A DNA stretch of 64,000 nucleotides, from NCBI GenBank assembly GCA_902776365.1, contig CACYPU010000010.1, positions 25,034 to 89,033 of the forward strand. The letters are read 5' to 3'. Shown here piece by piece: positions 1-64,000 of the stretch (position 1 is its first letter; each line of letters starts with the position of its first letter). This stretch comes from an uncultured Bacteroidota bacterium. Its GTDB lineage: Bacteria > Bacteroidota > Bacteroidia > Bacteroidales > P3. The notes beneath the pieces were generated by a model. That model did no database searches, had not been told where the DNA came from, and saw only the letters and a program-made list of their open reading frames with translations. A program made the translations under genes and the position numbers.

Positions 1-1
1 G

Positions 2-3000
2 AACATCACCCTGCGGGCCGACCAGATATCTAACTGGGAGCGCCGTACCGCCAGCGGCAACGGATATATGTACAGCGGCGCCATCGACAACCCCGCCTAC
101 ACTGCCGACGCGTGGCTCATCTCGCCAGCCATTCCGCTGCCGGCGGGGGCCAAAGTGCCGGTGATGTGGGACTACCGCGCTCTGCAATCGACCAACCGAT
201 ACGACACTCCGGTGATCGACGTGATGGTGGCAATATGCGACTCGACCGACGCCATCGACACAGCAGCTGCCGCATGGACCAAACTGATGACTCTTGAAGG
301 GATAGTGCCGAACTACAAGACCTACTGCCTAACACTCGAAGGCTACGGCGGCCACCGTGTGCGCGTGGCTTTCGCACGCCACGGCTTCTGCTTCGGCACC
401 GCCTATATCGACAATGTGCGCATAGGCACCGCCGACACGCTGGCACGCATCTACGCCCCGCTGCACCCTATGGTGGGTGAAAGCACCGAGCTGCGGGCTC
501 TGTATGTCGGTGTCGACACCATTGCGACTCCTTTCAACTGGAATTCCTCCAAGCATGACAACAACGAGGCCACTATGACAGCCCGGCCCGACAGCCGTGT
601 GGTCGACATCGTCTATGCCACTGCCGGCCTCGACACCATCACCCTGCAATACGGCACCCGTACCGACACCTTGGTGGTGCTGGTCAAGGACTGCGCCACA
701 GCGTCGAACTACCCCTGGCGCGACGACTTCGAGAACGGCACCGACTGCTGGACGCTGCCCTCCGACAATCGCTGGTACCTGCACCGCTACCCCAGTTGCG
801 CCTACGACGGCAACTGCTACATGCGTTCCAAAACGAATCCGGCGACCGCACACAACCGTCTGCTGTCGAACACCTTCGTGATGCCCTCGGCAGCCGATAT
901 CGCCTACCTGTCGCTGATATTCCAAGCCCGCAACACCTACGCTAACACCGATGCCCACCTCTCCGTATACTTCGCTCTGGACAGCAATAACACCGAGACG
1001 CTACTAATCGACACCGTGATAGGATGGAACACCTACAGGCAGATAATCGTTCCGCTCAGCAACCTGGCGGGGCAGACGGGCCACTTTGTCTTCGAGCACT
1101 GGACATCGTCGACTTCAACCACCCACGACATATACCTCGACAACGTGGAGGTGCGCTACGCCGCCAATCCTGTCATCACCCACAACATCCCCGACCATGC
1201 CTATGTCGGCGACACCAATACCTTCATCGCCACAATATCTGAAGGTGCAACCACTGGACTTACCTACAGTTGGCGCTCTACGATGCTCGACATAGGCAAT
1301 GCCGACACTATAGGCAATGGCCACGATGGCAACCTGCATATAGCCTATCTCTATGGCGGCGTCGACACCATCATAGTCACAGCCACAAACGCCTACGGCA
1401 GTACTAGCGATACCTCAATAATTACAATATGCGAGCCTATCGAACAGTTCCCGTGGCAAGCCAATTTCAACGACAGGGGCTGCTGGTACACCGCCGACGC
1501 ACAGGACTGGGCCATAGTCAATAATTATACCGTCAACCACAATGTGCTGTCGGCACGGGGCGACCTATCCACCCAGGGCACCATAGCACTGCCGACGATG
1601 CTTCTCCCAATGGATACCACCCTCACCCTCGATTACAAAACACGCGGCAATTCGGAGTACAGCGTGCTGCTGACCACCGGCCCCTATGGCAGCTACGACA
1701 GCGTGCTGTACAATGGCACGATAACCTCGGGAGGCGATTTCGCCTGGCAAAGCATCAGCCTCGGCGCCTACGCCGGGCAGAGGGTGCGCATAGCCTTCAG
1801 CAAACCACACAACTACGATGTCATACAGATTGACAGCATCATAGTGCGCAGCCACGCCCATCCCATCATTGTACTCGAAGCCCCGCGGCACGCCTTCACC
1901 GACGGCGCCGCCACAGCTACCGTACGCCTCACCCACGGCGACCCGACGACGATGGTATATCAGTGGCGCTCCACCCTGCTAGACACTACCGTCACCCAAA
2001 CCTCGCCGCTGATAAACCTCACCTACACAACCACCGGCATTGACACCATCAGCGTGGTGGGCGTCAACAACCATGGTGCCGACAGCGCAACGGCAGTGAC
2101 GGTGGTGACCACATGGGACACTCTGCAGGCGCCCTGCGTGGTCGACGACTTCGGTGGCGGCAACCTCGACCATTGGTATCAGGATGCCAAATGCTCGTGG
2201 CAGGAATATCTAGGCACAGGGCGCTCCTACTGGTACAACCGGACCGTCGACGCCCGCATAGTGTCGCGTGCCATCATGGTGCCCACCTGGGCCGACGACA
2301 GCCTGATGCTCGAATGGAAGGCCGCCGCCGAGAGACGCAACACCGCCATGCGCTACTATGTGCTGGCCACCACAGGCGACTACACCGACTATTCGCAGTA
2401 CGACACCCTCTACACTTTCGACACAGTGCTCAACACCGCCCAAGTTGCTTGGAACATAGGCCGTGCTGGCCTGGGGGCCTACGCCGGACAAACCATACAT
2501 GTGGCTTTCGTCAACCACCCCACAGCCACCTTCTACCAATACGACGCCCGTGCGCTGCGCATCGACGACGTGCAGATAGTCAACCTGCGGCTTCCTCATG
2601 TGAGGATTGTCAAACCCTCGGTGGCACATAGCGGCGAGCCGACCTTGGTGCGCGCCGAGCTAGTAGAGGGCTCGAACATAGGCGCCAGCTACACATGGCA
2701 TTCAACCATGGCCACCGCCGGACTGGCCACCATGACTGTAAACAACGACAGCCTGCATATCCACTACACTTCTGCCGGCACTGACACCATCAGCGTCAGA
2801 GTCGCCACCGCCTACGGTACCGACAGTGTCACCACCACCCTCGAAGTGCAGAACTGCGCCACGGTCAACACCCTGCCGTGGTCTGAAAACTGGCTCTACA
2901 CCTCGGGCCTCGGATGCTGGCGGTCGTACAACTTCACGCCCACCAACAACAGCGAATGGTGGTACAGCTACCAGAGCGGCATGCACAGCAGCCAATCGTA

Positions 3001-4603
3001 CAGCGGCTATGATGCCAACAACTGGCTGATAAGCCCAGCCATACAGATGCCCGACACACCCGACTGCGCCACCCTGCGCTACTATCTCCGTGCTCCCTAT
3101 ACGCATCAAGACGGATACCTCTGTTCCGCCGAACTCGATGTGCTGGTCTCCACCGGCGACGCCACCGACACCTCCTCGTTCAACCATGTGCTCTTCAGCG
3201 GCTACCTCCATATCGGCGACAATATCAACGACAGCCGCCTCTACGAGGCTGTGCTCGACAACTTTGCCGGCCAGCGCATACACCTGGCATTCGTACACCG
3301 TGGCCCGCACTGCAGCATCTTCATCGACAGCGTGAGCATCCGCGAAGGAGGCCATCCACAAGTGACCCTCAACGGTCCCATCTCGGCACATACCAATGAG
3401 CCATGCCGCTATGTAGCCACGCTCACCGCAGGCGGTCGCAGAAACCTCACCTACACCTGGCACTCCACACTGCTCGACACCACCTTCATCGCCTCCGACA
3501 CCTTAGTCCTCACCTACCCTGCCGCCGACACCGACATCGTTACTGTGACTGTCAGCAACGCCTACGGCAGCAACTCGGCATCGGTCTATGTCAATGTGTA
3601 CGACTGCCCTACTGTTACGCTGCCGTGGTATGAAGACTTCGAAGACAGCACCTCGGCCGACTGCTGGAACACTCTCGCCACGCATTGGAACAGCGACTTC
3701 GACTATGAGCAAATTGCTGGCAGCTGGCACCGCACCGGCGACAGCTCAGGCCACCACATGCAGGTGGAGAGCATGGCACGCGACTTCCTGATAACGCCAG
3801 CCATCACGCTGCCCACCACCGTTGCAAACAACGACATTATCCTCTGTTGGAGCCAGCAAAGTTGGATGAGGATGACCGTACTCGTATCGCCCACCGCGCA
3901 ATACGATAGAGATTATTACTTTACCGACACCATCGCCGACACGAACACCAGCGGCATCTTCAGTGTGTCGCTCAATGAGTACGCTGGCACCACAGTAAGA
4001 ATTGCCTTCGTGGCCAACTATTCATATGGCTCTGCGATGACCATCGACGACGTGTCAGTCACACTTGTCGTCGACACCACGCCCGTCATCCCTGACACCG
4101 TGTGGCGCACCGTCACTGTGACCACCAATGCCACTGATGTCGCCGAGCCCTACGGCAGCGGCGTCTATGCCGACAGCAGCACGGTGGAGATAGGCTACAT
4201 GATTATTGATACAGCCACCACTGGCGGCCACTGGCAGTTCCTCGGCTGGAGCGACGGCCCCATGGGCAATCCGCGCGACATTCTCGTAACCTCCGACACC
4301 GCCATCGTCGCACTCTTCGAATGGGTCGCCGACAGCACCGAGGGTATCAACGAATTATCAATTTTCAATTCTCAATTTTCAATTTACCCCAACCCTGCCA
4401 GCACGACGGTGACGATTGAAGCAGCGAACAGTGAACCGTTGACAGTAACCATCTTCGACATAAACGGCCGTCAAGTCTACACTAACGCACTAACGCAATC
4501 AAGCACCAACGCAATCACCCTCGACATCAGCCACTGGCCCGCCGGCACCTACTTCGTCCGCCTCAAAGAACTGGGCATCGTGAAGAAGCTGATTATTAGA
4601 TAA
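2..4603 (+). CDS. Giant T9SS-secreted multidomain adhesin, 5' end missing
   Basis: The frame is open from the first bases of the window, so the N terminus lies upstream; the first internal ATG is at 68. The visible protein (over 1,500 residues) alternates two modules. One is a jelly-roll/MAM-like 'choice-of-anchor' module opening with LPW-(S/Y)E-(D/N)-type motifs, containing LISPAI and YAGQ-R-(V/I)-IAF and closing with IDxV/IDSI. The other is a PKD/Ig-like module (TYTWHSTLLDT ... VSNAYG). About five copies are seen. After a VATPYGSG-like region comes an Asn/Ser/Phe linker made of heptanucleotide repeats (4354-4388), then a type A T9SS sorting domain: YPNPAS, IFDINGRQVY, and a final GTYFVRLKELGIVKKLIIR-type strand. 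It is probably exported by Sec, moved across the outer membrane by T9SS and anchored at the surface. The function is likely adhesion; the ligand is unknown. Confidence 0.85.
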   Translation, partial: NITLRADQISNWERRTASGNGYMYSGAIDNPAYTADAWLISPAIPLPAGAKVPVMWDYRALQSTNRYDTPVIDVMVAICDSTDAIDTAAAAWTKLMTLEGIVPNYKTYCLTLEGYGGHRVRVAFARHGFCFGTAYIDNVRIGTADTLARIYAPLHPMVGESTELRALYVGVDTIATPFNWNSSKHDNNEATMTARPDSRVVDIVYATAGLDTITLQYGTRTDTLVVLVKDCATASNYPWRDDFENGTDCWTLPSDNRWYLHRYPSCAYDGNCYMRSKTNPATAHNRLLSNTFVMPSAADIAYLSLIFQARNTYANTDAHLSVYFALDSNNTETLLIDTVIGWNTYRQIIVPLSNLAGQTGHFVFEHWTSSTSTTHDIYLDNVEVRYAANPVITHNIPDHAYVGDTNTFIATISEGATTGLTYSWRSTMLDIGNADTIGNGHDGNLHIAYLYGGVDTIIVTATNAYGSTSDTSIITICEPIEQFPWQANFNDRGCWYTADAQDWAIVNNYTVNHNVLSARGDLSTQGTIALPTMLLPMDTTLTLDYKTRGNSEYSVLLTTGPYGSYDSVLYNGTITSGGDFAWQSISLGAYAGQRVRIAFSKPHNYDVIQIDSIIVRSHAHPIIVLEAPRHAFTDGAATATVRLTHGDPTTMVYQWRSTLLDTTVTQTSPLINLTYTTTGIDTISVVGVNNHGADSATAVTVVTTWDTLQAPCVVDDFGGGNLDHWYQDAKCSWQEYLGTGRSYWYNRTVDARIVSRAIMVPTWADDSLMLEWKAAAERRNTAMRYYVLATTGDYTDYSQYDTLYTFDTVLNTAQVAWNIGRAGLGAYAGQTIHVAFVNHPTATFYQYDARALRIDDVQIVNLRLPHVRIVKPSVAHSGEPTLVRAELVEGSNIGASYTWHSTMATAGLATMTVNNDSLHIHYTSAGTDTISVRVATAYGTDSVTTTLEVQNCATVNTLPWSENWLYTSGLGCWRSYNFTPTNNSEWWYSYQSGMHSSQSYSGYDANNWLISPAIQMPDTPDCATLRYYLRAPYTHQDGYLCSAELDVLVSTGDATDTSSFNHVLFSGYLHIGDNINDSRLYEAVLDNFAGQRIHLAFVHRGPHCSIFIDSVSIREGGHPQVTLNGPISAHTNEPCRYVATLTAGGRRNLTYTWHSTLLDTTFIASDTLVLTYPAADTDIVTVTVSNAYGSNSASVYVNVYDCPTVTLPWYEDFEDSTSADCWNTLATHWNSDFDYEQIAGSWHRTGDSSGHHMQVESMARDFLITPAITLPTTVANNDIILCWSQQSWMRMTVLVSPTAQYDRDYYFTDTIADTNTSGIFSVSLNEYAGTTVRIAFVANYSYGSAMTIDDVSVTLVVDTTPVIPDTVWRTVTVTTNATDVAEPYGSGVYADSSTVEIGYMIIDTATTGGHWQFLGWSDGPMGNPRDILVTSDTAIVALFEWVADSTEGINELSIFNSQFSIYPNPASTTVTIEAANSEPLTVTIFDINGRQVYTNALTQSSTNAITLDISHWPAGTYFVRLKELGIVKKLIIR
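4354..4388 (+). repeat. Heptanucleotide tandem repeat (CAATTYT type) inside adhesin gene
   Basis: About five imperfect 7-nt units (ATTATCA, ATTTTCA, ATTCTCA, ATTTTCA, ATTTACC) encode the linker just before the T9SS sorting domain. The same word family recurs upstream of nadK (60434-60460) and, on the other strand, at 53194-53228. Confidence 0.8.
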
Positions 4604-4642
4604 AAAGTTTTTGCCCACCCTATAAGCAATAAAATCGTCTGC

Positions 4643-4668
4643 TTGTCGTTATTAACAAAAAACGACAA
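4643..4668. promoter_or_regulatory. Hairpin just upstream of the SDR start codon
   Basis: TTGTCGTT (4643-4650) and AACGACAA (4661-4668) form a perfect 8-bp inverted repeat with a 10-nt loop, ending three bases before the ATG at 4672. There is no T-run, so it may act on translation initiation or as an operator rather than as a terminator. Function inferred only from position. Confidence 0.35.
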
Positions 4669-4671
4669 CAG

Positions 4672-5427
4672 ATGAACAAGACTGTACTGATAACCGGCGC
4701 AACCAGCGGCATCGGCCTCGCTTGCGCCCGTAAATTCGCCACCAACGGCGACCGCCTTATCCTCACCGGCCGCAAGCCCCAGCTCCTCGAGGAGATTCGC
4801 AGTGAATTGACCGCCAAGGGCACCGAGGTGCTCACTCTGGTCTTCGACGTCCGAAACCGCGAACAGGCCACCAAGTGCATCGAGGGTCTCCCCGCCGAAT
4901 GGAAGGACATCGACGTGCTGGTGAACAACGCCGGCCTCGCCCTCGGCCTCGAGCCCGAATACGAAGGCCACTACGACGACTGGGACATCATGGTCGACAC
5001 CAACATCAAAGGTCTGCTCACCATGACGCGCCTCGTGGTGCCCGGCATGGTCGAGCGCGACCGCGGCCACATCATCAACATCGGCTCCGTGGCCGGCGAC
5101 GCCGCCTATGCCAACGGCAACGTCTACTGCGCCACCAAGGCCGCCGTGAAGACCATCACCGACGGCTTGCGTCTTGATGTGGCCAACACCGCCATCCGCG
5201 TCACCAACCTCAAGCCCGGCCTCGTGGAGACCAACTTCAGCAACACGCGCTTCCATGGCGACACCGAGCGCGCCGCCAACGTCTACAAGGGCATCAAGCC
5301 CCTCACGGGCGACGACATCGCCGACACAGCGGTCTTTGCCGCCAACGCCCCCGACCATGTGCAGATTGCCGAGGTGCTTATCCTCGCCACACACCAGGGC
5401 AGCGGCAGCGTCATCGTCCGCAAATAA
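4672..5427 (+). CDS. Short-chain dehydrogenase/reductase (YdfG-like)
   Basis: A 251-aa classical SDR, predicted cytoplasmic NAD(P)H-dependent oxidoreductase. The Rossmann glycine motif TGATSGIG is at about residues 7-14 and NNAG at about 84-87. The catalytic Ser lies in NIGSVAG and the Tyr-Lys pair in YCATK (about residues 146-150). The overall pattern (VNNAGLALG, NIKGLL, VTNLKPGLVETNFS) resembles the YdfG group, which oxidises 3-hydroxy acids such as L-allo-threonine; the true substrate cannot be read from sequence. It is followed 9 bp later by smpB on the same strand, so the two may be co-transcribed. Confidence 0.85.
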   Translation: MNKTVLITGATSGIGLACARKFATNGDRLILTGRKPQLLEEIRSELTAKGTEVLTLVFDVRNREQATKCIEGLPAEWKDIDVLVNNAGLALGLEPEYEGHYDDWDIMVDTNIKGLLTMTRLVVPGMVERDRGHIINIGSVAGDAAYANGNVYCATKAAVKTITDGLRLDVANTAIRVTNLKPGLVETNFSNTRFHGDTERAANVYKGIKPLTGDDIADTAVFAANAPDHVQIAEVLILATHQGSGSVIVRK

Positions 5428-5436
5428 AAGCCCTCC

Positions 5437-5889
5437 ATGGAAGCGAAGAACATCATAGAAATCAAAAACAAACGGGCGGCTTACGAGTACTTCCTGATGG
5501 ACGAGTACCAGGCCGGTTTGGTGCTCATGGGCAGCGAAATCAAGAGCATCCGCGAGGGCAAGGCCAACCTCAGTGACGCCTGGTGCACCTTCGTCGGCAA
5601 CGAACTGTTTGTCCGCGACATGCACATCTCGGAATACAAGTTCGGCAGCTACTGGGGCCACCAGGCCAAACGAGACCGCAAGCTGCTGCTCACCCGCCGC
5701 GAGCTGCGCAAGCTGCAGAACAAAATCAAGGAGCGTGGCTATACCATCGTCCCCGAACTGCTCTATGTCGACCCCCGCGGCTACGCCAAGATGACCATTG
5801 CCCTCGCCAAGGGCAAGCATCACTACGACAAGCGCGAGACCATCAAAGCCAAGGACTCGCGGCGCGATATGGAAAGGGAACTAATATAA
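5437..5889 (+). CDS. smpB: SsrA-binding protein SmpB
   Basis: A 150-aa protein of normal SmpB length. Family signatures are IEIKNKRAAYEYF at the N terminus, GSEIKSIREGKANLSDAW, and the C-terminal GYAKMTIALAKGKHHYDKR with the basic tail KAKDSRRDMER. SmpB binds tmRNA and delivers it to stalled ribosomes for trans-translation. It lies between the SDR gene and aspartate kinase on the same strand. No tmRNA gene was recognised in the window. Confidence 0.96.
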   Translation: MEAKNIIEIKNKRAAYEYFLMDEYQAGLVLMGSEIKSIREGKANLSDAWCTFVGNELFVRDMHISEYKFGSYWGHQAKRDRKLLLTRRELRKLQNKIKERGYTIVPELLYVDPRGYAKMTIALAKGKHHYDKRETIKAKDSRRDMERELI

Positions 5890-5924
5890 ATGTGTTAATG
5901 TCTGATTGCTTGAATGTTTGAGTT

Positions 5925-7232
5925 ATGAAAGTCTTCAAGTTTGGAGGGGCCTCGGTCAACAGCGCCGATGCCGTGCGCAACATGGCGCAGATAGTGAATT
6001 CGGAATTCGGAATTCAGAATTCGGAATCAACAGAGCCTTTGGTGGTCGTCGTCTCCGCCATGGGTAAGACCACCAATCTCTTGGAGAAACTCGTCCCTAC
6101 CAATTCGGAATTCGAAATTCAGAATTCCGAATTGAGACAGCAACTCGAAGACTATCACCTCACCATCGCCAAGTCGCTGATTCCAAACGACGAAACCCTC
6201 GTCAACAAAGTCCTCGACCTCCTCCACCAACTCGACGACACCATCAACACACTCAGTCACTCAGTCACCCAGTCACTCAGTCACTTGAACTACAACTACT
6301 GCTACGACCAGGTGGTCTCCTTCGGCGAGCTCATCTCCACCACCATCATCGCCCACTACCTCAACCACCTTGGAATCAGCACCCTGTGGTGTGACGCCCG
6401 CCAGCTTATCCGCACCGACGACCACTACCGCGAAGGCCGTGTCGACTGGCAAGCCACACAACATGAAATTAAAAATATAGAATTAAAAAATAAAAAGTCT
6501 CACAGCGTTGTCCTTACCCAAGGATTTATTGGTGGAACCGACGGCGGAACAACTACATTGGGGAGAGAGGGTTCCGACTACTCCGCCGCCATCCTTGCCT
6601 ACTGCCTTGACGCCGAGAGCGTCACCATCTGGAAAGATGTCCCCGGCTTCCTCAATGCCGACCCCAAGTTCTTCCACGATACCGTCAAAATATCGCAGAT
6701 ACCATACAATGAAGCCATTGAGCTGGCTTACTACGGTGCCTCCGTCATCCACCCCAAGACGGTGAAACCCATTCAGAACAAGGGTATTCCACTCTATATT
6801 CGCTCCTTCATCACCCCTGAAGCCGAAGGTTCCTCCGTCGGCGACTACCGCACCCTCGTCCCCGAGACGCCGCTCTACATCTTCGCCAACAACCAGATAC
6901 TCCTCTCCATCCTCCCGCGCGACTACTCCTTCATCGCCGAGGACAACCTCCAGGTCATCTTCGGCATCCTTAACGAGCTTGGAATCAGGGTGAACCTCAT
7001 GCAGAACTCCGCCCTGAGCTTCTCCATCTGCATCAACAACAACCCCCTGCTCGTCCAACCCCTCATCGAGCGATTAAAGCACTTGTTCCGTGTGCGTTAC
7101 AACGAAAACCTCCAGCTCATCACCATCCGCTACTACACCCAGGAGGTCATCGACCGCATCGTCGCCGGCCGCCCCATCCTCCTCGAGCAGCGCTCCCGCA
7201 CCACCGAGCAGCTCATCGTCCCCGCCCAATAG
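5925..7232 (+). CDS. Aspartate kinase
   Basis: A 435-aa monofunctional aspartokinase, catalysing ATP-dependent phosphorylation of L-aspartate, the first step of the Lys/Met/Thr/diaminopimelate pathway. Seen: N-terminal KFGGASV, VVVVSAMGKTTN, the nucleotide and aspartate loop GFIGGTDGGTTTLGREGSDYSA, and a C-terminal ACT-like region (NLQVIFGILNELGIRVNLMQ). There is no homoserine dehydrogenase domain. Three low-complexity stretches are spliced into the kinase domain in frame: two built of GAATTCG-type heptads (translating as NSEFGIQNSE and NSEFEIQNSE) and one of CACTCAGT octads (translating as TLSHSVTQSLSHL). They lie where the family is variable, so the enzyme is probably active. Close to lysC-type enzymes. 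Confidence 0.93.
   Translation: MKVFKFGGASVNSADAVRNMAQIVNSEFGIQNSESTEPLVVVVSAMGKTTNLLEKLVPTNSEFEIQNSELRQQLEDYHLTIAKSLIPNDETLVNKVLDLLHQLDDTINTLSHSVTQSLSHLNYNYCYDQVVSFGELISTTIIAHYLNHLGISTLWCDARQLIRTDDHYREGRVDWQATQHEIKNIELKNKKSHSVVLTQGFIGGTDGGTTTLGREGSDYSAAILAYCLDAESVTIWKDVPGFLNADPKFFHDTVKISQIPYNEAIELAYYGASVIHPKTVKPIQNKGIPLYIRSFITPEAEGSSVGDYRTLVPETPLYIFANNQILLSILPRDYSFIAEDNLQVIFGILNELGIRVNLMQNSALSFSICINNNPLLVQPLIERLKHLFRVRYNENLQLITIRYYTQEVIDRIVAGRPILLEQRSRTTEQLIVPAQ
5997..6029 (+). repeat. GAATTCG-type heptad repeat in aspartate kinase, copy 1
   Basis: Four to five imperfect 7-nt units (AATTCGG, AATTCGG, AATTCAG, AATTCGG, AATCAAC) read in frame near residue 25-35 of the kinase. Related stretches occur at 6102-6136, in nadK and in the DUF4175 gene. 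Confidence 0.85.
6102..6136 (+). repeat. GAATTCG-type heptad repeat in aspartate kinase, copy 2
   Basis: Five imperfect 7-nt units (AATTCGG, AATTCGA, AATTCAG, AATTCCG, AATTGAG) about 105 nt after copy 1, encoding nearly the same peptide. Confidence 0.85.
6250..6289 (+). repeat. CACTCAGT octad repeat in aspartate kinase
   Basis: Five 8-nt units: CACTCAGT twice, CACCCAGT, CACTCAGT, CACTTGAA. In frame inside the kinase gene, translating as a Ser/His/Leu-rich insertion. Confidence 0.85.
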
Positions 7233-7257
7233 CCATCCCGTGAAAATACAATACCCT

Positions 7258-8280
7258 ATGAAACAAATTATTATATCTTGTCTTCTCGCGTCATTGTTAT
7301 TCTGTTCCTGCGGGAACAATGAGAAAGGCAGGCCCGGTTGGTCGGATACGATACCCGTCGAAGTGCTTGTCATCGACGATAGTACCACTCCCACGGAACG
7401 CAACTATGTGGGCGATATCGGATCGGAACGTGAGGTGCAGTTGTCATTCCTTCTGGGTGGTACGCTCACCAAGGTGGCGGTGCAGAACGGACAGACGGTC
7501 AGCGCGGGACAGCTTCTGGCCGAGGTGGATGCCACCACCGCCAACAGCCTGCATGCCACCGCTGTGGCCACGCTGCGCCAGGCCGAAGATGCCTACCGCC
7601 GTCTGGAGGCCGTCCACAAAGAAGGCGGCATCAGCGATGTGAAATGGATAGAGATGGAGACCAACCTCGAGAAGGCGCGCCAGACCGAAGTAAGCACCCG
7701 CAAACACCTGGAAGACTGTGCGATAAAGGCGCCTTTCAGCGGCGTGATTTCGTGCGGCAACCATCATGTGGGTCAGGAGTTGAAACCCGTGGAGCCTTTT
7801 GCTCGTTTGCTTGATATGAACAAGTTGCGGGTCGACTTCTCGGTGCCCGAACAGGAGATTTCACTGATTCATGTGGGCGACGCCGTCACCGCCACGGTGC
7901 CTGCGTTGAACGACCGGGAGATTGCCTTGCGCATCAGCGACAAAAGCCTTATTGCCAACCCCTTGGGACACACCTACAAGGTGCATGCCTCCATTGTCTC
8001 GGGCGATGTGAAAGGGCTGTTGCCCGACATGGTGGCCAAGGTGAATGTCAAGATAGGTGCCGCAGGAGGCATCGTGGTGCCCACCGACTGTGTGCAAACG
8101 ATGCCCGAAGGCACCGTGGTGTGGGTCGTCGTCGACGGCAAAGCACAGCACCGACAGGTGGTGGTGGGCGACTTCATCAAGAATGGCGTGGTGATAAAAG
8201 AAGGCCTCTCGGCAGGTGACATCGTGGTGAAAGCGGGCCAGCAGAAATTGTACACCGACGCCAATGTGAGAGTTAAGTGA
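7258..8280 (+). CDS. RND efflux periplasmic adaptor (membrane fusion protein), lipoprotein
   Basis: The ATG at 7258 is chosen because it opens a lipoprotein signal peptide (MKQIIIS ... LLFCSCGN) after the end of aspartate kinase; the same frame is open upstream only as out-of-frame kinase DNA. The 340-aa product has the HlyD/AcrA order: a beta-barrel strand, the lipoyl half-motif GGTLTKVAVQNGQTVSAGQ, a coiled-coil hairpin (about residues 90-140), the second lipoyl half (CAIKAPFSGVIS), then beta-barrel and membrane-proximal parts. It links the inner-membrane pump at 8308 with the TolC-like channel at 11441; all three are in one operon. Confidence 0.93.
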   Translation: MKQIIISCLLASLLFCSCGNNEKGRPGWSDTIPVEVLVIDDSTTPTERNYVGDIGSEREVQLSFLLGGTLTKVAVQNGQTVSAGQLLAEVDATTANSLHATAVATLRQAEDAYRRLEAVHKEGGISDVKWIEMETNLEKARQTEVSTRKHLEDCAIKAPFSGVISCGNHHVGQELKPVEPFARLLDMNKLRVDFSVPEQEISLIHVGDAVTATVPALNDREIALRISDKSLIANPLGHTYKVHASIVSGDVKGLLPDMVAKVNVKIGAAGGIVVPTDCVQTMPEGTVVWVVVDGKAQHRQVVVGDFIKNGVVIKEGLSAGDIVVKAGQQKLYTDANVRVK

Positions 8281-8307
8281 TTAGCGGTCAGTTATATGCT
8301 TTAAGTT

Positions 8308-11300
8308 ATGGCACGCAGAACCAATATGATAGAAGGCGCGATGCGGAGTTTTCCGATACTCGCGTTTTGCATTGTTATCGTTTTAGCCATAGGTTTCTAC
8401 GCCCTGCCCAACCTGAACAAGAACGAGTTCCCCAATGTGACGATGAAACAGGGTGTGGTCGCCGTGGTCTATCCCGGCGCCACCGCCGAGGAGATTGAGG
8501 AGCAGGTGGCCGGCAAGGTAGAGGAATACCTGTTCACCTTCACCGATGTCGACAAGACCAAGACCTATTCCTACAGCCAGAACGGCATGTTGTATGTCTT
8601 TGTCACTCTGGTACATTCGGACGACGACACCAAGGTCACCTGGTCGCGTATCCGCGAAGGATTGACACTCTTCCGACTCACCAGCCTGCCACAAGGGGTG
8701 GCGGCGACAGCCGTCATCGACGACTTCGGCAACGCCTCGTCACTGCTGCTGGCCATCGAGAGCAACGAGCGTTCGCCACGCGAATTGGAGACTGTGGCCA
8801 AGAATCTCTCGACACGGCTGCGCAACATCAAAGAAATGGGCAAGATAAGCGTCGTGGGAGACCAGAAGGAGGAGATTGCCGTCCACATGGACCCCATGAA
8901 GCTCACACAATATGCCATCTCGCCCTCCATCGTTTCGGCCGAATTAGCCGCCCATGGTTTCAGAACAATCTCAGGCAGGGTGAGCAACAACGAGGGGAAA
9001 GCCATGGTGCATGTGTCGATACCCTTCGGCAGTATCTACGAGCTCAGCGACATGGTGATTTTCGCCGACCCCGCGACAGGTCAGACGCTGCGTCTGCGCG
9101 ACGTGGCCACCATCGAGCCACGCTACGAAGAGTCGAAACCCCACATCTCCTACAACGACAAGGAGGTCTTGCACAACCGCTGTATCATGCTCTCAATAGA
9201 GATGCGGCCGGGCAACAACGTGGTGGACTTCGGCACCGATGTGGAGGAGATTATCAAAGACTACGAAGCCACCCTCACCCCCGACATCCATATCCACCGC
9301 ATCACCGACCAGCCCCAGGTGGTAGACCGTTCGGTGCGCTCGTTCCTCAAAGACCTCATCGAGGCCATCTTGGTGGTTATCATCGTGATGCTCATCCTCT
9401 TCCCCTTGCGCACGGCACTGGTTAGCTCCACCTCGGTGCCCATCTGCATCGCCGCCACGTTGGGCATCATGTACTTCTTGGGATTCGAGTTGAACACCGT
9501 GACGCTGGCGGCGCTCATTGCCGTGTTGGGCATGATAGTCGACGACTCGGTGGTGGTCATCGACGGCTACACGGACCTGCTGCATGAAGGCCACTCACGA
9601 TGGTATGCGGCGGCAGTGTCGACCTCCAAGCTGGCCAACTCCATGCTCTTTGCCACCGCCTCCATCGCCATGATGTTCTTCCCGGCGATAGCCATCCTCA
9701 AGGGGAACACCATGGGCGACTTCATCGGCCTCTTCCCATGGACAATACTGATAGCGCTGGCCTGCAGTTTCCTGTATGCCATACAGGTCATCCCATTCCT
9801 CTCGTCGCGTCTCATCCGCCGCTCAGTCAACAAAAAAACCACCCTGCTGGAACGCACACAGAAGAGATTTTTCGACGGACTGCAGAATGGCTACCAGTGG
9901 CTCCTCTCCCTTTGCTTCCGCCACAAGAAAACCACATTGTTCCTAGGTCTCGTCTTCGTGGTGGCTGGCGGACTCCTGTTCACCCAAGTCAACATCCAGA
10001 TTCTGCCTAAAGCCGAGCGCAATAGCTTTGCTGTCGAGATACACCTGCCCGCAAGCTCCTCCATTGAGGAGACCGACTACGTGGCCGACTCGCTGGCAGC
10101 ACTGCTGATGAAGGACGAACGCGTGGAAAGCATCACCTCCTTCGTCGGCATGTCGTCGCCACGCTTCCACATGACCTACGCCCCGCAGCTGGCCTCCGAC
10201 AACTACGCCCAGTTTATCGTCAACACTGTGAGCGACGACGCCACCAAGGAACTCATCACGGAATATGCACAGCGCTACGAGAACATCTTCCCCAACGCAC
10301 AGATACGCTTCAAACAGATGGACTACCAGTTCTCCCTGTCGCCCATCGAATTCTATATCAAAGGAGACAACTACAACGACATCGCCTCCGTCCGCGACTC
10401 GTTGTTGCGCATCATGAAGCAGAACCCCAACCTCTTCTATGTCCACTCCGACTACGACGAGACGGAGGAAATGATCGATGTGGTGCTGAAGACCGATGCC
10501 GCCAACCGCTTGGGCATCACTCAGTCCACCCTCTCCATCTTCCTCAGCGGCGCCCTGTCAGGCACCACCCTCTCCTCCATGTGGGAGGGCGACTACAACA
10601 TCCCCATTTCCATCTACTCCGAAGGGAAACAGAACATCGACTACGGCTCCTTGGGCGACCTGCTGGTTCCCTGTGCCCTGCCGGGCGCATGGGTGCCCCT
10701 GCGCCAGGTCGCCGACATACAACCCCATTTCCACCACAGCAACATGCCCCATCGCAACGGTGTAAGGTGTGTCACCGTGTCGGCCGACGTGATGCCCGGT
10801 GCCGGTCAAATCCGCGAACATAACAAAATTGCCGACCAACTCGAAGAGATGGATTTGCCCGATGGCGTCACCTGGGAACCTGGTGGCACCTATGCCTTCT
10901 CACAAGAACTCCTGCCAGGACTGCTGATGTCCATCATTGCAGCCATTTGCGTCATGTTCGTGGTGCTCATCATCCACTACGGCAAACTGAGCATCTCGCT
11001 GCTCTCCATCTCCATGTCGGTACTCTGCATCTTCGGCACCACATTCGGACTCTGGCTATTCGGGCTCGACTTCTCCATCTCGGCGGTGCTGGGACTTATC
11101 TCTTTGGTGGGCATCGTGGTGCGCAACGCAATTATCATGTACGACTATGTGGCCGAGCTGCGAAGCAAGACCACCATGAGCGTCACCGAGGCCGCCTACC
11201 AGGCCGGCTTGCGGCGCATGCGTCCCATCTTCCTCACCTCGGCGACAACGGCCCTCGGCGTGATACCCATGATTTTGGCCGGCACATTGCTTTGGATGCC

Positions 11301-11436
11301 CATGGGGGTCGTCATATGCTTCGGTACCCTCTTCACCCTGCCGCTAGTCATCACCATCCTCCCCGTGGCCTACTGCGTAGCCTTCGAGAACAAGAAACGC
11401 CAGAACTTCCGCCCCATCAAACTTTCAAAGAAGTAA
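8308..11436 (+). CDS. RND (HAE1/AcrB-type) inner-membrane efflux pump
   Basis: A 1,042-aa protein of normal AcrB-family length, a proton-driven inner-membrane exporter of drugs or other toxic molecules. It has a TM1-like segment (FPILAFCIVIVLAIGFYAL), two large periplasmic loops, and two blocks of transmembrane helices. TM4 carries GMIVDDSVVVIDGY, with the Asp-Asp pair expected for proton relay; the second half contains GIVVRNAIIMYDY and ends before a basic tail. It starts 27 bp after the adaptor gene and is followed 4 bp later by the outer-membrane channel. Substrate unknown; no regulator gene is adjacent. Confidence 0.95.
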   Translation: MARRTNMIEGAMRSFPILAFCIVIVLAIGFYALPNLNKNEFPNVTMKQGVVAVVYPGATAEEIEEQVAGKVEEYLFTFTDVDKTKTYSYSQNGMLYVFVTLVHSDDDTKVTWSRIREGLTLFRLTSLPQGVAATAVIDDFGNASSLLLAIESNERSPRELETVAKNLSTRLRNIKEMGKISVVGDQKEEIAVHMDPMKLTQYAISPSIVSAELAAHGFRTISGRVSNNEGKAMVHVSIPFGSIYELSDMVIFADPATGQTLRLRDVATIEPRYEESKPHISYNDKEVLHNRCIMLSIEMRPGNNVVDFGTDVEEIIKDYEATLTPDIHIHRITDQPQVVDRSVRSFLKDLIEAILVVIIVMLILFPLRTALVSSTSVPICIAATLGIMYFLGFELNTVTLAALIAVLGMIVDDSVVVIDGYTDLLHEGHSRWYAAAVSTSKLANSMLFATASIAMMFFPAIAILKGNTMGDFIGLFPWTILIALACSFLYAIQVIPFLSSRLIRRSVNKKTTLLERTQKRFFDGLQNGYQWLLSLCFRHKKTTLFLGLVFVVAGGLLFTQVNIQILPKAERNSFAVEIHLPASSSIEETDYVADSLAALLMKDERVESITSFVGMSSPRFHMTYAPQLASDNYAQFIVNTVSDDATKELITEYAQRYENIFPNAQIRFKQMDYQFSLSPIEFYIKGDNYNDIASVRDSLLRIMKQNPNLFYVHSDYDETEEMIDVVLKTDAANRLGITQSTLSIFLSGALSGTTLSSMWEGDYNIPISIYSEGKQNIDYGSLGDLLVPCALPGAWVPLRQVADIQPHFHHSNMPHRNGVRCVTVSADVMPGAGQIREHNKIADQLEEMDLPDGVTWEPGGTYAFSQELLPGLLMSIIAAICVMFVVLIIHYGKLSISLLSISMSVLCIFGTTFGLWLFGLDFSISAVLGLISLVGIVVRNAIIMYDYVAELRSKTTMSVTEAAYQAGLRRMRPIFLTSATTALGVIPMILAGTLLWMPMGVVICFGTLFTLPLVITILPVAYCVAFENKKRQNFRPIKLSKK

Positions 11437-11440
11437 AGCC

Positions 11441-12805
11441 ATGAAACACAACATATTTATTAAAGCTCTGCTGTGCGCAAGCCTAATCTTCAGCTCCCAT
11501 TTCTCCAGTCTCAATTCCCAGGTGCTATCCCTCGACAGTTGCCTCGCCCTGGCGCGACGGAACAACGTGGACATCCGTACCTCGCAAATCGAGATTGAGA
11601 AAGCCCGCGAGGTGAAAGCGCAGGTGTACACCAAATATTTCCCGCAAGTACAACTGTCTGCCTTGGGTTACTACGCAGCCAATCCCCTCCTCAATTTCGG
11701 CATCGAGGATGTGCAGTCGAGCGACATGCGGGAAATCCTTGAAGCACTCTACGAAAGCGTTGCCGCTGCGGGCAGCGACATCAAGAAAGAGGTGACGATG
11801 ATGAAAAAAGGTGTATCGGGATCCCTTGTCCTTGCCCAACCCCTCTACACTGGCGGCCGCATCGCCACCGGCAACCGTCTGGCCGAACTGGGAGTCGAAG
11901 CTGCCGAGCTCCAATCCGAGATACAGATTCGCGACATCATCGAGAACATCGAGTCATCCTACTACCTTATCATTGCCCTCCAGCAGAAAGAGGCCACCGT
12001 CTCCTCCGCTCTGGCACTCATCGACTCGCTCGACCGCACCGTGCAGTCCGCTCTGGCCAACGGCCTCGTCACCCGCTCCGACGCCCTGCAGATACAACTC
12101 AAACGCAACGAGATGCTCGCCAACCAGCAACAACTTGCCAGCGGTATCCGTCTCTCCAAACGCCTGCTCTGCTGCCAGATAGGCATCGACTACAGCGACG
12201 CTCTCTCCTTCTCCGACCCCTCACTCGTCGCACCGCCACCCCTCTCCTTCTCCTATTCCACAGTGGGCGACTCGCTCCGTCCCGAAACCCGTCTGCTGCA
12301 ACTCAGCGTAGAAGCTGAAGAGCTGAACCGTCGCATGACCCTCGGAGAGTCCCTCCCACAGCTCACCCTACTTGGTTCTGCCTACTATGGCAACATCATG
12401 AAAACAAACCCCACCGGCAACGCTGTAGCGCTGCTCTCCTTGTCGGTGCCGCTCACCAGCTGGTGGGAGACGTCCCACAAGCTGCGCCAACACGATATCC
12501 GCATTGCGGAAGCACGTATGAAGCAAGAACATCTCACTCACATGATGTCGCTCGAGGAAGAGAAAGCCTACAGCGACATGATCGACTCCTACATGCTGCT
12601 CAAGTCTGACTCCGCGGCACTCGATGTCGCCCAAGAGAACTATCGGCTCGCCGACCTTAACTACAAAGCCGGCGTCGCCATGATTTCCGACGTCCTACAG
12701 GCACATACCCTGCTGCTACAGGCACAAAATGCCATCACCGACCGTCGCACCACCTATATCATGGCCCGACGTCGTCTGCTCGACCTGCAACGCAGCCGGA
12801 ACTAA
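11441..12805 (+). CDS. TolC-family outer membrane efflux channel
   Basis: 454 aa with an N-terminal signal peptide (hydrophobic run ALLCASLIFSSHF), then the TolC/OEP pattern: LDSCLALARRNNVDI, long amphipathic helices, SGSLVLAQPLYTGGRIATGN, and a second repeat ending in YKAGVAMISDVLQAHTLLLQA. It forms the outer-membrane duct of the tripartite pump encoded just upstream. The stop is only 3 bp from the stop of the convergent DUF2147 gene; I see no terminator between them. Confidence 0.93.
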   Translation: MKHNIFIKALLCASLIFSSHFSSLNSQVLSLDSCLALARRNNVDIRTSQIEIEKAREVKAQVYTKYFPQVQLSALGYYAANPLLNFGIEDVQSSDMREILEALYESVAAAGSDIKKEVTMMKKGVSGSLVLAQPLYTGGRIATGNRLAELGVEAAELQSEIQIRDIIENIESSYYLIIALQQKEATVSSALALIDSLDRTVQSALANGLVTRSDALQIQLKRNEMLANQQQLASGIRLSKRLLCCQIGIDYSDALSFSDPSLVAPPPLSFSYSTVGDSLRPETRLLQLSVEAEELNRRMTLGESLPQLTLLGSAYYGNIMKTNPTGNAVALLSLSVPLTSWWETSHKLRQHDIRIAEARMKQEHLTHMMSLEEEKAYSDMIDSYMLLKSDSAALDVAQENYRLADLNYKAGVAMISDVLQAHTLLLQAQNAITDRRTTYIMARRRLLDLQRSRN

Positions 12806-12808
12806 TAA

Positions 12809-13270
12809 CTATTCTTCAATCTTGTCCCAGTAGACGCTCTCGCCGATACCCAGTATCGAGCCTCTGAGCTTCAGCTGACCCTCTTCGGTGAACTCCACCG
12901 TCAGGCTGGCGCGGATACCACGCTGGGGATCATAGATTTTGGTACCGTCCCAACGGTGCTTCTTGGCGTTGTATTTCAGGCCCGTGAACAGCACAATCTG
13001 GTCGGCAGGAGTATTGCGGAGGCTCTTGTCGGGATTCTTCGCGTCCAGAATCTTGTTGCCGTTGGCATCGGTGTCGTGCTCCAGCCAAATCACCTGACCC
13101 TGGTAGGTTCCATCCTCCAGTTTGACAATTTTTGCCTTGAAATTGTCGTCTCCCTGCTTGCTGGAATAGGTGCCGACAATATTGTCGCCATTGTCGTTAA
13201 GAGGCTGTTGTGCAGAGGCTAATCCCATGCAACCCCACAGAAGGGCAATCATCAGAAATACACGTTTCAT
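12809..13270 (-). CDS. DUF2147 domain exported protein
   Basis: 153 aa with a clear signal peptide (MKRVFLMIALLWGCMGLASAQ). The mature part matches the DUF2147 pattern: NIVGTYSSKQGDD, KIVKLEDGTYQGQVIWLE, IVLFTGLKYNAKKHRWDGTKIYDPQ, KLRGSILGIGESVYWDKI. Members are small secreted or periplasmic beta-rich proteins of unknown role, often near fatty-acid or transport genes. It is divergent from the thioredoxin-fold gene at 13387; the 115-bp AT-rich gap between them must hold both promoters. Confidence 0.85.
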   Translation of the reverse strand: MKRVFLMIALLWGCMGLASAQQPLNDNGDNIVGTYSSKQGDDNFKAKIVKLEDGTYQGQVIWLEHDTDANGNKILDAKNPDKSLRNTPADQIVLFTGLKYNAKKHRWDGTKIYDPQRGIRASLTVEFTEEGQLKLRGSILGIGESVYWDKIEE

Positions 13271-13328
13271 GTCAAAAACCGTTTTAATATTTTTTGCAAA
13301 AATAAGAAAAAAAAATAAATTACGATTT

Positions 13329-13362
13329 TTTGTTATAAATCAATTTTTTCTTCGTACTTTTG
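13329..13362 (+). promoter_or_regulatory. Bacteroidota-type promoter for the thioredoxin-fold gene
   Basis: A -33-like TTTG (13329-13332) and a -7-like TACTTTTG (13355-13362, matching TAnnTTTG) are separated by 22 nt, ending 24 nt before the ATG at 13387. The spacing is at the long edge of the known range. Confidence 0.55.
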
Positions 13363-13386
13363 CAGCGGAATAAACACCCTTTTGAC

Positions 13387-14703
13387 ATGAAGAAACTCTT
13401 TCTACTTTTCGCACTTGTGGCAGGCGTTGCCTTCGGGGGACGGGCACAGGTGAAGGTGTATGACGAAAGCATTGATGCCATGCAGCAAATCAAGGAGGCC
13501 ACGGAGCTGGCACAGAAGAGCGGCCGCTACGTGCTCTGCCAGGTGGGCGGCAACTGGTGCCCCTGGTGCCTGCGCTTTGCCGATTTCGCCAAGAAAGACA
13601 GCGTCATAGCACCCCTCATCGAGCAAAACTACGTCTACATCCACGTCAACTACTCCAAGGGCAACAAGAACCTGAAAGCCATGCGCTTCCTCGGCAACCC
13701 CGGCCGCTTCGGCTACCCCGTCTTCGTCATCCTCGACAGCGAAGGCAAGCCCATCCACATCCAGGAGTCGGAGTCGCTCGAGGAGGGCAAGGGCTACAGC
13801 CGCCAGAAGGTGGAGAAATTCCTCCGCCTCTGGAACCGCCAAGCCGTCGAATCCGAGGCCACCCTGCTGGAAGAAGCCTACCAAAAACAGTCAAAAGAGC
13901 AACTTTATGAGTTCTTCGACCACTGGTCGGAGGACATCTCTTCCAACGAGAGCGAAGCTCCCAACAACCGGGTGGCCGAGGCACACAAAATCTTCGCCGC
14001 TTTCTACCAGCCCCTGCAATTGGACAAGATAGGCTGTGGCGGCAACGAGTTTGGTGTCTCATATAAAGACTTCCCTTATTTTATTGTACAGAACCAGTTA
14101 TATAGTATTTACATAGCCGACACCCTCCCGTTCAAGCCCGACGAGATGGAAGCCTACTACACCGACCGCATCAACGAGACCTATCCGGACGACAGCACTC
14201 GCAAAGGATGGATAAAATACCTGAAAAGAGAACTCGAGATAGGCCGCATGTCTCTGTCGTTTTTCGATAGCTGGCTTGACAATACTTGGGAAAAAATCCC
14301 CACCGAAAAGATGGACATGAAAATCGACTTCCGTCCCTCTGTGAGTTTTCCCGGCAAGAAAGTCGTCTATCTAACTGATGATTACAAGAAACTGCTGGAC
14401 AAGTTCCTGGGCGACCAGCATGTCGACCTAGGAGAGGAAAGTATCATGCAGACAGCCTACGCCAAGGAGGAGAGTCGCCAGCGGATGGATTTCATCCAGC
14501 AGGCCGCCAAAATCTTCTACGGCCACTGGGGTGGCTACTGGCAGTACGAGACCTACCCAGAAGCTAACAGTATAATCATTGATGCCCGCATGCAGCGTGC
14601 CATCGTCAACTTCCGCTTCGTCTACGAAGGGGGCGAGGTGTATCTGGAAAAACAGAACGGCGAATGGACCGTGGTGTCAGGACGTCTCACCTGGATAGAA
14701 TAA
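13387..14703 (+). CDS. Exported thioredoxin-fold protein
   Basis: The ATG at 13387 is preferred because it starts a signal peptide (MKKLFLLFALVAGVAFGGRAQ) and lies after the promoter; the frame is open further upstream. The 438-aa product has a thioredoxin domain at about residues 35-145 with the redox motif GGNWCPWCLRF (a CPWC pair) and the cis-Pro-like region GYPVFVILDSEG, then about 290 residues of alpha/beta sequence I cannot assign. Probably a periplasmic thiol-disulfide protein. The last stretch (AIVNFRFVYEGGEVYLEKQNGEW) looks like a small ligand-binding fold, but this is not certain. Confidence 0.82.
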   Translation: MKKLFLLFALVAGVAFGGRAQVKVYDESIDAMQQIKEATELAQKSGRYVLCQVGGNWCPWCLRFADFAKKDSVIAPLIEQNYVYIHVNYSKGNKNLKAMRFLGNPGRFGYPVFVILDSEGKPIHIQESESLEEGKGYSRQKVEKFLRLWNRQAVESEATLLEEAYQKQSKEQLYEFFDHWSEDISSNESEAPNNRVAEAHKIFAAFYQPLQLDKIGCGGNEFGVSYKDFPYFIVQNQLYSIYIADTLPFKPDEMEAYYTDRINETYPDDSTRKGWIKYLKRELEIGRMSLSFFDSWLDNTWEKIPTEKMDMKIDFRPSVSFPGKKVVYLTDDYKKLLDKFLGDQHVDLGEESIMQTAYAKEESRQRMDFIQQAAKIFYGHWGGYWQYETYPEANSIIIDARMQRAIVNFRFVYEGGEVYLEKQNGEWTVVSGRLTWIE

Positions 14704-14792
14704 TCACGCCAGCGAAGTGGTTGGAAACAATATGACGGGAAGGTCGCTTTTATAAAGAATGGTATTTTAGATTATTTACAACAACGTTAGTC

Positions 14793-15638
14793 ATGTTTTA
14801 TCGCAATTTTTTAATGTTTTTTTTACTGTCATGTGGCTTAATAGTAAATGAAAGTCACTGCCAAATAACGCTACCTGAGTATCAAGATACCGTATTTCAA
14901 TATTGCGACACTATTTATTATGGATGGTATTCGTCAGAGAGAGCCATGGCAAACGGAGAAGTTTTTCAGGTATATCTTGGACCTCTGGACAATAATCAAG
15001 AAGGATTGTATATTGAAAAAAATATGTGGGGATCATTTTTTGGAACCTGGGCATGCACTATACAGGGTCTAGGAAATTGTGATCAAAACAAAGGGGATTG
15101 TTATATACATATTTCTTTGAATGATACGAATGTGTCTCAATACAATTTATGTTATAATGGGAATGAAAAATATCCATGCTGGTGGACAACAATGTATTTC
15201 TATTCTAAATTTGATACATTAGCATCCCCCTATATTGAAATGAGAGATCGGACAGGAGAACTTATACCGATGTACTATGTAAAAATATCAGACATTAATC
15301 AAAAGACAATCCTGTTTCAAGATCAGTACGGAATCCCATTGTCTCGCTGTATAATTCCCCCTAATGCAAAGTATATTGAAGTATCAGGCAAAGACCCCAA
15401 TGTGGCAAGAGGCCAGTGTGTGTATACTCCAGGCAGCGGTAATGTCACCTTTGTCATTTTGCCAACAGCAAATGATCATAGATTATTGTTACATAAAGGT
15501 AAATTGGAATATCATCCGCTCAATCAATGGTGTAACCCGGATAATATAAATGTGTTGAATTTATTATTTGAGAACGGAAACGTGGAATACAGAACTGACA
15601 CTTATCTCAATGAAAAAGAGGATGAAAATAACAAATAA
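14793..15638 (+). CDS. AT-rich unknown protein with signal peptide, at the head of the RHS island
   Basis: 281 aa, unrecognised. The N terminus (MFYRNFLMFFLLSCGLIVNESHCQ) looks like a signal peptide, possibly a lipoprotein with Cys near residue 14. The mature part is rich in Tyr, Asn and Cys. Base composition is much more AT-rich than the genes on either side, which marks the left edge of the accessory island. It ends directly at the TTG where RHS cassette 1 begins. By position it could be the immunity gene of a lost upstream tip, as the immunity gene at 17791 also has a signal peptide; this is inference. Confidence 0.5.
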   Translation: MFYRNFLMFFLLSCGLIVNESHCQITLPEYQDTVFQYCDTIYYGWYSSERAMANGEVFQVYLGPLDNNQEGLYIEKNMWGSFFGTWACTIQGLGNCDQNKGDCYIHISLNDTNVSQYNLCYNGNEKYPCWWTTMYFYSKFDTLASPYIEMRDRTGELIPMYYVKISDINQKTILFQDQYGIPLSRCIIPPNAKYIEVSGKDPNVARGQCVYTPGSGNVTFVILPTANDHRLLLHKGKLEYHPLNQWCNPDNINVLNLLFENGNVEYRTDTYLNEKEDENNK

Positions 15639-16568
15639 TTGACCACACAAGCATATAAAACGCCTCCACAAAGCTGCACGTTTTCCGTGTCGTTTTACTC
15701 CTTCGTTTTCACCGGGAAAGAACGTGACGAGGAGACCGGCTACGGATACTTCGGTGCAAGATACATGGACCACGAGCTGATGACAATGTGGCTGAGTGTC
15801 GACCCGCTGATGGACAAGTATCCGAACATCTCACCATACAACTACTGCATGTGGAATTCGGTTCGTCTTTCAGACCCCAATGGGGAGGATCCTGTCTTCT
15901 ATGGATTACTCCAATATCAAAAGAGGGACAAGCATGGAAATGACCATGTCGGAGAGACTCAAATAGTCGGGAACTTTCATGTCGTACCATTCTACGACGA
16001 CAAGAACACACTTATAGGATATAATGCAGGAAGATTTCGTTCGGATGGTAATTATGTGGTAGAGTACCAAATGGATCCCAGTGATTTAAATGATTTTTTC
16101 CGTAATTATGAACATTACGAATATGCGGCAGATTGGCTTTATTATACAGGAGAACCGGATTGGAGTTATGTGGCAATGATAAATAACCTTTATTCAGGGG
16201 ATATTGGGGGAGCCTTGTCTGAATTGGGGAAAATGTGGTGTGGGGCTCTCCAAGATCCGGGGTTTTGGTTTTCACTAGCAATTTCAATCACGGACCTTGG
16301 GGTCGGATTGCCTAATACTAACAGCACGGAACAATTTATCTCGGGCAAGGTTAGTTCTCTGCAAAGACAAATCTGCAAGCACCAAGAAAAACTAGGTGGT
16401 TATTTATCCAATTCTATTTCTATGGACAACAAAGGGTTTTTAGTTGGGGCACCATACACAAAATTCAAAAATGTATTTGACGGAAGGGTGAAACACTTAG
16501 AGCACGAAATCCATAATTTTAAAAAAGAGATAGAAAAAGAAAGGAAAAAATCAAATGGAAGAAATTGA
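15639..16568 (+). CDS. Orphan RHS tip cassette 1 (RHS core + unknown toxin domain)
   Basis: 309 codons. Residues about 25-80 are the RHS repeat-associated core signature: FTGKERDEETGYGYFGARY, MTMWLSVDPL, YPNISPYNYCMWN, DPNGEDP. After the DPNG boundary a unique AT-rich C-terminal domain follows (about residues 85-309), as in polymorphic toxins where the core is constant and the tip is exchanged. I do not recognise the tip; it has a hydrophobic stretch WFSLAISITDLGVGL and a charged coiled-coil tail. The reading frame opens with TTG directly after a stop and there is no RHS barrel, so it is more likely a silent donor cassette than a complete toxin. It overlaps the next gene by 14 nt. Confidence 0.75.
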   Translation: MTTQAYKTPPQSCTFSVSFYSFVFTGKERDEETGYGYFGARYMDHELMTMWLSVDPLMDKYPNISPYNYCMWNSVRLSDPNGEDPVFYGLLQYQKRDKHGNDHVGETQIVGNFHVVPFYDDKNTLIGYNAGRFRSDGNYVVEYQMDPSDLNDFFRNYEHYEYAADWLYYTGEPDWSYVAMINNLYSGDIGGALSELGKMWCGALQDPGFWFSLAISITDLGVGLPNTNSTEQFISGKVSSLQRQICKHQEKLGGYLSNSISMDNKGFLVGAPYTKFKNVFDGRVKHLEHEIHNFKKEIEKERKKSNGRN

Positions 16569-16869
16569 GATTAACATTGGCGAGATAAAAAGTTTCGCCC
16601 AGAAAGTTCTAGGAGAAATAAGTATGAGGTTTCCTAAAATAAGAATAAATACCGATTATTATTGGGAAATACCGATAGTTGATAAATTTTCGGTAAACAA
16701 GCCCTCTTCGAAAAACATTACGTTAGGCTCAATAAATGAGGATCTCGAGGATATTAAACAAGAGATGCGTTTGGAAAAAGAAATGATTGATTGGTGGGAC
16801 TGTGAGTTGCTATCGAGGATTTTCATGACCATTGGTAACGAATTGCTAGTTCGTAAAGAAGAAAAGTGA
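16555..16869 (+). CDS. Probable immunity protein for RHS tip 1
   Basis: A 104-aa acidic protein with no signal peptide, starting inside the last codons of tip 1 (14-nt overlap). Predicted cytoplasmic and helical (EIEINIGEIKSFAQKVLGEI; EDLEDIKQEMRLEKEMIDWW). No family recognised. The call rests on position: small, unrelated to its neighbours, translationally coupled to a toxin tip and followed by the next cassette. Confidence 0.6.
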   Translation: MEEIEINIGEIKSFAQKVLGEISMRFPKIRINTDYYWEIPIVDKFSVNKPSSKNITLGSINEDLEDIKQEMRLEKEMIDWWDCELLSRIFMTIGNELLVRKEEK

Positions 16870-16899
16870 AATGTCACATCCACGCAACTTCTTTGACAA

Positions 16900-17784
16900 T
16901 TGATTCCACTAGCATATAAAACCGTCTTGCCAAACTGTGTGAAAAAAACGCAGTTTAATTACCTTGTTTTCACCGGGAAAGAACGCGACGAGGAAACGGG
17001 CTATGGCTACTTCGGCGCCAGATACATGGACCACGAGCTGATGACAATGTGGCTGAGTGTCGACCCGCTGGCGAATAAGTACCCGAGCCTTAGCCCGTAT
17101 GCCTACTGTGCCTGGAACCCTGTGAAGCTGGTGGACCCGGATGGAAGAGACTTTACCGTTTGGATTGAAGATGGTGGGGGAAATACTTATGAATATAAAC
17201 CCAACATGTCTCCAACAGGTGATGCTGCTGCACGGCAACAAATTCAAACATTAAATGATATTTATTCTCTCGATTTAGGCCGTGAAGTATTGGATGTGTT
17301 GATTGAATCGGGTAATGATTATTATTTTACAAACGAATCAACAGGCGTACCAGGAACATCTGCAACGATAGAATATGGCAATGGGTCTAAATCTAAAATG
17401 GGTGGTGCAAATGAGATGCTTAATTTGTCGCATGAATTATTTCATGCATTCCAATTTGAAAATTGTCGAGGCGGGGCTACGTTTACTAATGAAGTGGAAG
17501 CTTTGATCTATAGTAATGCCTTAACCCTACAAGCAATAGGGTGCACCTTAATACAGTTGACCTCAATTAATCCCGGGACACCTAATGGCGATAGCTTTTC
17601 CAATGCAATGAATGGACTATTAAACAATTCCAATTTTTCTCAGACAGATTTTTCTACAGCTGTAGATTTATTTCAGTCTCAGTCTTATATGAATAGAGAT
17701 CATGTATATGACACGGACTATTATACCAAAGGAGACCCTTCAAAAGGGTCGCTATTACAACAATTTTATAATTTGATAAGATAA
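16900..17784 (+). CDS. Orphan RHS tip cassette 2 with HExxH metallopeptidase-like toxin domain
   Basis: 294 codons from a TTG that follows an in-frame TGA. RHS core at about residues 24-82 (TGKERDEETGYGYFGARY, WLSVDPLANKYPSLSPYAYCAWNP, LVDPDGRD). The C-terminal tip holds LSHELFHAFQFE, an HExxH zinc site at about residue 185, with a downstream NEVEAL in which Glu may be the third ligand. This resembles the small zincin effector domains found as RHS tips (compare peptidase M91/NleD-type). There is no N-terminal shell and no ATG, so it is probably a donor module. Its immunity candidate starts 7 bp downstream. Confidence 0.78.
   Translation: MIPLAYKTVLPNCVKKTQFNYLVFTGKERDEETGYGYFGARYMDHELMTMWLSVDPLANKYPSLSPYAYCAWNPVKLVDPDGRDFTVWIEDGGGNTYEYKPNMSPTGDAAARQQIQTLNDIYSLDLGREVLDVLIESGNDYYFTNESTGVPGTSATIEYGNGSKSKMGGANEMLNLSHELFHAFQFENCRGGATFTNEVEALIYSNALTLQAIGCTLIQLTSINPGTPNGDSFSNAMNGLLNNSNFSQTDFSTAVDLFQSQSYMNRDHVYDTDYYTKGDPSKGSLLQQFYNLIR
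16932..16956 (+). repeat. Conserved-position hairpin in RHS cassette 2
   Basis: AAACTGTGT (16932-16940) and ACGCAGTTT (16948-16956) pair over 9 bp with one G-T wobble, about 14 nt before CACCGGG. Equivalent hairpins with different stem sequence sit at the same place in cassettes 1 and 3 and in the remnant. Confidence 0.6.
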
Positions 17785-17790
17785 GTTAAA

Positions 17791-18288
17791 ATGAAAAGTT
17801 CTTATATATTTATGGCAATAATACTTATTGGGCATCACCTATATGCCCAAGATACCCGAATGGTACAAAAGAATGCTAATGCAATTGGCACAGCGATAGT
17901 GTGTGATTCTCTCGGAAGGCCTTATGGGGAATTTGATGTCGTTGACAATAGGTTAAACCGCTATATTGCGGGCCGTGCCATGGTTGATTTATTCACCATG
18001 CAAGATATGATTTATATTGACAGTGTTCAAGTATCTGATATATGGAGGATAAATGATAATGGCAAATGTTGTGAGAGGGTCTCGGCGAGCGAGGAATACT
18101 ATTCTGTCCTTTCTGCACTTATTCGAAATAAAGTACAGGAGGATTTAAGGGGAGGTTTCCTTGTATATCCGGAAAAAGGTCAGATGAGTGAACATCTTTC
18201 ACGCACATTATTCCAAGTAAAGTTTCAAATTAATAGTTCTCTAAACGGAATAGATGGGCAAGGACCATCTTCTGAAGTAGAACACTAG
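17791..18288 (+). CDS. Probable exported immunity protein for RHS tip 2
   Basis: 165 aa with a signal peptide (MKSSYIFMAIILIGHHLYAQ). The mature part has no family I recognise: AIVCDSLGRPYGEFDVVDN, then a region with paired Cys (GKCCERVS), ending in an Asn/Ser-rich tail. Location behind a metallopeptidase tip suggests a periplasmic immunity protein; export would mean the toxin acts in the periplasm. Inference from position. Confidence 0.6.
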   Translation: MKSSYIFMAIILIGHHLYAQDTRMVQKNANAIGTAIVCDSLGRPYGEFDVVDNRLNRYIAGRAMVDLFTMQDMIYIDSVQVSDIWRINDNGKCCERVSASEEYYSVLSALIRNKVQEDLRGGFLVYPEKGQMSEHLSRTLFQVKFQINSSLNGIDGQGPSSEVEH

Positions 18289-18357
18289 GGTTTGAGATAA
18301 CTTTGTAGTTTGTTTTGGAATTTGACGCAACAGATAATTGACAGAAAAAGAGGTTGA

Positions 18358-19218
18358 TTGATCCAAACAGCACATAAAACCGGCCTGCCAAACCGCACTC
18401 AAACCATGCGGTTAAACCACCCCATTTCCACCGGGAAAGAACGCGACGAAGAAACGGGGTATGGTTACTTCGGAGCAAGGTATATGGACCACGAGCTTAT
18501 GACAATGTGGCTGAGCGTTGACCCATTGGCGGACAAGTACCCGAGCATTAGCCCCTATGCGTATTGCGCTTGGAACCCTGTAAAGCTGGTAGATCCGGAT
18601 GGAAAAGAGATGACAGCATCCAATGACTGGTATAGAGATGCGAAGGGTTATGTACACTGGGATGCCAATGTACATTCTCAAGTAGATTTAAAAAATGGCG
18701 AAACTTATATTGGAAGAACAACCTGTATGGTTGCGGAAGGTGATGATAAAATTATCTATGGAGATCAATATGGTCAAACTCACTCATCCGTACCCCTCCC
18801 TTCAGTAACAATATCTGCCGACAGGCCTTTGTCGAATAATCAGCAAGCACCTTCATGGTTAGACAATGCCTCATTCGGTGTTGCATTAGAGACCTCTATA
18901 ATAGGTGGGGCTTGTGAACATGCATACATTGATTATGTTCCGCTAGAAGAAGCAAAGATTGCAAAAGGATTTAATGTTGCGGGTAATGTCATGAAGTATA
19001 CAGGTCGACTTATCGGCGGTGCTAGTGTGATTTATACGGGTTACCGGACGCTGTCTAATGATGGACATTTGTCTGCTGGAGAGGGCATGCGTATTGGTCT
19101 TCAGACGGCAGCTGTCGCAACAAGTTTTATCCCAGTCTATGGTACTGCTATTTCCATCGGATTAACAGCAATAGACTTCTTTTTTGGCGATGCAATAGAA
19201 AGAATAGGTTCAAAATAA
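18358..19218 (+). CDS. Orphan RHS tip cassette 3 with pore-forming-like toxin domain
   Basis: 286 codons from a TTG after an in-frame TGA. RHS core at about residues 24-82 (TGKERDEETGYGYFGARY, WLSVDPLADKYPSISPYAYCAWNP, LVDPDGKE). The tip ends in a glycine- and alanine-rich region with two or three hydrophobic helices (GRLIGGASVIYTGY; GLQTAAVATSFIPVYGTAISIGLTAIDFFFGD), as seen in pore-forming or membrane-depolarising toxin domains. The gene that follows encodes a multi-pass membrane protein, which fits immunity against a pore former. Confidence 0.75.
   Translation: MIQTAHKTGLPNRTQTMRLNHPISTGKERDEETGYGYFGARYMDHELMTMWLSVDPLADKYPSISPYAYCAWNPVKLVDPDGKEMTASNDWYRDAKGYVHWDANVHSQVDLKNGETYIGRTTCMVAEGDDKIIYGDQYGQTHSSVPLPSVTISADRPLSNNQQAPSWLDNASFGVALETSIIGGACEHAYIDYVPLEEAKIAKGFNVAGNVMKYTGRLIGGASVIYTGYRTLSNDGHLSAGEGMRIGLQTAAVATSFIPVYGTAISIGLTAIDFFFGDAIERIGSK
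18391..18413 (+). repeat. Conserved-position hairpin in RHS cassette 3
   Basis: AACCGCA (18391-18397) and TGCGGTT (18407-18413) form a perfect 7-bp stem a few nt before CACCGGG, matching in position the hairpins of the other cassettes. Confidence 0.6.
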
Positions 19219-19223
19219 AAAAA

Positions 19224-19625
19224 ATGAATATCTTCGATTTATCATGGTGTAAGTTTTATCTCTACGACGAACGTCATAACACGGGATTTCCTTTGGTTGG
19301 AGCATCTATATCAATGACTTTCTTTGTGGGGTTGTTCGCCGTGGGTTTAATCATGTTTCCAAGTGCAATCGGAGTGTATAAACTGCCTGACTTATCATTC
19401 TTGCCTTTTGGAATTGGACTTGCCCTTATTCTATCATTCTTTATCTTCAGACATAGAAATGATGACATCCGTAAGAGAAGATTGTTAAAGTATAAGAAAT
19501 ACGAGAAAGAGCATCCGGCAAAATCAAGGTTTCGGTTTCTCATGGTTATTGTCATCCCGATTTTACTATTTATCTCTGATTTCACAATCGCAAATATTCG
19601 ATATAACCTACTACAGGGATTTTAA
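19224..19625 (+). CDS. Probable membrane immunity protein for RHS tip 3
   Basis: 133 aa with three hydrophobic segments: about residues 24-48 (GASISMTFFVGLFAVGLIMF), 58-74 (FLPFGIGLALILSFFIF) and 102-122 (FLMVIVIPILLFISDFTI), separated by a strongly basic loop. No known family. It starts 5 bp after the tip with hydrophobic helices. A small multi-pass inner-membrane partner is the usual form of immunity against pore-forming toxins. Confidence 0.62.
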   Translation: MNIFDLSWCKFYLYDERHNTGFPLVGASISMTFFVGLFAVGLIMFPSAIGVYKLPDLSFLPFGIGLALILSFFIFRHRNDDIRKRRLLKYKKYEKEHPAKSRFRFLMVIVIPILLFISDFTIANIRYNLLQGF

Positions 19626-19737
19626 ACTTTGGCTCTAAGTTTCGCTGTAGAATACCATCATAGGTTACAATCCAACAAAACTAGTTCAAATACGGAATGT
19701 TCCTTACACGTTCTGAAATCAGCAAGTAACTCTAAGA

Positions 19738-19983
19738 CAACCCACGGCAAGAAAGAGACAAACGTCACAGAAAAACACAACAGAAACGCAACAGAAAACG
19801 CAACAGAAAATAGTAGCCTTAATTGAGAGTAACCCTCAAATTATAACTCAAGAAATGGCTGATTCTATTGGCATTGATAGGAGTAATGTCTATAGAAATA
19901 TCAAGAAGCTTCAAGAACAAGGCATCATCTGCCGTGTCGGGCCCGACAAGGGAGGTCATTGGGAAATACTACGGAAATCCTGA
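19738..19983 (+). pseudogene. 3' remnant of an ATP-binding/winged-helix regulator, frameshifted
   Basis: An upstream frame reads KETNVTEKHNRNATENATEN and stops. From 19825 the next frame reads ESNPQIITQEMADSIGIDRS, then a recognition helix and a RVGPDKGGHWEIL ending. Together these match the C terminus of the AlbA_2/RecG-like 'putative DNA-binding' family, where an NVTENVTE-type linker precedes a winged helix. The two parts are joined again if one A is restored near 19810, giving a TEKIVALIES junction. The rest of the gene (ATPase part) is absent. A relic, probably brought in or left behind with the island. Confidence 0.6.
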
Positions 19984-20051
19984 CAAAGGGGCCGGCAGGA
20001 CACCTCACCTGGAAACAATGATATAAAAGGTGTATCCCCAAAATGACCATT

Positions 20052-20150
20052 GGTTGACTACAGCTACACATAAACTCGAAGAATCAAACCGCCCTCAAAC
20101 CATGCGGTTTAATCACCCTGTTTCCACCGGGCATGACCCCCGTTAGGGGT
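20052..20150 (+). pseudogene. Truncated fourth RHS cassette leader
   Basis: About 80 bp align with the start of cassette 3 (CACATAAA, CTCAAACCATGCGGTT, CCACCGGG) including a hairpin AAACCGC (20086-20092)/GCGGTTT (20104-20110). It then breaks off right after CACCGGG, where the KERDE core should begin. A small stem ACCCC/GGGGT (20136-20150) follows. No coding capacity is left. It marks the right edge of the RHS array. Confidence 0.6.
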
Positions 20151-20187
20151 GGCGAATAACGCTGAAACGAATCAGAAAGAAATAGTT

Positions 20188-21234
20188 TTATAGCCGTAGC
20201 AACGTATCCCGAATCTCGTTGTCAGACACTTCCACGTCAATCATGGCGGCACCGAGGTCCTGCAAAAGGACACATCGGACGGTGCCCGAAGCGTTCTTTT
20301 TGTCCTGACGCATCAAGGGCAACATCAATTCAATCTCCTTGAGATTGAGAGATAATAGATGAGAGTTTATAGATAATAGTTGTTTCTTAAGCCATTGAGA
20401 ATATGCGTTGTACGTCTCTTCTGGGAAGCCTGTTTTCTTCACCGAAAGGTACATGGCGGCCTGCATGCCGATGCCGACGGCGATGCCATGCGGCAGACCA
20501 CGATAGACCTCGATGGCGTGGCCGAAGGTGTGGCCGAAATTGAGTATCTTTCTGATACTATGGTCGTAGGGGTCGGCTTTCACCACACGGGCTTTGATGC
20601 GGGCAACCTGTTTTAGGTGAGAGGTGTGAGGTGAAAGGTGAGAGATGTCTGTATCAACTATCAATTCGTTAAATAATGCGGGGTCGGTGACGGCGGCGGT
20701 CTTCACCATCTCCATCTGGCCATTGAGGAGTTCCTCCTGCGGAAGGGTGTTCAAGAAGGCTGGTTCTATGACAGTTAAGGACGACGGATAGAAATGCCCG
20801 ATGCTATTCTTCACACCGCCGAAATTGATGGCCGTCTTGCCGCCGATAGAGGCGTCGACCATTGAAAGCAAGGTCGTTGGCACATTGATATAACGGATGC
20901 CACGCTTATAACCCGCCGCCACATAACCACCGAGGTCGCAGACACAGCCACCGCCGAGATTGACGATGACGGCGTTGCGGTCGGCCTCGCCCTCCATGAG
21001 CGTCTGCCATACCTGCGCCGCTATCTCCAGGCTCTTGCATTCCTCACCCACGGGGACCTCGATAAATTCGGCCTCCTGCAGTGGCTCCACACTACTGACA
21101 AGCAGCGGAAGACAATGCTGGAATGTGTTCTCATCCAACAAAATGGTGTATTTGGCGTTTTGCCATTCCTCTTTGGACAGTTCGCGTTGCAACGCCCGCA
21201 AACCGCCATACAATATCTTGGTTTTCGTGCTCAT
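20188..21234 (-). CDS. aroB: 3-dehydroquinate synthase
   Basis: 348 aa, the usual length for AroB, which converts DAHP to 3-dehydroquinate in the shikimate pathway with NAD+ and a metal. Seen: VNLGGGCVCDLGGYVAAGYKRG (NAD binding), NVPTTLLSMVDASIGGKTAIN, and the metal-ligand region LNFGHTFGHAIE with HG in LPHGIAVGIGM. Two in-frame insertions are built from short repeats seen elsewhere in the window: SHLSPHTSHL at about residue 205, and a LSINSHLLSLN stretch near residue 300. Divergent from the U32 gene, sharing a long palindrome that contains both start codons. Confidence 0.95.
   Translation of the reverse strand: MSTKTKILYGGLRALQRELSKEEWQNAKYTILLDENTFQHCLPLLVSSVEPLQEAEFIEVPVGEECKSLEIAAQVWQTLMEGEADRNAVIVNLGGGCVCDLGGYVAAGYKRGIRYINVPTTLLSMVDASIGGKTAINFGGVKNSIGHFYPSSLTVIEPAFLNTLPQEELLNGQMEMVKTAAVTDPALFNELIVDTDISHLSPHTSHLKQVARIKARVVKADPYDHSIRKILNFGHTFGHAIEVYRGLPHGIAVGIGMQAAMYLSVKKTGFPEETYNAYSQWLKKQLLSINSHLLSLNLKEIELMLPLMRQDKKNASGTVRCVLLQDLGAAMIDVEVSDNEIRDTLLRL
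20612..20650 (-). repeat. AGGTGAR-type heptad repeat inside aroB
   Basis: On the + strand: AGGTGAG, AGGTGTG, AGGTGAA, AGGTGAG, AGATGTC, a 7-nt periodic stretch read in frame as SHLSPHTSHL. The same family is found at 35917-35955 (intergenic), in deoC (about 47988-48005) and, on the opposite strand, in the signal peptide of the gene at 59129. Confidence 0.8.
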
Positions 21235-21272
21235 GCAATAAATAACGCGCTGATACGTTATTTATTGCATGA
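21231..21272. promoter_or_regulatory. 42-bp palindrome containing the start codons of both divergent genes
   Basis: TCATGCAATAAATAACG (21231-21247) and its exact reverse complement (21256-21272) flank an 8-nt spacer CGCTGATA. The aroB ATG (complement of 21232-21234) and the U32 ATG (21269-21271) occupy symmetric positions. The whole 34-bp intergenic space lies in it. It could be a bidirectional operator or a hairpin that hides both initiation sites. Confidence 0.75.
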
Positions 21273-23083
21273 AACTGGAACTGCTCTCCCCTGCCAAGAA
21301 CCTGGACTTCGGCCGCGAAGCCATCAACCACGGTGCCGACGCCCTTTATATCGGCGCTCCGGCCTATGGTGCCCGCGCCGCAGCCACCAACACACTCGAG
21401 GATATCGAGGCACTGGCAAACTACGCTCATCTCTATGGTTCCAAGGTGTTTGTGACCGTCAACACGCTACTCTTCGACAACGAAGTCGAGGCAGCCGTGA
21501 AGATGATTCGGCAACTCTACAACATCGGTGTCGACGCCCTGCTCATCCAAGACATGGGGCTGCTGGAATGCGACCTGCCACCCATCGAACTGCATGCCAG
21601 CACGCAGTGCCACAACGTCTCGGTGGAACGCATAAAGTTCTTGGAATCAATAGGGATGAAGCGTGTAGTGCTGGCCCGCGAGACCTCCTTGGAACAGATG
21701 CGCGAGATACGACAAGCCACCCACCTGGACCTCGAAGCCTTTGTCCACGGAGCCCTCTGCGTGAGCTACAGCGGACAATGCTATATGAGCCAGTATCTTA
21801 ACGAGCGCAGCGGCAACCGCGGCTGTTGCTCGCAGCCCTGCCGCAGCACCTACGACCTCTACGACGGTGATAACAAACTCCTTATCAAAGAGAAGCACCT
21901 GCTATCGCTCCGCGACTTCAATGCCAGCCAACAGCTTGAGAACATGATAGCTGCCGGCATCACATCATTCAAAATCGAAGGGCGCCTGAAAGATCTCTCC
22001 TATGTGAAGAACATCACCGCCTACTATCGGCAACTGCTTGACAATATGATGGAAGGGCATAAGAAAGTCTCTTCTGGCCACAGCACCTATACCTTCATCC
22101 CCGATCCCGAACGAACGTTTAATCGCGGATACAGCGACTATCTCCTCCGTGAACGTCAGCCTATGGCCAATTTTGCCACCCAGAAATCACTGGGTAAACG
22201 TATCGGAAAGGTGACCTCCGTAGGTCGCAACAGTCTTACTATCAGCGGTACGGAGCCTTTCGCCAACGGCGACGGCCTCTGCTACCTCGATGCCGACGGC
22301 CATCTGCAGGGTTTCCTGGTCAACGGGGTGCAGGGACGCACCGTCATCCCCAACCAGATGCCCGATATCTCCGTGGGAACCATCATCTGGCGCAACCAGG
22401 ACCAACTGTTCGAGAAACAGCTACAGGGCAAGAGTGCCGAACGCAAGATAGACGTGGAGATGCTCTTCTCTGCCACCTCCAATGGCTTTGCGCTGCGGCT
22501 CACCGACGAGGACGGCCTCAGCGTGACCCACAGCGTGACCGCCGAGCACCAGGAGGCCCACAACAATAGCGGTATGGGCAAACAACTGAGCAAGCTGGGA
22601 AACACCCCCTTTGTGGCCACCGCTGTCGTCGACGAAACCCAAGGACGCTATTTCCTGCCCGCCGGCAGCGTCAACCAACTGCGTCGCGAGGCGGTGGAAA
22701 AACTCATCGCACTGCGCATAAAACACTTCCATCCCATCGACTGCCCTCGCAGCGACAGCGGAGTCCCCTACCCTGCCACAACCCTCGACTATCGCGCCAA
22801 CGTCATCAACGACAAGGCGGAGATGTTCTTTAAACACCATGGAGTAAAAAAGATAGAGCGTGGGCTGGAGCAGACCAAAGACTACGACGGGAAAGCCCTG
22901 ATGACCACCAAATACTGCCTGCGCTACGAGTTGGGCTGCTGTCTGCAGGGCAAAAACAACGGCAAACCGCAGGTCAACATCGCTCCCACCGACACATTGA
23001 TACTAAGAAACAACGACCGCCGCTTCCGTTTGCAGTTCGACTGCCGCAACTGCCAAATGCTAATCTATACGACCTCTGTTTAA
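21269..23083 (+). CDS. U32 family peptidase / RlhA-like protein
   Basis: 604 aa. N-terminal LLSPAKNLDFGREAINHGADALYIG is typical of U32. The U32 signature is at about residues 152-180: EAFVHGALCVSYSGQCYMS followed by the Cys-rich GNRGCCSQPCR. Further conserved Cys near the C terminus (YELGCCLQGK, CRNCQM) suggest an iron-sulfur cluster. Family members with this longer architecture include RlhA, which hydroxylates C2501 of 23S rRNA from a prephenate-linked pathway; adjacency to aroB is in line with this, but the exact reaction is not proven here. The last codons (IYTTSV, stop) lie inside a dispersed repeat. Confidence 0.85.
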   Translation: MKLELLSPAKNLDFGREAINHGADALYIGAPAYGARAAATNTLEDIEALANYAHLYGSKVFVTVNTLLFDNEVEAAVKMIRQLYNIGVDALLIQDMGLLECDLPPIELHASTQCHNVSVERIKFLESIGMKRVVLARETSLEQMREIRQATHLDLEAFVHGALCVSYSGQCYMSQYLNERSGNRGCCSQPCRSTYDLYDGDNKLLIKEKHLLSLRDFNASQQLENMIAAGITSFKIEGRLKDLSYVKNITAYYRQLLDNMMEGHKKVSSGHSTYTFIPDPERTFNRGYSDYLLRERQPMANFATQKSLGKRIGKVTSVGRNSLTISGTEPFANGDGLCYLDADGHLQGFLVNGVQGRTVIPNQMPDISVGTIIWRNQDQLFEKQLQGKSAERKIDVEMLFSATSNGFALRLTDEDGLSVTHSVTAEHQEAHNNSGMGKQLSKLGNTPFVATAVVDETQGRYFLPAGSVNQLRREAVEKLIALRIKHFHPIDCPRSDSGVPYPATTLDYRANVINDKAEMFFKHHGVKKIERGLEQTKDYDGKALMTTKYCLRYELGCCLQGKNNGKPQVNIAPTDTLILRNNDRRFRLQFDCRNCQMLIYTTSV

Positions 23084-23150
23084 CCATTGTTTAACCATTG
23101 TTCTTCCATTAAAATGAAAGAACAATGAAAGAACAATGAAAGAACAGAGG
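23071..23150. repeat. Hairpin-forming 11-nt repeat at the end of the U32 gene
   Basis: GTTTAACCATT occurs twice, then GTTCTTCCATT, then ATGAAAGAACA repeated three times. The two halves are complementary (TTGTTCTTCCAT against ATGAAAGAACAA), giving long stems between the convergent U32 and MntP-like genes. It may serve as a two-way terminator. Its first 30 nt are identical to 44871-44900. Confidence 0.7.
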
Positions 23151-23179
23151 TGGAAAAGACTAAGGATAAGTCTATTATG

Positions 23180-23764
23180 CTAGTCGATAAAAATGACGAC
23201 GAAGAGGGCGGTGGCGAACATGATCAGTGAGGAGAGGGTAATCCAGCGGCGGGGACGCAGGGGGACATGCTGACGGCCGAACATGACGCCCAGCACCGCA
23301 AGGAGGAATGTAAATGCAAACAGCGGCCAAATAGCGGCATGAAGGCTTTCGCCGAGTAGGGCAACAAATCCAACACCGAAGCCCAGCAAAAAGACATTGA
23401 TGCCTGAGGCCACAGTAAGCAGGAGCAACTGAGGAATGCCCGCATTGAGGTTGTAGGCCGCAGGCTTGGTGCGACGGCCCATATAAGGCAGGAATTGCTT
23501 GATGGCAACCATGACGGCAAGTCCAAAGAAGACCCAGGCGTTCTGCTGGGCATAAGATGCAGGATTGCCATTGTCGGTCAGAAGAAGTTTATTTCCCAAC
23601 CAGATTCCCAAACAGAAGAGGGCGACATGCACCACAGCGGTGGCAAAAGAGACCAAGATGCCCGACGACAGCCGGACAGGTGCCGCCTCGGCAGAGCGGT
23701 GCATCAAGAGCATAATGCTGATTCCCAGCGCTAAAGAGAGAACAATAAAGATGACGATATACAT
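23180..23764 (-). CDS. MntP-like putative manganese efflux membrane protein
   Basis: 194 aa, about six transmembrane segments: residues 1-20, 33-57, 73-90, 110-130, 135-155, 172-193. The pattern LALGISIMLL ... LLLLTVASGINVFLLGFGVGFVA ... LGVMFGR resembles the two repeats of MntP, in which each half carries a small-residue helix near an acidic or polar metal site. Here the first repeat lacks the usual Asp (LALGIS instead of LALDAF), so metal binding may differ. It lies upstream of no obvious partner; the next gene rsmA is on the same strand 13 bp upstream. Confidence 0.6.
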   Translation of the reverse strand: MYIVIFIVLSLALGISIMLLMHRSAEAAPVRLSSGILVSFATAVVHVALFCLGIWLGNKLLLTDNGNPASYAQQNAWVFFGLAVMVAIKQFLPYMGRRTKPAAYNLNAGIPQLLLLTVASGINVFLLGFGVGFVALLGESLHAAIWPLFAFTFLLAVLGVMFGRQHVPLRPRRWITLSSLIMFATALFVVIFID

Positions 23765-23776
23765 AATGTAATGACT

Positions 23777-24544
23777 TTAGGTTAATTGTTGTATGGCTTT
23801 GGTGAGGGTAATAAATTCTGCAACAGAGAGTTGCTCAGCACGCTTGGAGAGAAGAACCTCGTCGACCGCCTCGATGGGGAGTGCCGCCGAGCGGAGGGCG
23901 TTGCGGAGGGTTTTCCGGCGCTGGTTGAAACCGGCCTTGACCACCTTCACGAAGAGAGACTCATCGCATTCCAAGGAAGTTACGTCGTTGCGAGTGAGGC
24001 GGATGACGGCTGATTTGACCTTGGGAGGCGGGTTGAAGACATGTTCATGGACAGTGAAGAGGTATTCGATATTGTAAAATGCCGATAGCAAGACAGATAG
24101 GATTCCGTATGTTTTGCTTCCCGGGCCGGCGGCGACACGCTCGGCCACCTCTTTCTGGAACATGCCGACGACCTCGACGGCCTGGTTGCGGCACTCGAAG
24201 ACGCGGAAGAGAATCTGGGAGGAGATGTTGTAGGGGAAGTTGCCGATGACGGCGAAAGAGTCATGGAACAAGGTGTTTAGGTCGAGTTTGAGGAAGTCGC
24301 CCTCGATGACCTTCAGCTGGGGGTAGTGGTCGTGGAGCCACGCCACGGACTCGCGGTCAATCTCGATGACATGGAAGTTAAGTTCAGGCTTCTGTATCAA
24401 GTATTTGGTGAGCACGCCCATTCCCGGACCAATCTCGATGAGGTTGGTGGTGCGGCCGGAGAGGCTCTCGACGATGCGCTGGGCGATGGTCTCGTCGGTG
24501 AGGAAATGCTGGCCGAGGAATTTCTTTGCTTTTACTTCGTTCAT
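23777..24544 (-). CDS. rsmA: 16S rRNA dimethyladenosine transferase
   Basis: 255 aa (RsmA/KsgA), dimethylating A1518 and A1519 of 16S rRNA with SAM during 30S maturation. Seen: KKFLGQHFLTD at the N terminus, SAM site IEIGPGMGVLTKYL, IEIDRESVAWL, EGDFLKLD, the catalytic loop NFPYNISSQI, and the C-terminal FNQRRKTLRNAL. Its ATG overlaps the TAA of the TPR gene by 1 nt (TAATG), implying translational coupling. Confidence 0.96.
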   Translation of the reverse strand: MNEVKAKKFLGQHFLTDETIAQRIVESLSGRTTNLIEIGPGMGVLTKYLIQKPELNFHVIEIDRESVAWLHDHYPQLKVIEGDFLKLDLNTLFHDSFAVIGNFPYNISSQILFRVFECRNQAVEVVGMFQKEVAERVAAGPGSKTYGILSVLLSAFYNIEYLFTVHEHVFNPPPKVKSAVIRLTRNDVTSLECDESLFVKVVKAGFNQRRKTLRNALRSAALPIEAVDEVLLSKRAEQLSVAEFITLTKAIQQLT

Positions 24545-26367
24545 TACTTTACTTTCAAGATGTTATAACGTTTGCGGGCCTGCTCGACGTAGAGGGAGGT
24601 GGGGTGGTCGACGAGGAGTTTCTCGTAGCACTCGAGGGCCTTGGCGGGGTTGTCGAGGTGGTCCTCATTGAGTTGTGCCATGAGAAAGAGGGCATCGTCG
24701 GCCGTGATATCGGTGGGATAGAAGTCCACCAGGCGCTGCAGGAGGGAATCGGCCTCGACATAACGTGCTTGTTTCATGCGTATTTGTGCCTTACGCATAA
24801 GTATCTCGTCGAAGAGCGGATGGGAGAGCATCTGTCGCGCCACGTGGTCGAAGGCATCCCAAGCGGAATCGAGCTGGTTGCGATAGAGCAGCAGGTCGGC
24901 GTCGGCAAAGAGCGACAGCATGGTATAGGTGCTGTCATCTTCCATGTTATCAGAGATTAAGAGCGACAGCTCCATGGCGTCGTTGGCGATGAGTTTAGAG
25001 GTGGAAGCCCTGAGGACCTTGAGTTGTGAGTTGGCCCAATCGAAGTCGTGGTTGAAGTAGGAGAGGCGGGCATTTTTCAGTTTGGCTTGTGCGCCAAGGA
25101 TATCGTTTTTGTGCTCTTTCTCGACCTGCATGTAAAGCAACGAGGCGTCCCAGACAGAGCCAGCGAAGAGCAATATATCGCCCAGATCGAGTTTCACCTC
25201 GCCGCAGACATTGGCTTTAAGGCGCGGAATCTCAAGCACATCGTCGAGCATGCTGACAGCGGGCTGGGGTTCGTTGACGTAGTATGCCATCAATTGGGCG
25301 TAGTTGCGCATGAGCGGCACGGTACGCTCGTTTTTGCCCAGCTCGGCGATGGCAGCCTCGTATTTCTGCCGGAGCGAGGCCAGGCTGTCGGCATCGATGG
25401 CGTAGTGGTGGTTGATACGGGCGAAGTCAACCTTGAGCTCCCCTACCCTGCTGTCGAAATAATAGGGGTTCTCCTGTCCTTTGCGCTGTAGGTAACGATA
25501 GGCCTCGGAGGCCACATCATAGTCCTCATTTTCAAAGGCTATGGCCGCCACACGGAACACCTGCTCGCCCCCTTTGTCGGGGAAACGGGCATCGACGGCT
25601 TCGGCCTGCACCAACGAGAACTGGAAGTCCTTCTGCTGGATGGCGAACCATATCATCATCTCCAGATAGAGCTGATTGTCAGGATGTTCGCGCACTCGGT
25701 CGACCAATGCCTGCCGGATGCCGTCGGCGAGACGGTTGTCGGGAGCCTCGAGCATGGCTTTCTGCATGTTAAGCTGCACGGAAGCTTTCATACCCGGTTG
25801 TTTGTCGAGGAGGTTGAAATACTCGTGTGTCATAGCCTGATAGTCGCCCATGGTCTGATAAACACCCACCAACTCGGTGAAATAGAGTTGCTGGCTGCGG
25901 GTCTTCTCCCTGGCTTTCAAATAGGTACGTATAGCGTAGTCGTAACGGCCGATATTGATGAAAGCCATGGCGAGATCGGGAACAGGCGCGAGGTCGGAAG
26001 TGATAGACTCAATGGCCTTGTCGAAGCATTTCAGGGCCTTCTTTTCGCTTTCCTGGAGGAGATGGACATTCCCCTGGTCAACATAGAGAGCGAGCTCCTT
26101 GGGGTTGTTTTTCAAGCGTTTCTCCGCCAGTCGCAGAGCGTCCTTATGCTCGCCGAGTTTGAGGTAAGAACTGTAGAGGCGTTGGTAGTAATACTTGTTC
26201 GCATAATTCTTGTAGAGCGACTCGTAGAGCTGTGCAGCCTGCTCGAATTCGCCGTTGTCGTAGTAATAGGCAGCCATCTGTTCCTGCGTCTGCTGTGCAG
26301 CCACGGGAACTATCGGCACGAATGTCGATAGAATACAGAATATCAGTATCTTGCCTATCTTGTTCAT
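24544..26367 (-). CDS. Exported TPR-repeat protein
   Basis: 607 aa with a signal peptide (MNKIGKILIFCILSTFVPIVPVAAQ) followed by a long chain of TPR-like helix pairs. The motifs are NGEFEQAAQLYESLYKN, LKLGEHKDALRLAEKRL, IGRYDYAIRTYLKA, and at the C terminus ARYVEADSLLQRLVDFYP and NPAKALECYEKLLVDHP. Predicted periplasmic or outer-membrane-associated scaffold; specific role unknown. Its start codon lies 3 bp after the T-tract of the terminator that closes the tRNA-Lys unit. rsmA follows with a 1-nt overlap. Confidence 0.85.
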   Translation of the reverse strand: MNKIGKILIFCILSTFVPIVPVAAQQTQEQMAAYYYDNGEFEQAAQLYESLYKNYANKYYYQRLYSSYLKLGEHKDALRLAEKRLKNNPKELALYVDQGNVHLLQESEKKALKCFDKAIESITSDLAPVPDLAMAFINIGRYDYAIRTYLKAREKTRSQQLYFTELVGVYQTMGDYQAMTHEYFNLLDKQPGMKASVQLNMQKAMLEAPDNRLADGIRQALVDRVREHPDNQLYLEMMIWFAIQQKDFQFSLVQAEAVDARFPDKGGEQVFRVAAIAFENEDYDVASEAYRYLQRKGQENPYYFDSRVGELKVDFARINHHYAIDADSLASLRQKYEAAIAELGKNERTVPLMRNYAQLMAYYVNEPQPAVSMLDDVLEIPRLKANVCGEVKLDLGDILLFAGSVWDASLLYMQVEKEHKNDILGAQAKLKNARLSYFNHDFDWANSQLKVLRASTSKLIANDAMELSLLISDNMEDDSTYTMLSLFADADLLLYRNQLDSAWDAFDHVARQMLSHPLFDEILMRKAQIRMKQARYVEADSLLQRLVDFYPTDITADDALFLMAQLNEDHLDNPAKALECYEKLLVDHPTSLYVEQARKRYNILKVK

Positions 26368-26369
26368 AC

Positions 26370-26396
26370 AAAAAAACCGGAAGTCGTTGCTCCGGT
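26370..26396 (-). terminator. Rho-independent terminator of the tRNA-Lys unit
   Basis: Read on the minus strand: ACCGGA, 9-nt loop, TCCGGT, then at least six T. The T-tract is 26370-26375 and the arms are 26376-26381 and 26391-26396. It stands between the second (promoter-distal) tRNA and the start of the TPR gene. Confidence 0.75.
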
Positions 26397-26408
26397 CCTA
26401 GTGTTGGT

Positions 26409-26484
26409 TGGTGACCCAGCTGGGGCTCGAACCCAGGACCCCAACATTAAAAGTGTTGTGCTCTACCTGCTGAGCTACTGAGTC
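26409..26484 (-). tRNA. tRNA-Lys (TTT), CCA encoded
   Basis: On the minus strand it starts GACTCAGTAGCTC and has anticodon loop CTTTTAA (anticodon TTT) in a CAACA/TGTTG stem. The T arm is CTGGG-TTCGAGC-CCCAG and the acceptor end CTGGGTC-A, followed by genomic CCA. The acceptor stem is GACTCAG/CTGGGTC, fully paired with one G-T. Confidence 0.95.
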
Positions 26485-26505
26485 AGTCACTCACCTCATT
26501 TTCGG

Positions 26506-26578
26506 TGACCCAGCTGGGGCTCGAACCCAGGACCCCAACATTAAAAGTGTTGTGCTCTACCTACTGAGCTACTGAGTC
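26506..26578 (-). tRNA. tRNA-Lys (TTT), CCA not encoded
   Basis: Identical to the neighbouring tRNA-Lys except for one base in the D loop (CAGTAGG instead of CAGCAGG); the 3' end is followed by CCG rather than CCA, so CCA must be added after transcription. The two copies are 21 bp apart and likely come from one transcript. Confidence 0.95.
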
Positions 26579-26579
26579 A

Positions 26580-26886
26580 ACAAAAAGCGGTTTTTCCCGC
26601 GATTTGAATTTGCAAAAGTACAACTTTTTTACAAATGGGCAAAATATTTTCTTTTTGAGAAAATTCATTTTAAGATAACACTATGATTTATAAAAAAATA
26701 TAGCATTCCGAAAATAATAGAAACCTAGAAAAAAACAACGCAAAAAGAACAGCTACACCATCACAAATAAGGATTTTTGACCCCACAAAAACAGAAAAAA
26801 GAAAGATTTTTTTTCCATATTAAAATTAAATTGTATATTTGTAGAATCCAAGGAACAACAGAATAAACCATAAAACAATATAAATC
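26580..26886. other. AT-rich intergenic region with promoter-like box
   Basis: About 300 bp without a gene. It should hold the leftward promoter of the tRNA-Lys pair and the rightward promoter of the gene at 26887. A TATATTTG box (26834-26841, TAnnTTTG type) lies 46 nt before that ATG. Otherwise only A/T tracts are seen. Confidence 0.55.
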
Positions 26887-27300
26887 ATGGACTTAACAAT
26901 AAAATTAAAAAAAGGTCTAGGGGATATAGCTTTCGGCATGCCGGTGGAAGAGGTGGTGAACCTGCTGGGAACCGCCGATGAGGTGGAGAATATCGACAAT
27001 GCAGCCGACGAGAGCACTACTGTGCTGAGATACAACGACGAAGGGCTGACGCTGTTCTGCGAAGGTGAGAACCCTACGCTGGCCTGCATCGACATCGCCA
27101 ATGAGGACTGCACATTGTTCGGAGAAAAGGTGTTCGAGCTTGATGAGCGCAGTTTGGTGAACCTGATGGTGAAGAACAACATCACAGAGCAGGACGTCGA
27201 CGAGGAGGACTGGGGCGAGCGCCGCGTGACCTTCAACGAAGGCAATATCGACTTCTACTACGACGAAGGGGAGCTGGTCTCCATCATCCTGGGCGCATGA
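26887..27300 (+). CDS. Small acidic protein of unknown function
   Basis: 137 aa, very acidic (many Asp/Glu), no signal peptide. Not recognised. The opening LKKGLGDIAFGMPVEEVVNLLG resembles the 'SmpA/BamE-like' start found in small proteins that predict a G-x-P-x-x-E-V turn, followed by LRYNDEGLTLFCEGE and two further beta-strand blocks. Its TGA overlaps the ATG of the WbqC-like gene (ATGA), so the two are translationally coupled and may act together. Confidence 0.75.
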   Translation: MDLTIKLKKGLGDIAFGMPVEEVVNLLGTADEVENIDNAADESTTVLRYNDEGLTLFCEGENPTLACIDIANEDCTLFGEKVFELDERSLVNLMVKNNITEQDVDEEDWGERRVTFNEGNIDFYYDEGELVSIILGA

Positions 27301-27902
27301 CGGCAGTTTTCAGCACGGCCTATCTGCCGCCGATTGCATGGGTAGCAACATTGCTGCAACAAACAGGGCCCCTGCTTATCGAAGCCAAGGAGACCTTTCC
27401 AAAGCAGACCTACCGCAACCGCATGGAAATCATGACTGCCGGCGGCGTGAGGACGCTGACTGTACCCGTCATCAAGGAGAATCACTCGCGAACAGAAGAG
27501 GTGGCTATCGACTACAAAGAGCGCTGGAACGTTATCCATCTGCGCACGCTGGCGGCCGCCTACAGTGCATCGCCCTATTTTCTTTATTATAAAGACGATT
27601 TGGAGGCATTGCTGACGCCACACTATGAAAGGTTGATGGATTTGAACGATGCGTTGCTGAAATGGGTGCTGCGGATGCTGAAAACAGAATGCCCACTGCG
27701 GCGGACGGAAGACTATCGGAAGGAGTATGAGCTGGACTTCCGCAACGTTTTCTCGCCGAAAATCCCCTACCCTACCGAGGGCATGGAAAGTTACTATCAG
27801 GTGTTCTCCGACCGGGTGCCCTTCACCCCCAATCTGAGCATCATCGACCTGTTGATGAATCTCGGTCCCGAGGCGACAGATTATCTGAAAAAAATTGTGT
27901 AA
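27297..27902 (+). CDS. WbqC-like family protein
   Basis: 201 aa. The opening FSTAYLPPIAWVATLLQ, then ETFPKQTYRNRMEIMTAGGVRTLTVPV and IDYKERWNVIHLRTLAAAYSASPYFLYYKD are the conserved blocks of the WbqC-like family, found in polysaccharide clusters and, as here, as single genes in Bacteroidota. The biochemical role is not established. The start overlaps the preceding gene by 4 nt. Confidence 0.85.
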   Translation: MTAVFSTAYLPPIAWVATLLQQTGPLLIEAKETFPKQTYRNRMEIMTAGGVRTLTVPVIKENHSRTEEVAIDYKERWNVIHLRTLAAAYSASPYFLYYKDDLEALLTPHYERLMDLNDALLKWVLRMLKTECPLRRTEDYRKEYELDFRNVFSPKIPYPTEGMESYYQVFSDRVPFTPNLSIIDLLMNLGPEATDYLKKIV

Positions 27903-27931
27903 GTATCATAGAACATGGCAAATAAGTCTGT

Positions 27932-27947
27932 TGTTCCACGAGAAACA
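27932..27947. other. parS-like site
   Basis: TGTTCCACGAGAAACA differs from the parS consensus TGTTTCACGTGAAACA at two positions. It lies between the WbqC-like gene and the 3' end of mnmG. Confidence 0.5.
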
Positions 27948-27966
27948 GTAGACTTTTTCACATATT

Positions 27967-29844
27967 CTAACGAGCAAAAGTAAGTAAAAGAACCGAGATA
28001 TCGGCAGGGGAAATGCCACTAATTCGAGAGGCCTGACCGATGGAGACGGGGCGGTAGCGGCTGAGTTTTTCCCGACACTCGTAGCTGAGGGCAGCAAGGG
28101 AGAAATAGTCGAAATCTGACGGCAGGGCTATGTCCTCAAATTTCAGGATACGGTTGGCGACCTCCTGTTCTTTCTCTATATAACGCTGGTATTTTATCTG
28201 GGTCTCCACCTCCTGTTTCACCTCTTCGCGGAGGTCGTCGGGCATGGAAGCGGCTTCATCATTTAAATCCTTGGTCAACGACAACAGCATGTCGAGCGAC
28301 AACTCCGGACGGAGGAGCAGGGAAGAAAGGTGGACACGTTGGCTCAACGGTGCCGACTGATGCTCCTGAAGCCAACTGTTCACCTCTGATGGCACGACAG
28401 AAAGCTGCTCAACAGAGGTCTTCAGGGTTGCCGTGAGGCGCTGCTTCTCCTCCACCCTGCGCATGCGAGCATCTTCGGCGAGGCCGAGGGCGTGGGCGAG
28501 GGGTGTGAGGCGCTGGTCGGCATTGTCCTGCCGCAGCAGGATGCGGTATTCAGCACGGGAAGTGAACATACGGTAAGGCTCGTCGACTCCCTTGGTGACG
28601 AGGTCGTCGATGAGCACTCCGATATAAGCCTGCGAGCGACCGAGAACGAAGGGTGCACGCCCTTGAAGTTTCAAAGCCGCATTGGCACCTGCCATGAACC
28701 CCTGACAGGCAGCCTCCTCATAACCGGTAGTGCCGTTGATTTGACCCGCGAAATAGAGATTCTCCACACGCTTGGTTTCAAGAGTATATACCAACTGCGT
28801 CGGTGGAAAATAGTCGTATTCGATGGCATAGCCAGGCTTAAAAATGGCTGCATGTTCGAACCCCTCGATGGAGTGAAGAGCCTCGAGTTGCACCTCCAAC
28901 GGGAGCGAGGAGGAGAATCCGTTGAGATAGTAGGATTGCGAATGCCATCCTTCTGGCTCGACGAAGAGCTGATGGTGATCCTTGTCTGCGAACCGGTCAA
29001 TCTTGTCCTCGATGGAGGGACAGTAGCGCGGTCCTCGTCCCTGGATGCGGCCTGTGAACATGGGCGACCGGGAGAAACCCGTGCGGAGGATATTGTGGGT
29101 ACGAAGGTTGGTATTAGCGATATAGCAGGGTTTTTGTTCGGTAAGAGGCTTGGTATCAGAGAAGGAGAATTTGGCAGGTTGTTCGTCGCCGGGTTGTATC
29201 TGCAGGCGCGAGAAGTCGATGGTGCGACCGTCGATGCGGACGGGCGTACCCGTTTTCAGGCGCTGTACTTCAAAGCCAAAATCGCACAATTGGTCAGAAA
29301 GCCCTTTGGCCGGAGCCTCCCCTATCCGACCCCCACTCCAGGAGTCTTCTCCGATATAAACCGTTCCGTTGAGGAAGGTGCCGCTGGTGAGCACCACCGC
29401 TCGTGCGGGGATGGTATGTCCCATGCGGGTGACGACACCCGACACCGTCTTGCCGTCGAAAGTGAGGGCAATCACCTCGTCCTGCCAAAGGAAGAGATTG
29501 GGGATGGATTCCAGCACCTGACGCCAGTTGCGAGAGAAAAGCATACGGTCGCACTGCGCCCGGGGGCTCCACATGGCAGGTCCTTTGGAGCGATTGAGCA
29601 TGCGGAATTGGATAGCCGAACGGTCGGTGACGATTCCCGACCATCCGCCAAGAGCGTCAATCTCACGGACGATTTGGCCTTTGGCCACACCGCCCATAGC
29701 TGGATTGCATGACATCTGACAGATATTGTCGAGCATCTGGGTTACCAAGAGCACCTTGGAACCCAGTTTGGCAGCTGCGGCAGCTGCCTCTGCTCCGGCA
29801 TGGCCGGCACCCACTACAACGATATCGTAAGGTTCAAATGTCAT
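27967..29844 (-). CDS. mnmG: tRNA uridine-5-carboxymethylaminomethyl modification enzyme MnmG
   Basis: 625 aa, FAD protein that with MnmE builds cmnm5U at the wobble position of some tRNAs. Seen: FAD motif [41 protein letters not shown], the GidA signature region [11 protein letters not shown], and [16 protein letters not shown]. The C-terminal helical part has [10 protein letters not shown]-type and [15 protein letters not shown] motifs. parS-like sites lie just beyond both ends. mnmG is often close to the origin and to parAB in bacteria. Confidence 0.97.
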
Positions 29845-29856
29845 ATTCTATGATAT

Positions 29857-30300
29857 TTACGCTATTTGTTCCACGGGAAACATGGTGTTCCACAACGTGA
29901 GAGCCTCTTCTTCTTGGCGGCGCATCTCCGCTGCTTCGGAGTCCGATTTGTCCCCTTGTCCGAGGAGATGGAGCACCCCATGAATGATGACACGATGCAA
30001 CTCATGTTCGAATGGCACTTCAAATTTCTCTGCATTCTCCCCTACCCTATCGACACTAATCATAATATCGCCCGAGATGAGGTCGGCTGCCACATAGTCA
30101 AAAGTGATGATGTCGGTATAAGTGTCATGGTTGAGGTATTGCCGATTGACCCCAAGAAGGTACTCATCGTCGCAAAAGAGATACGAGATGTTTCCCACCC
30201 ACTTTTGGCGACGTTGGACAACTTCGGAGATCCATTTTTTAACTTTTTCTGCCTGTTGGAGCTCGAAATTTATATCTTGGACAGCAAAACGAATAGCCAT
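29857..30300 (-). CDS. ybeY: Endoribonuclease YbeY (rRNA maturation)
   Basis: 147 aa. The UPF0054 signature is recognisable: NHDTYTDIITFDY, GDIMISVDRV, and HRVIIHGVLHLLGQGDKSD. Two of the usual three zinc His residues are present (HGVLH). The third, normally in GYDH, is replaced by GQGDKSD, as I would expect for Bacteroidota, where this position is K/D-rich. It starts 4 bp... upstream of a parS-like site at its 3' end; mnmG follows 12 bp downstream on the same strand. Confidence 0.9.
   Translation of the reverse strand: MAIRFAVQDINFELQQAEKVKKWISEVVQRRQKWVGNISYLFCDDEYLLGVNRQYLNHDTYTDIITFDYVAADLISGDIMISVDRVGENAEKFEVPFEHELHRVIIHGVLHLLGQGDKSDSEAAEMRRQEEEALTLWNTMFPVEQIA
29867..29882. other. parS-like site overlapping the ybeY 3' end
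   Basis: TGTTCCACGGGAAACA, two mismatches to the parS consensus; it encodes part of the YbeY C terminus on the minus strand and stands 22 bp upstream of mnmG. Confidence 0.5.
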
Positions 30301-30431
30301 TGTTTTAACACAACATACTGATTATTAGTTTATTATATTATATTTCGTGTCATTATTCCTCAAAATCCCTGTCTCAAAAACGATGCAGCGGGACAGATGT
30401 GCTACCGACACGACGGAAAACGAGGAATCGG

Positions 30432-30887
30432 TCATACCAGAACGGGAGCAAAACGAGCCTGAAGGATGGCGATGCGCTCGAGTGCATCGGAGGGGTCGAT
30501 ACCAGCCACATCGAATTCGAGTCGCACCTTTCGACCCTCGTCGGAAAAAGTCATTCGGTCGGCGAGCGACTTCATGACGAAGATGCCCTCTCCTTGGGTC
30601 GACTCGCCGGAAGGAAGGTTACCATATTTATGGAAATCGAATCCCCTACCCTCGTCGCTCACCTCGGCACAGATTCCTCCCCGACAGGTGTCGAACACCA
30701 AAGTCACTTTCTTTGATGAATCGGAACCGTTGCCATGAACGATGGCATTCTCCACCGCCTGCATCACAGCTACCGACACAGCGGAATAGTAATTGCCCAC
30801 ATTGTTCTCTTGGCAGAAATGAAACAAACGCTCTTCCACCAGTGGCAGATTAGCAATATCCGACTGTATAACAAACGATTCCGTCAT
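30432..30887 (-). CDS. HATPase-domain protein (anti-sigma factor/serine kinase-like)
   Basis: 151 aa from the ATG at 30887 (MTESFVIQSD). A further in-frame ATG at 30914 lies inside the likely promoter box and is rejected. GHKL ATPase motifs: AVENAIVHGNGS (N box), VSDEGRGFDF (G1), GEGIFVMKSLAD (G2). Single-domain proteins of this type (RsbW/SpoIIAB-like) bind sigma factors or phosphorylate anti-anti-sigma factors. No partner is adjacent; ybeY-mnmG and DUF4175 neighbours look like a conserved housekeeping group. Confidence 0.85.
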   Translation of the reverse strand: MTESFVIQSDIANLPLVEERLFHFCQENNVGNYYSAVSVAVMQAVENAIVHGNGSDSSKKVTLVFDTCRGGICAEVSDEGRGFDFHKYGNLPSGESTQGEGIFVMKSLADRMTFSDEGRKVRLEFDVAGIDPSDALERIAILQARFAPVLV

Positions 30888-30911
30888 ATTACCTATATCC
30901 TTTAACGGATA

Positions 30912-30919
30912 CAAATATA
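30912..30919 (-). promoter_or_regulatory. TAnnTTTG-type promoter box for the HATPase gene
   Basis: Minus-strand TATATTTG, 24 nt before the chosen ATG, with an A/T-rich upstream. No clear -33 TTTG at the ideal distance. Confidence 0.4.
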
Positions 30920-30927
30920 CAAAAAAA

Positions 30928-30960
30928 ATGAAAAATGAAAATTTAAAATTGAAAATTTAG
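30928..30960. repeat. AAATTGA-type heptad repeat, intergenic
   Basis: AAAATGA, AAATTTA, AAATTGA, AAATTTA: 7-nt periodic, same family as 53194-53228, between the DUF4175 3' end and the HATPase gene. Confidence 0.6.
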
Positions 30961-30977
30961 AGGAGTCAACCCTTCAA

Positions 30978-33900
30978 CTACCTGTAAAAGTAGTCGTTAA
31001 CCTTCTCACGATAGTAGGGGGAGAGGGTAGGGGGCACGGTGCGGAGCTGGTCGGAAGCGGACTTGAATTGCTTGTTGTATTTCTCGAGCTCGGCGGGCGA
31101 CGGCTGACTGTAGAGGTCGCCGGCTTCATGGCTCTCGCGACGTTCCTCTTTCTCACGTTGCATCTCGGCCTTCTCATGCTCCAGCAGGCGGGTCATAATC
31201 TGCTGCTGACGCTTGATGGTTTGTTGCGTGATGGTGCGATTCACGAGGTCTGTCTCCGTTTGTTCCATCTGCTGCAATAGTTGGTCTATCTCCCTGGCCA
31301 ACTGTGTGTTGCCAGCATTTCCCTGTTTCAATTCCTGACCATATTCCTGCATCATGCGGCGTATCATCTCCTGCTGTGCAGCCATCTTGGCAAACTCCTC
31401 ACTCATCGACTGTCCTTGGCCAATCTGATGGCGTCCTCCTTGCTTGTTGCCCTGCTTGTCGAGCTGTTTTTTGAGGGCTTCCATCTGCTTGTTGAGCTCC
31501 TCCTGCATCTGCCGCATCGACTTGGGCGACGGCTTACCTTTGCCGGGATTCGAGCATTGCGACTGGCTCTTGCCCTTATTGCGGCACTGGCCACTCTTCT
31601 GCTTCTGGCTGTTCTGGCGCATCTGGTTCTGCATCTGGTCAAGGCTCTCGGCGAGCACCAGTGCCAGGTTGTTCAGTGAGGTCATGCTATACTGCATTGA
31701 CTGAGCGGCTTGCGAGTTTCTGTACGACCCATAGAACGACTGATTCAACTCCAGAAGCCTGTTCAGCGAAGCATTCACATTGTTGTTCACCGAAGCCAGC
31801 TCTTTGGTGATGGCAGAAGCTACATTGAGTTGACGTCTGGCCATAGAACGCAGCGAATCCTCCACATTGCGGAAGTCGTCCTTGATGCGGTTCTGACGGG
31901 TGATAATGGTTTGATATTTGGGGTCTTGAATATATATGGAATTTACAGCTGTTATCAACTCTTCCTGATTGAACGAGAGCTTCACCAGATTTTTCAGCAA
32001 CTGACGCACCTGCTCGGCATCCTCGGCAAGGTCTTCCTGCTCAGCTTCCACCTGAGCCTCAGCCAGTGCCTCGCTCAGTTGTTCCATCTCGTCGGCAGCC
32101 TCTTTCTGCTGCTTGCCAGCCTCTTTGTTCTTGCCTTTCTGCAGGTTTCTCTGAGCCTCCTGTTGGTGCTGCTCCACTTGTTTTTCAAGCTCCTCAGGCA
32201 CCTTGAAATCGGTCGAAGGGTCAAGATTCTTATAATCTTGTTGAATCTGTTTGATATCGTTCTTCAGTTCTTGGAACCGATTGTTCAGTTCCTGCTGTTT
32301 TTGCTGTAACTGCTCGTTATTCTTATCTTTAGCTTGTTCTGTTTCACGCGAAACATTGCGCTGATCCTCGGCCAATTTGTCCATCTTCTGGATGGTTTGT
32401 TCCACCTTTTTCTCGAGTTCCAGACGCTTCATCAGCTCGATATTCTGGTCGAGTTGTTTCTCCAACTCGGCATTGTCAAGTTTCAGTTGTTCAAGCTCTT
32501 GCTGCACTTTCTTCTTGTCGAGCTCCTGCATCATGCGTTCGATTTCCGCCATAGTTTCCTTCATCTTCTCGTCCATCACCTCGTTCATCAGGCGGTCCAA
32601 TTCGCGCTGTTTCTCCATCAGCTGCTCGCTCTGCTCACGATATTTCTGCTCCAGGCGGTTGTTTTCCTGAATCTGCTGTTGCATCTGCTGCATCATCTCG
32701 CGCACCTGCTTCTGTTTCTGTTGAATCTGCTGCAAGTCTTTCTTGTCCTGCCAGTTGAGCTCTTTCTTGTCCACCAGGCGGCGCATCATCTCGTTGATTT
32801 CCTCCTGCATCTTCTGCAACTCGCTCATCTGCGTCTCGGCACTTTCGCGCACCTCGTTGCTGCTGCGTTCGAGTATCTGGTCGAGTTCCTCGGCCGACGG
32901 AATCTTGATTTCGAACACCTGCGAGCGTGCCTTCTTGGGGCCGTGGATGGCGTCGTTGTCGGACACCTCGAAATAATAGGTCAGCTCATCGCCTGGGGCG
33001 AGGGTGAGCTCAGCGGTGTTGAAACTGAAGAAGAACTCCTGCGAGGACTCGCCGTTGAGGGCAATTTTAGCCTCGCTGACGCTGTTTCGCGAGGCGTCGG
33101 AGGAATTCTCCGTCTTGTGCACGAAAACGAGGCTAGAGAAGCCGTAATCATCCTTGATGCGGCCACGGAAGAGTCGGCGGTCAGGGTGCAGTGAATCCAC
33201 CATCTCCTCGACGACAATCATCGGCACCGCATCGGTGATGGCCGAAAGCGAATAGCGAAGCGTGTCGGATGTGGAGTAGCGGCTCGACACACAGAAGGCG
33301 TAGTTAATGGTTTGCATCACACGGCGAGTGATTTCCATGCGGCCCGAAGCGTCGCTCTCCAAGCGCGTGGGCACACTATCCACGAAGAACGCCATCTCCT
33401 GGGCGTCCTGCGTCTGGAAGAGCCATTTCACCACGGTACCCTCGGGCACCGCAGCGTCGCCCAGATTCACCACCGTCTCGGGCATACGTCCCGTGTAGGC
33501 AGGGTAGGAGAGGAGCATGCGGAACGACACCACCGAGGGGTTGGGAAGCATCTCGAGGCGGTACTCGGGCGACGTCACGCCGCCACCCTCCATGCTGAAG
33601 CCCAACGACTGGCGCACCTGCTTGAAGGTGAACGCAAAACGCTCTTTCGAGAGCTTGGTCATCCTGTGGCGACGACCGTCGACGATGATGTTCACCTCGT
33701 TGGGCAGCGCCTCGCCGTCAACCTCGACGGTCAGCTCATAATCGCTTCCAGAAATCACCTGCAAAGAGTCGGTTGTCACAATGAAGCGGAACGGCGCCGG
33801 GCGTTCGTAGACGGTGTTATAGTCGGCGATACGCTTCACCGGCTCGGTAATCACCGACGGAGCCACCAGCAGCAACAGCACTATCACCGCCAGCGGCGGC

Positions 33901-34442
33901 AACGCATAGCGCAGATACTTGCGGTTGGCCCTCAGGTTGATGGCATTGAGGAAGGGGATGGGGCGCAAGGCAGCGGTTTTCTGCTCGATGGCAGCCAACA
34001 ATAATTCTGAATTCTGTGCCGAAGGCTGCGAACACCTTGAAACATCAAGATATTGCAGTGAGTCAATTCTGAATTCTGAATTTCCGGAAACACCATCCAT
34101 CAGCTGCAGGAGGTTCAGCAGCTTGTCGCTCACCTCGGGGAAATGGCGTCCGATGATGCGTGCCGCCTGCGGCCGGTCGATACACTTGCCGAGGCCGTGC
34201 ATCTTCAGCAGCGGACGGATTACCAGCCAAGCCACCACAGCCGCCACCGCAGCCAGGCCTCCCCAGAAGAGGAGCGCCCTCGCCGTCGGCGACATCCAGC
34301 CGAAATGCTCCAGCAGCACCAGTGCCAGAAACAGCGTCAGCACGATGCCCACAGCATACAGCACACCTTTCAGCAGGAGGTTCTTGTAATACTTCCTGAT
34401 GAAGGCATCCAAAGCCTGCAATATGTCCGTCTGCGGTTTCAT
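30978..34442 (-). CDS. DUF4175 family membrane protein with large coiled coil
   Basis: The ATG at 34442 (MKPQTDILQALDAFI) is preferred; a start 27 nt upstream is possible. About 1,154 aa. Two N-terminal transmembrane helices (LLLKGVLYAVGIVLTLFLALVLL; ALLFWGGLAAVAAVVAWLVI) and a third near residue 190 (LRYALPPLAVIVLLLLVAPSV) are followed by an extracytoplasmic beta region, then about 500 residues of Gln/Glu/Lys-rich coiled coil (QKQKQVREMMQQMQQQIQ). It ends with a Gln/Ser/Lys-rich segment and LSPYYREKVNDYFY. The order DUF4175-HATPase-ybeY-mnmG appears to be a conserved group; role unknown. Two NSEF-type repeat insertions occur near residue 130. Confidence 0.85.
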   Translation of the reverse strand: MKPQTDILQALDAFIRKYYKNLLLKGVLYAVGIVLTLFLALVLLEHFGWMSPTARALLFWGGLAAVAAVVAWLVIRPLLKMHGLGKCIDRPQAARIIGRHFPEVSDKLLNLLQLMDGVSGNSEFRIDSLQYLDVSRCSQPSAQNSELLLAAIEQKTAALRPIPFLNAINLRANRKYLRYALPPLAVIVLLLLVAPSVITEPVKRIADYNTVYERPAPFRFIVTTDSLQVISGSDYELTVEVDGEALPNEVNIIVDGRRHRMTKLSKERFAFTFKQVRQSLGFSMEGGGVTSPEYRLEMLPNPSVVSFRMLLSYPAYTGRMPETVVNLGDAAVPEGTVVKWLFQTQDAQEMAFFVDSVPTRLESDASGRMEITRRVMQTINYAFCVSSRYSTSDTLRYSLSAITDAVPMIVVEEMVDSLHPDRRLFRGRIKDDYGFSSLVFVHKTENSSDASRNSVSEAKIALNGESSQEFFFSFNTAELTLAPGDELTYYFEVSDNDAIHGPKKARSQVFEIKIPSAEELDQILERSSNEVRESAETQMSELQKMQEEINEMMRRLVDKKELNWQDKKDLQQIQQKQKQVREMMQQMQQQIQENNRLEQKYREQSEQLMEKQRELDRLMNEVMDEKMKETMAEIERMMQELDKKKVQQELEQLKLDNAELEKQLDQNIELMKRLELEKKVEQTIQKMDKLAEDQRNVSRETEQAKDKNNEQLQQKQQELNNRFQELKNDIKQIQQDYKNLDPSTDFKVPEELEKQVEQHQQEAQRNLQKGKNKEAGKQQKEAADEMEQLSEALAEAQVEAEQEDLAEDAEQVRQLLKNLVKLSFNQEELITAVNSIYIQDPKYQTIITRQNRIKDDFRNVEDSLRSMARRQLNVASAITKELASVNNNVNASLNRLLELNQSFYGSYRNSQAAQSMQYSMTSLNNLALVLAESLDQMQNQMRQNSQKQKSGQCRNKGKSQSQCSNPGKGKPSPKSMRQMQEELNKQMEALKKQLDKQGNKQGGRHQIGQGQSMSEEFAKMAAQQEMIRRMMQEYGQELKQGNAGNTQLAREIDQLLQQMEQTETDLVNRTITQQTIKRQQQIMTRLLEHEKAEMQREKEERRESHEAGDLYSQPSPAELEKYNKQFKSASDQLRTVPPTLSPYYREKVNDYFYR
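32340..32355. other. parS-like site inside the DUF4175 gene
   Basis: TGTTTCACGCGAAACA, one mismatch to the parS consensus, coding for NVSRET on the minus strand. Confidence 0.55.
34003..34085 (-). repeat. Two AATTCTG heptad clusters inside the DUF4175 gene
   Basis: AATTCTGAATTCTG (about 34006-34019) and AATTCTGAATTCTGAATTTC (about 34066-34085) read in frame as NSELL and NSEFRI on the minus strand. Same family as in lysC and nadK. Confidence 0.7.
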
Positions 34443-34491
34443 CAGAAAAAGAAAACGCAACAATATCATTTTTATTATGGAACACGGGGAG

Positions 34492-34525
34492 AAAAAAAGA
34501 GGGCGTCCTTTTCAGACAACCCTCT
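34492..34525 (-). terminator. Rho-independent terminator after the small lipoprotein gene
   Basis: Minus strand: AGAGGG (complement of 34520-34525), loop, CCCTCT (34498-34503), then a run of T (34492-34497 region). Stands between the lipoprotein stop (34552) and the DUF4175 start. Confidence 0.7.
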
Positions 34526-34551
34526 CTGTGTTTTTAGGGAAAAGGAAGCTG

Positions 34552-34980
34552 TTATTCGATATTACCGAAATTGATGTATTTCTCGGTGATTTTTTTGGCC
34601 TCTTCCTCGTTCTCCGTGGCCCATTTGGTCCATTTCTCCTGGTAGGTAGCCATCTTCTCCTGGAGGGCTTTCTCGTCGGCATACTTGGAGTCGAACTCGG
34701 CAGCCACCTTGTTGATTTCCTCCTGGGTGATACCGCTCACGTCCATTTTCATCATCTCGGAAGTGAGTTTCATCATAGCCTCATAGCCTTCGGCGCTGGG
34801 TTCCTGCTCCATGATGTTGACCATCTGGTCGCTCATTTTAACCATCTGAAGGGCCTTGCTGTCGTCGGCCTTGATTTCGTTTTTGGTGGTCTTGCCATCC
34901 TTGCTGACGGTGTCGCCACCGCAGGCGACCATCATGCCCACGAGGGCAATCATGGCAAAGAAAGAAAAAACTTTTTTCAT
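34552..34980 (-). CDS. Small helical lipoprotein, unknown function
   Basis: 142 aa from the ATG at 34980 (MKKVFSFFAMIALVGMMVACGG); an upstream ATG adds three residues. Lipobox-like VGMMVACGG with Cys near residue 20. The mature part is Lys/Glu-rich and helical (QEEINKVAAEFDSKYADEKAL), with KWATENEEEAKKITEKY near the end. No recognised family. It has its own terminator and is divergent from the SDR gene at 35116. Confidence 0.75.
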   Translation of the reverse strand: MKKVFSFFAMIALVGMMVACGGDTVSKDGKTTKNEIKADDSKALQMVKMSDQMVNIMEQEPSAEGYEAMMKLTSEMMKMDVSGITQEEINKVAAEFDSKYADEKALQEKMATYQEKWTKWATENEEEAKKITEKYINFGNIE

Positions 34981-35090
34981 TTTATACATTTTTTAATTAA
35001 CAATTTGACTTATAAAAAAATACGTCATTTACCATTTCATGTATGGAATACAAATATACGAAAAAATGCTGACACTTGCGGTTTTTTTCG

Positions 35091-35098
35091 TAACTTTG
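35091..35098 (+). promoter_or_regulatory. TAnnTTTG promoter box for the SDR gene
   Basis: TAACTTTG, 17 nt before the ATG at 35116. No clear -33 element. Confidence 0.5.
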
Positions 35099-35115
35099 CA
35101 AAAAAATTGGAAAAC

Positions 35116-35916
35116 ATGCAACAGATCATCATCATCACCGGCGCCTCGTCGGGCTTCGGGAAGGCCACGGGCGAGCTGCTGGCTTCGAAAGGTCACACCG
35201 TCTACGGCCTTTGCCGCCGCGAGATGCAGGATACCACTATAAAGTACCGCCAATGCGATGTGCGCAACCGCGAGCAGATAGCCGCTGTGGTGGCCGATAT
35301 CGTCAAGGAGCAGGGTAGGGTAGACGTGCTGGTGAACAACGCCGGCATGGGCATCGGCGGCGCCCTCGAGTTGGCCACCGAGGAGGAGATAGACCTCCAG
35401 ATGGGCACCAACTTCATGGGGTGCGTGAACATGTGCCAAGCCGTGCTGCCCTATATGCGCAAGGCTCGCAAGGGCAAGATTATCAACCTCAGCTCCATCG
35501 GCGGCGTGATGGGCTTGCCGTACCAAGGCTTCTACTCGGCCTCGAAGTTCGCCATTGAGGGCTTCACGGAGGCTCTGAGCGCCGAGGTGCGGGGATTCGG
35601 CATCAAGGTGTCGATGGTGGAGCCGGGCGACTTCGCCACAGGCTTCACGGGCAGCCGCAAGAACAGCCAGGCGACGATGGATGACCCCGACTACGGCCCT
35701 ATCTTCCGCCGTTCGCTCGACATCATCGAGAAGGAAGAGAACGGAGGCCTGCAACCCGAGGTGCTGGCACGCCGCATCGCCAAGATGGTGGAACAGAAGA
35801 ACCCGCCGCTACGCAAGGTGGTGGCCAACCTGGAGCAGAAACTCTCGGTGGTCATCAAGCGGGTGCTGACGGGCAACCAAATGGTGGGGATTTTGAGAGG
35901 ATACTATAAGTCTTGA
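35116..35916 (+). CDS. Short-chain dehydrogenase/reductase
   Basis: 266 aa from the ATG at 35116, which follows a promoter box; the frame is open far upstream but that part lies antisense to the lipoprotein gene and does not look like protein. Motifs: TGASSGFG (NAD(P) binding, residues 8-15), NNAGMG, catalytic Ser in NLSSIGG, YSASK (Tyr-x3-Lys), and VEPGDFATGF. Predicted cytoplasmic oxidoreductase, substrate unknown. Ends before a repeat array and a bidirectional terminator. Confidence 0.88.
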   Translation: MQQIIIITGASSGFGKATGELLASKGHTVYGLCRREMQDTTIKYRQCDVRNREQIAAVVADIVKEQGRVDVLVNNAGMGIGGALELATEEEIDLQMGTNFMGCVNMCQAVLPYMRKARKGKIINLSSIGGVMGLPYQGFYSASKFAIEGFTEALSAEVRGFGIKVSMVEPGDFATGFTGSRKNSQATMDDPDYGPIFRRSLDIIEKEENGGLQPEVLARRIAKMVEQKNPPLRKVVANLEQKLSVVIKRVLTGNQMVGILRGYYKS

Positions 35917-36003
35917 AAGGTGAAAGGTAAAAGGTAAAAGGTGAGAGGTGAGAACTAAGAACTAAGTGGGGAGTGAAAGGGGAGTGAGAGGGGAGTGAGG
36001 GTG
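35917..36003. repeat. Intergenic composite repeat: AGGTGAA heptads, AACTAAG pair, GGGGAGTGARA units
   Basis: Directly after the SDR stop: about five AGGTRAA/AGGTGAG heptads, two AACTAAG heptads, then three 11-nt GGGGAGTGAGA-like units. These three word families also appear in aroB, the gene at 59129, the ABC transporter and nadK. Confidence 0.8.
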
Positions 36004-36022
36004 ACAATAGCAAAAGTTGAAA

Positions 36023-36054
36023 AAAAGATGTCCCGAATATTCGGGACATCTTTT
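36023..36054. terminator. Bidirectional terminator
   Basis: A perfect 24-bp palindrome (36027-36050, GATGTCCCGAAT and its complement), flanked by A-run 36021-36026 and T-run 36051-36054, between the convergent SDR and small membrane protein genes. Confidence 0.8.
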
Positions 36055-36073
36055 ACAATAATAGAATAACGGC

Positions 36074-36346
36074 TTACATCATGCTGGCGACGGTGCCGGC
36101 AGCAGCACCCATGATGATGATTGCGACCACGAAGAAGATGCCGCTGATAATCAAACCGGCAATGGCGAGACCTTTCTTGACGTTCTTCTTGATGACACCA
36201 ATGAGGGAGAAGATCAAGCCGAGGGTCAACATGATCCAGTTGAGGATGGGAACCCAGCAGAAGACGGCTCCAACAAGAGCGCATACAAAACCGGCAGTGC
36301 CAAGGCCATTGTTACGTTTTTCCATGGGGACGTTGTTTTCTTCCAT
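36074..36346 (-). CDS. Small two-helix membrane protein (DUF4190-like)
   Basis: 90 aa from the ATG at 36346 (MEENNVPMEKRNNG). A short polar start, then two long hydrophobic helices GTAGFVCALVGAVFCWVPIL and LAIAGLIISGIFFVVAIIIMGA with a Lys-rich turn (KKNVKKG) between. Glycine spacing resembles DUF4190-type small membrane proteins. Function unknown. Confidence 0.7.
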   Translation of the reverse strand: MEENNVPMEKRNNGLGTAGFVCALVGAVFCWVPILNWIMLTLGLIFSLIGVIKKNVKKGLAIAGLIISGIFFVVAIIIMGAAAGTVASMM

Positions 36347-36376
36347 TTTTTTATCCCTTATTCGTGTCGGGAGCAA

Positions 36377-36599
36377 CCTCTATCGGGCTAGGGGAAACTT
36401 TGTAGCAACCTGCGCAGGCCTAACCCGATTTCCTGCCCAATTGCCGTTGTTCTTTTCGGGTGCAAAATTATGAAAAAATTTCTTAACTGCAAAATTTTTT
36501 CGTAAAATTTCTTAAAATATTTTTTCAATAATTACGCCATATCACTCATAATGAGGACACTAAAAAGAACACTTTTCCCGTTCCCCAGACAAGCGCCGT
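36377..36599. other. Intergenic region, no gene seen
   Basis: About 220 bp; AT-rich in the middle (36460-36540). It should hold the promoter of the small membrane protein. No repeat or ORF of note. Confidence 0.4.
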
Positions 36600-37295
36600 C
36601 TATTCCTCCTGCTCGTCGGAATCCTCAGATTCCTTTTTTTGAGTGGGTTGGGGGTCCCAAGGCTCGTTGCACAACACCCAGATGGGTGGGGTTCGGTACA
36701 GTTTACGGCCAAAAGTATGAAATTGCTTCAGGGTTTCAGGCATACCACATAGGGAACTATCGTAATTCCCATCCTCATCCAGAGGTGCAGCTATCGACGC
36801 AGGGGCGGGACTACCCATGCGACCACTTAGGTTCCACAAACGCGGGTCGTCAGGGCTGGTAATCAATAGGCCCATCCTGTAGAGCAAATTCCGTGTGCCA
36901 CGTATATTCACGGGCTGCAGCCATACTATATTGGGATGATTGGGAGGTAGGGGAAGCTCGCCAACACCGGCAGGGGGCGGCGTGACGATACTACGCACGC
37001 GGCTGTCGCGTCTCAAACTCAACCCTTTGTAGCACATCATGGTGTCGCCAAACTGGGTGACGAGGAAGGTGTAGCTTCCTGCCGTAAGGGTCGGCATCAC
37101 AAAGCGTCCGTCATAGTCGGTGAAGGCCGAAGCCACACAGTGTCCCTCCTGCAGCAGCTGCACATTGCACAAGGGCAACACGTTGCCGTCCACCTCATTG
37201 ACTACAATGCCCTCCACCGTCAGGCTGTCGACCTGCGAACGGGCGACGACCGCAACCGTCAGCGCCATCAAAGCTATGAGAAAACGAGGCTTCAT
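36600..37295 (-). CDS. Exported protein with carboxypeptidase-regulatory-like domain
   Basis: 231 aa. Signal peptide (MKPRFLIALMALTVAVVARSQ), then a carboxypeptidase D regulatory-like beta-sandwich at about residues 25-110: VEGIVVNEVDGNVLPLCNVQLL, DYDGRFVMPTLTAGSYTFLVT. The C-terminal half (residues 120-231) is Pro-rich, with no known domain, and ends in an acidic tail. Such domains are common on Bacteroidota outer-membrane and surface proteins. First gene of the leftward accessory cluster at its 3' side. Confidence 0.75.
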   Translation of the reverse strand: MKPRFLIALMALTVAVVARSQVDSLTVEGIVVNEVDGNVLPLCNVQLLQEGHCVASAFTDYDGRFVMPTLTAGSYTFLVTQFGDTMMCYKGLSLRRDSRVRSIVTPPPAGVGELPLPPNHPNIVWLQPVNIRGTRNLLYRMGLLITSPDDPRLWNLSGRMGSPAPASIAAPLDEDGNYDSSLCGMPETLKQFHTFGRKLYRTPPIWVLCNEPWDPQPTQKKESEDSDEQEE

Positions 37296-37336
37296 AATTC
37301 ATGAATTTGTCAGATTAACACATTAACGCATTCTAT

Positions 37337-38326
37337 CTATATCCTCATCTTTATCCAAAGAGTGTCGCCGGCATAGAGATTGTACTGGTAGATGCCGTAG
37401 AAACAGCCTAATTTTGAGGGGAGCTCGAAAGTACATATCCCTTGGCAACGTTTCGAAGAGACCACACGGCCGTACCTGTCGTAGAAGACCACCCATTCGC
37501 CGTCTAGACCGCTGACGGTGAGTATGCTGCCCGTGATGGCGATGGTCGCTGGACGCAGCTGTCGGACAGAGGGTGGAGGAGGGGCTTCACCGAAACTGAT
37601 AAAATCCGTTGACGAAAAGTTGATGTGCTCTATGGGCGGCTGCACTTCCCTTGCCTCGGGCACAGAGGATTCTTCCTGAGGCTGCACACTATCAATCTCT
37701 ACGGGCGGGGCAGGGGAGGGGACGGCGGGGACGTTGACAGGGACAGTGTCCTCCGCCGCCGGCTCGCCACTGTTGAAGACCCGCTGCCTCCACTGTGGCA
37801 CCACGGCCACGGCGACAGTGCTGGCCACAAGCAACAAAAGCGCCAGCAGCATCGCCTTGCGGGCCTTCACCACCGCACGGTGCATGCGCTGGTAGACGGT
37901 GTCGTGGCTGAGGTTCATCAGATTGGCAATCTCTTTGGTCTTATAACCCTCAAGATAGAGACTCACCAAGCGTTGCTCCTCGGGGCTGAGGGCGGCCATC
38001 AACTCCTCTATCTCCTCCTGTGTATGCCGAGTGTCCTCGTCGGCCACGGTTTCCTCCAGCAGGGTGGTTAACGGCTGCATGGGAGGCTTCTGGAGACGGC
38101 GCTGGAGGTCGAGGGTAGAGCGGCACTGCCAGTAGATCCAGGCGCGTTTCTCGGCGGGAGTGGCGTCGGGCCGCAGAGCGTCGAAATGGAGCCACAGGGC
38201 GATGGAGACCTCCTGCACCAGGTCGTTGCAGCGGTCCCAGTTGCCTCTGGCCCTGAACCAGCACATGCGCCACACCAGCGGGCGGTAGCGCTCCAGCATC
38301 TCGGTATATGCCCTCTGTCTGTCCAT
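37337..38326 (-). CDS. Membrane-anchored ECF sigma factor fused to an exported C-terminal domain (1)
   Basis: 329 aa from the ATG at 38326 (MDRQRAYTEML). Residues about 1-75 are sigma region 2 (YRPLVWRMCWFRARGNWDRCNDLVQEVSIALWL), about 100-160 region 4 (ELMAALSPEEQRLVSLYLEGYKTKEIANLMNLSHDTVYQRMHRA). Directly after region 4 comes one hydrophobic helix (MLLALLLLVASTVAVAVVP), a Pro-rich stretch and a beta-rich end (LTVSGLDGEWVVFYDRYGRVVSS) that resembles a T9SS sorting domain. Predicted topology: sigma part in the cytoplasm, tail outside. Preceded by the shared upstream element (38336-38384). Similar to the genes at 38403 and 43645. ECF proteins with C-terminal extensions are known; this particular fusion is not one I recognise. 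Confidence 0.82.
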   Translation of the reverse strand: MDRQRAYTEMLERYRPLVWRMCWFRARGNWDRCNDLVQEVSIALWLHFDALRPDATPAEKRAWIYWQCRSTLDLQRRLQKPPMQPLTTLLEETVADEDTRHTQEEIEELMAALSPEEQRLVSLYLEGYKTKEIANLMNLSHDTVYQRMHRAVVKARKAMLLALLLLVASTVAVAVVPQWRQRVFNSGEPAAEDTVPVNVPAVPSPAPPVEIDSVQPQEESSVPEAREVQPPIEHINFSSTDFISFGEAPPPPSVRQLRPATIAITGSILTVSGLDGEWVVFYDRYGRVVSSKRCQGICTFELPSKLGCFYGIYQYNLYAGDTLWIKMRI

Positions 38327-38335
38327 CTCTATAAA

Positions 38336-38384
38336 TATAATACACATCCAACGCCGAAAATCTGACATTGGATGTGCAAAAATA
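38336..38384 (-). promoter_or_regulatory. Shared sigma-cluster upstream element, copy 1
   Basis: Minus strand order: TATTTTTG (38384-38377), then inverted repeat CACATCCAA/TTGGATGTG (38376-38343) around the loop TGTCAGATTTTCGGCG, then TATTATA (38342-38336), 10 nt before the ATG. TGTCA and TATTATA start 25 nt apart, as in all copies. Confidence 0.75.
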
Positions 38385-38402
38385 CGAAATAATTTTTTCT
38401 CT

Positions 38403-40745
38403 CTACCTAATCACCACTACTTTCTGCAACGGGCGGGTGCCAATTTTGACCAGGTAGACACCCGGAGCAGGAACCCTGAGGCTACAACGACCACGGGCGA
38501 TGCCGTCGGCCACCTGGCGGCCCTCCATGTCGTAGACCACTACCACCTCACCCTCTGCACCCTCGACGACGATGTTCTGATAGGCGGCACTAAAGATGCT
38601 CACCTCCGGCAGCTCCACCTCGGGCACCGCCTCGCAGTCGTCTTGGATATTCACAAAATAGTTCCAGTAAGGGGCGTTGCGGTAGGCCGCGACGCTGCCA
38701 CAGGGGACGATGAGGACAAGGTTGCGGTTCATCTGCTTAAAGGTGTTGGCAAAGGCCACGGGCGGCACCGGGGCAAGGGAGATGAGGGTGTCAATGTTTC
38801 GGCACTGGAAGAAGGCGGCCTCGCCAATATGGGTGAGACCTGCAGGTAACGTGAGTGTCGTAAGTTCCCAGCACTCGTGGAACGCCGCAGAGTCGATATA
38901 CACCACCGTGGAGGGGATATTCACCTCCTCCAAGCCTGTGCAGCCAAAGAAGGTTTGGAAACGGATGGTGTCGATGCCTTCGGGAAGCCGTATCTTCTTG
39001 ATGCTGCCGGAATAGTTGTAGCAGAAAGCCATACGCCCGATATACTGCACCGAGTTGGGAACAATTATAGAGTCAAGATGAGTGCATGAATTGAAAGCCC
39101 CATTGTCAATGAATGTCACACGGTTGCCCAGTTCAATATTCTTCATGTTGCTGTAGGCGAAAGCCCCATTGCCGATAGACAACTCGGCATCGTCGATGGT
39201 CACAGTGGCACTTGGCAAAAAAGCCGAATAGAACGCCGACTTGCCTATATGTTTTACCGTCGAGGGAATGGTAATCCCCTCCAACCCTTCACATACGCCG
39301 AAAGCTTGATTGCCAATGGTGTCGAGCCCTTCAGGGAGCGTGACGGAGGTCAACGATGATATATAGTAGAAGGCTCGTGTACCGATAACGCGAACAGTTG
39401 CAGGCACCACTACCGAAGTGATATGCCGGCTGGCGGTGAGGCGGGTCTTGCTGTTGTCGGAATAGAAGAGGCTGTCTTCTTCATAGCCGTTCACCGTGTT
39501 GGCGCCCCAAGGACTTCCCATAGCGGTGCCGTGATAAATAACATTGGGCACCAGCGAGAAAGCCTTGTTGCCAATGACCGTAACCCCGTCGGGGACGGTT
39601 ATCGTCTCAATTTCCAGATGGCTTTGAAAGGCTTCCTCGGCCACCTCGGTGACGGCGTATCTCACGCCCTCATGCTCCACGCTGTCGGGCAGCACAAGGT
39701 CGGCACTATAGTGGATGTAGTGCGTGTTGTACGACCATTCGTCGCCACGCACGCTGACGTGGTGCTGCGCCGAGTCGACGATGGTGCAGAGGAGGGTGTC
39801 GCCCTGCGGGGTGACGGCTTGGAAATCGTAGGCCACCTGTGCTTGTGTGGCGGTGACCAAAGCCAACAATGCCGCTGTCGTAGCGGTCCGTTTCAATGAA
39901 ATATTCATACTGTCGATTTTTAGGGTGTCGTTCTCCACGAAGGCCTGCGGAAAATTTCCCGTGGCCGTGACGGCGTAGTTGCTGGAGGTGCGTGTGTAGG
40001 TGATGGAGCTGTCGTTGCGGCACCAGGTGACGGACCAGCCCTCCATCCCCACGCCCACATACTCCCAGTTCACCACCACTTCGGGATCCTGCTTTTCCTC
40101 GCTGGCGCTGTCGGCCACCGAGGGCAGGGCAAGGGAGGAGGCGGCAGGGATGTTGACAGAGACCGTGTCCGCCGCCGCTGGCTCGCCGCGGCCAAAGACC
40201 CACCGTCGCCACGACGGCACCACGGCCACGGCGACAGTGCTGGCCACAAGCAACAAAAACAACACCAGCAGCGCCTTGCGGGCCTTCCCCAGGGCACGGT
40301 GCAGGCGCTGGTAGACAACCTCGCGGCTGAGGCCCATAATCGAGGCTATCTCCTTGGGGCGGTAGCCTTCTATGTGAAGGCGCACCAACTCCTGTTCCGC
40401 AGGGCTGAGAGCGGCCATCAGGTGCTCCATCTCCTCTTTCTGCACCAGCAGGTCGTCGGCAGCCACCGTGTCGGCCACCATGGCCGTCAGCGGCAGCAGC
40501 GAGGGGCGCTCCTTGCGACGCTGCAGGTCGAGCACCGAGCGTGTCCACCAGCGTACCCAGGCCTTCTCCTCCTGAGGCACCGCGTCGGACCGCAACTCGT
40601 CAAAATGAATCCACAGCGTGATGGAGACCTCCTGCAGCAGGTCGTTGCAACGGCTTTTGTTGCCGCGGGCAGACTTCCAGCACAAGGCCCACACCATCCT
40701 CCGGTGGCGCTCCAACAGTTCTGTAAATGCACTATGACGGCTCAT
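38403..40745 (-). CDS. ECF sigma factor fused in frame to a BspA-like LRR surface protein with T9SS sorting domain (2)
   Basis: 780 codons without a stop. Residues 1-170: sigma region 2 (HRRMVWALCWKSARGNKSRCNDLLQEVSITLWIHF) and region 4 (SPAEQELVRLHIEGYRPKEIASIMGLSREVVYQRLHRAL), then a transmembrane helix (LLVLFLLLVASTVAVAVVP). A 90-residue exported stretch follows, then at residue 280 a Met opening what looks like a complete signal peptide (MNISLKRTATTAALLALVTATQAQ, ATG at 39908). The rest is BspA/LRR_5 repeats (TVIGNKAFSLV, LPEGLDTIGNQAF, SIGNGAFAYSN) and a type A sorting domain (VVVVYDMEGRQV ... GVYLVKIGTRPLQKVVVIR). Either one giant protein, or two genes whose boundary lacks a stop, with a second start at 39908 (501 aa). 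Confidence 0.8.
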   Translation of the reverse strand: MSRHSAFTELLERHRRMVWALCWKSARGNKSRCNDLLQEVSITLWIHFDELRSDAVPQEEKAWVRWWTRSVLDLQRRKERPSLLPLTAMVADTVAADDLLVQKEEMEHLMAALSPAEQELVRLHIEGYRPKEIASIMGLSREVVYQRLHRALGKARKALLVLFLLLVASTVAVAVVPSWRRWVFGRGEPAAADTVSVNIPAASSLALPSVADSASEEKQDPEVVVNWEYVGVGMEGWSVTWCRNDSSITYTRTSSNYAVTATGNFPQAFVENDTLKIDSMNISLKRTATTAALLALVTATQAQVAYDFQAVTPQGDTLLCTIVDSAQHHVSVRGDEWSYNTHYIHYSADLVLPDSVEHEGVRYAVTEVAEEAFQSHLEIETITVPDGVTVIGNKAFSLVPNVIYHGTAMGSPWGANTVNGYEEDSLFYSDNSKTRLTASRHITSVVVPATVRVIGTRAFYYISSLTSVTLPEGLDTIGNQAFGVCEGLEGITIPSTVKHIGKSAFYSAFLPSATVTIDDAELSIGNGAFAYSNMKNIELGNRVTFIDNGAFNSCTHLDSIIVPNSVQYIGRMAFCYNYSGSIKKIRLPEGIDTIRFQTFFGCTGLEEVNIPSTVVYIDSAAFHECWELTTLTLPAGLTHIGEAAFFQCRNIDTLISLAPVPPVAFANTFKQMNRNLVLIVPCGSVAAYRNAPYWNYFVNIQDDCEAVPEVELPEVSIFSAAYQNIVVEGAEGEVVVVYDMEGRQVADGIARGRCSLRVPAPGVYLVKIGTRPLQKVVVIR

Positions 40746-40751
40746 ACACTA

Positions 40752-40800
40752 ACTAATACACCTCCGACACCCAAAATCTGACATCGGAGGTGCAAAAATA
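40752..40800 (-). promoter_or_regulatory. Shared sigma-cluster upstream element, copy 2
   Basis: TATTTTTG (40800-40793), inverted repeat CACCTCCGA/TCGGAGGTG (40792-40759) around TGTCAGATTTTGGGTG, TATTAGT (40758-40752), 7 nt before the ATG. Compared with copy 1 the stem has two compensated base-pair changes. Confidence 0.75.
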
Positions 40801-40812
40801 TGAAAAAAAAAT

Positions 40813-41718
40813 TTATTTGTCCTGCACTAGGCGCACCGAGAAGGCGTTGCTGCGACCCTCGCCGTCGCTGGGATAAAGCATGCTTTCGTTGAAGAGGAGG
40901 CCAAGGGCACAATCGGTATATTCGGCACCGTAGGGCGAGACCGACCAATAGACCCCATACTGGTTTTCATAGTTGAAGAAGGTGTACTGTCGGTATCCCG
41001 CCGCAGGCAGGAAGATGGCTCCGGCAGCCTCCAGGCATTCCCATTGCTCCATGGTGTAGGCATTGGCGTTGAACCCATTGTGGGCAGGAGTAAAGCTAAT
41101 GCCGTCGGGAGCCGTCCACTCGTCGGGCAGGAGGATGAGACCTTTGTAGCGGCCATCAATAGTGGCACGGCCCCATTTACTGGGACGGCTGCCGCCACCG
41201 AAGAGGTAGGCCCATTCCACATTGGTAAGCGTGCGCCACATGCCCGCATGGTTGCCGCCATTCGAGATGGCATTGTACACGCCCCAATCAGCATTGGCGT
41301 AATCGCCCGTAAGGCTGTTCTGCCAGCTGCCGCCGGGCTGATAATCGGCATCGTCGATACTGACAGACCACGGCTGGTAGGCGTTGGCGCCGCTCTCCCA
41401 TCCGCTGGTACCCCAGCCGAAACAGTCAATCCAGCCTTCGTTGCTTGGAGAGACAGCATTGTTGGCCGCTCCCATCACCTCATACTGCTTCGCGGCGAAA
41501 CGCCAGGTGTCGGTCGAGGCCTGATACTGCAGGTTGCCCCGCGAGATGCGCACCTGCCTGTTCGCTGCCACCGAGAAAAGCGCCTTGCTGGCACCGTTGG
41601 CATCGAAGGGGTCTGTCGTCTCTGTCTGGGCCGGGGCATCGTCCTTGCTACAAGAGGTGACTGCCATCATGGCCGCTGCTAGCAGCAGCAATACTGAAAA
41701 ACGGTTTGTTTTCATCAT
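40813..41718 (-). CDS. Surface lipoprotein, major-paralogous-domain-like
   Basis: 301 aa with lipoprotein signal (MMKTNRFSVLLLLAAAMMAVTSCSKDD; Cys near residue 23). The mature part is rich in Trp, Tyr, Gly and Asn: FSVAANRQVRISRGNLQYQAS, WRTLTNVEWAYLFGGG, LPDEWTAPDG, AAGAIFLPAAGYR, GVYWSVSPYG. This order resembles the FISUMP/'major paralogous' proteins of Bacteroidota and Fibrobacteres, anchored at the outer membrane. Ligand unknown. It lies between a sigma-fusion gene and a BspA-like gene, all leftward. Confidence 0.75.
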   Translation of the reverse strand: MMKTNRFSVLLLLAAAMMAVTSCSKDDAPAQTETTDPFDANGASKALFSVAANRQVRISRGNLQYQASTDTWRFAAKQYEVMGAANNAVSPSNEGWIDCFGWGTSGWESGANAYQPWSVSIDDADYQPGGSWQNSLTGDYANADWGVYNAISNGGNHAGMWRTLTNVEWAYLFGGGSRPSKWGRATIDGRYKGLILLPDEWTAPDGISFTPAHNGFNANAYTMEQWECLEAAGAIFLPAAGYRQYTFFNYENQYGVYWSVSPYGAEYTDCALGLLFNESMLYPSDGEGRSNAFSVRLVQDK

Positions 41719-41734
41719 CTTTGTTTTTGGTTTT

Positions 41735-43534
41735 TTATTTCATTACTACAATTTTCTGTGCCGGGCGGTCGCCGACCTTCACAATATAGACCCCCGTCGG
41801 CAGTGCCTCATTGCGGACGCTGCGGCCGGTGATGTCGAAGATGCGGACGGTCTCGCCCTCGGCACCGTCCACGATGATGCGGCCTCCGAGGGTGTAGATG
41901 TTGATGTTTTCCACATCGGGATCGCCGATGCCCACGCTGCAGTCCTCGACATAGCGGTCGGCGAATTCTTGCCAATAGCTGTCAGCCAGCCAGGCATCGA
42001 GATTACCACAAATGGCGATGGTATCAATCTGACCTATCATGTAGAGGGGACCTTCACCCTTGATGGCAGGGGGCAAGCCGCCAGTGAAGCGTATCTTTTG
42101 GATGTTGGCACTCTCGAAAACAGCGGTGCCCAGGGTGTCCACCTGTCCGTGGAAGGTCACCGAGCGCAGATTGTTGGTGCATGCACCGAAAGCGCAATCG
42201 CCGACCTTCCTCAGCGATGCCGGGAGGTCAAGATTAGTGATATGAGTTGAACTATATTGCGACAATGCCCAGAAGGCATAGTCTCCAATCTCCTCAACGA
42301 CGTTGTTCCAGGTGATGGAGCCGAGTCTTATGCACGAGTTGAAGGCCTCTTTGGGGATGATGCGCAGCGAATCGGGGATGACGATGGAGGTCAGCGCATA
42401 GCAGTGCTCGAACGCACCTTGTCCCATCGAGCGCAGCGTCTGCGGCATGGTGACGCTGGCCAGCCGGTCGTTCTCCGAGAAAGCTTTTCGGCCTATCGAC
42501 TTCATGTGTCTCGGCAGCGCGATGCTAGTAATCTGGCATCCGTTGAAGCAGTTCTCGGTGATGTCGGTCACAGTCTCGGGGATGGTGATATTCCGCACCC
42601 AAGTGTTGTTCTCGAAGCCGCCCAAGACTTTCATGTTTGGGTTCAGGGTCACGGTGGCGCCCGACTTGTGGCACGAAACCAGCGTGTCGTATCCTGCGCT
42701 GTATACCATCAGGCCGTCCATCACATAATGTGTGTTGCCCTCGGCAATGGAGAGGTTGTTCATCTGCGGACAATAGGAGAAGGGGTTGACGCCGATGTGT
42801 GTCACCGTCGAGGGGACGACAATACCGTCGACCGTCGCGCAACAGTTGAAGGCGAAGTCACCGATGGAAACCAATCCCTCGGGCAGTGTGACCGATGTGA
42901 TGTGGCTGCAGAAGCCGAAAGCCATCTTGCCGAGATGCTGCACGAATTGTGGCACCGCGACGGCACCCGTCTCCCCGCTGGGTACGATGCAGAGCGTCAA
43001 ACTGTCCTTGCTGTAGAGCCATCCGTCGATGGAACGGTAGCGGGGATTGGCCTCGTCGACCGTGATACTCATCAGGTTCCGTGCCCAGAAAGAGCACTCA
43101 TCATACTCTTCAAAGCAGGCCGGCAGGTGTAGCGACGAGATGCTGGAGTAGAGGAAGGCGTGGTCGTCGATGCGGCGCAACGAGTCAGGCAGCTGCAGCG
43201 TCGTGAAAGTGCAGTTATAGAAGCAATGCGACCCGATGCTGCGAATGGTTGGCGGCAGGGTGAGACTGGTCATGGTGGTGCAACTCTCGAAAGCAACTTC
43301 GCCCAATGCTGTCACCGTGTAGGTGGTGCCGTCATACTCCACCGTCTGTGGAATGACGATAGAGCCGCTGTAGGGAGTGTTGTGCAAATAATAGTTCGAC
43401 AACACTTCGACGGTCTGCTCAGAAGTGATGCCATAGACGATACCGTCCGATTCAAAATATTGAGCGGAAGCCACGGCTGGCAAGCTTGCCGCCACCAAAA
43501 GGGCAGCGAGGAATTGAATGATGCGATGTTTCAT
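41735..43534 (-). CDS. BspA-like leucine-rich repeat surface protein with T9SS sorting domain
   Basis: 599 aa. Signal peptide (MKHRIIQFLAALLVAASLPAVASAQ), then about a dozen LRR_5 (BspA) repeats of about 23 residues: VTALGEVAFESCTTMTSLTLPPTIRSIG, LRRIDDHAFLYSSI, LVSIGDFAFNCCATV, MKSIGRKAFSENDRL. The end is a type A sorting domain: IYTLGGRIIVDGAEG, VRIFDITGRSV, GVYIVKVGDRPAQKIVVMK. Such proteins bind host or bacterial surfaces in other species. Its upstream region carries copy 3 of the shared sigma-cluster element, 47 nt before the start. Confidence 0.9.
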   Translation of the reverse strand: MKHRIIQFLAALLVAASLPAVASAQYFESDGIVYGITSEQTVEVLSNYYLHNTPYSGSIVIPQTVEYDGTTYTVTALGEVAFESCTTMTSLTLPPTIRSIGSHCFYNCTFTTLQLPDSLRRIDDHAFLYSSISSLHLPACFEEYDECSFWARNLMSITVDEANPRYRSIDGWLYSKDSLTLCIVPSGETGAVAVPQFVQHLGKMAFGFCSHITSVTLPEGLVSIGDFAFNCCATVDGIVVPSTVTHIGVNPFSYCPQMNNLSIAEGNTHYVMDGLMVYSAGYDTLVSCHKSGATVTLNPNMKVLGGFENNTWVRNITIPETVTDITENCFNGCQITSIALPRHMKSIGRKAFSENDRLASVTMPQTLRSMGQGAFEHCYALTSIVIPDSLRIIPKEAFNSCIRLGSITWNNVVEEIGDYAFWALSQYSSTHITNLDLPASLRKVGDCAFGACTNNLRSVTFHGQVDTLGTAVFESANIQKIRFTGGLPPAIKGEGPLYMIGQIDTIAICGNLDAWLADSYWQEFADRYVEDCSVGIGDPDVENINIYTLGGRIIVDGAEGETVRIFDITGRSVRNEALPTGVYIVKVGDRPAQKIVVMK

Positions 43535-43580
43535 TGTTTGTATCTGTTTTGGTTGTTAAACATTTCAGCTCTTCTATAAA

Positions 43581-43621
43581 TATAATACACCCCTAACACC
43601 CAAAATTTGACATCGGATGAG
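43581..43621 (-). promoter_or_regulatory. Shared sigma-cluster upstream element, copy 3 (LRR gene)
   Basis: Minus strand TGTCAAATTTTGGGTG, then TATTATA (43587-43581) at the same 25-nt offset. The inverted repeat is degenerate (CATCC against GGGGTG). The stretch GTATTATATTTATAGA is identical to copy 1. Confidence 0.7.
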
Positions 43622-43644
43622 AAAAAAGATTTAGATGATATCGT

Positions 43645-44787
43645 TTAGAACATTAGTATCCGCTGGGTCGAGGCAGGGATAGGATGTGTCGGATTCCCTC
43701 GGGGGGGGTGTTTGATGAAGACCTTCTGCCGCGGGCGGTTGCCTACCTGCACCCAGAAGGCGCTGGTTCCTGAGTTTGTGGTTGGGGAATAGGAATAGTC
43801 CTGCATCCCGAGGGTAAGCACACAATGGTCGTTACACCGCGCTGTGGCCACCAGACGTCCCTGAGCGTCGAAAACATCGACACGTTCATCCCTGACGCCT
43901 TCCACCACGATGTTGTTCCCCACCACACGGATGGTCATGTCGCTTTCTTCTTCCTGCAGCTCCTCGTCGGTGTCGTCGAAGGGAACGCAGTCGGCACGCT
44001 GCACGCCACCGCGGGCACTGTCGGGGCAACCACAAGGGTCGCTAAGGGTCGGCGGAAGGACTGGCAACGCTGTATCGTCAACAGGGACGAGGTGGGAGAG
44101 AGGCTCCGATGGAATCCAAGTGCGGTGGACAACGACGGTATCCGCCACACTGTCGGCAACCGGCAGCGAGGCGGTGGGGAGAGCGGCAGGGACACCGACA
44201 GGGACCGTATCACCCACCGCTGGCTCGCCGCCACCGAAGACCCGCTGCCGCCACGACGGCACCACCGCCACGGCGACAGTGCTGGTCACAAGCAACAAAA
44301 ACAACACCAGCAACACTTTGCGGGCTTTGGCCATAGCGCGGTGCATGCGCTGATAGACGGTGTTGCGACGGAGATTCATCTTCTCGGCAATCTCGTCGGC
44401 ATGGTAGCCCTCGATGTGCAGCCGCATCAGCTGCTGCTCCTCGGGACTGAGGGCCGCCATCAGCTCTTCGATGTCCTCGCCTGCAGCACTATTGTCGGCA
44501 TCGGGGATGCTCTCGGCCATAGCTTCCGTCAGCGCCACCATCGGCGGCCGCTGGCTGCGGTGCAGATGGTCGAGGGTGGTGCGCGTCTGCCACCGCACCC
44601 AGGCCTTCTCCTCCTGGAGAGAGACTCCCGGGCGCAACTTGTCGAGATGCAGCCAGAGGGCAATGGAGACCTCCTGCACCAGGTCGCGGCAACGCTCATA
44701 GTCGCCCCGTGCACGCACCCAGCACAGGCGCCACACCATCGGGAGGTGACGCTTCAACAATTCGGTGTATCTGCTCTGTCGGTCCAT
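43645..44787 (-). CDS. Membrane-anchored ECF sigma factor fused to sorting-domain-like C terminus (3)
   Basis: 380 aa. Region 2 (HLPMVWRLCWVRARGDYERCRDLVQEVSIALWLHL), region 4 (SPEEQQLMRLHIEGYHADEIAEKMNLRRNTVYQRMHRAM), transmembrane helix (VLLVLFLLLVTSTVAVAVVP), a long Pro/Val/Ser/Asp-rich linker, then NIVVEGVRDERVDVFDAQGRLVATARC and FWVQVGNRPRQKVFIKHPP. This C-terminal part matches the type A sorting domain of the LRR proteins nearby (compare NIVVEGAEGEVVVVYDMEGRQV). It continues about 20 residues beyond the usual sorting-domain end. Paralogue of the genes at 37337 and 38403. Confidence 0.82.
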   Translation of the reverse strand: MDRQSRYTELLKRHLPMVWRLCWVRARGDYERCRDLVQEVSIALWLHLDKLRPGVSLQEEKAWVRWQTRTTLDHLHRSQRPPMVALTEAMAESIPDADNSAAGEDIEELMAALSPEEQQLMRLHIEGYHADEIAEKMNLRRNTVYQRMHRAMAKARKVLLVLFLLLVTSTVAVAVVPSWRQRVFGGGEPAVGDTVPVGVPAALPTASLPVADSVADTVVVHRTWIPSEPLSHLVPVDDTALPVLPPTLSDPCGCPDSARGGVQRADCVPFDDTDEELQEEESDMTIRVVGNNIVVEGVRDERVDVFDAQGRLVATARCNDHCVLTLGMQDYSYSPTTNSGTSAFWVQVGNRPRQKVFIKHPPRGNPTHPIPASTQRILMF

Positions 44788-44794
44788 CTACCAA

Positions 44795-44826
44795 TATAAT
44801 ACCCACTTTTTAGCCGAAATCTGACA
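44795..44826 (-). promoter_or_regulatory. Shared sigma-cluster upstream element, copy 4
   Basis: Minus strand TGTCAGATTTCGGC (44826-44813), then TATTATA (44801-44795) 25 nt after the T of TGTCA, 7 nt before the ATG. No inverted repeat; instead TAAAAAGTGGG fills the spacer, which resembles the spacer of the variant at 61346. Confidence 0.7.
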
Positions 44827-44870
44827 ATGTCCTAAAAATATTTTTCGAACCACCTGATAATTAACCATTT

Positions 44871-44912
44871 CGACCTCTGTTTAACCATTGTTTAACCATT
44901 TTTATGGTTAAA
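44871..44912. repeat. Second copy of the GTTTAACCATT repeat with hairpin
   Basis: The first 30 nt equal 23071-23100 (ending). GTTTAACCAT-TTTT-ATGGTTAAAC then forms a perfect 10-bp hairpin. Located between the GNAT-like gene's 3' end and the sigma gene's 5' region. Confidence 0.75.
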
Positions 44913-44982
44913 CAGTGGTAGAACTATAGTGAAACAATGGCGGTTTGGGACTCCTTATAAATAGTATCTATACTATTTAATT

Positions 44983-46098
44983 TTAGAGAGCTTTGCCGAA
45001 GACGGCGCGTTGCATGAGGGGGGTGGTGTGGTACTGCGTCTCCCAGATTTTGACGGCTTCGTTGCCGATAATCTGGGGGTTGGTGTAGGCGGTATGGACG
45101 TTAAACTTGATGGCGGCCTCGTTCATGTCGCAGTAGTAGATGCTGTGGACGCCGCGTTTCTGCCATTCGGGGAGGACGCCGTTGAGGAGGAGGTCGATGG
45201 TGTCGAATTTGCGGAAGGCCTTCAGGATGTGGTACCAGCCGAAGGGGAAGAGGCGGCCGTTGGCTTTCTTGTAGGCGGCGTTGAGGTCGGGGATGGAGAG
45301 GCCGAAGCCGACGAGATGGTCGTTCTCGTCGACGACGAATTGGACGAAGTCCATGTTGACGAAGGGGAAGTATTCCTTGATGTAGACGTCGATTTCCTTC
45401 TCGGTCATGGGTACGAAGTCGTAGAGGTCCTTGAAGGAGTCGTTGATGGCGTGGAAGAACTGCCAAGCGTAGGGGATGAGTTCCTTGCGGTGTTTCACCT
45501 TGACGAGGCGGAGGTGGTACTTCTCCATGATGAGGGTGTTGAGGCGAGCGACCTTGTCGGGGACGGGCTGGTTGGCGGGCATGACGTACTGCTGCCATTT
45601 GCAGCGGATGTCATAGCCGGCGCGCTCGATGAACTTGATGTAGTATTCGGGGTTGTAAAGGGTGGAGATGTTCTGTCGGGCGTCGAAGTTGTCGATGACC
45701 CAGCATTCCTTGTCCATATCGGTGAATCCGAAGGGGCCTTCGATTTCGGTCATGCCGTTGCGCTTGCCGTATTCCGCCACCTTGTCGAGGAGGGCTTTGA
45801 AGACCTCATAGTCCTCGATGAAGTCGAACCATCCGAAGCGCACGGCTTTCTTGTTCCAGTGCTCGTTGACGCTGCGGTTGATGATGGCTGCTACGCGGCC
45901 CACAATCTTGCCGTCCTTCTCGGCGAGGTAGAGCTCACGGGAGCAGTGCTCGAGCGACGGGTTCTTGTCGGTGAGGAGCTTGCGTTCGTCGCTGTTGAGG
46001 GCGGGGATATAGGAGGGGACGCCCTTGAAGAGCTTGTTGGGGAAGGCGATGAACTTGCGGAGGTCGCTACGGCTTTCAACGGTGCGGATGGTGGTCAT
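44983..46098 (-). CDS. GNAT-like protein linked to serine palmitoyltransferase
   Basis: 371 aa, no signal peptide. N-terminal KFIAFPNKLFKGVPSYIPALNSDERKLL and YLAEKDGKIVGRVAAIINRS are typical of a conserved Bacteroidota family of two-lobed GNAT-fold proteins (YghO-like). The second lobe has FVVDENDHLVGFGLSIPDLN. It lies 13 bp downstream of spt and on the same strand, so an acyltransferase role in sphingolipid or long-chain base metabolism is possible; the substrate is not known from sequence. Confidence 0.78.
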   Translation of the reverse strand: MTTIRTVESRSDLRKFIAFPNKLFKGVPSYIPALNSDERKLLTDKNPSLEHCSRELYLAEKDGKIVGRVAAIINRSVNEHWNKKAVRFGWFDFIEDYEVFKALLDKVAEYGKRNGMTEIEGPFGFTDMDKECWVIDNFDARQNISTLYNPEYYIKFIERAGYDIRCKWQQYVMPANQPVPDKVARLNTLIMEKYHLRLVKVKHRKELIPYAWQFFHAINDSFKDLYDFVPMTEKEIDVYIKEYFPFVNMDFVQFVVDENDHLVGFGLSIPDLNAAYKKANGRLFPFGWYHILKAFRKFDTIDLLLNGVLPEWQKRGVHSIYYCDMNEAAIKFNVHTAYTNPQIIGNEAVKIWETQYHTTPLMQRAVFGKAL

Positions 46099-46110
46099 AG
46101 GGGGGATGTA

Positions 46111-47301
46111 TTATAGAACCTGGAGGTTCTTGAAGGCTTTGTAAATCTTCTCCACGGCGATGTCGATTTGCTCATGGGTGTGGGTAGCCATGAGGGCCAC
46201 GCGGATGAGGGTCTCGTCGCCAGGTACGGCAGGGGCGATGACGGGGGTCACGAAGACGCCGTCTTCGAGCAGTTGGTGGGTGATGGCGAAGGTCTTGGGG
46301 TCGTCGCGGATGAAGAGCGGGATGATGGGCGTGGAGGTGTTGCCGATTTCGAATCCGAGGTCCTTGAAGGCGTTGAAGGCGTAGCGCTGGTTGTCCCAGA
46401 GGGCGGCGTTGCGCTCGGGCTCGCTGCGCATGATGTGGAGTGCTTCGAGGACGGAGGCGGTAGAAGCGGGAGTGATGGAGGCGGTGAAGATGTAGGGGCG
46501 TACGGAGTGCTTCATCCAGTTGATGGTCTCCTTGTCGGAGGCGATGAAACCGCCCACGGAGGCGAGACTCTTGGAGAAGGTGCCCATGACGAGTTCGACA
46601 TCCTTGAGTTTGCCGTAATGGTCGCAGGTGCCACGGCCTTCGCGGCCGAAGACGCCGAGGCCGTGGGCCTCGTCGACCATGAGGGTGGCGTTGTAGCGAT
46701 TGCAGATATCCACCATCTTGTCGACATGCGCCACATCGCCTTCCATGGAGAAGACGCCGTCGGTGACGACGAGCTTGCAGGCCTCGAGTGGAACTTTCTG
46801 GAGCACGCGTTCGAGGTCGGCCATGTCGTTATGTTTGTATTTCTGAGTGTTGGCGTAGGTGATGAGTTTGCCTTCCATGATGGAGGCGTGGACGCGCTCG
46901 TCGTAGAAGAGGTAGTCGCCGCGGGAGACGACGTCGGGGATGACACCACTATTGGCCAAAAAGCCGGCGGAGAAGAGCATGACGCCCTCCTTGCCGAGGA
47001 ATTCGGCCAGCTCGTCCTGGAGCTGGATGTGGATGTCGAGGGTGCCGTTGAGGAACGGCGAGCCGGCGCAACCGGTGCCGTATTTGTCGATGGCACGCTT
47101 GGCGGCCTCCTTCAGACGAGGGTCGTTGGTGAGGCCAAGGTAAGAATTGGAACCGAACATAAGGACCTTACCCTGACGACCTTGCACATAGACTTCGGTG
47201 TTCTGTTCAGAAGTGATAGGAGTGAAATAAGGATAGATCCCGGCAGCTTTGGCTTCCTGCGGGGCTCTGTATTGCGCTAACTTTGCTTGTAACGGCTTCA
47301 T
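46111..47301 (-). CDS. spt: Serine palmitoyltransferase (AONS-family PLP enzyme)
   Basis: 396 aa from the ATG at 47301 (MKPLQAKLAQY); the longer frame start lies in the promoter region. A fold-type I aminotransferase of the alpha-oxoamine synthase family: FGSNSYLGLTNDPRLKEAA, GTGCAGSPFLNGTLDIH, VDEAHGLGVFGREGRG, PLP lysine in MGTFSKSLASVGGFIA, RPYIFTASITPAS. The FSKSLAS context and SEQNTEVYV opening fit bacterial serine palmitoyltransferase, which condenses serine with an acyl-CoA to 3-ketosphinganine, rather than BioF or Kbl. Sphingolipids are normal in Bacteroidales. Confidence 0.88.
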   Translation of the reverse strand: MKPLQAKLAQYRAPQEAKAAGIYPYFTPITSEQNTEVYVQGRQGKVLMFGSNSYLGLTNDPRLKEAAKRAIDKYGTGCAGSPFLNGTLDIHIQLQDELAEFLGKEGVMLFSAGFLANSGVIPDVVSRGDYLFYDERVHASIMEGKLITYANTQKYKHNDMADLERVLQKVPLEACKLVVTDGVFSMEGDVAHVDKMVDICNRYNATLMVDEAHGLGVFGREGRGTCDHYGKLKDVELVMGTFSKSLASVGGFIASDKETINWMKHSVRPYIFTASITPASTASVLEALHIMRSEPERNAALWDNQRYAFNAFKDLGFEIGNTSTPIIPLFIRDDPKTFAITHQLLEDGVFVTPVIAPAVPGDETLIRVALMATHTHEQIDIAVEKIYKAFKNLQVL

Positions 47302-47366
47302 AAACGATAAAATATATATTTTTAAAGTGCAAAGTAACAAAAAATTTCTTAAATATTAAAATAATT

Positions 47367-48104
47367 TTATGTTAAAATTGCGAACAAACGGTCGGTCAAA
47401 CGGCTTGCGCCTATTCTAAATGTCTGGTTATTAACAAAATCGTCACCCATAATTTTTTTTGCCATTTCGGCGTATGCCAGTGCCTCTTCGGGGGTGGAGA
47501 TGCCTCCGGCGGCCTTAAAGCCGACCCTTTTTTTACCTTTTTTAACGTTTTCGTTAATGACCGTTAACATGATTTCGGCTGCCTCGAGGGTGGCACCCAC
47601 GGCGATCTTGCCCGTGGAGGTCTTGATGAAGTCGGCTCCGCCGTCGATAGAAAGTTGCGATGCTTTGGCAATCAGGGTAGGGGAGAACTCGCCGGTTTCG
47701 AGGATGACCTTCAGCGTGCGTCCTTGGCAGGCCTCTTTCATCAGGGACACCTCGTCGCTCACCAGGTTGTCTTCGCCGGCCAGCAGGGCTCCACGGCTGA
47801 GCACCATGTCGATCTCGTCGGCCCCTTCGCCGACGGCATACTTCACCTCCTCGACCTTCAGCGCGATGGGCAGCTGTCCATGAGGGAAAGCGCCAGCCAC
47901 AGAAGCTACACGGATGCCGCTGCCGGCAAGGGTTTTTATTGCCACAGCGACAAAACGAGGATAGACACAGACGGCGGCCACTCTTAGAGGTGAAAGGTCT
48001 AAAGTATGCTGGCAGAACGCTTCCACCTGCGCCTCGTTGTCGGTACCGTTGAGGGTGGTGTTGTCGATGCACGAGAACACCCTAAGTGCCAGTTCTTTGT
48101 CCAT
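47367..48104 (-). CDS. deoC: Deoxyribose-phosphate aldolase
   Basis: 245 aa from the ATG at 48104, which overlaps the rpiB TGA by 1 nt (TGATG). DeoC cleaves 2-deoxyribose-5-phosphate to glyceraldehyde-3-phosphate and acetaldehyde. Seen: CIDNTTLNGTDNEAQV, AVCVYPRFVAVA, ASVAGAFPHGQ, EIDMVLSRGALL, Schiff-base Lys in ADFIKTSTGKI, VGFKAAGGIST. The sequence DLSPLR near residue 37 is coded by a short AGGTGAAAGGT-type repeat. Coupled to rpiB, a pentose-phosphate pair. Confidence 0.95.
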   Translation of the reverse strand: MDKELALRVFSCIDNTTLNGTDNEAQVEAFCQHTLDLSPLRVAAVCVYPRFVAVAIKTLAGSGIRVASVAGAFPHGQLPIALKVEEVKYAVGEGADEIDMVLSRGALLAGEDNLVSDEVSLMKEACQGRTLKVILETGEFSPTLIAKASQLSIDGGADFIKTSTGKIAVGATLEAAEIMLTVINENVKKGKKRVGFKAAGGISTPEEALAYAEMAKKIMGDDFVNNQTFRIGASRLTDRLFAILT

Positions 48105-48544
48105 CACAGCAGTTGGCTTATTTTCTCCACCCGGCGGGTGTGGCGACCCCCTTCAAATTCGGTGCCCAGATATTCGTCTACAATCTGCAGCGCCGTTTCC
48201 GTGCTGATGAAGCGAGCGGGCATGGAGATGCAGTTGCAGTCGTTGTGCTGACGGCCCAGATGGGCAATCTCAGGTGTCCAGCAGAGGGCACAGCGCACAT
48301 GGGGGTATTTGTTCACCGTCATCTGCACACCGTTGCCGCTGCCACAGATGACAATACCACGCTTGTATTCTCCTTTTTCAAGTGCTGCTCCCACCTGATG
48401 GGCGAAATCAGGGTAGTCGCAACTGTCGGTGTTGTGGGTACCGAAATCCTTCACGTCGAAACCTTTTTCTTTCAGATGCTCAATGACTTTCAACTTCAAC
48501 TCGTAGCCGGCATGGTCGCAGGCTATAGGAATAATTTCTTGCAT
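48104..48544 (-). CDS. rpiB: Ribose-5-phosphate isomerase B
   Basis: 146 aa RpiB/LacAB family enzyme interconverting ribose-5-P and ribulose-5-P. Seen: PIACDHAGYELK (His phosphate ligand), DYPDFAHQVG, the active-site Cys in GIVICGSGNGVQMTVNKYPHVR, and CWTPEIAHLGRQHNDCNC. First gene of the leftward unit rpiB-deoC, right at the edge of the gene-free candidate origin. Confidence 0.95.
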   Translation of the reverse strand: MQEIIPIACDHAGYELKLKVIEHLKEKGFDVKDFGTHNTDSCDYPDFAHQVGAALEKGEYKRGIVICGSGNGVQMTVNKYPHVRCALCWTPEIAHLGRQHNDCNCISMPARFISTETALQIVDEYLGTEFEGGRHTRRVEKISQLL

Positions 48545-48559
48545 TTTCGTCGTTGTTTA

Positions 48560-49060
48560 TATTTTTTTCTGACTGCAAAAATACGACAAAAACAGAAGTT
48601 GCTGTGAATGAACGGCTGCAAATTATCAACATTTTATTACCGCCGGAGGCAAAAACAAGAGTATCAATGGGGAACGAAATATCAACATTGAATCGTTAAA
48701 ATCGATGTTAACTGTGGATGAAATGAATGTTGAAAAAAAAATCCTTCCATAGAATTGTTGAAAAACCCTGTTTTTTCAAATCATTTTCAACACTGTAAAT
48801 TCATCCTAACGATAGTCAAAAATCTTAACAAAAAAATGTTCAAACAGGATATCAACATCATGTTAAAAAAAACGTGTTTCTTATACATAGCAACGATTCT
48901 GCATGTGTATAAGTTGTGGAAATAAAAATAATATCTTTTATGTCAAAAAGACACTTACAAAGTTATTCACCAAATAAACATCCAAAAGAAAAAATAAAAA
49001 TTAAAATAAAGAAATAAAGATTTTTTTTATTGGGGTAACGTTTTTTTGTGTATTTTTGCA
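48560..49060. other. Candidate chromosomal replication origin (oriC)
   Basis: About 500 bp without a gene, strongly AT-rich, between divergent rpiB and nadA. DnaA-box-like 9-mers: TTATCAACA (48623), ATATCAACA (48679 and 48849), TGTGGATGA (48713), TGTTGAAAA (48728 and 48756, complement at 48784), TTATACATA (48881), TGTGTATAA (48904, exact complement of TTATACACA), TTGTGGAAA (48914), TTATTCACC (48963). Followed by a long A/T-only tract (48975-49030) suitable as unwinding element. Genes point away from it on both sides and a perfect parS lies at 51120. No dnaA gene is adjacent. Confidence 0.6.
49051..49058 (+). promoter_or_regulatory. TAnnTTTG promoter box for nadA
   Basis: TATTTTTG, 21 nt before the ATG at 49080, at the right end of the candidate origin. 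Confidence 0.5.
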
Positions 49061-49079
49061 AATTCAAATTTCTCATCAA

Positions 49080-50033
49080 ATGAATATGAATAATGAGCAG
49101 CTCAAGCAGGAAATCCTGCGACTGAAAAAAGAAAAGAACGCCGTCATCTTGGGACATTACTACCAGCGACACGAGATACAGGAACTCTCCGACTATGTGG
49201 GCGACAGCCTCGCGTTGGCGCAGAAAGCGCAGGAGGCTACAGCCGACATCATCGTCTTCTGCGGCGTCCATTTCATGGCCGAAACGGCCAAAATTCTCAA
49301 CCCCAGCCGTAAGGTGTTGCTGCCCGATATGGAGGCTTCATGTTCGCTTGCCGAGAGCTGCAAGGGTGAGGATTTTGCCAAGTTCAAGTCCGAGCACCCC
49401 GACCACATGGTCATCAGCTATGTTAACTGCTCGGCTGAAATCAAGGCCCTCAGTGACCTCATCTGCACCTCCGGCAACGCCGAGAAGCTAGTGCGCTCGC
49501 TTCCTGAAGACCAGAAAATCATCTTCGCTCCCGACAAGAACCTCGGCGGCTATATCAACCAGGTCACGGGACGCCAGATGGTGCTTTGGAACGGCGTCTG
49601 TACCGTCCACGACGCCATGCAGGCCGAGGCGGTGCTACAGCTCAAGGCCGAGCATCCCGACGCCCCCGTCATCGCCCATCCCGAGTGCAACCCCGCGCTC
49701 CTCAAGGTGGCCGACTTCGTGGGCTCCACCAAGGCCATGCTCAACTACATCAAGGCCAGCGATGCCAAAAAATTTATCGTGGCCACCGAGACGGGCATCC
49801 TCTATGAGATGAAGAAGGAGAACCCTAGCAAGGAGTTCGTCACCCTGCGCGACAACAAGAGCTGTGCCTGCGACGACTGTGCCTACATGAAGCTCAACAC
49901 GCTGGAGAAGCTGTATAAATGCCTCCGCGACGAGCAGCCCGAAATCCTCATGTCGCCCGAAATGATAGAAGCCGCCAAGCGTCCCATCGTCCGCATGCTG
50001 GAGATGTCGAAGCAACTTGGCATCATCAAATAG
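49080..50033 (+). CDS. nadA: Quinolinate synthase
   Basis: 317 aa from the ATG at 49080; a second ATG 6 nt later is also possible. NadA condenses iminoaspartate and DHAP to quinolinate in NAD synthesis, with a [4Fe-4S] cluster. Seen: AVILGHYYQRHEIQELSDYVGDSLALAQ, IVFCGVHFMAETAKILNP, DMEASCSLAESC, YVNCSAEIKALSD, HPECNPALLKVADFVGSTKAM, and the C-terminal cluster Cys region CACDDCAYMKLNTLEKL. nadB and nadC are not in the window; nadK lies at 60465. Confidence 0.96.
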   Translation: MNMNNEQLKQEILRLKKEKNAVILGHYYQRHEIQELSDYVGDSLALAQKAQEATADIIVFCGVHFMAETAKILNPSRKVLLPDMEASCSLAESCKGEDFAKFKSEHPDHMVISYVNCSAEIKALSDLICTSGNAEKLVRSLPEDQKIIFAPDKNLGGYINQVTGRQMVLWNGVCTVHDAMQAEAVLQLKAEHPDAPVIAHPECNPALLKVADFVGSTKAMLNYIKASDAKKFIVATETGILYEMKKENPSKEFVTLRDNKSCACDDCAYMKLNTLEKLYKCLRDEQPEILMSPEMIEAAKRPIVRMLEMSKQLGIIK

Positions 50034-50041
50034 CCCTTGCG

Positions 50042-50602
50042 ATGAAGAAAAAGGAAGAGTTGCCCATGGTGGAAGGCTACGAGGCGGTGAAGACGACCAT
50101 CAGCATGATGACGGCCAATCTGCTTGCCATAGGCTTTCTTGTCGTGTTCGGTGCTTTGTGCTGGTGGGTGTTCGGAATGATTTGGGGTGGGGAAGAGTGG
50201 CGGTTTTCGTTCTGGTTGGTTGTCCTGCTGGTAGCGGGTATCGTGGTGCATGAACTCGTTCACGGTATCACTTGGCTGCTCCTCCTACGCAAAGGGTTCC
50301 GTCACCTCAGTTTCGGCTTCCTTCCAGGCGGTGTCTACTGCCATATCGATGTTCCGATGGTGAAGCGCGACTATGTCATCGGTGCGTTGATGCCTCTGTT
50401 TTTGGTGGGAGTTGTACCTCTTGTGGTGTCGTTTTTTGTTGGAAGTTATCTATGGTTGTTTTTGGGCATAATAATGGTGGTTTCAGCTCTTGGCGACATC
50501 ATGATTGTCTGGGCCATCCGCAAGGAACCCGCCGATGCGCTGATCTACGACCATCCCTCGGAAGCTGGCTGCTATGTCTACCATAAAACATTTCAGCCAT
50601 GA
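50042..50602 (+). CDS. DUF3267 membrane protein with HExxH motif
   Basis: 186 aa from the ATG at 50042 (MKKKEELPMVEGY). Four hydrophobic helices: about residues 24-48, 57-75, 115-135 and 140-160. The second ends in VVHELVHGITWLL, an HExxH motif typical of DUF3267 (a putative membrane zinc peptidase family). FGFLPGGVYCHIDVPM and GALMPLFLVGVVPL follow. Substrate unknown. The stop overlaps the next ATG (ATGA), so the two are coupled. Confidence 0.82.
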   Translation: MKKKEELPMVEGYEAVKTTISMMTANLLAIGFLVVFGALCWWVFGMIWGGEEWRFSFWLVVLLVAGIVVHELVHGITWLLLLRKGFRHLSFGFLPGGVYCHIDVPMVKRDYVIGALMPLFLVGVVPLVVSFFVGSYLWLFLGIIMVVSALGDIMIVWAIRKEPADALIYDHPSEAGCYVYHKTFQP

Positions 50603-51102
50603 TAGGACAACTGCAAGTATACGAAACCCTTGAGCGAATGGGCATCCCCTTCGACTACTACGAGCATCCTGAGGCGCCGACCATCGAGATTGCCGCCCAG
50701 TTCTACCGCGGTGAGGGGACGACGCTCTGCAAGAACCTTTTTTTCCGCAACCACAAGGGCAACCGCCACTACCTCGTCATCATGGACAGCCGCTTCCCCA
50801 TGGATATCCACGACATGGAACACCGCCTGCACCAGGGGAAGCTGAGTTTTGCAAGTCCTGAAAGGATGATGCGCTACCTCGGCGTGAAGCCTGGAAGTGT
50901 CTCGCTTTTCACGTTGGTTAATGATGCGAATCACGAGGTGACCCTCTTCGTTGACCGCAACCTTATGAACGCCGAAAAAGTGAGCTTCCACCCCAACGAC
51001 AACCGCGCCTCGCTGGTGATAACCAAGTCCGATATGTTGAAATTTATCGAACAAATCGGCAACCCCTACGAGATTGTTGATTTATATGACCCGAATTGTT
51101 GA
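50599..51102 (+). CDS. YbaK/ProX-type aminoacyl-tRNA deacylase domain protein
   Basis: 167 aa. The opening QVYETLERMGIPFDYYEHPEAPTIE, then CKNLFFRNHKGNRHYLVIMD, the conserved LSFASPERMMRYLGVKPGSVSLFTLVND and VTLFVDRNLMNAEKVSFHPNDN are typical of the PrdX/ProXp-ala group. Such proteins hydrolyse wrongly charged tRNA-Pro (Ala-tRNAPro). Ends 17 bp before the perfect parS site. Confidence 0.88.
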   Translation: MIGQLQVYETLERMGIPFDYYEHPEAPTIEIAAQFYRGEGTTLCKNLFFRNHKGNRHYLVIMDSRFPMDIHDMEHRLHQGKLSFASPERMMRYLGVKPGSVSLFTLVNDANHEVTLFVDRNLMNAEKVSFHPNDNRASLVITKSDMLKFIEQIGNPYEIVDLYDPNC

Positions 51103-51116
51103 TAACGTAGTAAAAT

Positions 51117-51138
51117 CGATGTTTCACGTGAAACATCG
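51117..51138. other. Perfect parS consensus site
   Basis: TGTTTCACGTGAAACA (51120-51135) matches the ParB binding consensus exactly and extends to a 22-bp palindrome with CGA/TCG on either side. Intergenic, 13 bp before the RluA-type gene and about 2.1 kb right of the candidate oriC. ParB spreads from such sites to load SMC and segregate origins. Confidence 0.85.
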
Positions 51139-51150
51139 AGTGAGTAGAAA

Positions 51151-52020
51151 ATGAAGAAAAACGAAATCATAGTTTCCGAGCCCAAAGAGTTGTTGGAATT
51201 TCTTTTCGAGGTGTTCCCCGAGACCTCGAAAAGCAAGGTCAAAGAGTTGCTGGCACACAATGTCTATGTCGACGGGCGCCGCACGTCGCAGTTCAATTTT
51301 CCGCTGCAGAAGGGGATGAAGGTGTCGATAGAGAAGGCCACTGGCAAGGACCGTCTGCGGCCGCGCGACCTCGACATCGTCTATGAGGACCAGCATCTCT
51401 TCGTGGTCAACAAGCACGAGGGGCTCCTCAGCTATAGTAAGAATCCCGCCGACAAGACTGTCATCACCGTCCTCAACCAGTACCTCGAAGCCTCGCACCA
51501 GCGTTGCCACGCCCATATCGTCCACCGCCTCGACCGCGACACTTCTGGCCTCATGGTCGTCAGCAAGAGCAAGGAAGTCAGCCAGAAATTCGAGGAGGAC
51601 TGGAAGGGCATCGTTTTCGACCGCCGCTATGTGGCTGTGGCTTGGGGCCACCTAGAGCAGAGTAGGGGAGAGGTGCGCTCGTGGTTCACCGACGGCGAAT
51701 ACTGCGTCCTCTCGTCACCCACCGACAATGGCGGCAAGCTGGCTGTGACACACTATGAAGTGAAGCAGCTCTCGCGCCGCTACAGCCTTGTGGAACTCAA
51801 GCTCGACACCGGCCGCCGCAACCAGATTCGCGTCCATCTGCGCGACCTGAAGCACCCCGTGGTGCACGACCCCATGTACGGCTACAAAGACGACGTATCA
51901 CCCATCAACCGCCTCTGTCTCCACGCCTTCCGTCTCTGTTTCACGCACCCTGTCACTGGCAAACGCCTCAAGTTTGAGACCCCTGTCCCTGCCAGTTTCT
52001 TAAAGTTGATGGAACTGTAA
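51151..52020 (+). CDS. RluA-family pseudouridine synthase
   Basis: 289 aa. N-terminal S4 RNA-binding domain (about residues 13-60: KSKVKELLAHNVYVDGRR, LQKGMKVSI). Catalytic domain with the RluA motif HRLDRDTSGLMVVSKSK, catalytic Asp in RLDRDTSG, then ELKLDTGRRNQIRVHL and HPVVHDPMYGY. It isomerises uridine to pseudouridine in rRNA or tRNA; the target cannot be decided between RluC/RluD-like members. Convergent with the small membrane gene at 52032. Confidence 0.92.
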   Translation: MKKNEIIVSEPKELLEFLFEVFPETSKSKVKELLAHNVYVDGRRTSQFNFPLQKGMKVSIEKATGKDRLRPRDLDIVYEDQHLFVVNKHEGLLSYSKNPADKTVITVLNQYLEASHQRCHAHIVHRLDRDTSGLMVVSKSKEVSQKFEEDWKGIVFDRRYVAVAWGHLEQSRGEVRSWFTDGEYCVLSSPTDNGGKLAVTHYEVKQLSRRYSLVELKLDTGRRNQIRVHLRDLKHPVVHDPMYGYKDDVSPINRLCLHAFRLCFTHPVTGKRLKFETPVPASFLKLMEL

Positions 52021-52031
52021 CCCTGACGCTA

Positions 52032-52457
52032 TCAGGCGTAGGAATGTTCCTTGTTGTACCGCTCCGCGATACGGCTGATGCGGCCCGCGTTGACACCCTT
52101 CACTGCGTAGCCGGCGGGTAGCATAATGTTGCCCACCATGAAGATAATCAGGCCCAGCATGTAAAAGAACAAAAAGCCCATTTCGGAATGGATAGCTATG
52201 GGAATGCTCAGGAAGAGGAGCAGCAATCCGACAAAGAAGGTAATCCACCCCCAGACAATCAGATTCCTTCCCACGCGGTATGCGCGTTGAGCCGACTGGA
52301 GGCTGTGGTAGGCATCGTCACCCAGCATGTTCATGAGGCTCGTGCGATCTATCTTGCGGCCGTCGTTGTTGACGATATGGCCGGCATCGCGAAAGATTTT
52401 CTCACCCGTGCTGATGTTGTTATAGGCCGAATTGGCATAGATTGTTACGTCTTCCAT
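52032..52457 (-). CDS. Two-helix membrane protein, unknown
   Basis: 141 aa from the ATG at 52457 (MEDVTIYANSAYNN). A soluble N-terminal part (GEKIFRDAGHIVNNDGRKIDR), then two transmembrane helices (LIVWGWITFFVGLLLLFLSIPI; GFLFFYMLGLIIFMVGNIMLPA) and a short basic tail. No recognised family. It is the only leftward gene to the right of the candidate origin. Confidence 0.7.
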   Translation of the reverse strand: MEDVTIYANSAYNNISTGEKIFRDAGHIVNNDGRKIDRTSLMNMLGDDAYHSLQSAQRAYRVGRNLIVWGWITFFVGLLLLFLSIPIAIHSEMGFLFFYMLGLIIFMVGNIMLPAGYAVKGVNAGRISRIAERYNKEHSYA

Positions 52458-52586
52458 GGTATCTTTTTTATGTTTATTTTCGATGTTGAAATCAGGATGC
52501 AAAAATACGCTTTTTTTTTCATTCGCAACAAAAAATATTTTTACAATCGCGCAATATTATCATTTATTCAGCGTTAAAATTTTGTT

Positions 52587-53195
52587 ATGCTTAAAAAGGC
52601 GACCTTCATCACAGCACTGCTAATGCTCTGCCTTAGCCTCTCGGCACAACGGAAGGAGGTGGTGGAGAGCGACACGTCACGGTGGGACTTCCACCTGTCG
52701 ACGGGTGTCACCGTAGGCAGTGGCTGGGGCAAGACCGACGCATTGATGTGGACGGCTCCGCGTGTGGAGTACCGTATCAGCGACCGCCTGACGATTCGCG
52801 GCGGTTTTGCCATGGTGGGTTCCCTGCTGCCGGGTTATGAGTTGCAGATGCCTGTACGGAGTTATGCTCCGCGCAAGCATGGGACGCGCATGCTGGCAGG
52901 CTTTGCCTCGGCGCGTTACCGGGTGAACGACCGGCTGAGCATCTGGGCGTCGCTGCAGCATGTGGGAGGCTGGCGCGAGCCGCTGTGGACGCCACAAGGC
53001 GAGGCTTTCAATGTGGGCCTCACAGCATTCAGCGGAGGCTTTGCCTACGAGCTGAGCGACCAATCGTTCTTCGAGATGCACTTCCACATCGTACACGACC
53101 ATTACGGAAACAGCGCCCTTGGGTTGCTGGGTCACCCCTACTACGGATGGGGAGTCCCCAGCTGGGAACTCTATCACGGCTCCTGGCCTTTTTAA
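52587..53195 (+). CDS. Exported outer-membrane-like beta protein
   Basis: 202 aa with signal peptide (MLKKATFITALLMLCLSLSAQ). The mature part has alternating polar/aromatic strands (FHLSTGVTVGSGWGKTDALMW, VEYRISDRLTIRGGFAMVG, ARYRVNDRLSIWASLQHVGG, GGFAYELSDQSFFEMHFHIV), as in small outer-membrane beta barrels. The C terminus ends in WPF, an aromatic ending common in barrels. No family name assigned. Confidence 0.72.
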   Translation: MLKKATFITALLMLCLSLSAQRKEVVESDTSRWDFHLSTGVTVGSGWGKTDALMWTAPRVEYRISDRLTIRGGFAMVGSLLPGYELQMPVRSYAPRKHGTRMLAGFASARYRVNDRLSIWASLQHVGGWREPLWTPQGEAFNVGLTAFSGGFAYELSDQSFFEMHFHIVHDHYGNSALGLLGHPYYGWGVPSWELYHGSWPF

Positions 53196-53228
53196 ATTGA
53201 AAATTGAGAATTGAAAACAGAGAATTGA
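53194..53228 (+). repeat. AAATTGA heptad repeat in front of the DUF4290 gene
   Basis: AAATTGA, AAATTGA, GAATTGA, AAACAGA, GAATTGA: 7-nt periodic, ending 3 nt before the GTG start. Complement of the CAATTTT family at 4354 and 60434. Confidence 0.8.
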
Positions 53229-53230
53229 AC

Positions 53231-53848
53231 GTGGAATACAATACACAACGAGAAACACTAAAAATTAACGACTATGGGCGTAATGTCTGCAAGATGATAG
53301 ATTACGCCAAAACCATCGAGGACCGCGACGAGCGCACCCAGATGGCCAACCTCATTATCGATGCCATGGCCTTGGTGAACCCCAAGGTGAAGGAGCGCAC
53401 CGACTACCGCCGCATTCTGTGGGACCATTTGATGATTATGGCCGACTTCGACTTGGATGTGGATTGTCCATATCCCATCGACCGTGAGGAGACCGAAGCC
53501 CTCAAGCCTCAGCCTATAAAGTATAGCGATAGTGCCATCCGCTACCGCCACTATGGCCGTGCGTTGGAGGACATGATCCGTGCCGTCGCCGAGATGCCCG
53601 AGGGCGAGGAGAAGAGCGTGCTGGCGCAGCAGATAGCCCATACCATGAAGCGGCAGTACCTGCAGTGGAACCGCGATTCGGTGGACGACGACCTCATCCG
53701 CGAGCAGCTCGCCGAAATCAGCGGTGGCCGCATCACCTTGCCGCCCGATTTCCAGTTCCGAGATTCGAAAATCTACATCGATGCCATGGCTGCCGTCGCC
53801 GCCAAAAAGGAGAGCAACGCCAAGAAAAAGAAAAAGAAGAAAAAATGA
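53231..53848 (+). CDS. DUF4290 protein
   Basis: 205 aa from GTG at 53231, chosen because VEYNTQRETLKINDYGRNV fits the normal DUF4290 start and the upstream codons are repeat DNA. Conserved blocks: MANLIIDAMALVNP, RILWDHLMIMADFDLDVDCPYP, YRHYGRALEDMIRAVAEM, and DSKIYIDAMAA at the C terminus, then a poly-Lys tail. Cytoplasmic Bacteroidota protein of unknown role. Its TGA overlaps the murA ATG (ATGA), so it is coupled to murA. Confidence 0.85.
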   Translation: MEYNTQRETLKINDYGRNVCKMIDYAKTIEDRDERTQMANLIIDAMALVNPKVKERTDYRRILWDHLMIMADFDLDVDCPYPIDREETEALKPQPIKYSDSAIRYRHYGRALEDMIRAVAEMPEGEEKSVLAQQIAHTMKRQYLQWNRDSVDDDLIREQLAEISGGRITLPPDFQFRDSKIYIDAMAAVAAKKESNAKKKKKKKK

Positions 53849-55167
53849 GTAGTTTTGAAATCATAGGAGGCCACAAGCTGAGAGGCGAGATAGTGCCGCA
53901 GGGTGCCAAAAATGAGGCCTTGCAGGTGCTCTGTGCCGTGCTGCTGACCTCCGAGAAGGTGCGCATCGAGCATGTGCCCGATATCCGCGACGTGAACAAG
54001 CTCATCGACCTGCTGAAGCTCCTCGGCGTCAATGTGCGCGAGGATGTGCCGTCGGCCTGTGAGAGCGGCCGCACCTTCGAGTTCCAGGCCAACCAGGTGA
54101 ACCTCGAGGTGCTGCAGAGCCCGCAGTTCCGCGAGCAGGCCGGTGCCCTCCGGGGCAGCATCATGCTTGTAGGACCTCTGCTGTCGCGTTTCGGCCAGGC
54201 CGTGGTGCCGCAGCCCGGTGGTGACAAAATCGGCCGCCGCCGCCTCGACACCCACTTCATCGGTATGGAGCGCCTCGGCGCCGAGGTGGAGTACAAGCGC
54301 GGCGCCTACCTGGTGACCGCCAAGAAGAAGCTCAAAGGCTGCTACATGCTCCTCGACGAAGCTTCCGTCACCGGTACCGCCAACATCATCATGACTGCCG
54401 TCCTCGCCCGTGGCACCACCACCATCATGAATGCCGCCTGCGAACCTTATGTTTACCAGCTCTGTAATATGCTCAACAGCATGGGCGCCCGAATCAGCGG
54501 CGTGGGGAGCAACCTGCTCACCATCCGTGGCGTCAAGGAACTCCAGGGATGCACCCACCGTCTGTTGCCCGACATGATTGAGGTAGGGTCGTTCATCGGC
54601 ATGGCCGCCATGACGCAGGGCGACATCACTATTAAGAACGCGCAGGTGCAGCATCTGGGCCTCATCCCGCAGGTGTTCCGTCGGCTGGGCATCGAGGTGT
54701 GGCAGAAAGGCGACGACCTCTATGTACCCACACAGGAGCACTATGAGATTGAGCGCTTCATGGACGGCTCCATCATGACCGTCGCCGACGCCCCGTGGCC
54801 GGGATTCACGCCCGACCTCATCTCCATCGCCCTGGTGGTGGCCACCCAGGCCCGAGGCAGCGTGCTGATTCACCAGAAGATGTTCGAGAGCCGTCTGTTC
54901 TTCGTCGACAAGCTCATCGATATGGGAGCCCAGATTATCCTCTGCGACCCCCATCGTGCCACTGTCATCGGCCTCGACCGCGAGCACAAGCTGCGCGGCG
55001 TGCGCATGACCTCGCCCGACATCCGTGCTGGCGTGGCGTTGCTCATCGCCGCCCTCAGCGCCGAAGGCAAGAGCCGTATCGACAACATCGAACAGATAGA
55101 CCGTGGCTATCAGTTCATCGACAAGCGCCTGGCCAAGCTGGGCGCCGAAATACGCCGCGTAGACTAA
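53845..55167 (+). CDS. murA: UDP-N-acetylglucosamine 1-carboxyvinyltransferase, Asp-type
   Basis: 440 aa from the ATG at 53845. MurA adds enolpyruvate from PEP to UDP-GlcNAc, the first step of peptidoglycan synthesis. Seen: LRGEIVPQGAKNEALQVLCAVLLT (catalytic Lys-Asn), RGSIMLVGPLLSRFGQAVVPQPGG, EASVTGTANIIM, DMIEVGSFIGMAAM, and the final LLIAALSAEGKSRIDNIEQIDRGY. The catalytic loop reads PGGDKIGRR: the usual fosfomycin-reactive Cys is Asp. This is known in some other lineages and predicts intrinsic fosfomycin resistance. Confidence 0.96.
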   Translation: MSSFEIIGGHKLRGEIVPQGAKNEALQVLCAVLLTSEKVRIEHVPDIRDVNKLIDLLKLLGVNVREDVPSACESGRTFEFQANQVNLEVLQSPQFREQAGALRGSIMLVGPLLSRFGQAVVPQPGGDKIGRRRLDTHFIGMERLGAEVEYKRGAYLVTAKKKLKGCYMLLDEASVTGTANIIMTAVLARGTTTIMNAACEPYVYQLCNMLNSMGARISGVGSNLLTIRGVKELQGCTHRLLPDMIEVGSFIGMAAMTQGDITIKNAQVQHLGLIPQVFRRLGIEVWQKGDDLYVPTQEHYEIERFMDGSIMTVADAPWPGFTPDLISIALVVATQARGSVLIHQKMFESRLFFVDKLIDMGAQIILCDPHRATVIGLDREHKLRGVRMTSPDIRAGVALLIAALSAEGKSRIDNIEQIDRGYQFIDKRLAKLGAEIRRVD

Positions 55168-55184
55168 AAAACAGGACGAAAAAA

Positions 55185-55922
55185 ATGTTTAGTTTTTTCA
55201 AGAGAAAACTTTCGCCGCGACCCATCTTCGAAGCTTTGGGTACCGATATGCACTGCCATTTGATTCCGCAGGTCGACGATGGGTCGAAATGCATCGAGGA
55301 GAGTGTCGAGTGTCTCAACACACTGAAAGCCGTGGGTTATAATAAGGTAATCGTTACCCCCCATTTCCAGCATCCCCGTTTTGACAACGACGAAGAGGAT
55401 ATCCGCCGTCGCTACGAGGACCTGAAGCATCACGCACGCAAAGCCGGCGTGGAGATTGAGATGGCCGGTATCGGTGGAGAGTACCGCATCGACAGCGGCT
55501 TCAAGAACCGCTTGGAGAACCCCCGCTTCCTGCAGGTGGCTGACAAGTATGTGCTGGTTGAATTCTCGCTGCACCAGCAGATGATGGGCTGCGACGAGAT
55601 GATTTTCGACCTGCAGATGAAGGGCTACGACATCATCCTGGCGCACCCCGAGCGCTACCCTTACCTCAACATCATGGGCAGCCGCATGGAGCAGCTGAAG
55701 AACCAAGGTGTATACTTCCAAATCAACGCCCTCTCGCTGGGAGGCTTCTATGGCGACGAGCCCAAGCGCCGCGCCTATCAGATGCTCGAGCGCGGATGGG
55801 TGGAATTCATGGGCACCGACACCCACAACACCCTGTATGCCCAGGCCCTCGTCGAACTCAGCAACGACCGCAAGGTCGAGAAAATGCTCAACAAATACGA
55901 ATTTTTAAACAAGACCCTATGA
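55185..55922 (+). CDS. PHP-type protein-tyrosine phosphatase (CpsB/YwqE-like)
   Basis: 245 aa from the ATG at 55185. Metal-binding motifs: DMHCHLIPQVDDGS near residue 22, VTPHFQHP, GGEYRIDS, ILAHPERYPYL and GTDTHN near the C terminus. These are the PHP-domain ligands of the CpsB/CapC/YwqE family that dephosphorylates tyrosine kinases controlling capsule and exopolysaccharide export. No kinase gene is adjacent. Its TGA overlaps the purB start (ATGA). Confidence 0.88.
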   Translation: MFSFFKRKLSPRPIFEALGTDMHCHLIPQVDDGSKCIEESVECLNTLKAVGYNKVIVTPHFQHPRFDNDEEDIRRRYEDLKHHARKAGVEIEMAGIGGEYRIDSGFKNRLENPRFLQVADKYVLVEFSLHQQMMGCDEMIFDLQMKGYDIILAHPERYPYLNIMGSRMEQLKNQGVYFQINALSLGGFYGDEPKRRAYQMLERGWVEFMGTDTHNTLYAQALVELSNDRKVEKMLNKYEFLNKTL

Positions 55923-57268
55923 ATAGTCTCAATGCCGTTTCGCCCATCGACGGGCGCTATCGTTCCAAATGCGAGCCCCTGGCCAAGTATTTCTCCGAAG
56001 GGGCGCTGATAAAATACCGTGTCCGCGTGGAGGTGGAGTATTTCATCGCCCTCGCCGACCGCCTCAAGGCGTTGCGTCCTCAGCTGGCCGGCGTGGCCGC
56101 CAAGGCTGAGGCTTTGCGCGACATTTACCGTAACTTCACCGACACCGACGCCCAGGCCATCAAGGACATCGAGAAGGTGACCAACCATGATGTCAAGGCT
56201 GTGGAGTATTTCCTCAAGGGGAAGTTCGACGAGATGGGCCTCGCTGACCTCAAGGAGTTCATCCATTTCGGCCTCACCTCGCAGGACATCAACAACACCT
56301 CTGTGCCCCTCTCCATGAAGGAATGCCACGACGAGGTGCTGCTGCCCGCCTACAAGAAGATTCTCGCCCTCCTCGACGAGCGTGCCGGGGAGTGGAAGGA
56401 TATCCCCATGCTGGCCCACACCCACGGCCAGCCCGCGTCGCCCACCACGCTGGGCAAGGAATGGGGCGTCTTTGCCTATCGCCTGCGCCGTCAGCTCGAC
56501 GAGCTCGAGCGCATCCCCTTCACCGCCAAATTCGGCGGCGCCACGGGCAACTTCAACGCCCACCTGGCGGCCTTCCCCGAGGTCGACTGGCGCGCCTTCG
56601 GCAACGACTTCGTGAGCCATCACCTCGGCCTCGAGCGCCAGCAGCTCACCACCCAGATTGAGAACTACGACATGATGGCCGCCTGGTTCGACGCCTGCAA
56701 GCGCATCAACGTCATCCTCATCGACCTCTGCCGCGACGTGTGGACCTATGTCTCCATGGAATACTTCAAGCAGAAAATCAAAGCCGGCGAGGTGGGTTCC
56801 AGCGCCATGCCCCATAAGGTCAACCCCATCGACTTCGAAAACGCCGAAGGCAACCTGGGCCTGGCCAATGCCATCTTCGAGCACCTGAGCCACAAGCTGC
56901 CCGTCTCGCGTATGCAGCGCGACCTCACGGACTCCACCGTCAGCCGCAATATCGGCGTCCCCATCGCCCACACCCTGATTTCCGTCGCCTCGCTGGAGAA
57001 AGGCCTCGGCAAGTTGCTCCTCAACGAGCAGGCTCTCTACCGCGACCTGGAGAACAACTGGGCCGTCGTGGCCGAAGCCATCCAGACCATCCTCCGCTCC
57101 GTGGGCTACCCCAACCCCTATGAGGCCCTCAAGCAGCTCACACGCACCAACGAGAAGGTCACCTCCGAGACCATCGCCGCCTTCGTCGAGACCCTCGACG
57201 TGGCACCCGATGTCAAGGAGCGCCTCAAGAAGCTCACCCCGCACAACTATATCGGATACTCTCTTTAA
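55919..57268 (+). CDS. purB: Adenylosuccinate lyase
   Basis: 449 aa. PurB cleaves SAICAR and adenylosuccinate, releasing fumarate, in purine synthesis. Seen: NAVSPIDGRYRSKCEPL, HFGLTSQDINNTSVPLSMKE, AHTHGQPASPTTLGKE, the signature loop GSSAMPHKVNPIDFENAEGNLG, and SRMQRDLTDSTVSRNIG. Matches the longer E. coli-like branch of the family. Coupled to the phosphatase gene upstream and followed 3 bp later by the ABC exporter. Confidence 0.97.
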   Translation: MNSLNAVSPIDGRYRSKCEPLAKYFSEGALIKYRVRVEVEYFIALADRLKALRPQLAGVAAKAEALRDIYRNFTDTDAQAIKDIEKVTNHDVKAVEYFLKGKFDEMGLADLKEFIHFGLTSQDINNTSVPLSMKECHDEVLLPAYKKILALLDERAGEWKDIPMLAHTHGQPASPTTLGKEWGVFAYRLRRQLDELERIPFTAKFGGATGNFNAHLAAFPEVDWRAFGNDFVSHHLGLERQQLTTQIENYDMMAAWFDACKRINVILIDLCRDVWTYVSMEYFKQKIKAGEVGSSAMPHKVNPIDFENAEGNLGLANAIFEHLSHKLPVSRMQRDLTDSTVSRNIGVPIAHTLISVASLEKGLGKLLLNEQALYRDLENNWAVVAEAIQTILRSVGYPNPYEALKQLTRTNEKVTSETIAAFVETLDVAPDVKERLKKLTPHNYIGYSL

Positions 57269-57271
57269 CCC

Positions 57272-59125
57272 ATGAGAAAGAACTTCACGCTGAGACAACT
57301 CAAACCCTACGGCGCACGCTGTGCGCTGTATGGCTTGTTTGTGGTGCTCAGCGTGGTGTTTACCATGGCCACGGCACTGTCGGTGGCCGACTTCCTGAGA
57401 ATACTCTTCGGCACCGGCGAAGGTGTTGCGGTGACGTCGGGCAACCTCGTGGCGCAATGGCTCGACAAGCTCTACACCTGGCTCATCTCCTTCGGCAAGG
57501 TCAACGCCCTGCACCTCTTCTCCGCCATCATCTTCGTGCTTTACGGGCTGAAGAATGTCTTCTCCTACCTCTCCACCATCCAGATTGCCGTCATCCGCAG
57601 CCATGTCATCCGCGACCTGCGCAACAAGCTGTTCCACAAGGCACTGCACCTGCCCATGAGCTACTACGACCGTCACCGCAAGGGCGATGTAATGGCACGC
57701 TTCAGCAGCGACATGGTCGAGTATGAGGAGGGTATCCTCAACTCCATCCAGATGCTCCTCACGGCGGTCATCTCCATGCTCCTCTACCTCTCCATGCTCC
57801 TTTACCTCAACGTCAAGCTCACCCTCTTCGTCCTCTGCATGCTGCCGATAGTGGCTTTCGTCATCTCCCGCATCTCGCACAAACTCAAGCAGGCCTCGAA
57901 GATAGTGCAGGAGATGAACGCCTACCTCATCTCGCTCACCGACGAGGCCATCGGCGGCCTGAAGGTCATCAAGGCCTACACCGCCATCGATTTTTCCAAC
58001 CACCGTTTCCGCGAGTACAACCGCGAGTACACGCGGCGCCGCTTCCACATGTTCCGCCGTGTCGATGCGGCGTCGCCTGTCAGCGACTTCTTGGGCAATG
58101 TGATTGTTATCGGCATCCTCCTTTTCGGTGCTTGGCTGGTCTTCAATGGCGACCAGGGGCTCACCGCCGAGCTGTTCATCTCCTATGTGATGCTCTTCGT
58201 GCTCATGATTCCGCCCGCCAAAGACCTCTCCACCGCCTTCTCCCAAATCAAGAAAGGCCGCGCCTGCGCCGACCGCATCGAGCAATTCCTTGAAGAGGAA
58301 GAAGAACCAGGAGTGCAAGGGAGTGCAAGGGAGTGCAAAGGAGTGCAGGACGATAGCACTCCCCGGCACTCCCCGGCACTCCCCGGCACTCCCCAGAATT
58401 TTCCTGCCGTCTCCCTCCGCCACCTCTCTTTCTCCTACAACCCTGGTACTGAGGTGCTTCACGACATCAATATCGATGTTCCTCGTGGAACAACGCTCGC
58501 CCTTGTCGGCTCCTCCGGCAGCGGCAAGTCCACTATCGCCGACCTCCTCTGCCGCTTCTATCCTTGCGGCGAAGGGCAGATACTGCTCGAGGGTGTCGAC
58601 ATCAACAGCATGCCTCTCTCCACCCTCCGCAGCCGCATCGGCGTGGTGGCGCAGGACACGCTGCTCTTCAACGACACCGTGGCGGCCAACATCGCCTTCG
58701 GCCGGCCCGACGCCACGCAAGAGGAGATTGTCAACGCCGCCAAGGCGGCGCAGGCCCACGATTTCATCCTCTCCCTCCCACAAGGCTACCAGACCTCCCT
58801 CGGCGAGGGCGGCAGCCTCCTCTCCGGAGGCCAGCGCCAGCGCATCAGCATCGCCCGCGCCCTGCTCCTCAACCCCGACCTACTCATCCTCGACGAGGCC
58901 ACGTCGGCACTCGACACCGAGAACGAGCGCCTCCTCCAGGCCACCCTCACCGAGGTGCTGCGCGACCGCACGGCCATCGTCATCGCCCACCGCCTCTCCA
59001 CCATCGTGGGGGCCGACAACATCGTCGTCCTCGACCACGGCCGCATCGTCGAACAGGGCACCCACGCCGACCTCATGGCCCTCCACGGCCGCTACTCCGA
59101 ACTCGTAGCACTCCAAAGCTTCTAA
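57272..59125 (+). CDS. ABC exporter, fused permease/ATPase (MsbA-like)
   Basis: 617 aa half-transporter. Residues 1-330: six transmembrane helices (GLFVVLSVVFTMATALSVADFL, LLYLSMLLYLNVKLTLFVLCML and others). Residues about 375-617: nucleotide-binding domain with Walker A GSSGSGKSTIAD, Q loop VVAQDTLLFND, signature LSGGQRQRISIARALL, Walker B LLILDEATSALDTEN and the H loop VIAHRLSTI. The linker at about residues 340-375 is encoded by inverted short repeats (58307-58393) and reads PGVQGSARECKGVQ and SPALPGTPQ, so it is probably a flexible insert. A lipid A or lipid-linked exporter role is likely; substrate not proven. A parS-like TGTTCCTCGTGGAACA lies at 58477. Confidence 0.92.
   Translation: MRKNFTLRQLKPYGARCALYGLFVVLSVVFTMATALSVADFLRILFGTGEGVAVTSGNLVAQWLDKLYTWLISFGKVNALHLFSAIIFVLYGLKNVFSYLSTIQIAVIRSHVIRDLRNKLFHKALHLPMSYYDRHRKGDVMARFSSDMVEYEEGILNSIQMLLTAVISMLLYLSMLLYLNVKLTLFVLCMLPIVAFVISRISHKLKQASKIVQEMNAYLISLTDEAIGGLKVIKAYTAIDFSNHRFREYNREYTRRRFHMFRRVDAASPVSDFLGNVIVIGILLFGAWLVFNGDQGLTAELFISYVMLFVLMIPPAKDLSTAFSQIKKGRACADRIEQFLEEEEEPGVQGSARECKGVQDDSTPRHSPALPGTPQNFPAVSLRHLSFSYNPGTEVLHDINIDVPRGTTLALVGSSGSGKSTIADLLCRFYPCGEGQILLEGVDINSMPLSTLRSRIGVVAQDTLLFNDTVAANIAFGRPDATQEEIVNAAKAAQAHDFILSLPQGYQTSLGEGGSLLSGGQRQRISIARALLLNPDLLILDEATSALDTENERLLQATLTEVLRDRTAIVIAHRLSTIVGADNIVVLDHGRIVEQGTHADLMALHGRYSELVALQSF
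58307..58393 (+). repeat. GGAGTGCAAG x4 followed by CACTCCCCGG x4, inside the ABC transporter linker
   Basis: Four 10-nt units GGAGTGCAAG/GGAGTGCAAG/GGAGTGCAAA/GGAGTGCAGG, a short spacer, then four units CACTCCCCGG/CACTCCCCGG/CACTCCCCGG/CACTCCCCAG. The two arrays are partly complementary (GGAGTG against CACTCC) so they can fold on each other. In frame. Confidence 0.85.
58477..58492. other. Weak parS-like site
   Basis: TGTTCCTCGTGGAACA, three mismatches to the consensus, in the coding sequence DVPRGTT of the ABC transporter. Confidence 0.3.
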
Positions 59126-59128
59126 ACC

Positions 59129-60418
59129 ATGAGAGCCCATAGTTCCCATAATACCCATAATACCCATAGCTCCAAAAAAGCTTTTGTCCTCTCATTCCTT
59201 TTCACTCCCTTTCACTCCCTTTCACTCCTTTTATTATTCCTCACCTTTCACCTTTCACCTTTCACCTTGAACGCCCAGGAGACCGTGGCTCCCGTCACCC
59301 GCTGGGTGGCCACCGTCGACGAGGAACTGCAGCAGATAGTCCTCTCGTGGACCCCCAGCGCTGACACCCAGGCCATGGGCTACCACATCTGCACCGGCAC
59401 CCCCTGCCTCGACTACGACACCGTCTTCGGACGCAGCAGCAACACCTTCGTCTGCCACGACCATAACCCGCTGGAGCGCCACACCTACCGCATCCATGTC
59501 TTCGACAGCCTCTACAATGTCAGCTCGCTGACACCGCCGTTCGGCAACATCGTCCTCACCGCCGATGTGCCGCAGTGCTCCACCGATGTCAACGTCTCCT
59601 GGACCCCCTACGAGGGCATGCCCGGCGGCGTGGCAACCTACAACCTGTGGGTGATGCTCGAGCCCTTCGAAGAGGGCTATTCCGTTTTCTACAGCACCGA
59701 CAGCACAGGCCCCCTGACCTACCAGTTCCAGATTGCCGAGGAAATCACCCATATAGGGCTCAAGGTGCAGGCTCTCGGCTTTGCCGACACCGCCACCGGC
59801 GCGAGGCTCGTCTCGCAATCCAATGTCGTCATGGTGGAACGGCTCACCGTCGACTCTGCCTCCTTCCTCAATATCAACTCCGTCGTCTACGACAGCGTCA
59901 ACACCCGCAATCTGCTCTCGTTCGACATGGACACCTCGTTCCAAACCGACCACTACACCCTCTGGCGCAGTGTCGACGGCAACCCCTGGCGCGAGATAGC
60001 CTTCCTCACGCCGCCCTTCGACTCTTATGTCGACAGCGACGTCAACCCCTACGACTCCCTCTATTGCTACCGCCTCTCGGTCACCGACGCCTGCGACATG
60101 AACGAGAAATACTCCTCCACGCAGTGCGTCATCACCCCCGACCCGCCCGCGCCTGCCGCCGCCTTCCCCAATGTCGTCGTCGTCGACGACCCCGCCAACG
60201 GCACCTTCCTCCCCCGGCTCCGCGGCCTCAAGGGCAACCTCTTCGAGATGCACATCTACAACCGCCAGGGCATCCTCGTCTACAGCACCACCGACCCCGA
60301 CGACGGCTGGACCCCCTCCTCCGCCACACCGCAGGGCGCCTACGCCTATGTCCTCCGCTGCCGCTTCAACAACAACATCATCAAAACCTTCACCGGCACC
60401 CTCGTGGTGATAAAATAA
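59129..60418 (+). CDS. Fibronectin-like surface protein with T9SS type B sorting domain
   Basis: 429 aa. The N terminus is a repeat-built signal region: HNTHNTHSS, then hydrophobic FVLSFLFTPFHSLSLLLLFLTFHLSPFTLNAQ. Fibronectin type III-like modules follow (LQQIVLSWTPSADTQAMGYHIC; DVNVSWTPYEGMPGGVATYNLW; LSFDMDTSFQTDHYTLWRS). The C terminus is a type B (gliding-motility-associated) domain: FEMHIYNRQGILVYSTTDPDDGW, PQGAYAYVLRC, FTGTLVVIK. Probably a secreted surface protein of unknown role. Between the ABC exporter (3 bp) and nadK on the same strand. Confidence 0.8.
   Translation: MRAHSSHNTHNTHSSKKAFVLSFLFTPFHSLSLLLLFLTFHLSPFTLNAQETVAPVTRWVATVDEELQQIVLSWTPSADTQAMGYHICTGTPCLDYDTVFGRSSNTFVCHDHNPLERHTYRIHVFDSLYNVSSLTPPFGNIVLTADVPQCSTDVNVSWTPYEGMPGGVATYNLWVMLEPFEEGYSVFYSTDSTGPLTYQFQIAEEITHIGLKVQALGFADTATGARLVSQSNVVMVERLTVDSASFLNINSVVYDSVNTRNLLSFDMDTSFQTDHYTLWRSVDGNPWREIAFLTPPFDSYVDSDVNPYDSLYCYRLSVTDACDMNEKYSSTQCVITPDPPAPAAAFPNVVVVDDPANGTFLPRLRGLKGNLFEMHIYNRQGILVYSTTDPDDGWTPSSATPQGAYAYVLRCRFNNNIIKTFTGTLVVIK
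59135..59270 (+). repeat. Stacked short repeats forming the signal peptide region
   Basis: CCCATAATA-type 9-mers (59147-59170), CACTCCCTTT 10-mers (59200-59230) and CACCTTT heptads (59239-59266) are arranged one after another, and together encode most of the signal peptide of the gene at 59129. Confidence 0.8.
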
Positions 60419-60433
60419 TAAAGCCCATACCCA

Positions 60434-60460
60434 TTATCAATTATCAATTCTCAATTTCCA
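60434..60460 (+). repeat. TATCAAT heptad repeat upstream of nadK
   Basis: TATCAAT, TATCAAT, TCTCAAT, TTCCAG: 7-nt periodic, ending a few nt before the nadK ATG. Same family as 4354-4388. Confidence 0.7.
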
Positions 60461-60464
60461 GTTT

Positions 60465-61298
60465 ATGAAAGTCGCCCTCTATTACCGTCATATCGATTCT
60501 GCCGACCTTCCGGCCTTCAATTACCTTTGCGCCGAGTTCCAGCATGCGGGCGTCACCACGCAAGTCATCAGGGATGGCGACAGTGTCGACGGCTTCGACT
60601 ACCTCTTCTCCATCGGTGGCGACGGCACCCTGCTCTCCTCCGTCCAACTCCTCTCCCCCAGCACTCCCCAGCACTCCCCAGCACTCCCTCCCGTAGTTGG
60701 CATCAACTTCGGCCATCTGGGCTTCCTCACCACCGCCGGCAGGGAAAACCTCTCCACCCTCGTCTCCGACCTCCTCGAGAACCGTTTCACCGTCGAAGAA
60801 CGCACCCTCCTGCAAATTCAGAATTCAGAATACAGAATACAGAATTCAAAATTCGCCCTCAACGAGGTCTTCCTCCACCGGCCCGAGGAATCTTCCATGC
60901 TTCGCACCGAGGTCTTTGTCGACGACCTCTATGTGGCCACCTATGCCGGCGACGGCGTCATCGTGGCGTCGCCCACAGGCTCCACGGCCTACTCGCTCTC
61001 CTGCGGAGGACCCATCCTCACGCCCGACTGCGGATGCTTCGTCATCACCCCCATCGGCGCACACACCCTCACCCTCCGTCCCATCATCGTCCCCGACACC
61101 ACCCGCATCACCCTGAGGATTCAGAACAATTCTGAATTCACCCTCGGCATGGACTCGCGACGCCACACCCTCCAGGGCTCCACCACCATCGAGCTCTCCC
61201 GGGCCCCGTTCTCCATCCGCCTCATCCGCATGAACACGCAGAATTTCTTCTCCGCCATCCGCGACAAGCTCATGTGGGGCACCGAGGTGCGCCCCTGA
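60465..61298 (+). CDS. nadK: NAD kinase
   Basis: 277 aa. ATP-dependent phosphorylation of NAD to NADP. Seen: SIGGDGTLLSSV (GGDG motif), VVGINFGHLGFLT, the conserved NE in FALNEVFLHRP, DGVIVASPTGSTAYSLSCGGPIL, ITPIGAHTLTLRPIIVPD. Two low-complexity insertions sit between motifs: SPSTPQHSPALPP (CACTCCCCAG 10-mers, 60658-60690), next to the GGDG motif, and QIQNSEYRIQNSKF (AATTCAG heptads, about 60815-60855). A short RIQNNSEF follows later. The core motifs are intact, so activity is likely. Confidence 0.94.
   Translation: MKVALYYRHIDSADLPAFNYLCAEFQHAGVTTQVIRDGDSVDGFDYLFSIGGDGTLLSSVQLLSPSTPQHSPALPPVVGINFGHLGFLTTAGRENLSTLVSDLLENRFTVEERTLLQIQNSEYRIQNSKFALNEVFLHRPEESSMLRTEVFVDDLYVATYAGDGVIVASPTGSTAYSLSCGGPILTPDCGCFVITPIGAHTLTLRPIIVPDTTRITLRIQNNSEFTLGMDSRRHTLQGSTTIELSRAPFSIRLIRMNTQNFFSAIRDKLMWGTEVRP
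60658..60690 (+). repeat. CACTCCCCAG 10-mer repeat inside nadK
   Basis: Three units CACTCCCCAG/CACTCCCCAG/CACTCCCTCC in frame. Same word as in the ABC transporter linker (58355-58393). Confidence 0.85.
60815..60856 (+). repeat. AATTCAG heptad repeat inside nadK
   Basis: AATTCAG, AATTCAG, AATACAG, AATACAG, AATTCAA, AATTCGC: six 7-nt units, in frame, same family as in aspartate kinase. Confidence 0.85.
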
Positions 61299-61317
61299 AA
61301 AAAAAACCCGAAAAAAG

Positions 61318-61377
61318 GGACGAAATGTTAAAAAAATGGCCCAAATGTCCTTTTTGGGCTAAAAAATGGCTATATAT
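61318..61377 (+). promoter_or_regulatory. Upstream element of the split sigma locus
   Basis: CGAAATGTTAAAAAAA, then GCCCAAATGTCC and TTTTTGGGC. TGTCC (61346) is followed after 25 nt by TATATAT (61371-61377), the same offset as in the sigma-fusion cluster; the spacer TAAAAAATGGC resembles copy 4 (TAAAAAGTGGG). Also nearly the same as 62793-62830. Confidence 0.6.
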
Positions 61378-61389
61378 ATGTATATATAT

Positions 61390-61917
61390 ATGCCTCTCCG
61401 TCGAGCGATGAACGAAAAACTCCATAGTGCCGCCGCCCGCTACAGCGAGCTCCTACGCCGCCACGAACGTATGCTTCGCTGGCTCTGCCTGCGCCGTGCC
61501 TATGCCGACATCGAGCTCTCCGACGACTACTTCCAGGAGGTCTGCCTCTTCCTCTGGCGACAGCTCCCCTCCCTCCCTTCCGGCATGCCCTACAAGCAGG
61601 AACGTCTCTATGTCAAGAAACTCGCCGTTTCCGCCCTCAGCCGCTGCTCCCGCAAGAATCGTCCCGACGTGAGGTGTATCGACCCCGAGATGATTATCGC
61701 CGTCGACCAGCATGCCAAGGAAAACGAGCAGCTCCTCAACGACCTCGTCGACGCCCTCCCCGGGGACGACCGCCTCGTCGTGGGACTCTACCGTGCCGGC
61801 TACGAGGTGGCCGAGATAGCCCTCTACCTCGGCATCAGCCCCAATGCCGCCAGCCACCGCCTCCGCCGGGCCATCGCCAGGATGCAGTCCATAATGGAAA
61901 AAGAAAACAATATATAA
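61390..61917 (+). CDS. ECF sigma factor (stand-alone)
   Basis: 175 aa from the ATG at 61390, or 169 aa from 61408 (MNEKLHSAAARYSELL). Region 2 is HERMLRWLCLRRAYADIELSDDYFQEVCLFLW. Region 4 is LVDALPGDDRLVVGLYRAGYEVAEIALYLGISPNAASHRLRRAIARMQS. Same architecture as the fused sigma factors but without transmembrane helix; the next gene supplies one. Initiates a rightward unit of small exported proteins, with the shared element directly upstream. Confidence 0.82.
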   Translation: MPLRRAMNEKLHSAAARYSELLRRHERMLRWLCLRRAYADIELSDDYFQEVCLFLWRQLPSLPSGMPYKQERLYVKKLAVSALSRCSRKNRPDVRCIDPEMIIAVDQHAKENEQLLNDLVDALPGDDRLVVGLYRAGYEVAEIALYLGISPNAASHRLRRAIARMQSIMEKENNI

Positions 61918-61931
61918 AAACAAATTATACC

Positions 61932-62183
61932 ATGAACACCGGAGAACAACTTGTCCAACTACTCGACGTATCGTGCCACGCATCCATGAGTACTCGCTTG
62001 CGTTGGCGTCGCCGCGCCGCCCATGTGGCCAACGGAATTTCACTCGTCGTCGTTCTTCTCGCCACAGGTGTCGCTATGGCCAGTGTCCCTGTGCCGGAAT
62101 ACAGCTCGTATAAAACCTCCCAGGCCGGCGGCTCCCCAGAAGCCGACTGCCAGACGATTCACCAGATGATTGAACAACAATGA
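61932..62183 (+). CDS. Small single-pass membrane protein following the sigma factor
   Basis: 83 aa. A polar N terminus of about 30 residues (MNTGEQLVQLLDVSCHASMS), a basic stretch RLRWRRRAAH, one transmembrane helix (GISLVVVLLATGVAMASVP) and an exported tail of about 30 residues. Its helix and VP ending recall the helix of the fused sigma proteins (VLFLLLVASTVAVAVVP). It may be an anti-sigma or a membrane tether for the sigma factor. Its stop overlaps the next ATG (ATGA). Confidence 0.65.
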   Translation: MNTGEQLVQLLDVSCHASMSTRLRWRRRAAHVANGISLVVVLLATGVAMASVPVPEYSSYKTSQAGGSPEADCQTIHQMIEQQ

Positions 62184-62461
62184 AACGCCTGCTCATAATA
62201 CTCCTGCTCTCGCTCCTGGCCGTCATCGCCGTCGTGCTGTGGCGCGGCTGGCCGCACCTCTTCCCCTCCTCCGATGTCAGCGACCTCTACCGCCGCTACG
62301 AAAACAATGAATACATCCGCGCCACCGAAATCCACAACTTCCGCGTCAACGACACCCTCGCCGTCGAGACGCTCCTCCTCGAAGCCTCCACCGACTCCGC
62401 CTGGTGCGCCCTGCTCCTCGACTTCGGTATGCCCGAGGAAATAACAAAGAATTCTTTATGA
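62180..62461 (+). CDS. Small membrane-anchored protein (possible N-terminal half of a frameshifted gene)
   Basis: 93 aa. An N-terminal transmembrane helix (LLIILLLSLLAVIAVVLWRG), then an exported domain with DLYRRYENNEYIRATEI and DTLAVETLLLEASTDSAWCALLLDFGMPEEI. The TGA overlaps the ATG at 62458. Unknown family. See the next entry. Confidence 0.6.
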   Translation: MKRLLIILLLSLLAVIAVVLWRGWPHLFPSSDVSDLYRRYENNEYIRATEIHNFRVNDTLAVETLLLEASTDSAWCALLLDFGMPEEITKNSL

Positions 62462-62658
62462 GTGATGGCGCAAATTCTATCATAATGCTATATAGAGACA
62501 AAAACAATCAGAAAAAAATTCTACCCTCAGAAGACCCAGACAGTAGATTGGTGCTGGCATCCTTTAGCAAGCAATCTATGTGTGTGTTCTTAGCAGAAGA
62601 CAATAACAAAAAAGAAATCATCGAATTATCCGAAATAATTAAATTAAAACACAAATAA
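62458..62658 (+). CDS. Small protein continuing the previous gene in another frame
   Basis: 66 aa (MSDGANSIIMLYRDKNN ... SEIIKLKHK), no signal peptide, AT-rich. It overlaps the previous stop as ATGA. Because it begins without a membrane signal and its content (beta strands, LVLASFSKQSMCVFLAEDN) fits as continuation of an exported domain, it may be the C-terminal half of one protein split by a single-base shift near 62450. Coupled genes remain possible. Confidence 0.5.
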   Translation: MSDGANSIIMLYRDKNNQKKILPSEDPDSRLVLASFSKQSMCVFLAEDNNKKEIIELSEIIKLKHK

Positions 62659-62676
62659 TTTAAAACTCTAAAAACA

Positions 62677-62802
62677 ATGAGAATTCCTTTTAAAACGATT
62701 GCGCTCTTCGCAGTGCTGAGCCTGGCCGCTACCAGCTGCCAGAAAGACAATGACATTTACCCGATGGTCGGTTCTGAACCCTTTGTCGGCCCGAAATGTT
62801 AA
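62677..62802 (+). CDS. 41-aa lipoprotein
   Basis: MRIPFKTIALFAVLSLAATSC gives a full lipoprotein signal with lipobox AATSC; the mature peptide (QKDNDIYPMVGSEP ...) is only about 20 residues. The stop TAA at 62800 lies at the start of the second copy of the 61318-type element. Short but with a clean signal. Compare the lipoprotein start at 41718 (TSCSKDD). Confidence 0.55.
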   Translation: MRIPFKTIALFAVLSLAATSCQKDNDIYPMVGSEPFVGPKC

Positions 62803-62847
62803 AAAAACAGCCCAAATGTCCTTTTTGGACCATTAAATCAATTTTAT
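62793..62847 (+). promoter_or_regulatory. Second copy of the split-sigma-locus element
   Basis: CGAAATGTTAAAAAAAnnGCCCAAATGTCCTTTTTGG nearly equals 61321-61358. TGTCC (62817) is followed after 25 nt by TTTTATC (62842), and the ATG of the surface protein is at 62849. Confidence 0.6.
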
Positions 62848-62848
62848 C

Positions 62849-64000
62849 ATGAAAAAAATCGTTCTTTTCATTGCTCTTGCCGCCTCATTGGGAGGAAGTG
62901 TCTCCTGGGCACAGGACACCGTATGGATGAAGCCCGCACCCTTGAGCAACTACTTCAGTAATAACTGGCTTGACACCACGGAAAGATATTGTGCTGCAGC
63001 TGGCTACCTAGCGTCCGGATGGGTTCAAACCAAACGATTCTACTCCCCGGACACCCTCCAGGTCTACGGTATCGCTGCCATGATGACGGACAGTTTTTTC
63101 GGCCGTTATACTCCCACTCCTGCTTATCCTACCCTGCAGTCATACCTCGATGTTACATATCCCATGGACCCCAGTTACGAGAACTGCGAGGAACAATTGG
63201 TACTGTACCAGTACGACGGGAGCGACCCGGAACTCATGCTGCAGCAGGGCGAAGGACTTCCTGTCCACCTGCTCTATACCCCTGTCTCCTATTACATAAT
63301 GTCGAATACCCCGATTGTGAGCTATCGAGACACCTTCCCAAAACCGGTCTATGAACGCTATTTCTCCGCTCCACAAATAGTACATGACACATTCTATGCC
63401 GGCGTCACTAAGCGCGATATGGAATTCGACAAGATAGACAGCAGTAGGCTAGTTCAATTGCGACCCCCCTTCTTCATGGTCTTGTTTTCTTATCCTGACC
63501 AAAGAATGCTTGATGAGGGACAGGCTGTTTTATATCAGGATTCTATCCAAAACCCTTGTAGATGGGTTTTTTATGATTCCAGTCGTGATATGATCTATTT
63601 CTTCCCTATCCTTACACCTCCCGACACCACGGCGAACCCTTCGGACACCACCGTCATCAACCCCATTGACACCGTCATCAATCTCGGTGACACCATCATA
63701 GTCCTCCCGGGCGACACCCTCATCATCGGAGGCGACACCCTTGTCAACACCGGCGACACCGTCATCGTCACCCCAGGCGAGCCCATCATCATCGGAGGCG
63801 ACACCATCGTCGTCAACCCAGGCGACTCCGTCATCGTCAATCCAGGCTCTCACCTGGCTATCATCCGCCAGGACGACCTCATCTACCGCTACACCTCTCT
63901 GCAGCCCAACCCCGCCACCGACCGCGTCCGCGTCCTCTCCTCCTTCGGCATCACCGCCATCGAGGCCTACGACCTCCGTGGCCGCCTCGTCTACACTAAC
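62849..64000 (+). CDS. T9SS surface protein with Gly-Asp-Thr repeats, 3' end cut by window
   Basis: Open frame from ATG 62849 to the last base of the window (384 codons). Signal peptide (MKKIVLFIALAASLGGSVSWAQ), then about 240 residues of Tyr/Asp/Pro-rich exported sequence I cannot assign. A repeat region at about 63640-63845 follows, with GDT units roughly every 8-12 residues (LPGDTLIIGGDTLVNTGDTV). At the end a type A sorting domain begins (LQPNPATDRVRVLSSFG, AYDLRGRLVYTN) and is truncated. Its promoter region carries the shared element with the sigma gene upstream, so it is a candidate target of that sigma factor. Confidence 0.82.
   Translation, partial: MKKIVLFIALAASLGGSVSWAQDTVWMKPAPLSNYFSNNWLDTTERYCAAAGYLASGWVQTKRFYSPDTLQVYGIAAMMTDSFFGRYTPTPAYPTLQSYLDVTYPMDPSYENCEEQLVLYQYDGSDPELMLQQGEGLPVHLLYTPVSYYIMSNTPIVSYRDTFPKPVYERYFSAPQIVHDTFYAGVTKRDMEFDKIDSSRLVQLRPPFFMVLFSYPDQRMLDEGQAVLYQDSIQNPCRWVFYDSSRDMIYFFPILTPPDTTANPSDTTVINPIDTVINLGDTIIVLPGDTLIIGGDTLVNTGDTVIVTPGEPIIIGGDTIVVNPGDSVIVNPGSHLAIIRQDDLIYRYTSLQPNPATDRVRVLSSFGITAIEAYDLRGRLVYTN

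Follow-up and report, generated by a model that had tools for sequence, protein, structure and literature searches.

The window analysed here is a stretch of 64,000 nucleotides from an uncultured Bacteroidota bacterium (Bacteroidia; Bacteroidales; P3; assembly GCA_902776365.1, contig CACYPU010000010.1, positions 25,034 to 89,033). Between 36600 and 44826 it holds three genes for sigma factors that are fused in one chain to a membrane helix and an outside tail, together with genes for exported or lipoprotein-like products, all on the minus strand. The features of the locus are as follows (P numbers denote proteins of the window, L numbers loci and G numbers genomes of the genus).

44797..44826 (-), promoter-like element TGTCAGATTT-N14-GTATTA before P0003
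43645..44787 (-), fused sigma gene 3 (P0003, 380 aa): sigma region 2 at 10-80, region 4 at 104-154, membrane helix at ~158-176, low-confidence linker at 185-281, predicted beta-sandwich at 285-359
44260..44316 (-), membrane helix of P0003, continuous with the last helix of sigma region 4 in the model
43583..43612 (-), promoter-like element TGTCAAATTT-N14-GTATTA before the BspA gene P0004
41735..43534 (-), P0004, BspA LRR protein with a signal peptide (by eye) and a sorting-domain-like end, a probable regulon product
40813..41718 (-), P0006, lipoprotein-like gene (by eye), 16 nt after P0004 and probably in the same operon
40754..40783 (-), promoter-like element before P0002
38403..40745 (-), fused sigma gene 2 (P0002, 780 aa): sigma region 2 at 10-79, region 4 at 104-152, membrane helix at ~158-176, predicted beta domain at 222-264, signal-peptide-like segment at 280-303, BspA LRRs, CTD-like end at 716-778
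40218..40274 (-), membrane helix of P0002
39837..39908 (-), signal-peptide-like segment inside P0002, at the place of the signal peptide of stand-alone BspA homologues (L138, L155)
38338..38367 (-), promoter-like element before P0001
37337..38326 (-), fused sigma gene 1 (P0001 from its second Met, 329 aa): sigma regions 2 and 4, membrane helix, linker, short beta end
37799..37855 (-), membrane helix of P0001
36600..37295 (-), P0005, exported (by eye) CarboxypepD_reg-like protein (32.0 bits, cut-off 32.3), 41 nt after P0001

Profile searches, which had been proposed beforehand as a test, show that all three proteins are sigma factors by sequence. In Pfam, Sigma70_r2 scores 25.5, 25.7 and 31.4 bits (cut-off 24) and Sigma70_r4_2 scores 44.7, 38.5 and 43.6 bits (cut-off 25.7) for P0001, P0002 and P0003, respectively, while TIGR02937 gives 72.4, 67.1 and 74.0 bits (cut-off 42.9). 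One strongly hydrophobic helix follows region 4 within about 8 residues. The AlphaFold2 model of P0003 (mean pLDDT 63.6) has one continuous helix at 141-175, a low-confidence and probably disordered stretch at 185-281 and a beta-sandwich at 285-359, and the chain runs about 20 residues past the last strand. A Foldseek search gave ECF sigma chains as the best hits. The open frame of P0001 extends to 38368, but the start at 38326 is preferred since the longer start ('MSDF') is the promoter-like element read as codons. P0002 carries a whole BspA LRR protein, including the signal-peptide-like segment. The earlier note's observation, that three ECF sigma factors are each joined directly to a membrane helix and an exported tail, is confirmed.

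The nature of the tail end needs some correction, because the note saw in the second and third proteins a clear resemblance to the type A T9SS sorting domain of neighbouring BspA proteins. In the NCBIfam scan TIGR04183 was not reported for any of the three among the best 25 families per protein (of 73, 45 and 56), and P0004 itself gives 17 bits, below the cut-off of 23. In a search of the genome the P0002 tail gives 20.5 bits, also below the cut-off, and P0001 and P0003 are absent from the list at E<=0.001. However, the likeness to the neighbour's own end domain is real: with a profile of such BspA ends P0002 scores 69.0, P0003 39.6 and P0001 14.9 bits, against 9.3 bits for the best shuffle. 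Across the genus, 22 of 27 tail ends exceed the best shuffle with this product profile; 4 of 21 short tails fall just below it and a fifth (L052) has another domain. In 26 of 27 cases the score is higher with the variant found on the BspA products than with the ordinary cargo profile, although the two scales are not strictly comparable (best shuffles 9.3 and 4.5 bits). By hhalign the end domain matches 20 cargo domains with 87-94% probability, implying a remote homologue of the type A sorting domain; the linker control gave 0.4% against cargo but 43.5% against BspA ends over 18 columns, because the slice ran into the end domain. Foldseek lists the RgpB CTD (7pq4, E 1.9e-3, TMt 0.51), but beta-glucuronidase domains score alike. 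The tail end lacks the YPNP motif and in some proteins has extra residues after the last strand. The N-terminus is a sigma domain and the helix lies at ~158, so that, judging by position rather than by a signal-peptide predictor, there is no N-terminal Sec signal peptide as in a normal T9SS cargo.

The fusion is not confined to this genome. A search of other genomes, also suggested in the note, found 74 fused genes in 54 of 120 genomes of the genus, some from the rumen, the present genome included, whereas none was seen in a partial search of 391 other genomes of the order. A plasmid collection gave only two actinobacterial matches, both to the sigma part alone. Among the 74 fused frames, 57 are under 450 residues, and the short tails that were read hold a CTD-like domain without LRRs. 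The possibility that the genes are run-on genes, frameshifts or assembly errors could be suggested by the internal Met and signal-peptide-like segment of P0002, as if two genes ran together. However, of 12 long fusions, 11 were parsed and have no stop and a Met at that place (L095 runs off its locus), the twelfth, L034, is an open frame, and the split partner L089 keeps the same in-frame segment. An artefact or decay is therefore contradicted by these comparisons and very unlikely. Two products from P0002 through the internal Met are not excluded: the frame is kept through the junction, and the A content before the start (5-8 of 17 at internal Mets, 11 and 13 for P0004 and P0006, 7 for P0005 but only 3-5 for the sigma genes) does not discriminate.

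Six sister genomes have split forms, in which a sigma gene is followed by a separate membrane partner. In at least two of them, G010 and G012, the split form lies at the same syntenic place, and four more split operons occur in G081, G087, G093 and G100; the two genes overlap by 4 nt in four of the six. Distant homologues of P0005 lie directly before sigma in split operons L049 and L050. The split partners have an extra cytoplasmic segment of ~45 residues that scores 18.7-34.3 bits with a profile of ordinary small partners (best of 600 shuffles 13.2), while the best listed score of the split profile on 27 fused proteins is 1.0 bit. In the own genome, 11 of 13 other sigma genes examined have a membrane partner directly behind and none of the 13 is fused; this count leaves out L078, a region that gave no sigma match to the query, and the sigma match at C1:27818. 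That the partners are anti-sigma factors, binding and inhibiting the sigma, is inferred from position and topology only, and eight split or small partners scanned match no Pfam anti-sigma family. A single origin of the fusion is weakly rejected (AU p 0.036), so there may be several events or fission.

The element TGTCARATTT-N14-GTATTA occurs exactly four times in the 2.23 Mb genome, before the three fused sigma genes and before P0004. There are 79 exact sites in 38 of 120 genomes and none for the reversed control, and the element is present in 35 of 57 genomes with the fused or split family and in 3 of 63 in which no member was found. Of 31 exact sites read, 24 precede BspA (11), CarboxypepD-type (9) or lipoprotein-like (4) genes and 2 precede sigma genes; homologues of P0006 lie directly behind the element at L041 and L146. 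In the comparison of upstream regions, the region used for L089 rests on a guessed start. The element could serve another sigma, given the 3 genomes that have it with no family member found and the 22 of 57 with the family that lack an exact copy. An RNA hairpin at the element was also considered: 6 of 34 distinct sites have a perfect 9-bp dyad round the first box, and mean pairing over all sites is 5.35 versus 4.81 in shuffles (3 of 2000 as high), so that it is not the general feature. Most tails are homologues of the products behind the element. The stand-alone BspA homologue L155 is 77.5% identical to a P0002-type fusion, and the L052 tail, lipocalin-like by eye, matches lipoprotein-like L148 and L153.

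The explanation that we favour, with moderate confidence, is that these proteins are one-protein switches across the inner membrane. They look like a sigma joined directly to the membrane helix and outside tail of a membrane partner, without the cytoplasmic segment of the partner. While the protein is uncut, region 4 would sit against the membrane because its last helix runs on into the membrane helix, and the sigma would not be able to work. A signal at the tail would lead to cutting outside and then within the membrane by an RseP-like protease, and the free sigma would turn on its own gene and genes of exported proteins through the element. The tail would probably meet the same partner or ligand as the exported products, giving product-matched feedback. 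The architecture, the comparison of split and fused forms, the element with its placing and the homology of tails and products come from the analysis itself. In contrast, the direction of change between split and fused forms, the topology, the inhibition while uncut (read from a model), the signal, the cutting and release, the use of the element as a promoter by this sigma and the role of the tail are all inferred, release by analogy with IutY and the presence of an RseP-family gene over the cut-off. The note's interpretation is partly supported: a single-protein tethered sigma factor with an outside sensor is well supported by architecture, split homologues and the shared element, whereas control of release or activity remains inference and the T9SS part is supported only in part.

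Three rival mechanisms were considered. In a special case of the favoured explanation, put forward in the note, the CTD-like tail is engaged by T9SS parts such as PorV or PorM, and free or blocked machinery sets sigma release. The genome has three PorV-family matches over cut-off and 39 of 42 TIGR04183 matches over cut-off, the BspA products carry the same CTD variant, and PorA provides a precedent as a CTD protein that affects PorXY-SigP and whose CTD binds PorV (PMC7712824). Nevertheless, the low scores, the missing YPNP motif, the extra residues, the different tail of L052 and the lack of an N-terminal signal peptide speak against it, and nothing here shows that T9SS recognises the tail; this secretion-state sensor is possible but doubtful. 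It is equally tentative that the outside domain, as in RsgI of cellulolytic clostridia, binds the same glycan or surface as the exported BspA proteins and reports its presence. Tails and products share domains and the ~97-residue low-confidence linker could span the periplasm, but the ligand is hypothetical and most tails are short. It is less likely that the sigma works while still tethered, as ToxR-type membrane activators do, with the tail changing only its shape or oligomeric state. Nothing in the sequence demands cleavage, but region 4 is joined to the membrane helix with almost no spacer, which should hinder binding of DNA and core polymerase, and IutY is cut by RseP.

The closest known system is IutY of Pseudomonas putida (ECF243), which also has a cytosolic ECF sigma, one membrane segment and a periplasmic domain in one chain and is activated by Prc and RseP (PMC5411451, PMC8999054). 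IutY has a periplasmic anti-sigma domain of the cell-surface-signalling type and a receptor partner, IutA; here the tail is BspA/CTD-like or, in L052, lipocalin-like, no FecR family was found among Pfam matches at E<=1, and the element-linked genes are mostly exported proteins. Truncated tethered forms of IutY were very active through RseP and were not detected at all without it, so even there the tether alone is not proven to inhibit (PMC5411451). The Dma anti-sigma family of Bacteroides thetaiotaomicron, another member of the Bacteroidota, has a membrane helix, a long disordered tether and an outer domain, and Dma3 has a sigma domain at its N-terminus (PMC13088901). Dma2 and kin have an anti-sigma binding domain and end in a beta-barrel, neither of which is seen here; the AlphaFold2 models show a small beta-sandwich or LRRs plus a beta domain. 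In ECF48/52/53 (e.g. SCO4117 of Streptomyces) the sigma is fused to a membrane helix, followed in ECF52 by a proline-rich region and an outside domain (PMC5826349, PMC8999054), but those carry a zinc-finger segment in the extension, for which there was no Pfam match here at E<=1. SigI/RsgI of cellulolytic clostridia has outside sensor modules related to the products under control; sigma-I operons usually autoregulate and each regulon correlates with an anti-sigma that senses a target polysaccharide (PMC6056542), but SigI and RsgI are two separate proteins and SigI lacks an ordinary region 4. PorA/PorXY-SigP of Porphyromonas gingivalis links a CTD-bearing protein to an ECF sigma, but there the CTD is on a separate surface protein acting through a two-component system (PMC7712824). 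Tethered sigma factors are thus known, while partial literature searches, limited to open-licence PubMed Central papers, found none on this fusion.

A bolder and doubtful possibility is that the tail is a decoy copy of the export product of the sigma. Tail and products would compete for the same exporter or surface partner, so that the cell would measure export or display of a protein with a copy of that protein wired to its own transcription factor, and tails and sigma domains would be exchanged by recombination at the membrane junction, giving new sensor-output pairings.

If the favoured explanation is true, these proteins would be a very simple way to link the outside of a Gram-negative cell to transcription, with one protein and no separate anti-sigma segment. 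Split and fused forms coexist in one genus with a shared promoter-like element, providing a natural series for testing what an anti-sigma segment is needed for, and the match between tail and product makes feedback from protein export or surface display directly testable.

The stretch contains three minus-strand genes, each encoding an ECF-type sigma factor that continues directly into a membrane helix:
37337-38326, minus strand, fused sigma gene 1 (protein P0001)
38403-40745, minus strand, fused sigma gene 2 (protein P0002)
43645-44787, minus strand, fused sigma gene 3 (protein P0003)
In all three proteins the Pfam families Sigma70_r2 and Sigma70_r4_2 score over their cut-offs, and TIGR02937 scores 67-74 bits against a cut-off of 42.9. 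The sigma domain is followed within about 8 residues by one strongly hydrophobic helix, a proline-rich linker and an outside domain. The AlphaFold2 model of P0003, built without templates (11 rows, mean pLDDT 63.6, pTM 0.29), has one helix at residues 141-175 running from the last helix of region 4 through the membrane segment (block pLDDT about 59-78), a low-confidence segment at 185-281 and a predicted β-sandwich at 285-359. The model of P0002 (7 rows, mean pLDDT 70.0) has a helix at 141-184, a β domain at 222-264, a helix at 277-304, BspA repeats and an end domain at 716-778. The assembly that contains the window (G000) has 18 contigs and is 89.65% complete. Of the five closest named relatives (loci L031-L035), one is titled as yak rumen, three bear RUG isolate names, as used for rumen assemblies, and three are filed under Bacteroidales.

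The observation in the earlier note, that three ECF sigma factors in this stretch are fused to a membrane helix and an exported tail, holds, and the arrangement is found across the genus. A profile of region 4 plus the helix, built from 17 of 27 fused proteins, identifies 74 fused genes in 54 of 120 genomes of the genus, G000 included, of which 13 frames have 700 residues or more, 4 have 450-700 and 57 are shorter. Fused matches reach profile position 82 or more, while sigma-only matches stop at 57-63. Among 393 genomes drawn from the order, only G000 and one congener (sigma-only) match at 1e-12, so that no fusion was seen in the 391 others, although at most 13 candidates per genome were scored and the profile comes from this genus, so more distant fusions could be missed. 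Of 19 distinct loci read that hold the family (L040 repeats L032 and L054 holds a cut sigma), 9 lie between the same two neighbours, homologues of the window gene at 44983-46098 and of the short-chain dehydrogenase overlapping 34399-35916, 2 show one of these neighbours and 8 show neither.

Split forms of the same system also exist. In the genus genomes G010 and G012 the same place holds a sigma gene of 155-156 aa whose end overlaps by 4 nt a gene for a separate single-pass membrane protein. This partner has an extra N-terminal segment, a helix like that of the fused forms, and outside parts like those of P0002. Four more split operons were read in the genomes G093, G087, G081 and G100, and G101 probably has one too. 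The overlap is 4 nt in four of the six and 8 nt in one, while the sixth (locus L110) also overlaps but its start is not fixed. The extra segment, with a consensus by eye of LQ.FD...L...MTDGL..WC, is shared with small membrane partners of ordinary sigma genes. All six split segments score 18.7-34.3 bits with a profile of 13 small partners, compared with 13.2 for the best of 600 shuffles, and hhalign gives 96%, whereas the best listed score of the split profile on 27 fused proteins is 1.0 bit. In G000, 11 of 13 other sigma genes examined have a membrane partner directly behind and none of the 13 is fused; this count leaves out the sigma match at C1:27818 and the region L078, which gave no sigma match to the query. 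At 61366-61917 (plus strand, L087) the window has another ECF sigma gene with no membrane partner found directly behind it. Ordinary sigma genes of this genome (L080, L082, L084, L085, L086 and others) overlap tiny single-pass membrane proteins with a short W- and R-rich cytoplasmic segment; of the small partners, L080, L016, L017 and L021 were scanned and match no Pfam family over its cut-off, and they are possibly an undescribed anti-sigma type. The fused proteins therefore look like sigma plus partner minus the cytoplasmic segment. However, one origin of the fusion is not established. The sigma tree needs 3 changes for the fused state (with 34 rows in one analysis and 27 in another), and holding the fused rows together is weakly rejected (AU p 0.036, long and mosaic rows being present), while the split rows as one clade are not rejected (p 0.395).

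The family is accompanied by an apparently dedicated promoter-like element, TGTCARATTT-N14-GTATTA, which has four exact hits in the 2.23-Mb assembly, all at this locus. They end 8, 9 and 11 nt before the starts of the fused sigma genes and 48 nt before the gene for the BspA protein P0004. Allowing two mismatches adds one site, with no clear gene behind it (L162), while the reversed control then gives 2. In the window there are 4 matches versus 0.41 expected at up to 3 mismatches, and none of 100 shuffles has as many. The first box lies within 130 nt of 26 of 32 fused and 2 of 6 split sigma genes inspected, and in two other split operons (L049 and L050) the full element lies further upstream, before an earlier gene. 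A perfect 9-bp inverted repeat flanks the first box of the elements at 38338-38367 (minus strand, before P0001) and 40754-40783 (minus strand, before P0002), as it does in 6 of 34 distinct sites, all close relatives. Across the genus there are 79 exact sites in 38 of 120 genomes and none for the reversed control. The element is present in 35 of 57 genomes with the fused or split family and in 3 of 63 without (Fisher 6e-12), but this p-value is too small, since the species are related and split forms were not sought exhaustively. Of the 79 sites, 32 stand 200-520 nt before region 4 of a fused or related sigma, for 46 region-4 matches given.

Of 31 exact sites read, most of them away from the sigma loci, 11 precede BspA proteins (three cut by the end of the stretch or contig), 8 precede a ~431-aa protein with a signal peptide and CarbopepD_reg_2, 1 precedes a protein like P0005 (the CarboxypepD_reg-like protein encoded behind P0001), 4 precede lipoprotein-like proteins (lipobox by eye), 2 precede sigma genes, 1 lies 166 nt from a TonB-dependent receptor, and 4 are unclear or at contig ends. 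The ~431-aa exported family is repeatedly behind the element (L131, L134, L135, L139, L147, L152, L156 and L158); CarbopepD_reg_2 was tested in Pfam for L131, where it covers residues 28-110 and the rest is unassigned, and the others are alike by eye. Where a gene is clear, it is mostly one for an exported protein.

Most tails of the fused proteins resemble these products. L155, a stand-alone BspA protein behind the element, is 77.5% identical to a P0002-type fusion, and its signal peptide falls on the internal hydrophobic segment of P0002, so that the P0002 tail looks like a whole exported pre-protein joined in frame. The end domains of 22 of 27 fused proteins (16 of 21 short and 6 of 6 long) score above the best shuffle (9.3 bits) with a profile of 12 product-type BspA ends, eight of them behind exact sites. 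In 26 of 27 this score is higher than with the YPNP-type cargo profile, although the best shuffle of the latter is lower (4.5) and the two are not strictly comparable. The five that fall short are L035, L041_9145, L042 and L043 (7.3-9.1 bits) and L052. L052 carries another tail, which matches two element-linked lipoprotein-like proteins (41.6 and 33.1 bits, best of 4000 shuffles 25.0), and its own element has mismatches. Sigma and tail are exchangeable. The fused protein L039_5657 (L039:5657-6808) has 46% identity to L031_8001 (L031:8001-9143) over the sigma and 96% over helix and tail, the change falling at the junction of region 4 and membrane helix, as in a sigma-domain swap on a nearly identical tail. 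L041_9145 has a P0002-type sigma (80%) with a short tail most like those of L035 and L043 (63-66%).

Whether the tails are related to T9SS sorting domains is less certain. The genome has three PorV-family matches over cut-off and 42 TIGR04183 matches, 39 of them over cut-off, including a large protein at 68-4603 (plus strand) with a strong ordinary sorting domain (58.9 bits). The fused tails match 20 cargo domains only remotely (hhalign 87% for the short set and 94% for all), while sigma-domain and linker controls are below 1%. Foldseek lists the RgpB CTD (7pq4, E 1.9e-3, TMt 0.51), but β-glucuronidase domains score alike, so the predicted fold is a common β-sandwich. The interpretation in the earlier note, a single-protein sensor whose outside tail is perhaps recognized by the T9SS machinery, is thus only partly supported, as the involvement of T9SS remains possible but is not shown.

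Single-chain sigma/membrane proteins are already known, as in IutY, ECF48/52/53 and Dma3 in Bacteroides. Among the open-licence PubMed Central literature listed, no paper was seen on the present family, on the loss of the cytoplasmic segment traced through split homologues, on the element, or on tails that copy the controlled products.

IutY provides the closest clue to how these proteins most likely work. It is a hybrid of a cytosolic sigma and a periplasmic anti-sigma domain separated by one membrane segment, and is freed by Prc and RseP (PMC5411451). All truncated IutY forms were highly active, but those still holding the membrane segment needed RseP for this activity and were not detected without it. 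An RseP-family gene is present in G000. While the fused architecture, the split homologues, the element with its placing and the likeness of most tails to the products rest on sequence comparison, the mechanism is inferred by analogy with IutY and none of its steps is shown: the sigma would be tethered and off, then cut and on, followed by autoregulation and expression of exported surface proteins. In this view, the likeness of the tail to these products suggests that it senses what they meet, whether exporter, partner or ligand.
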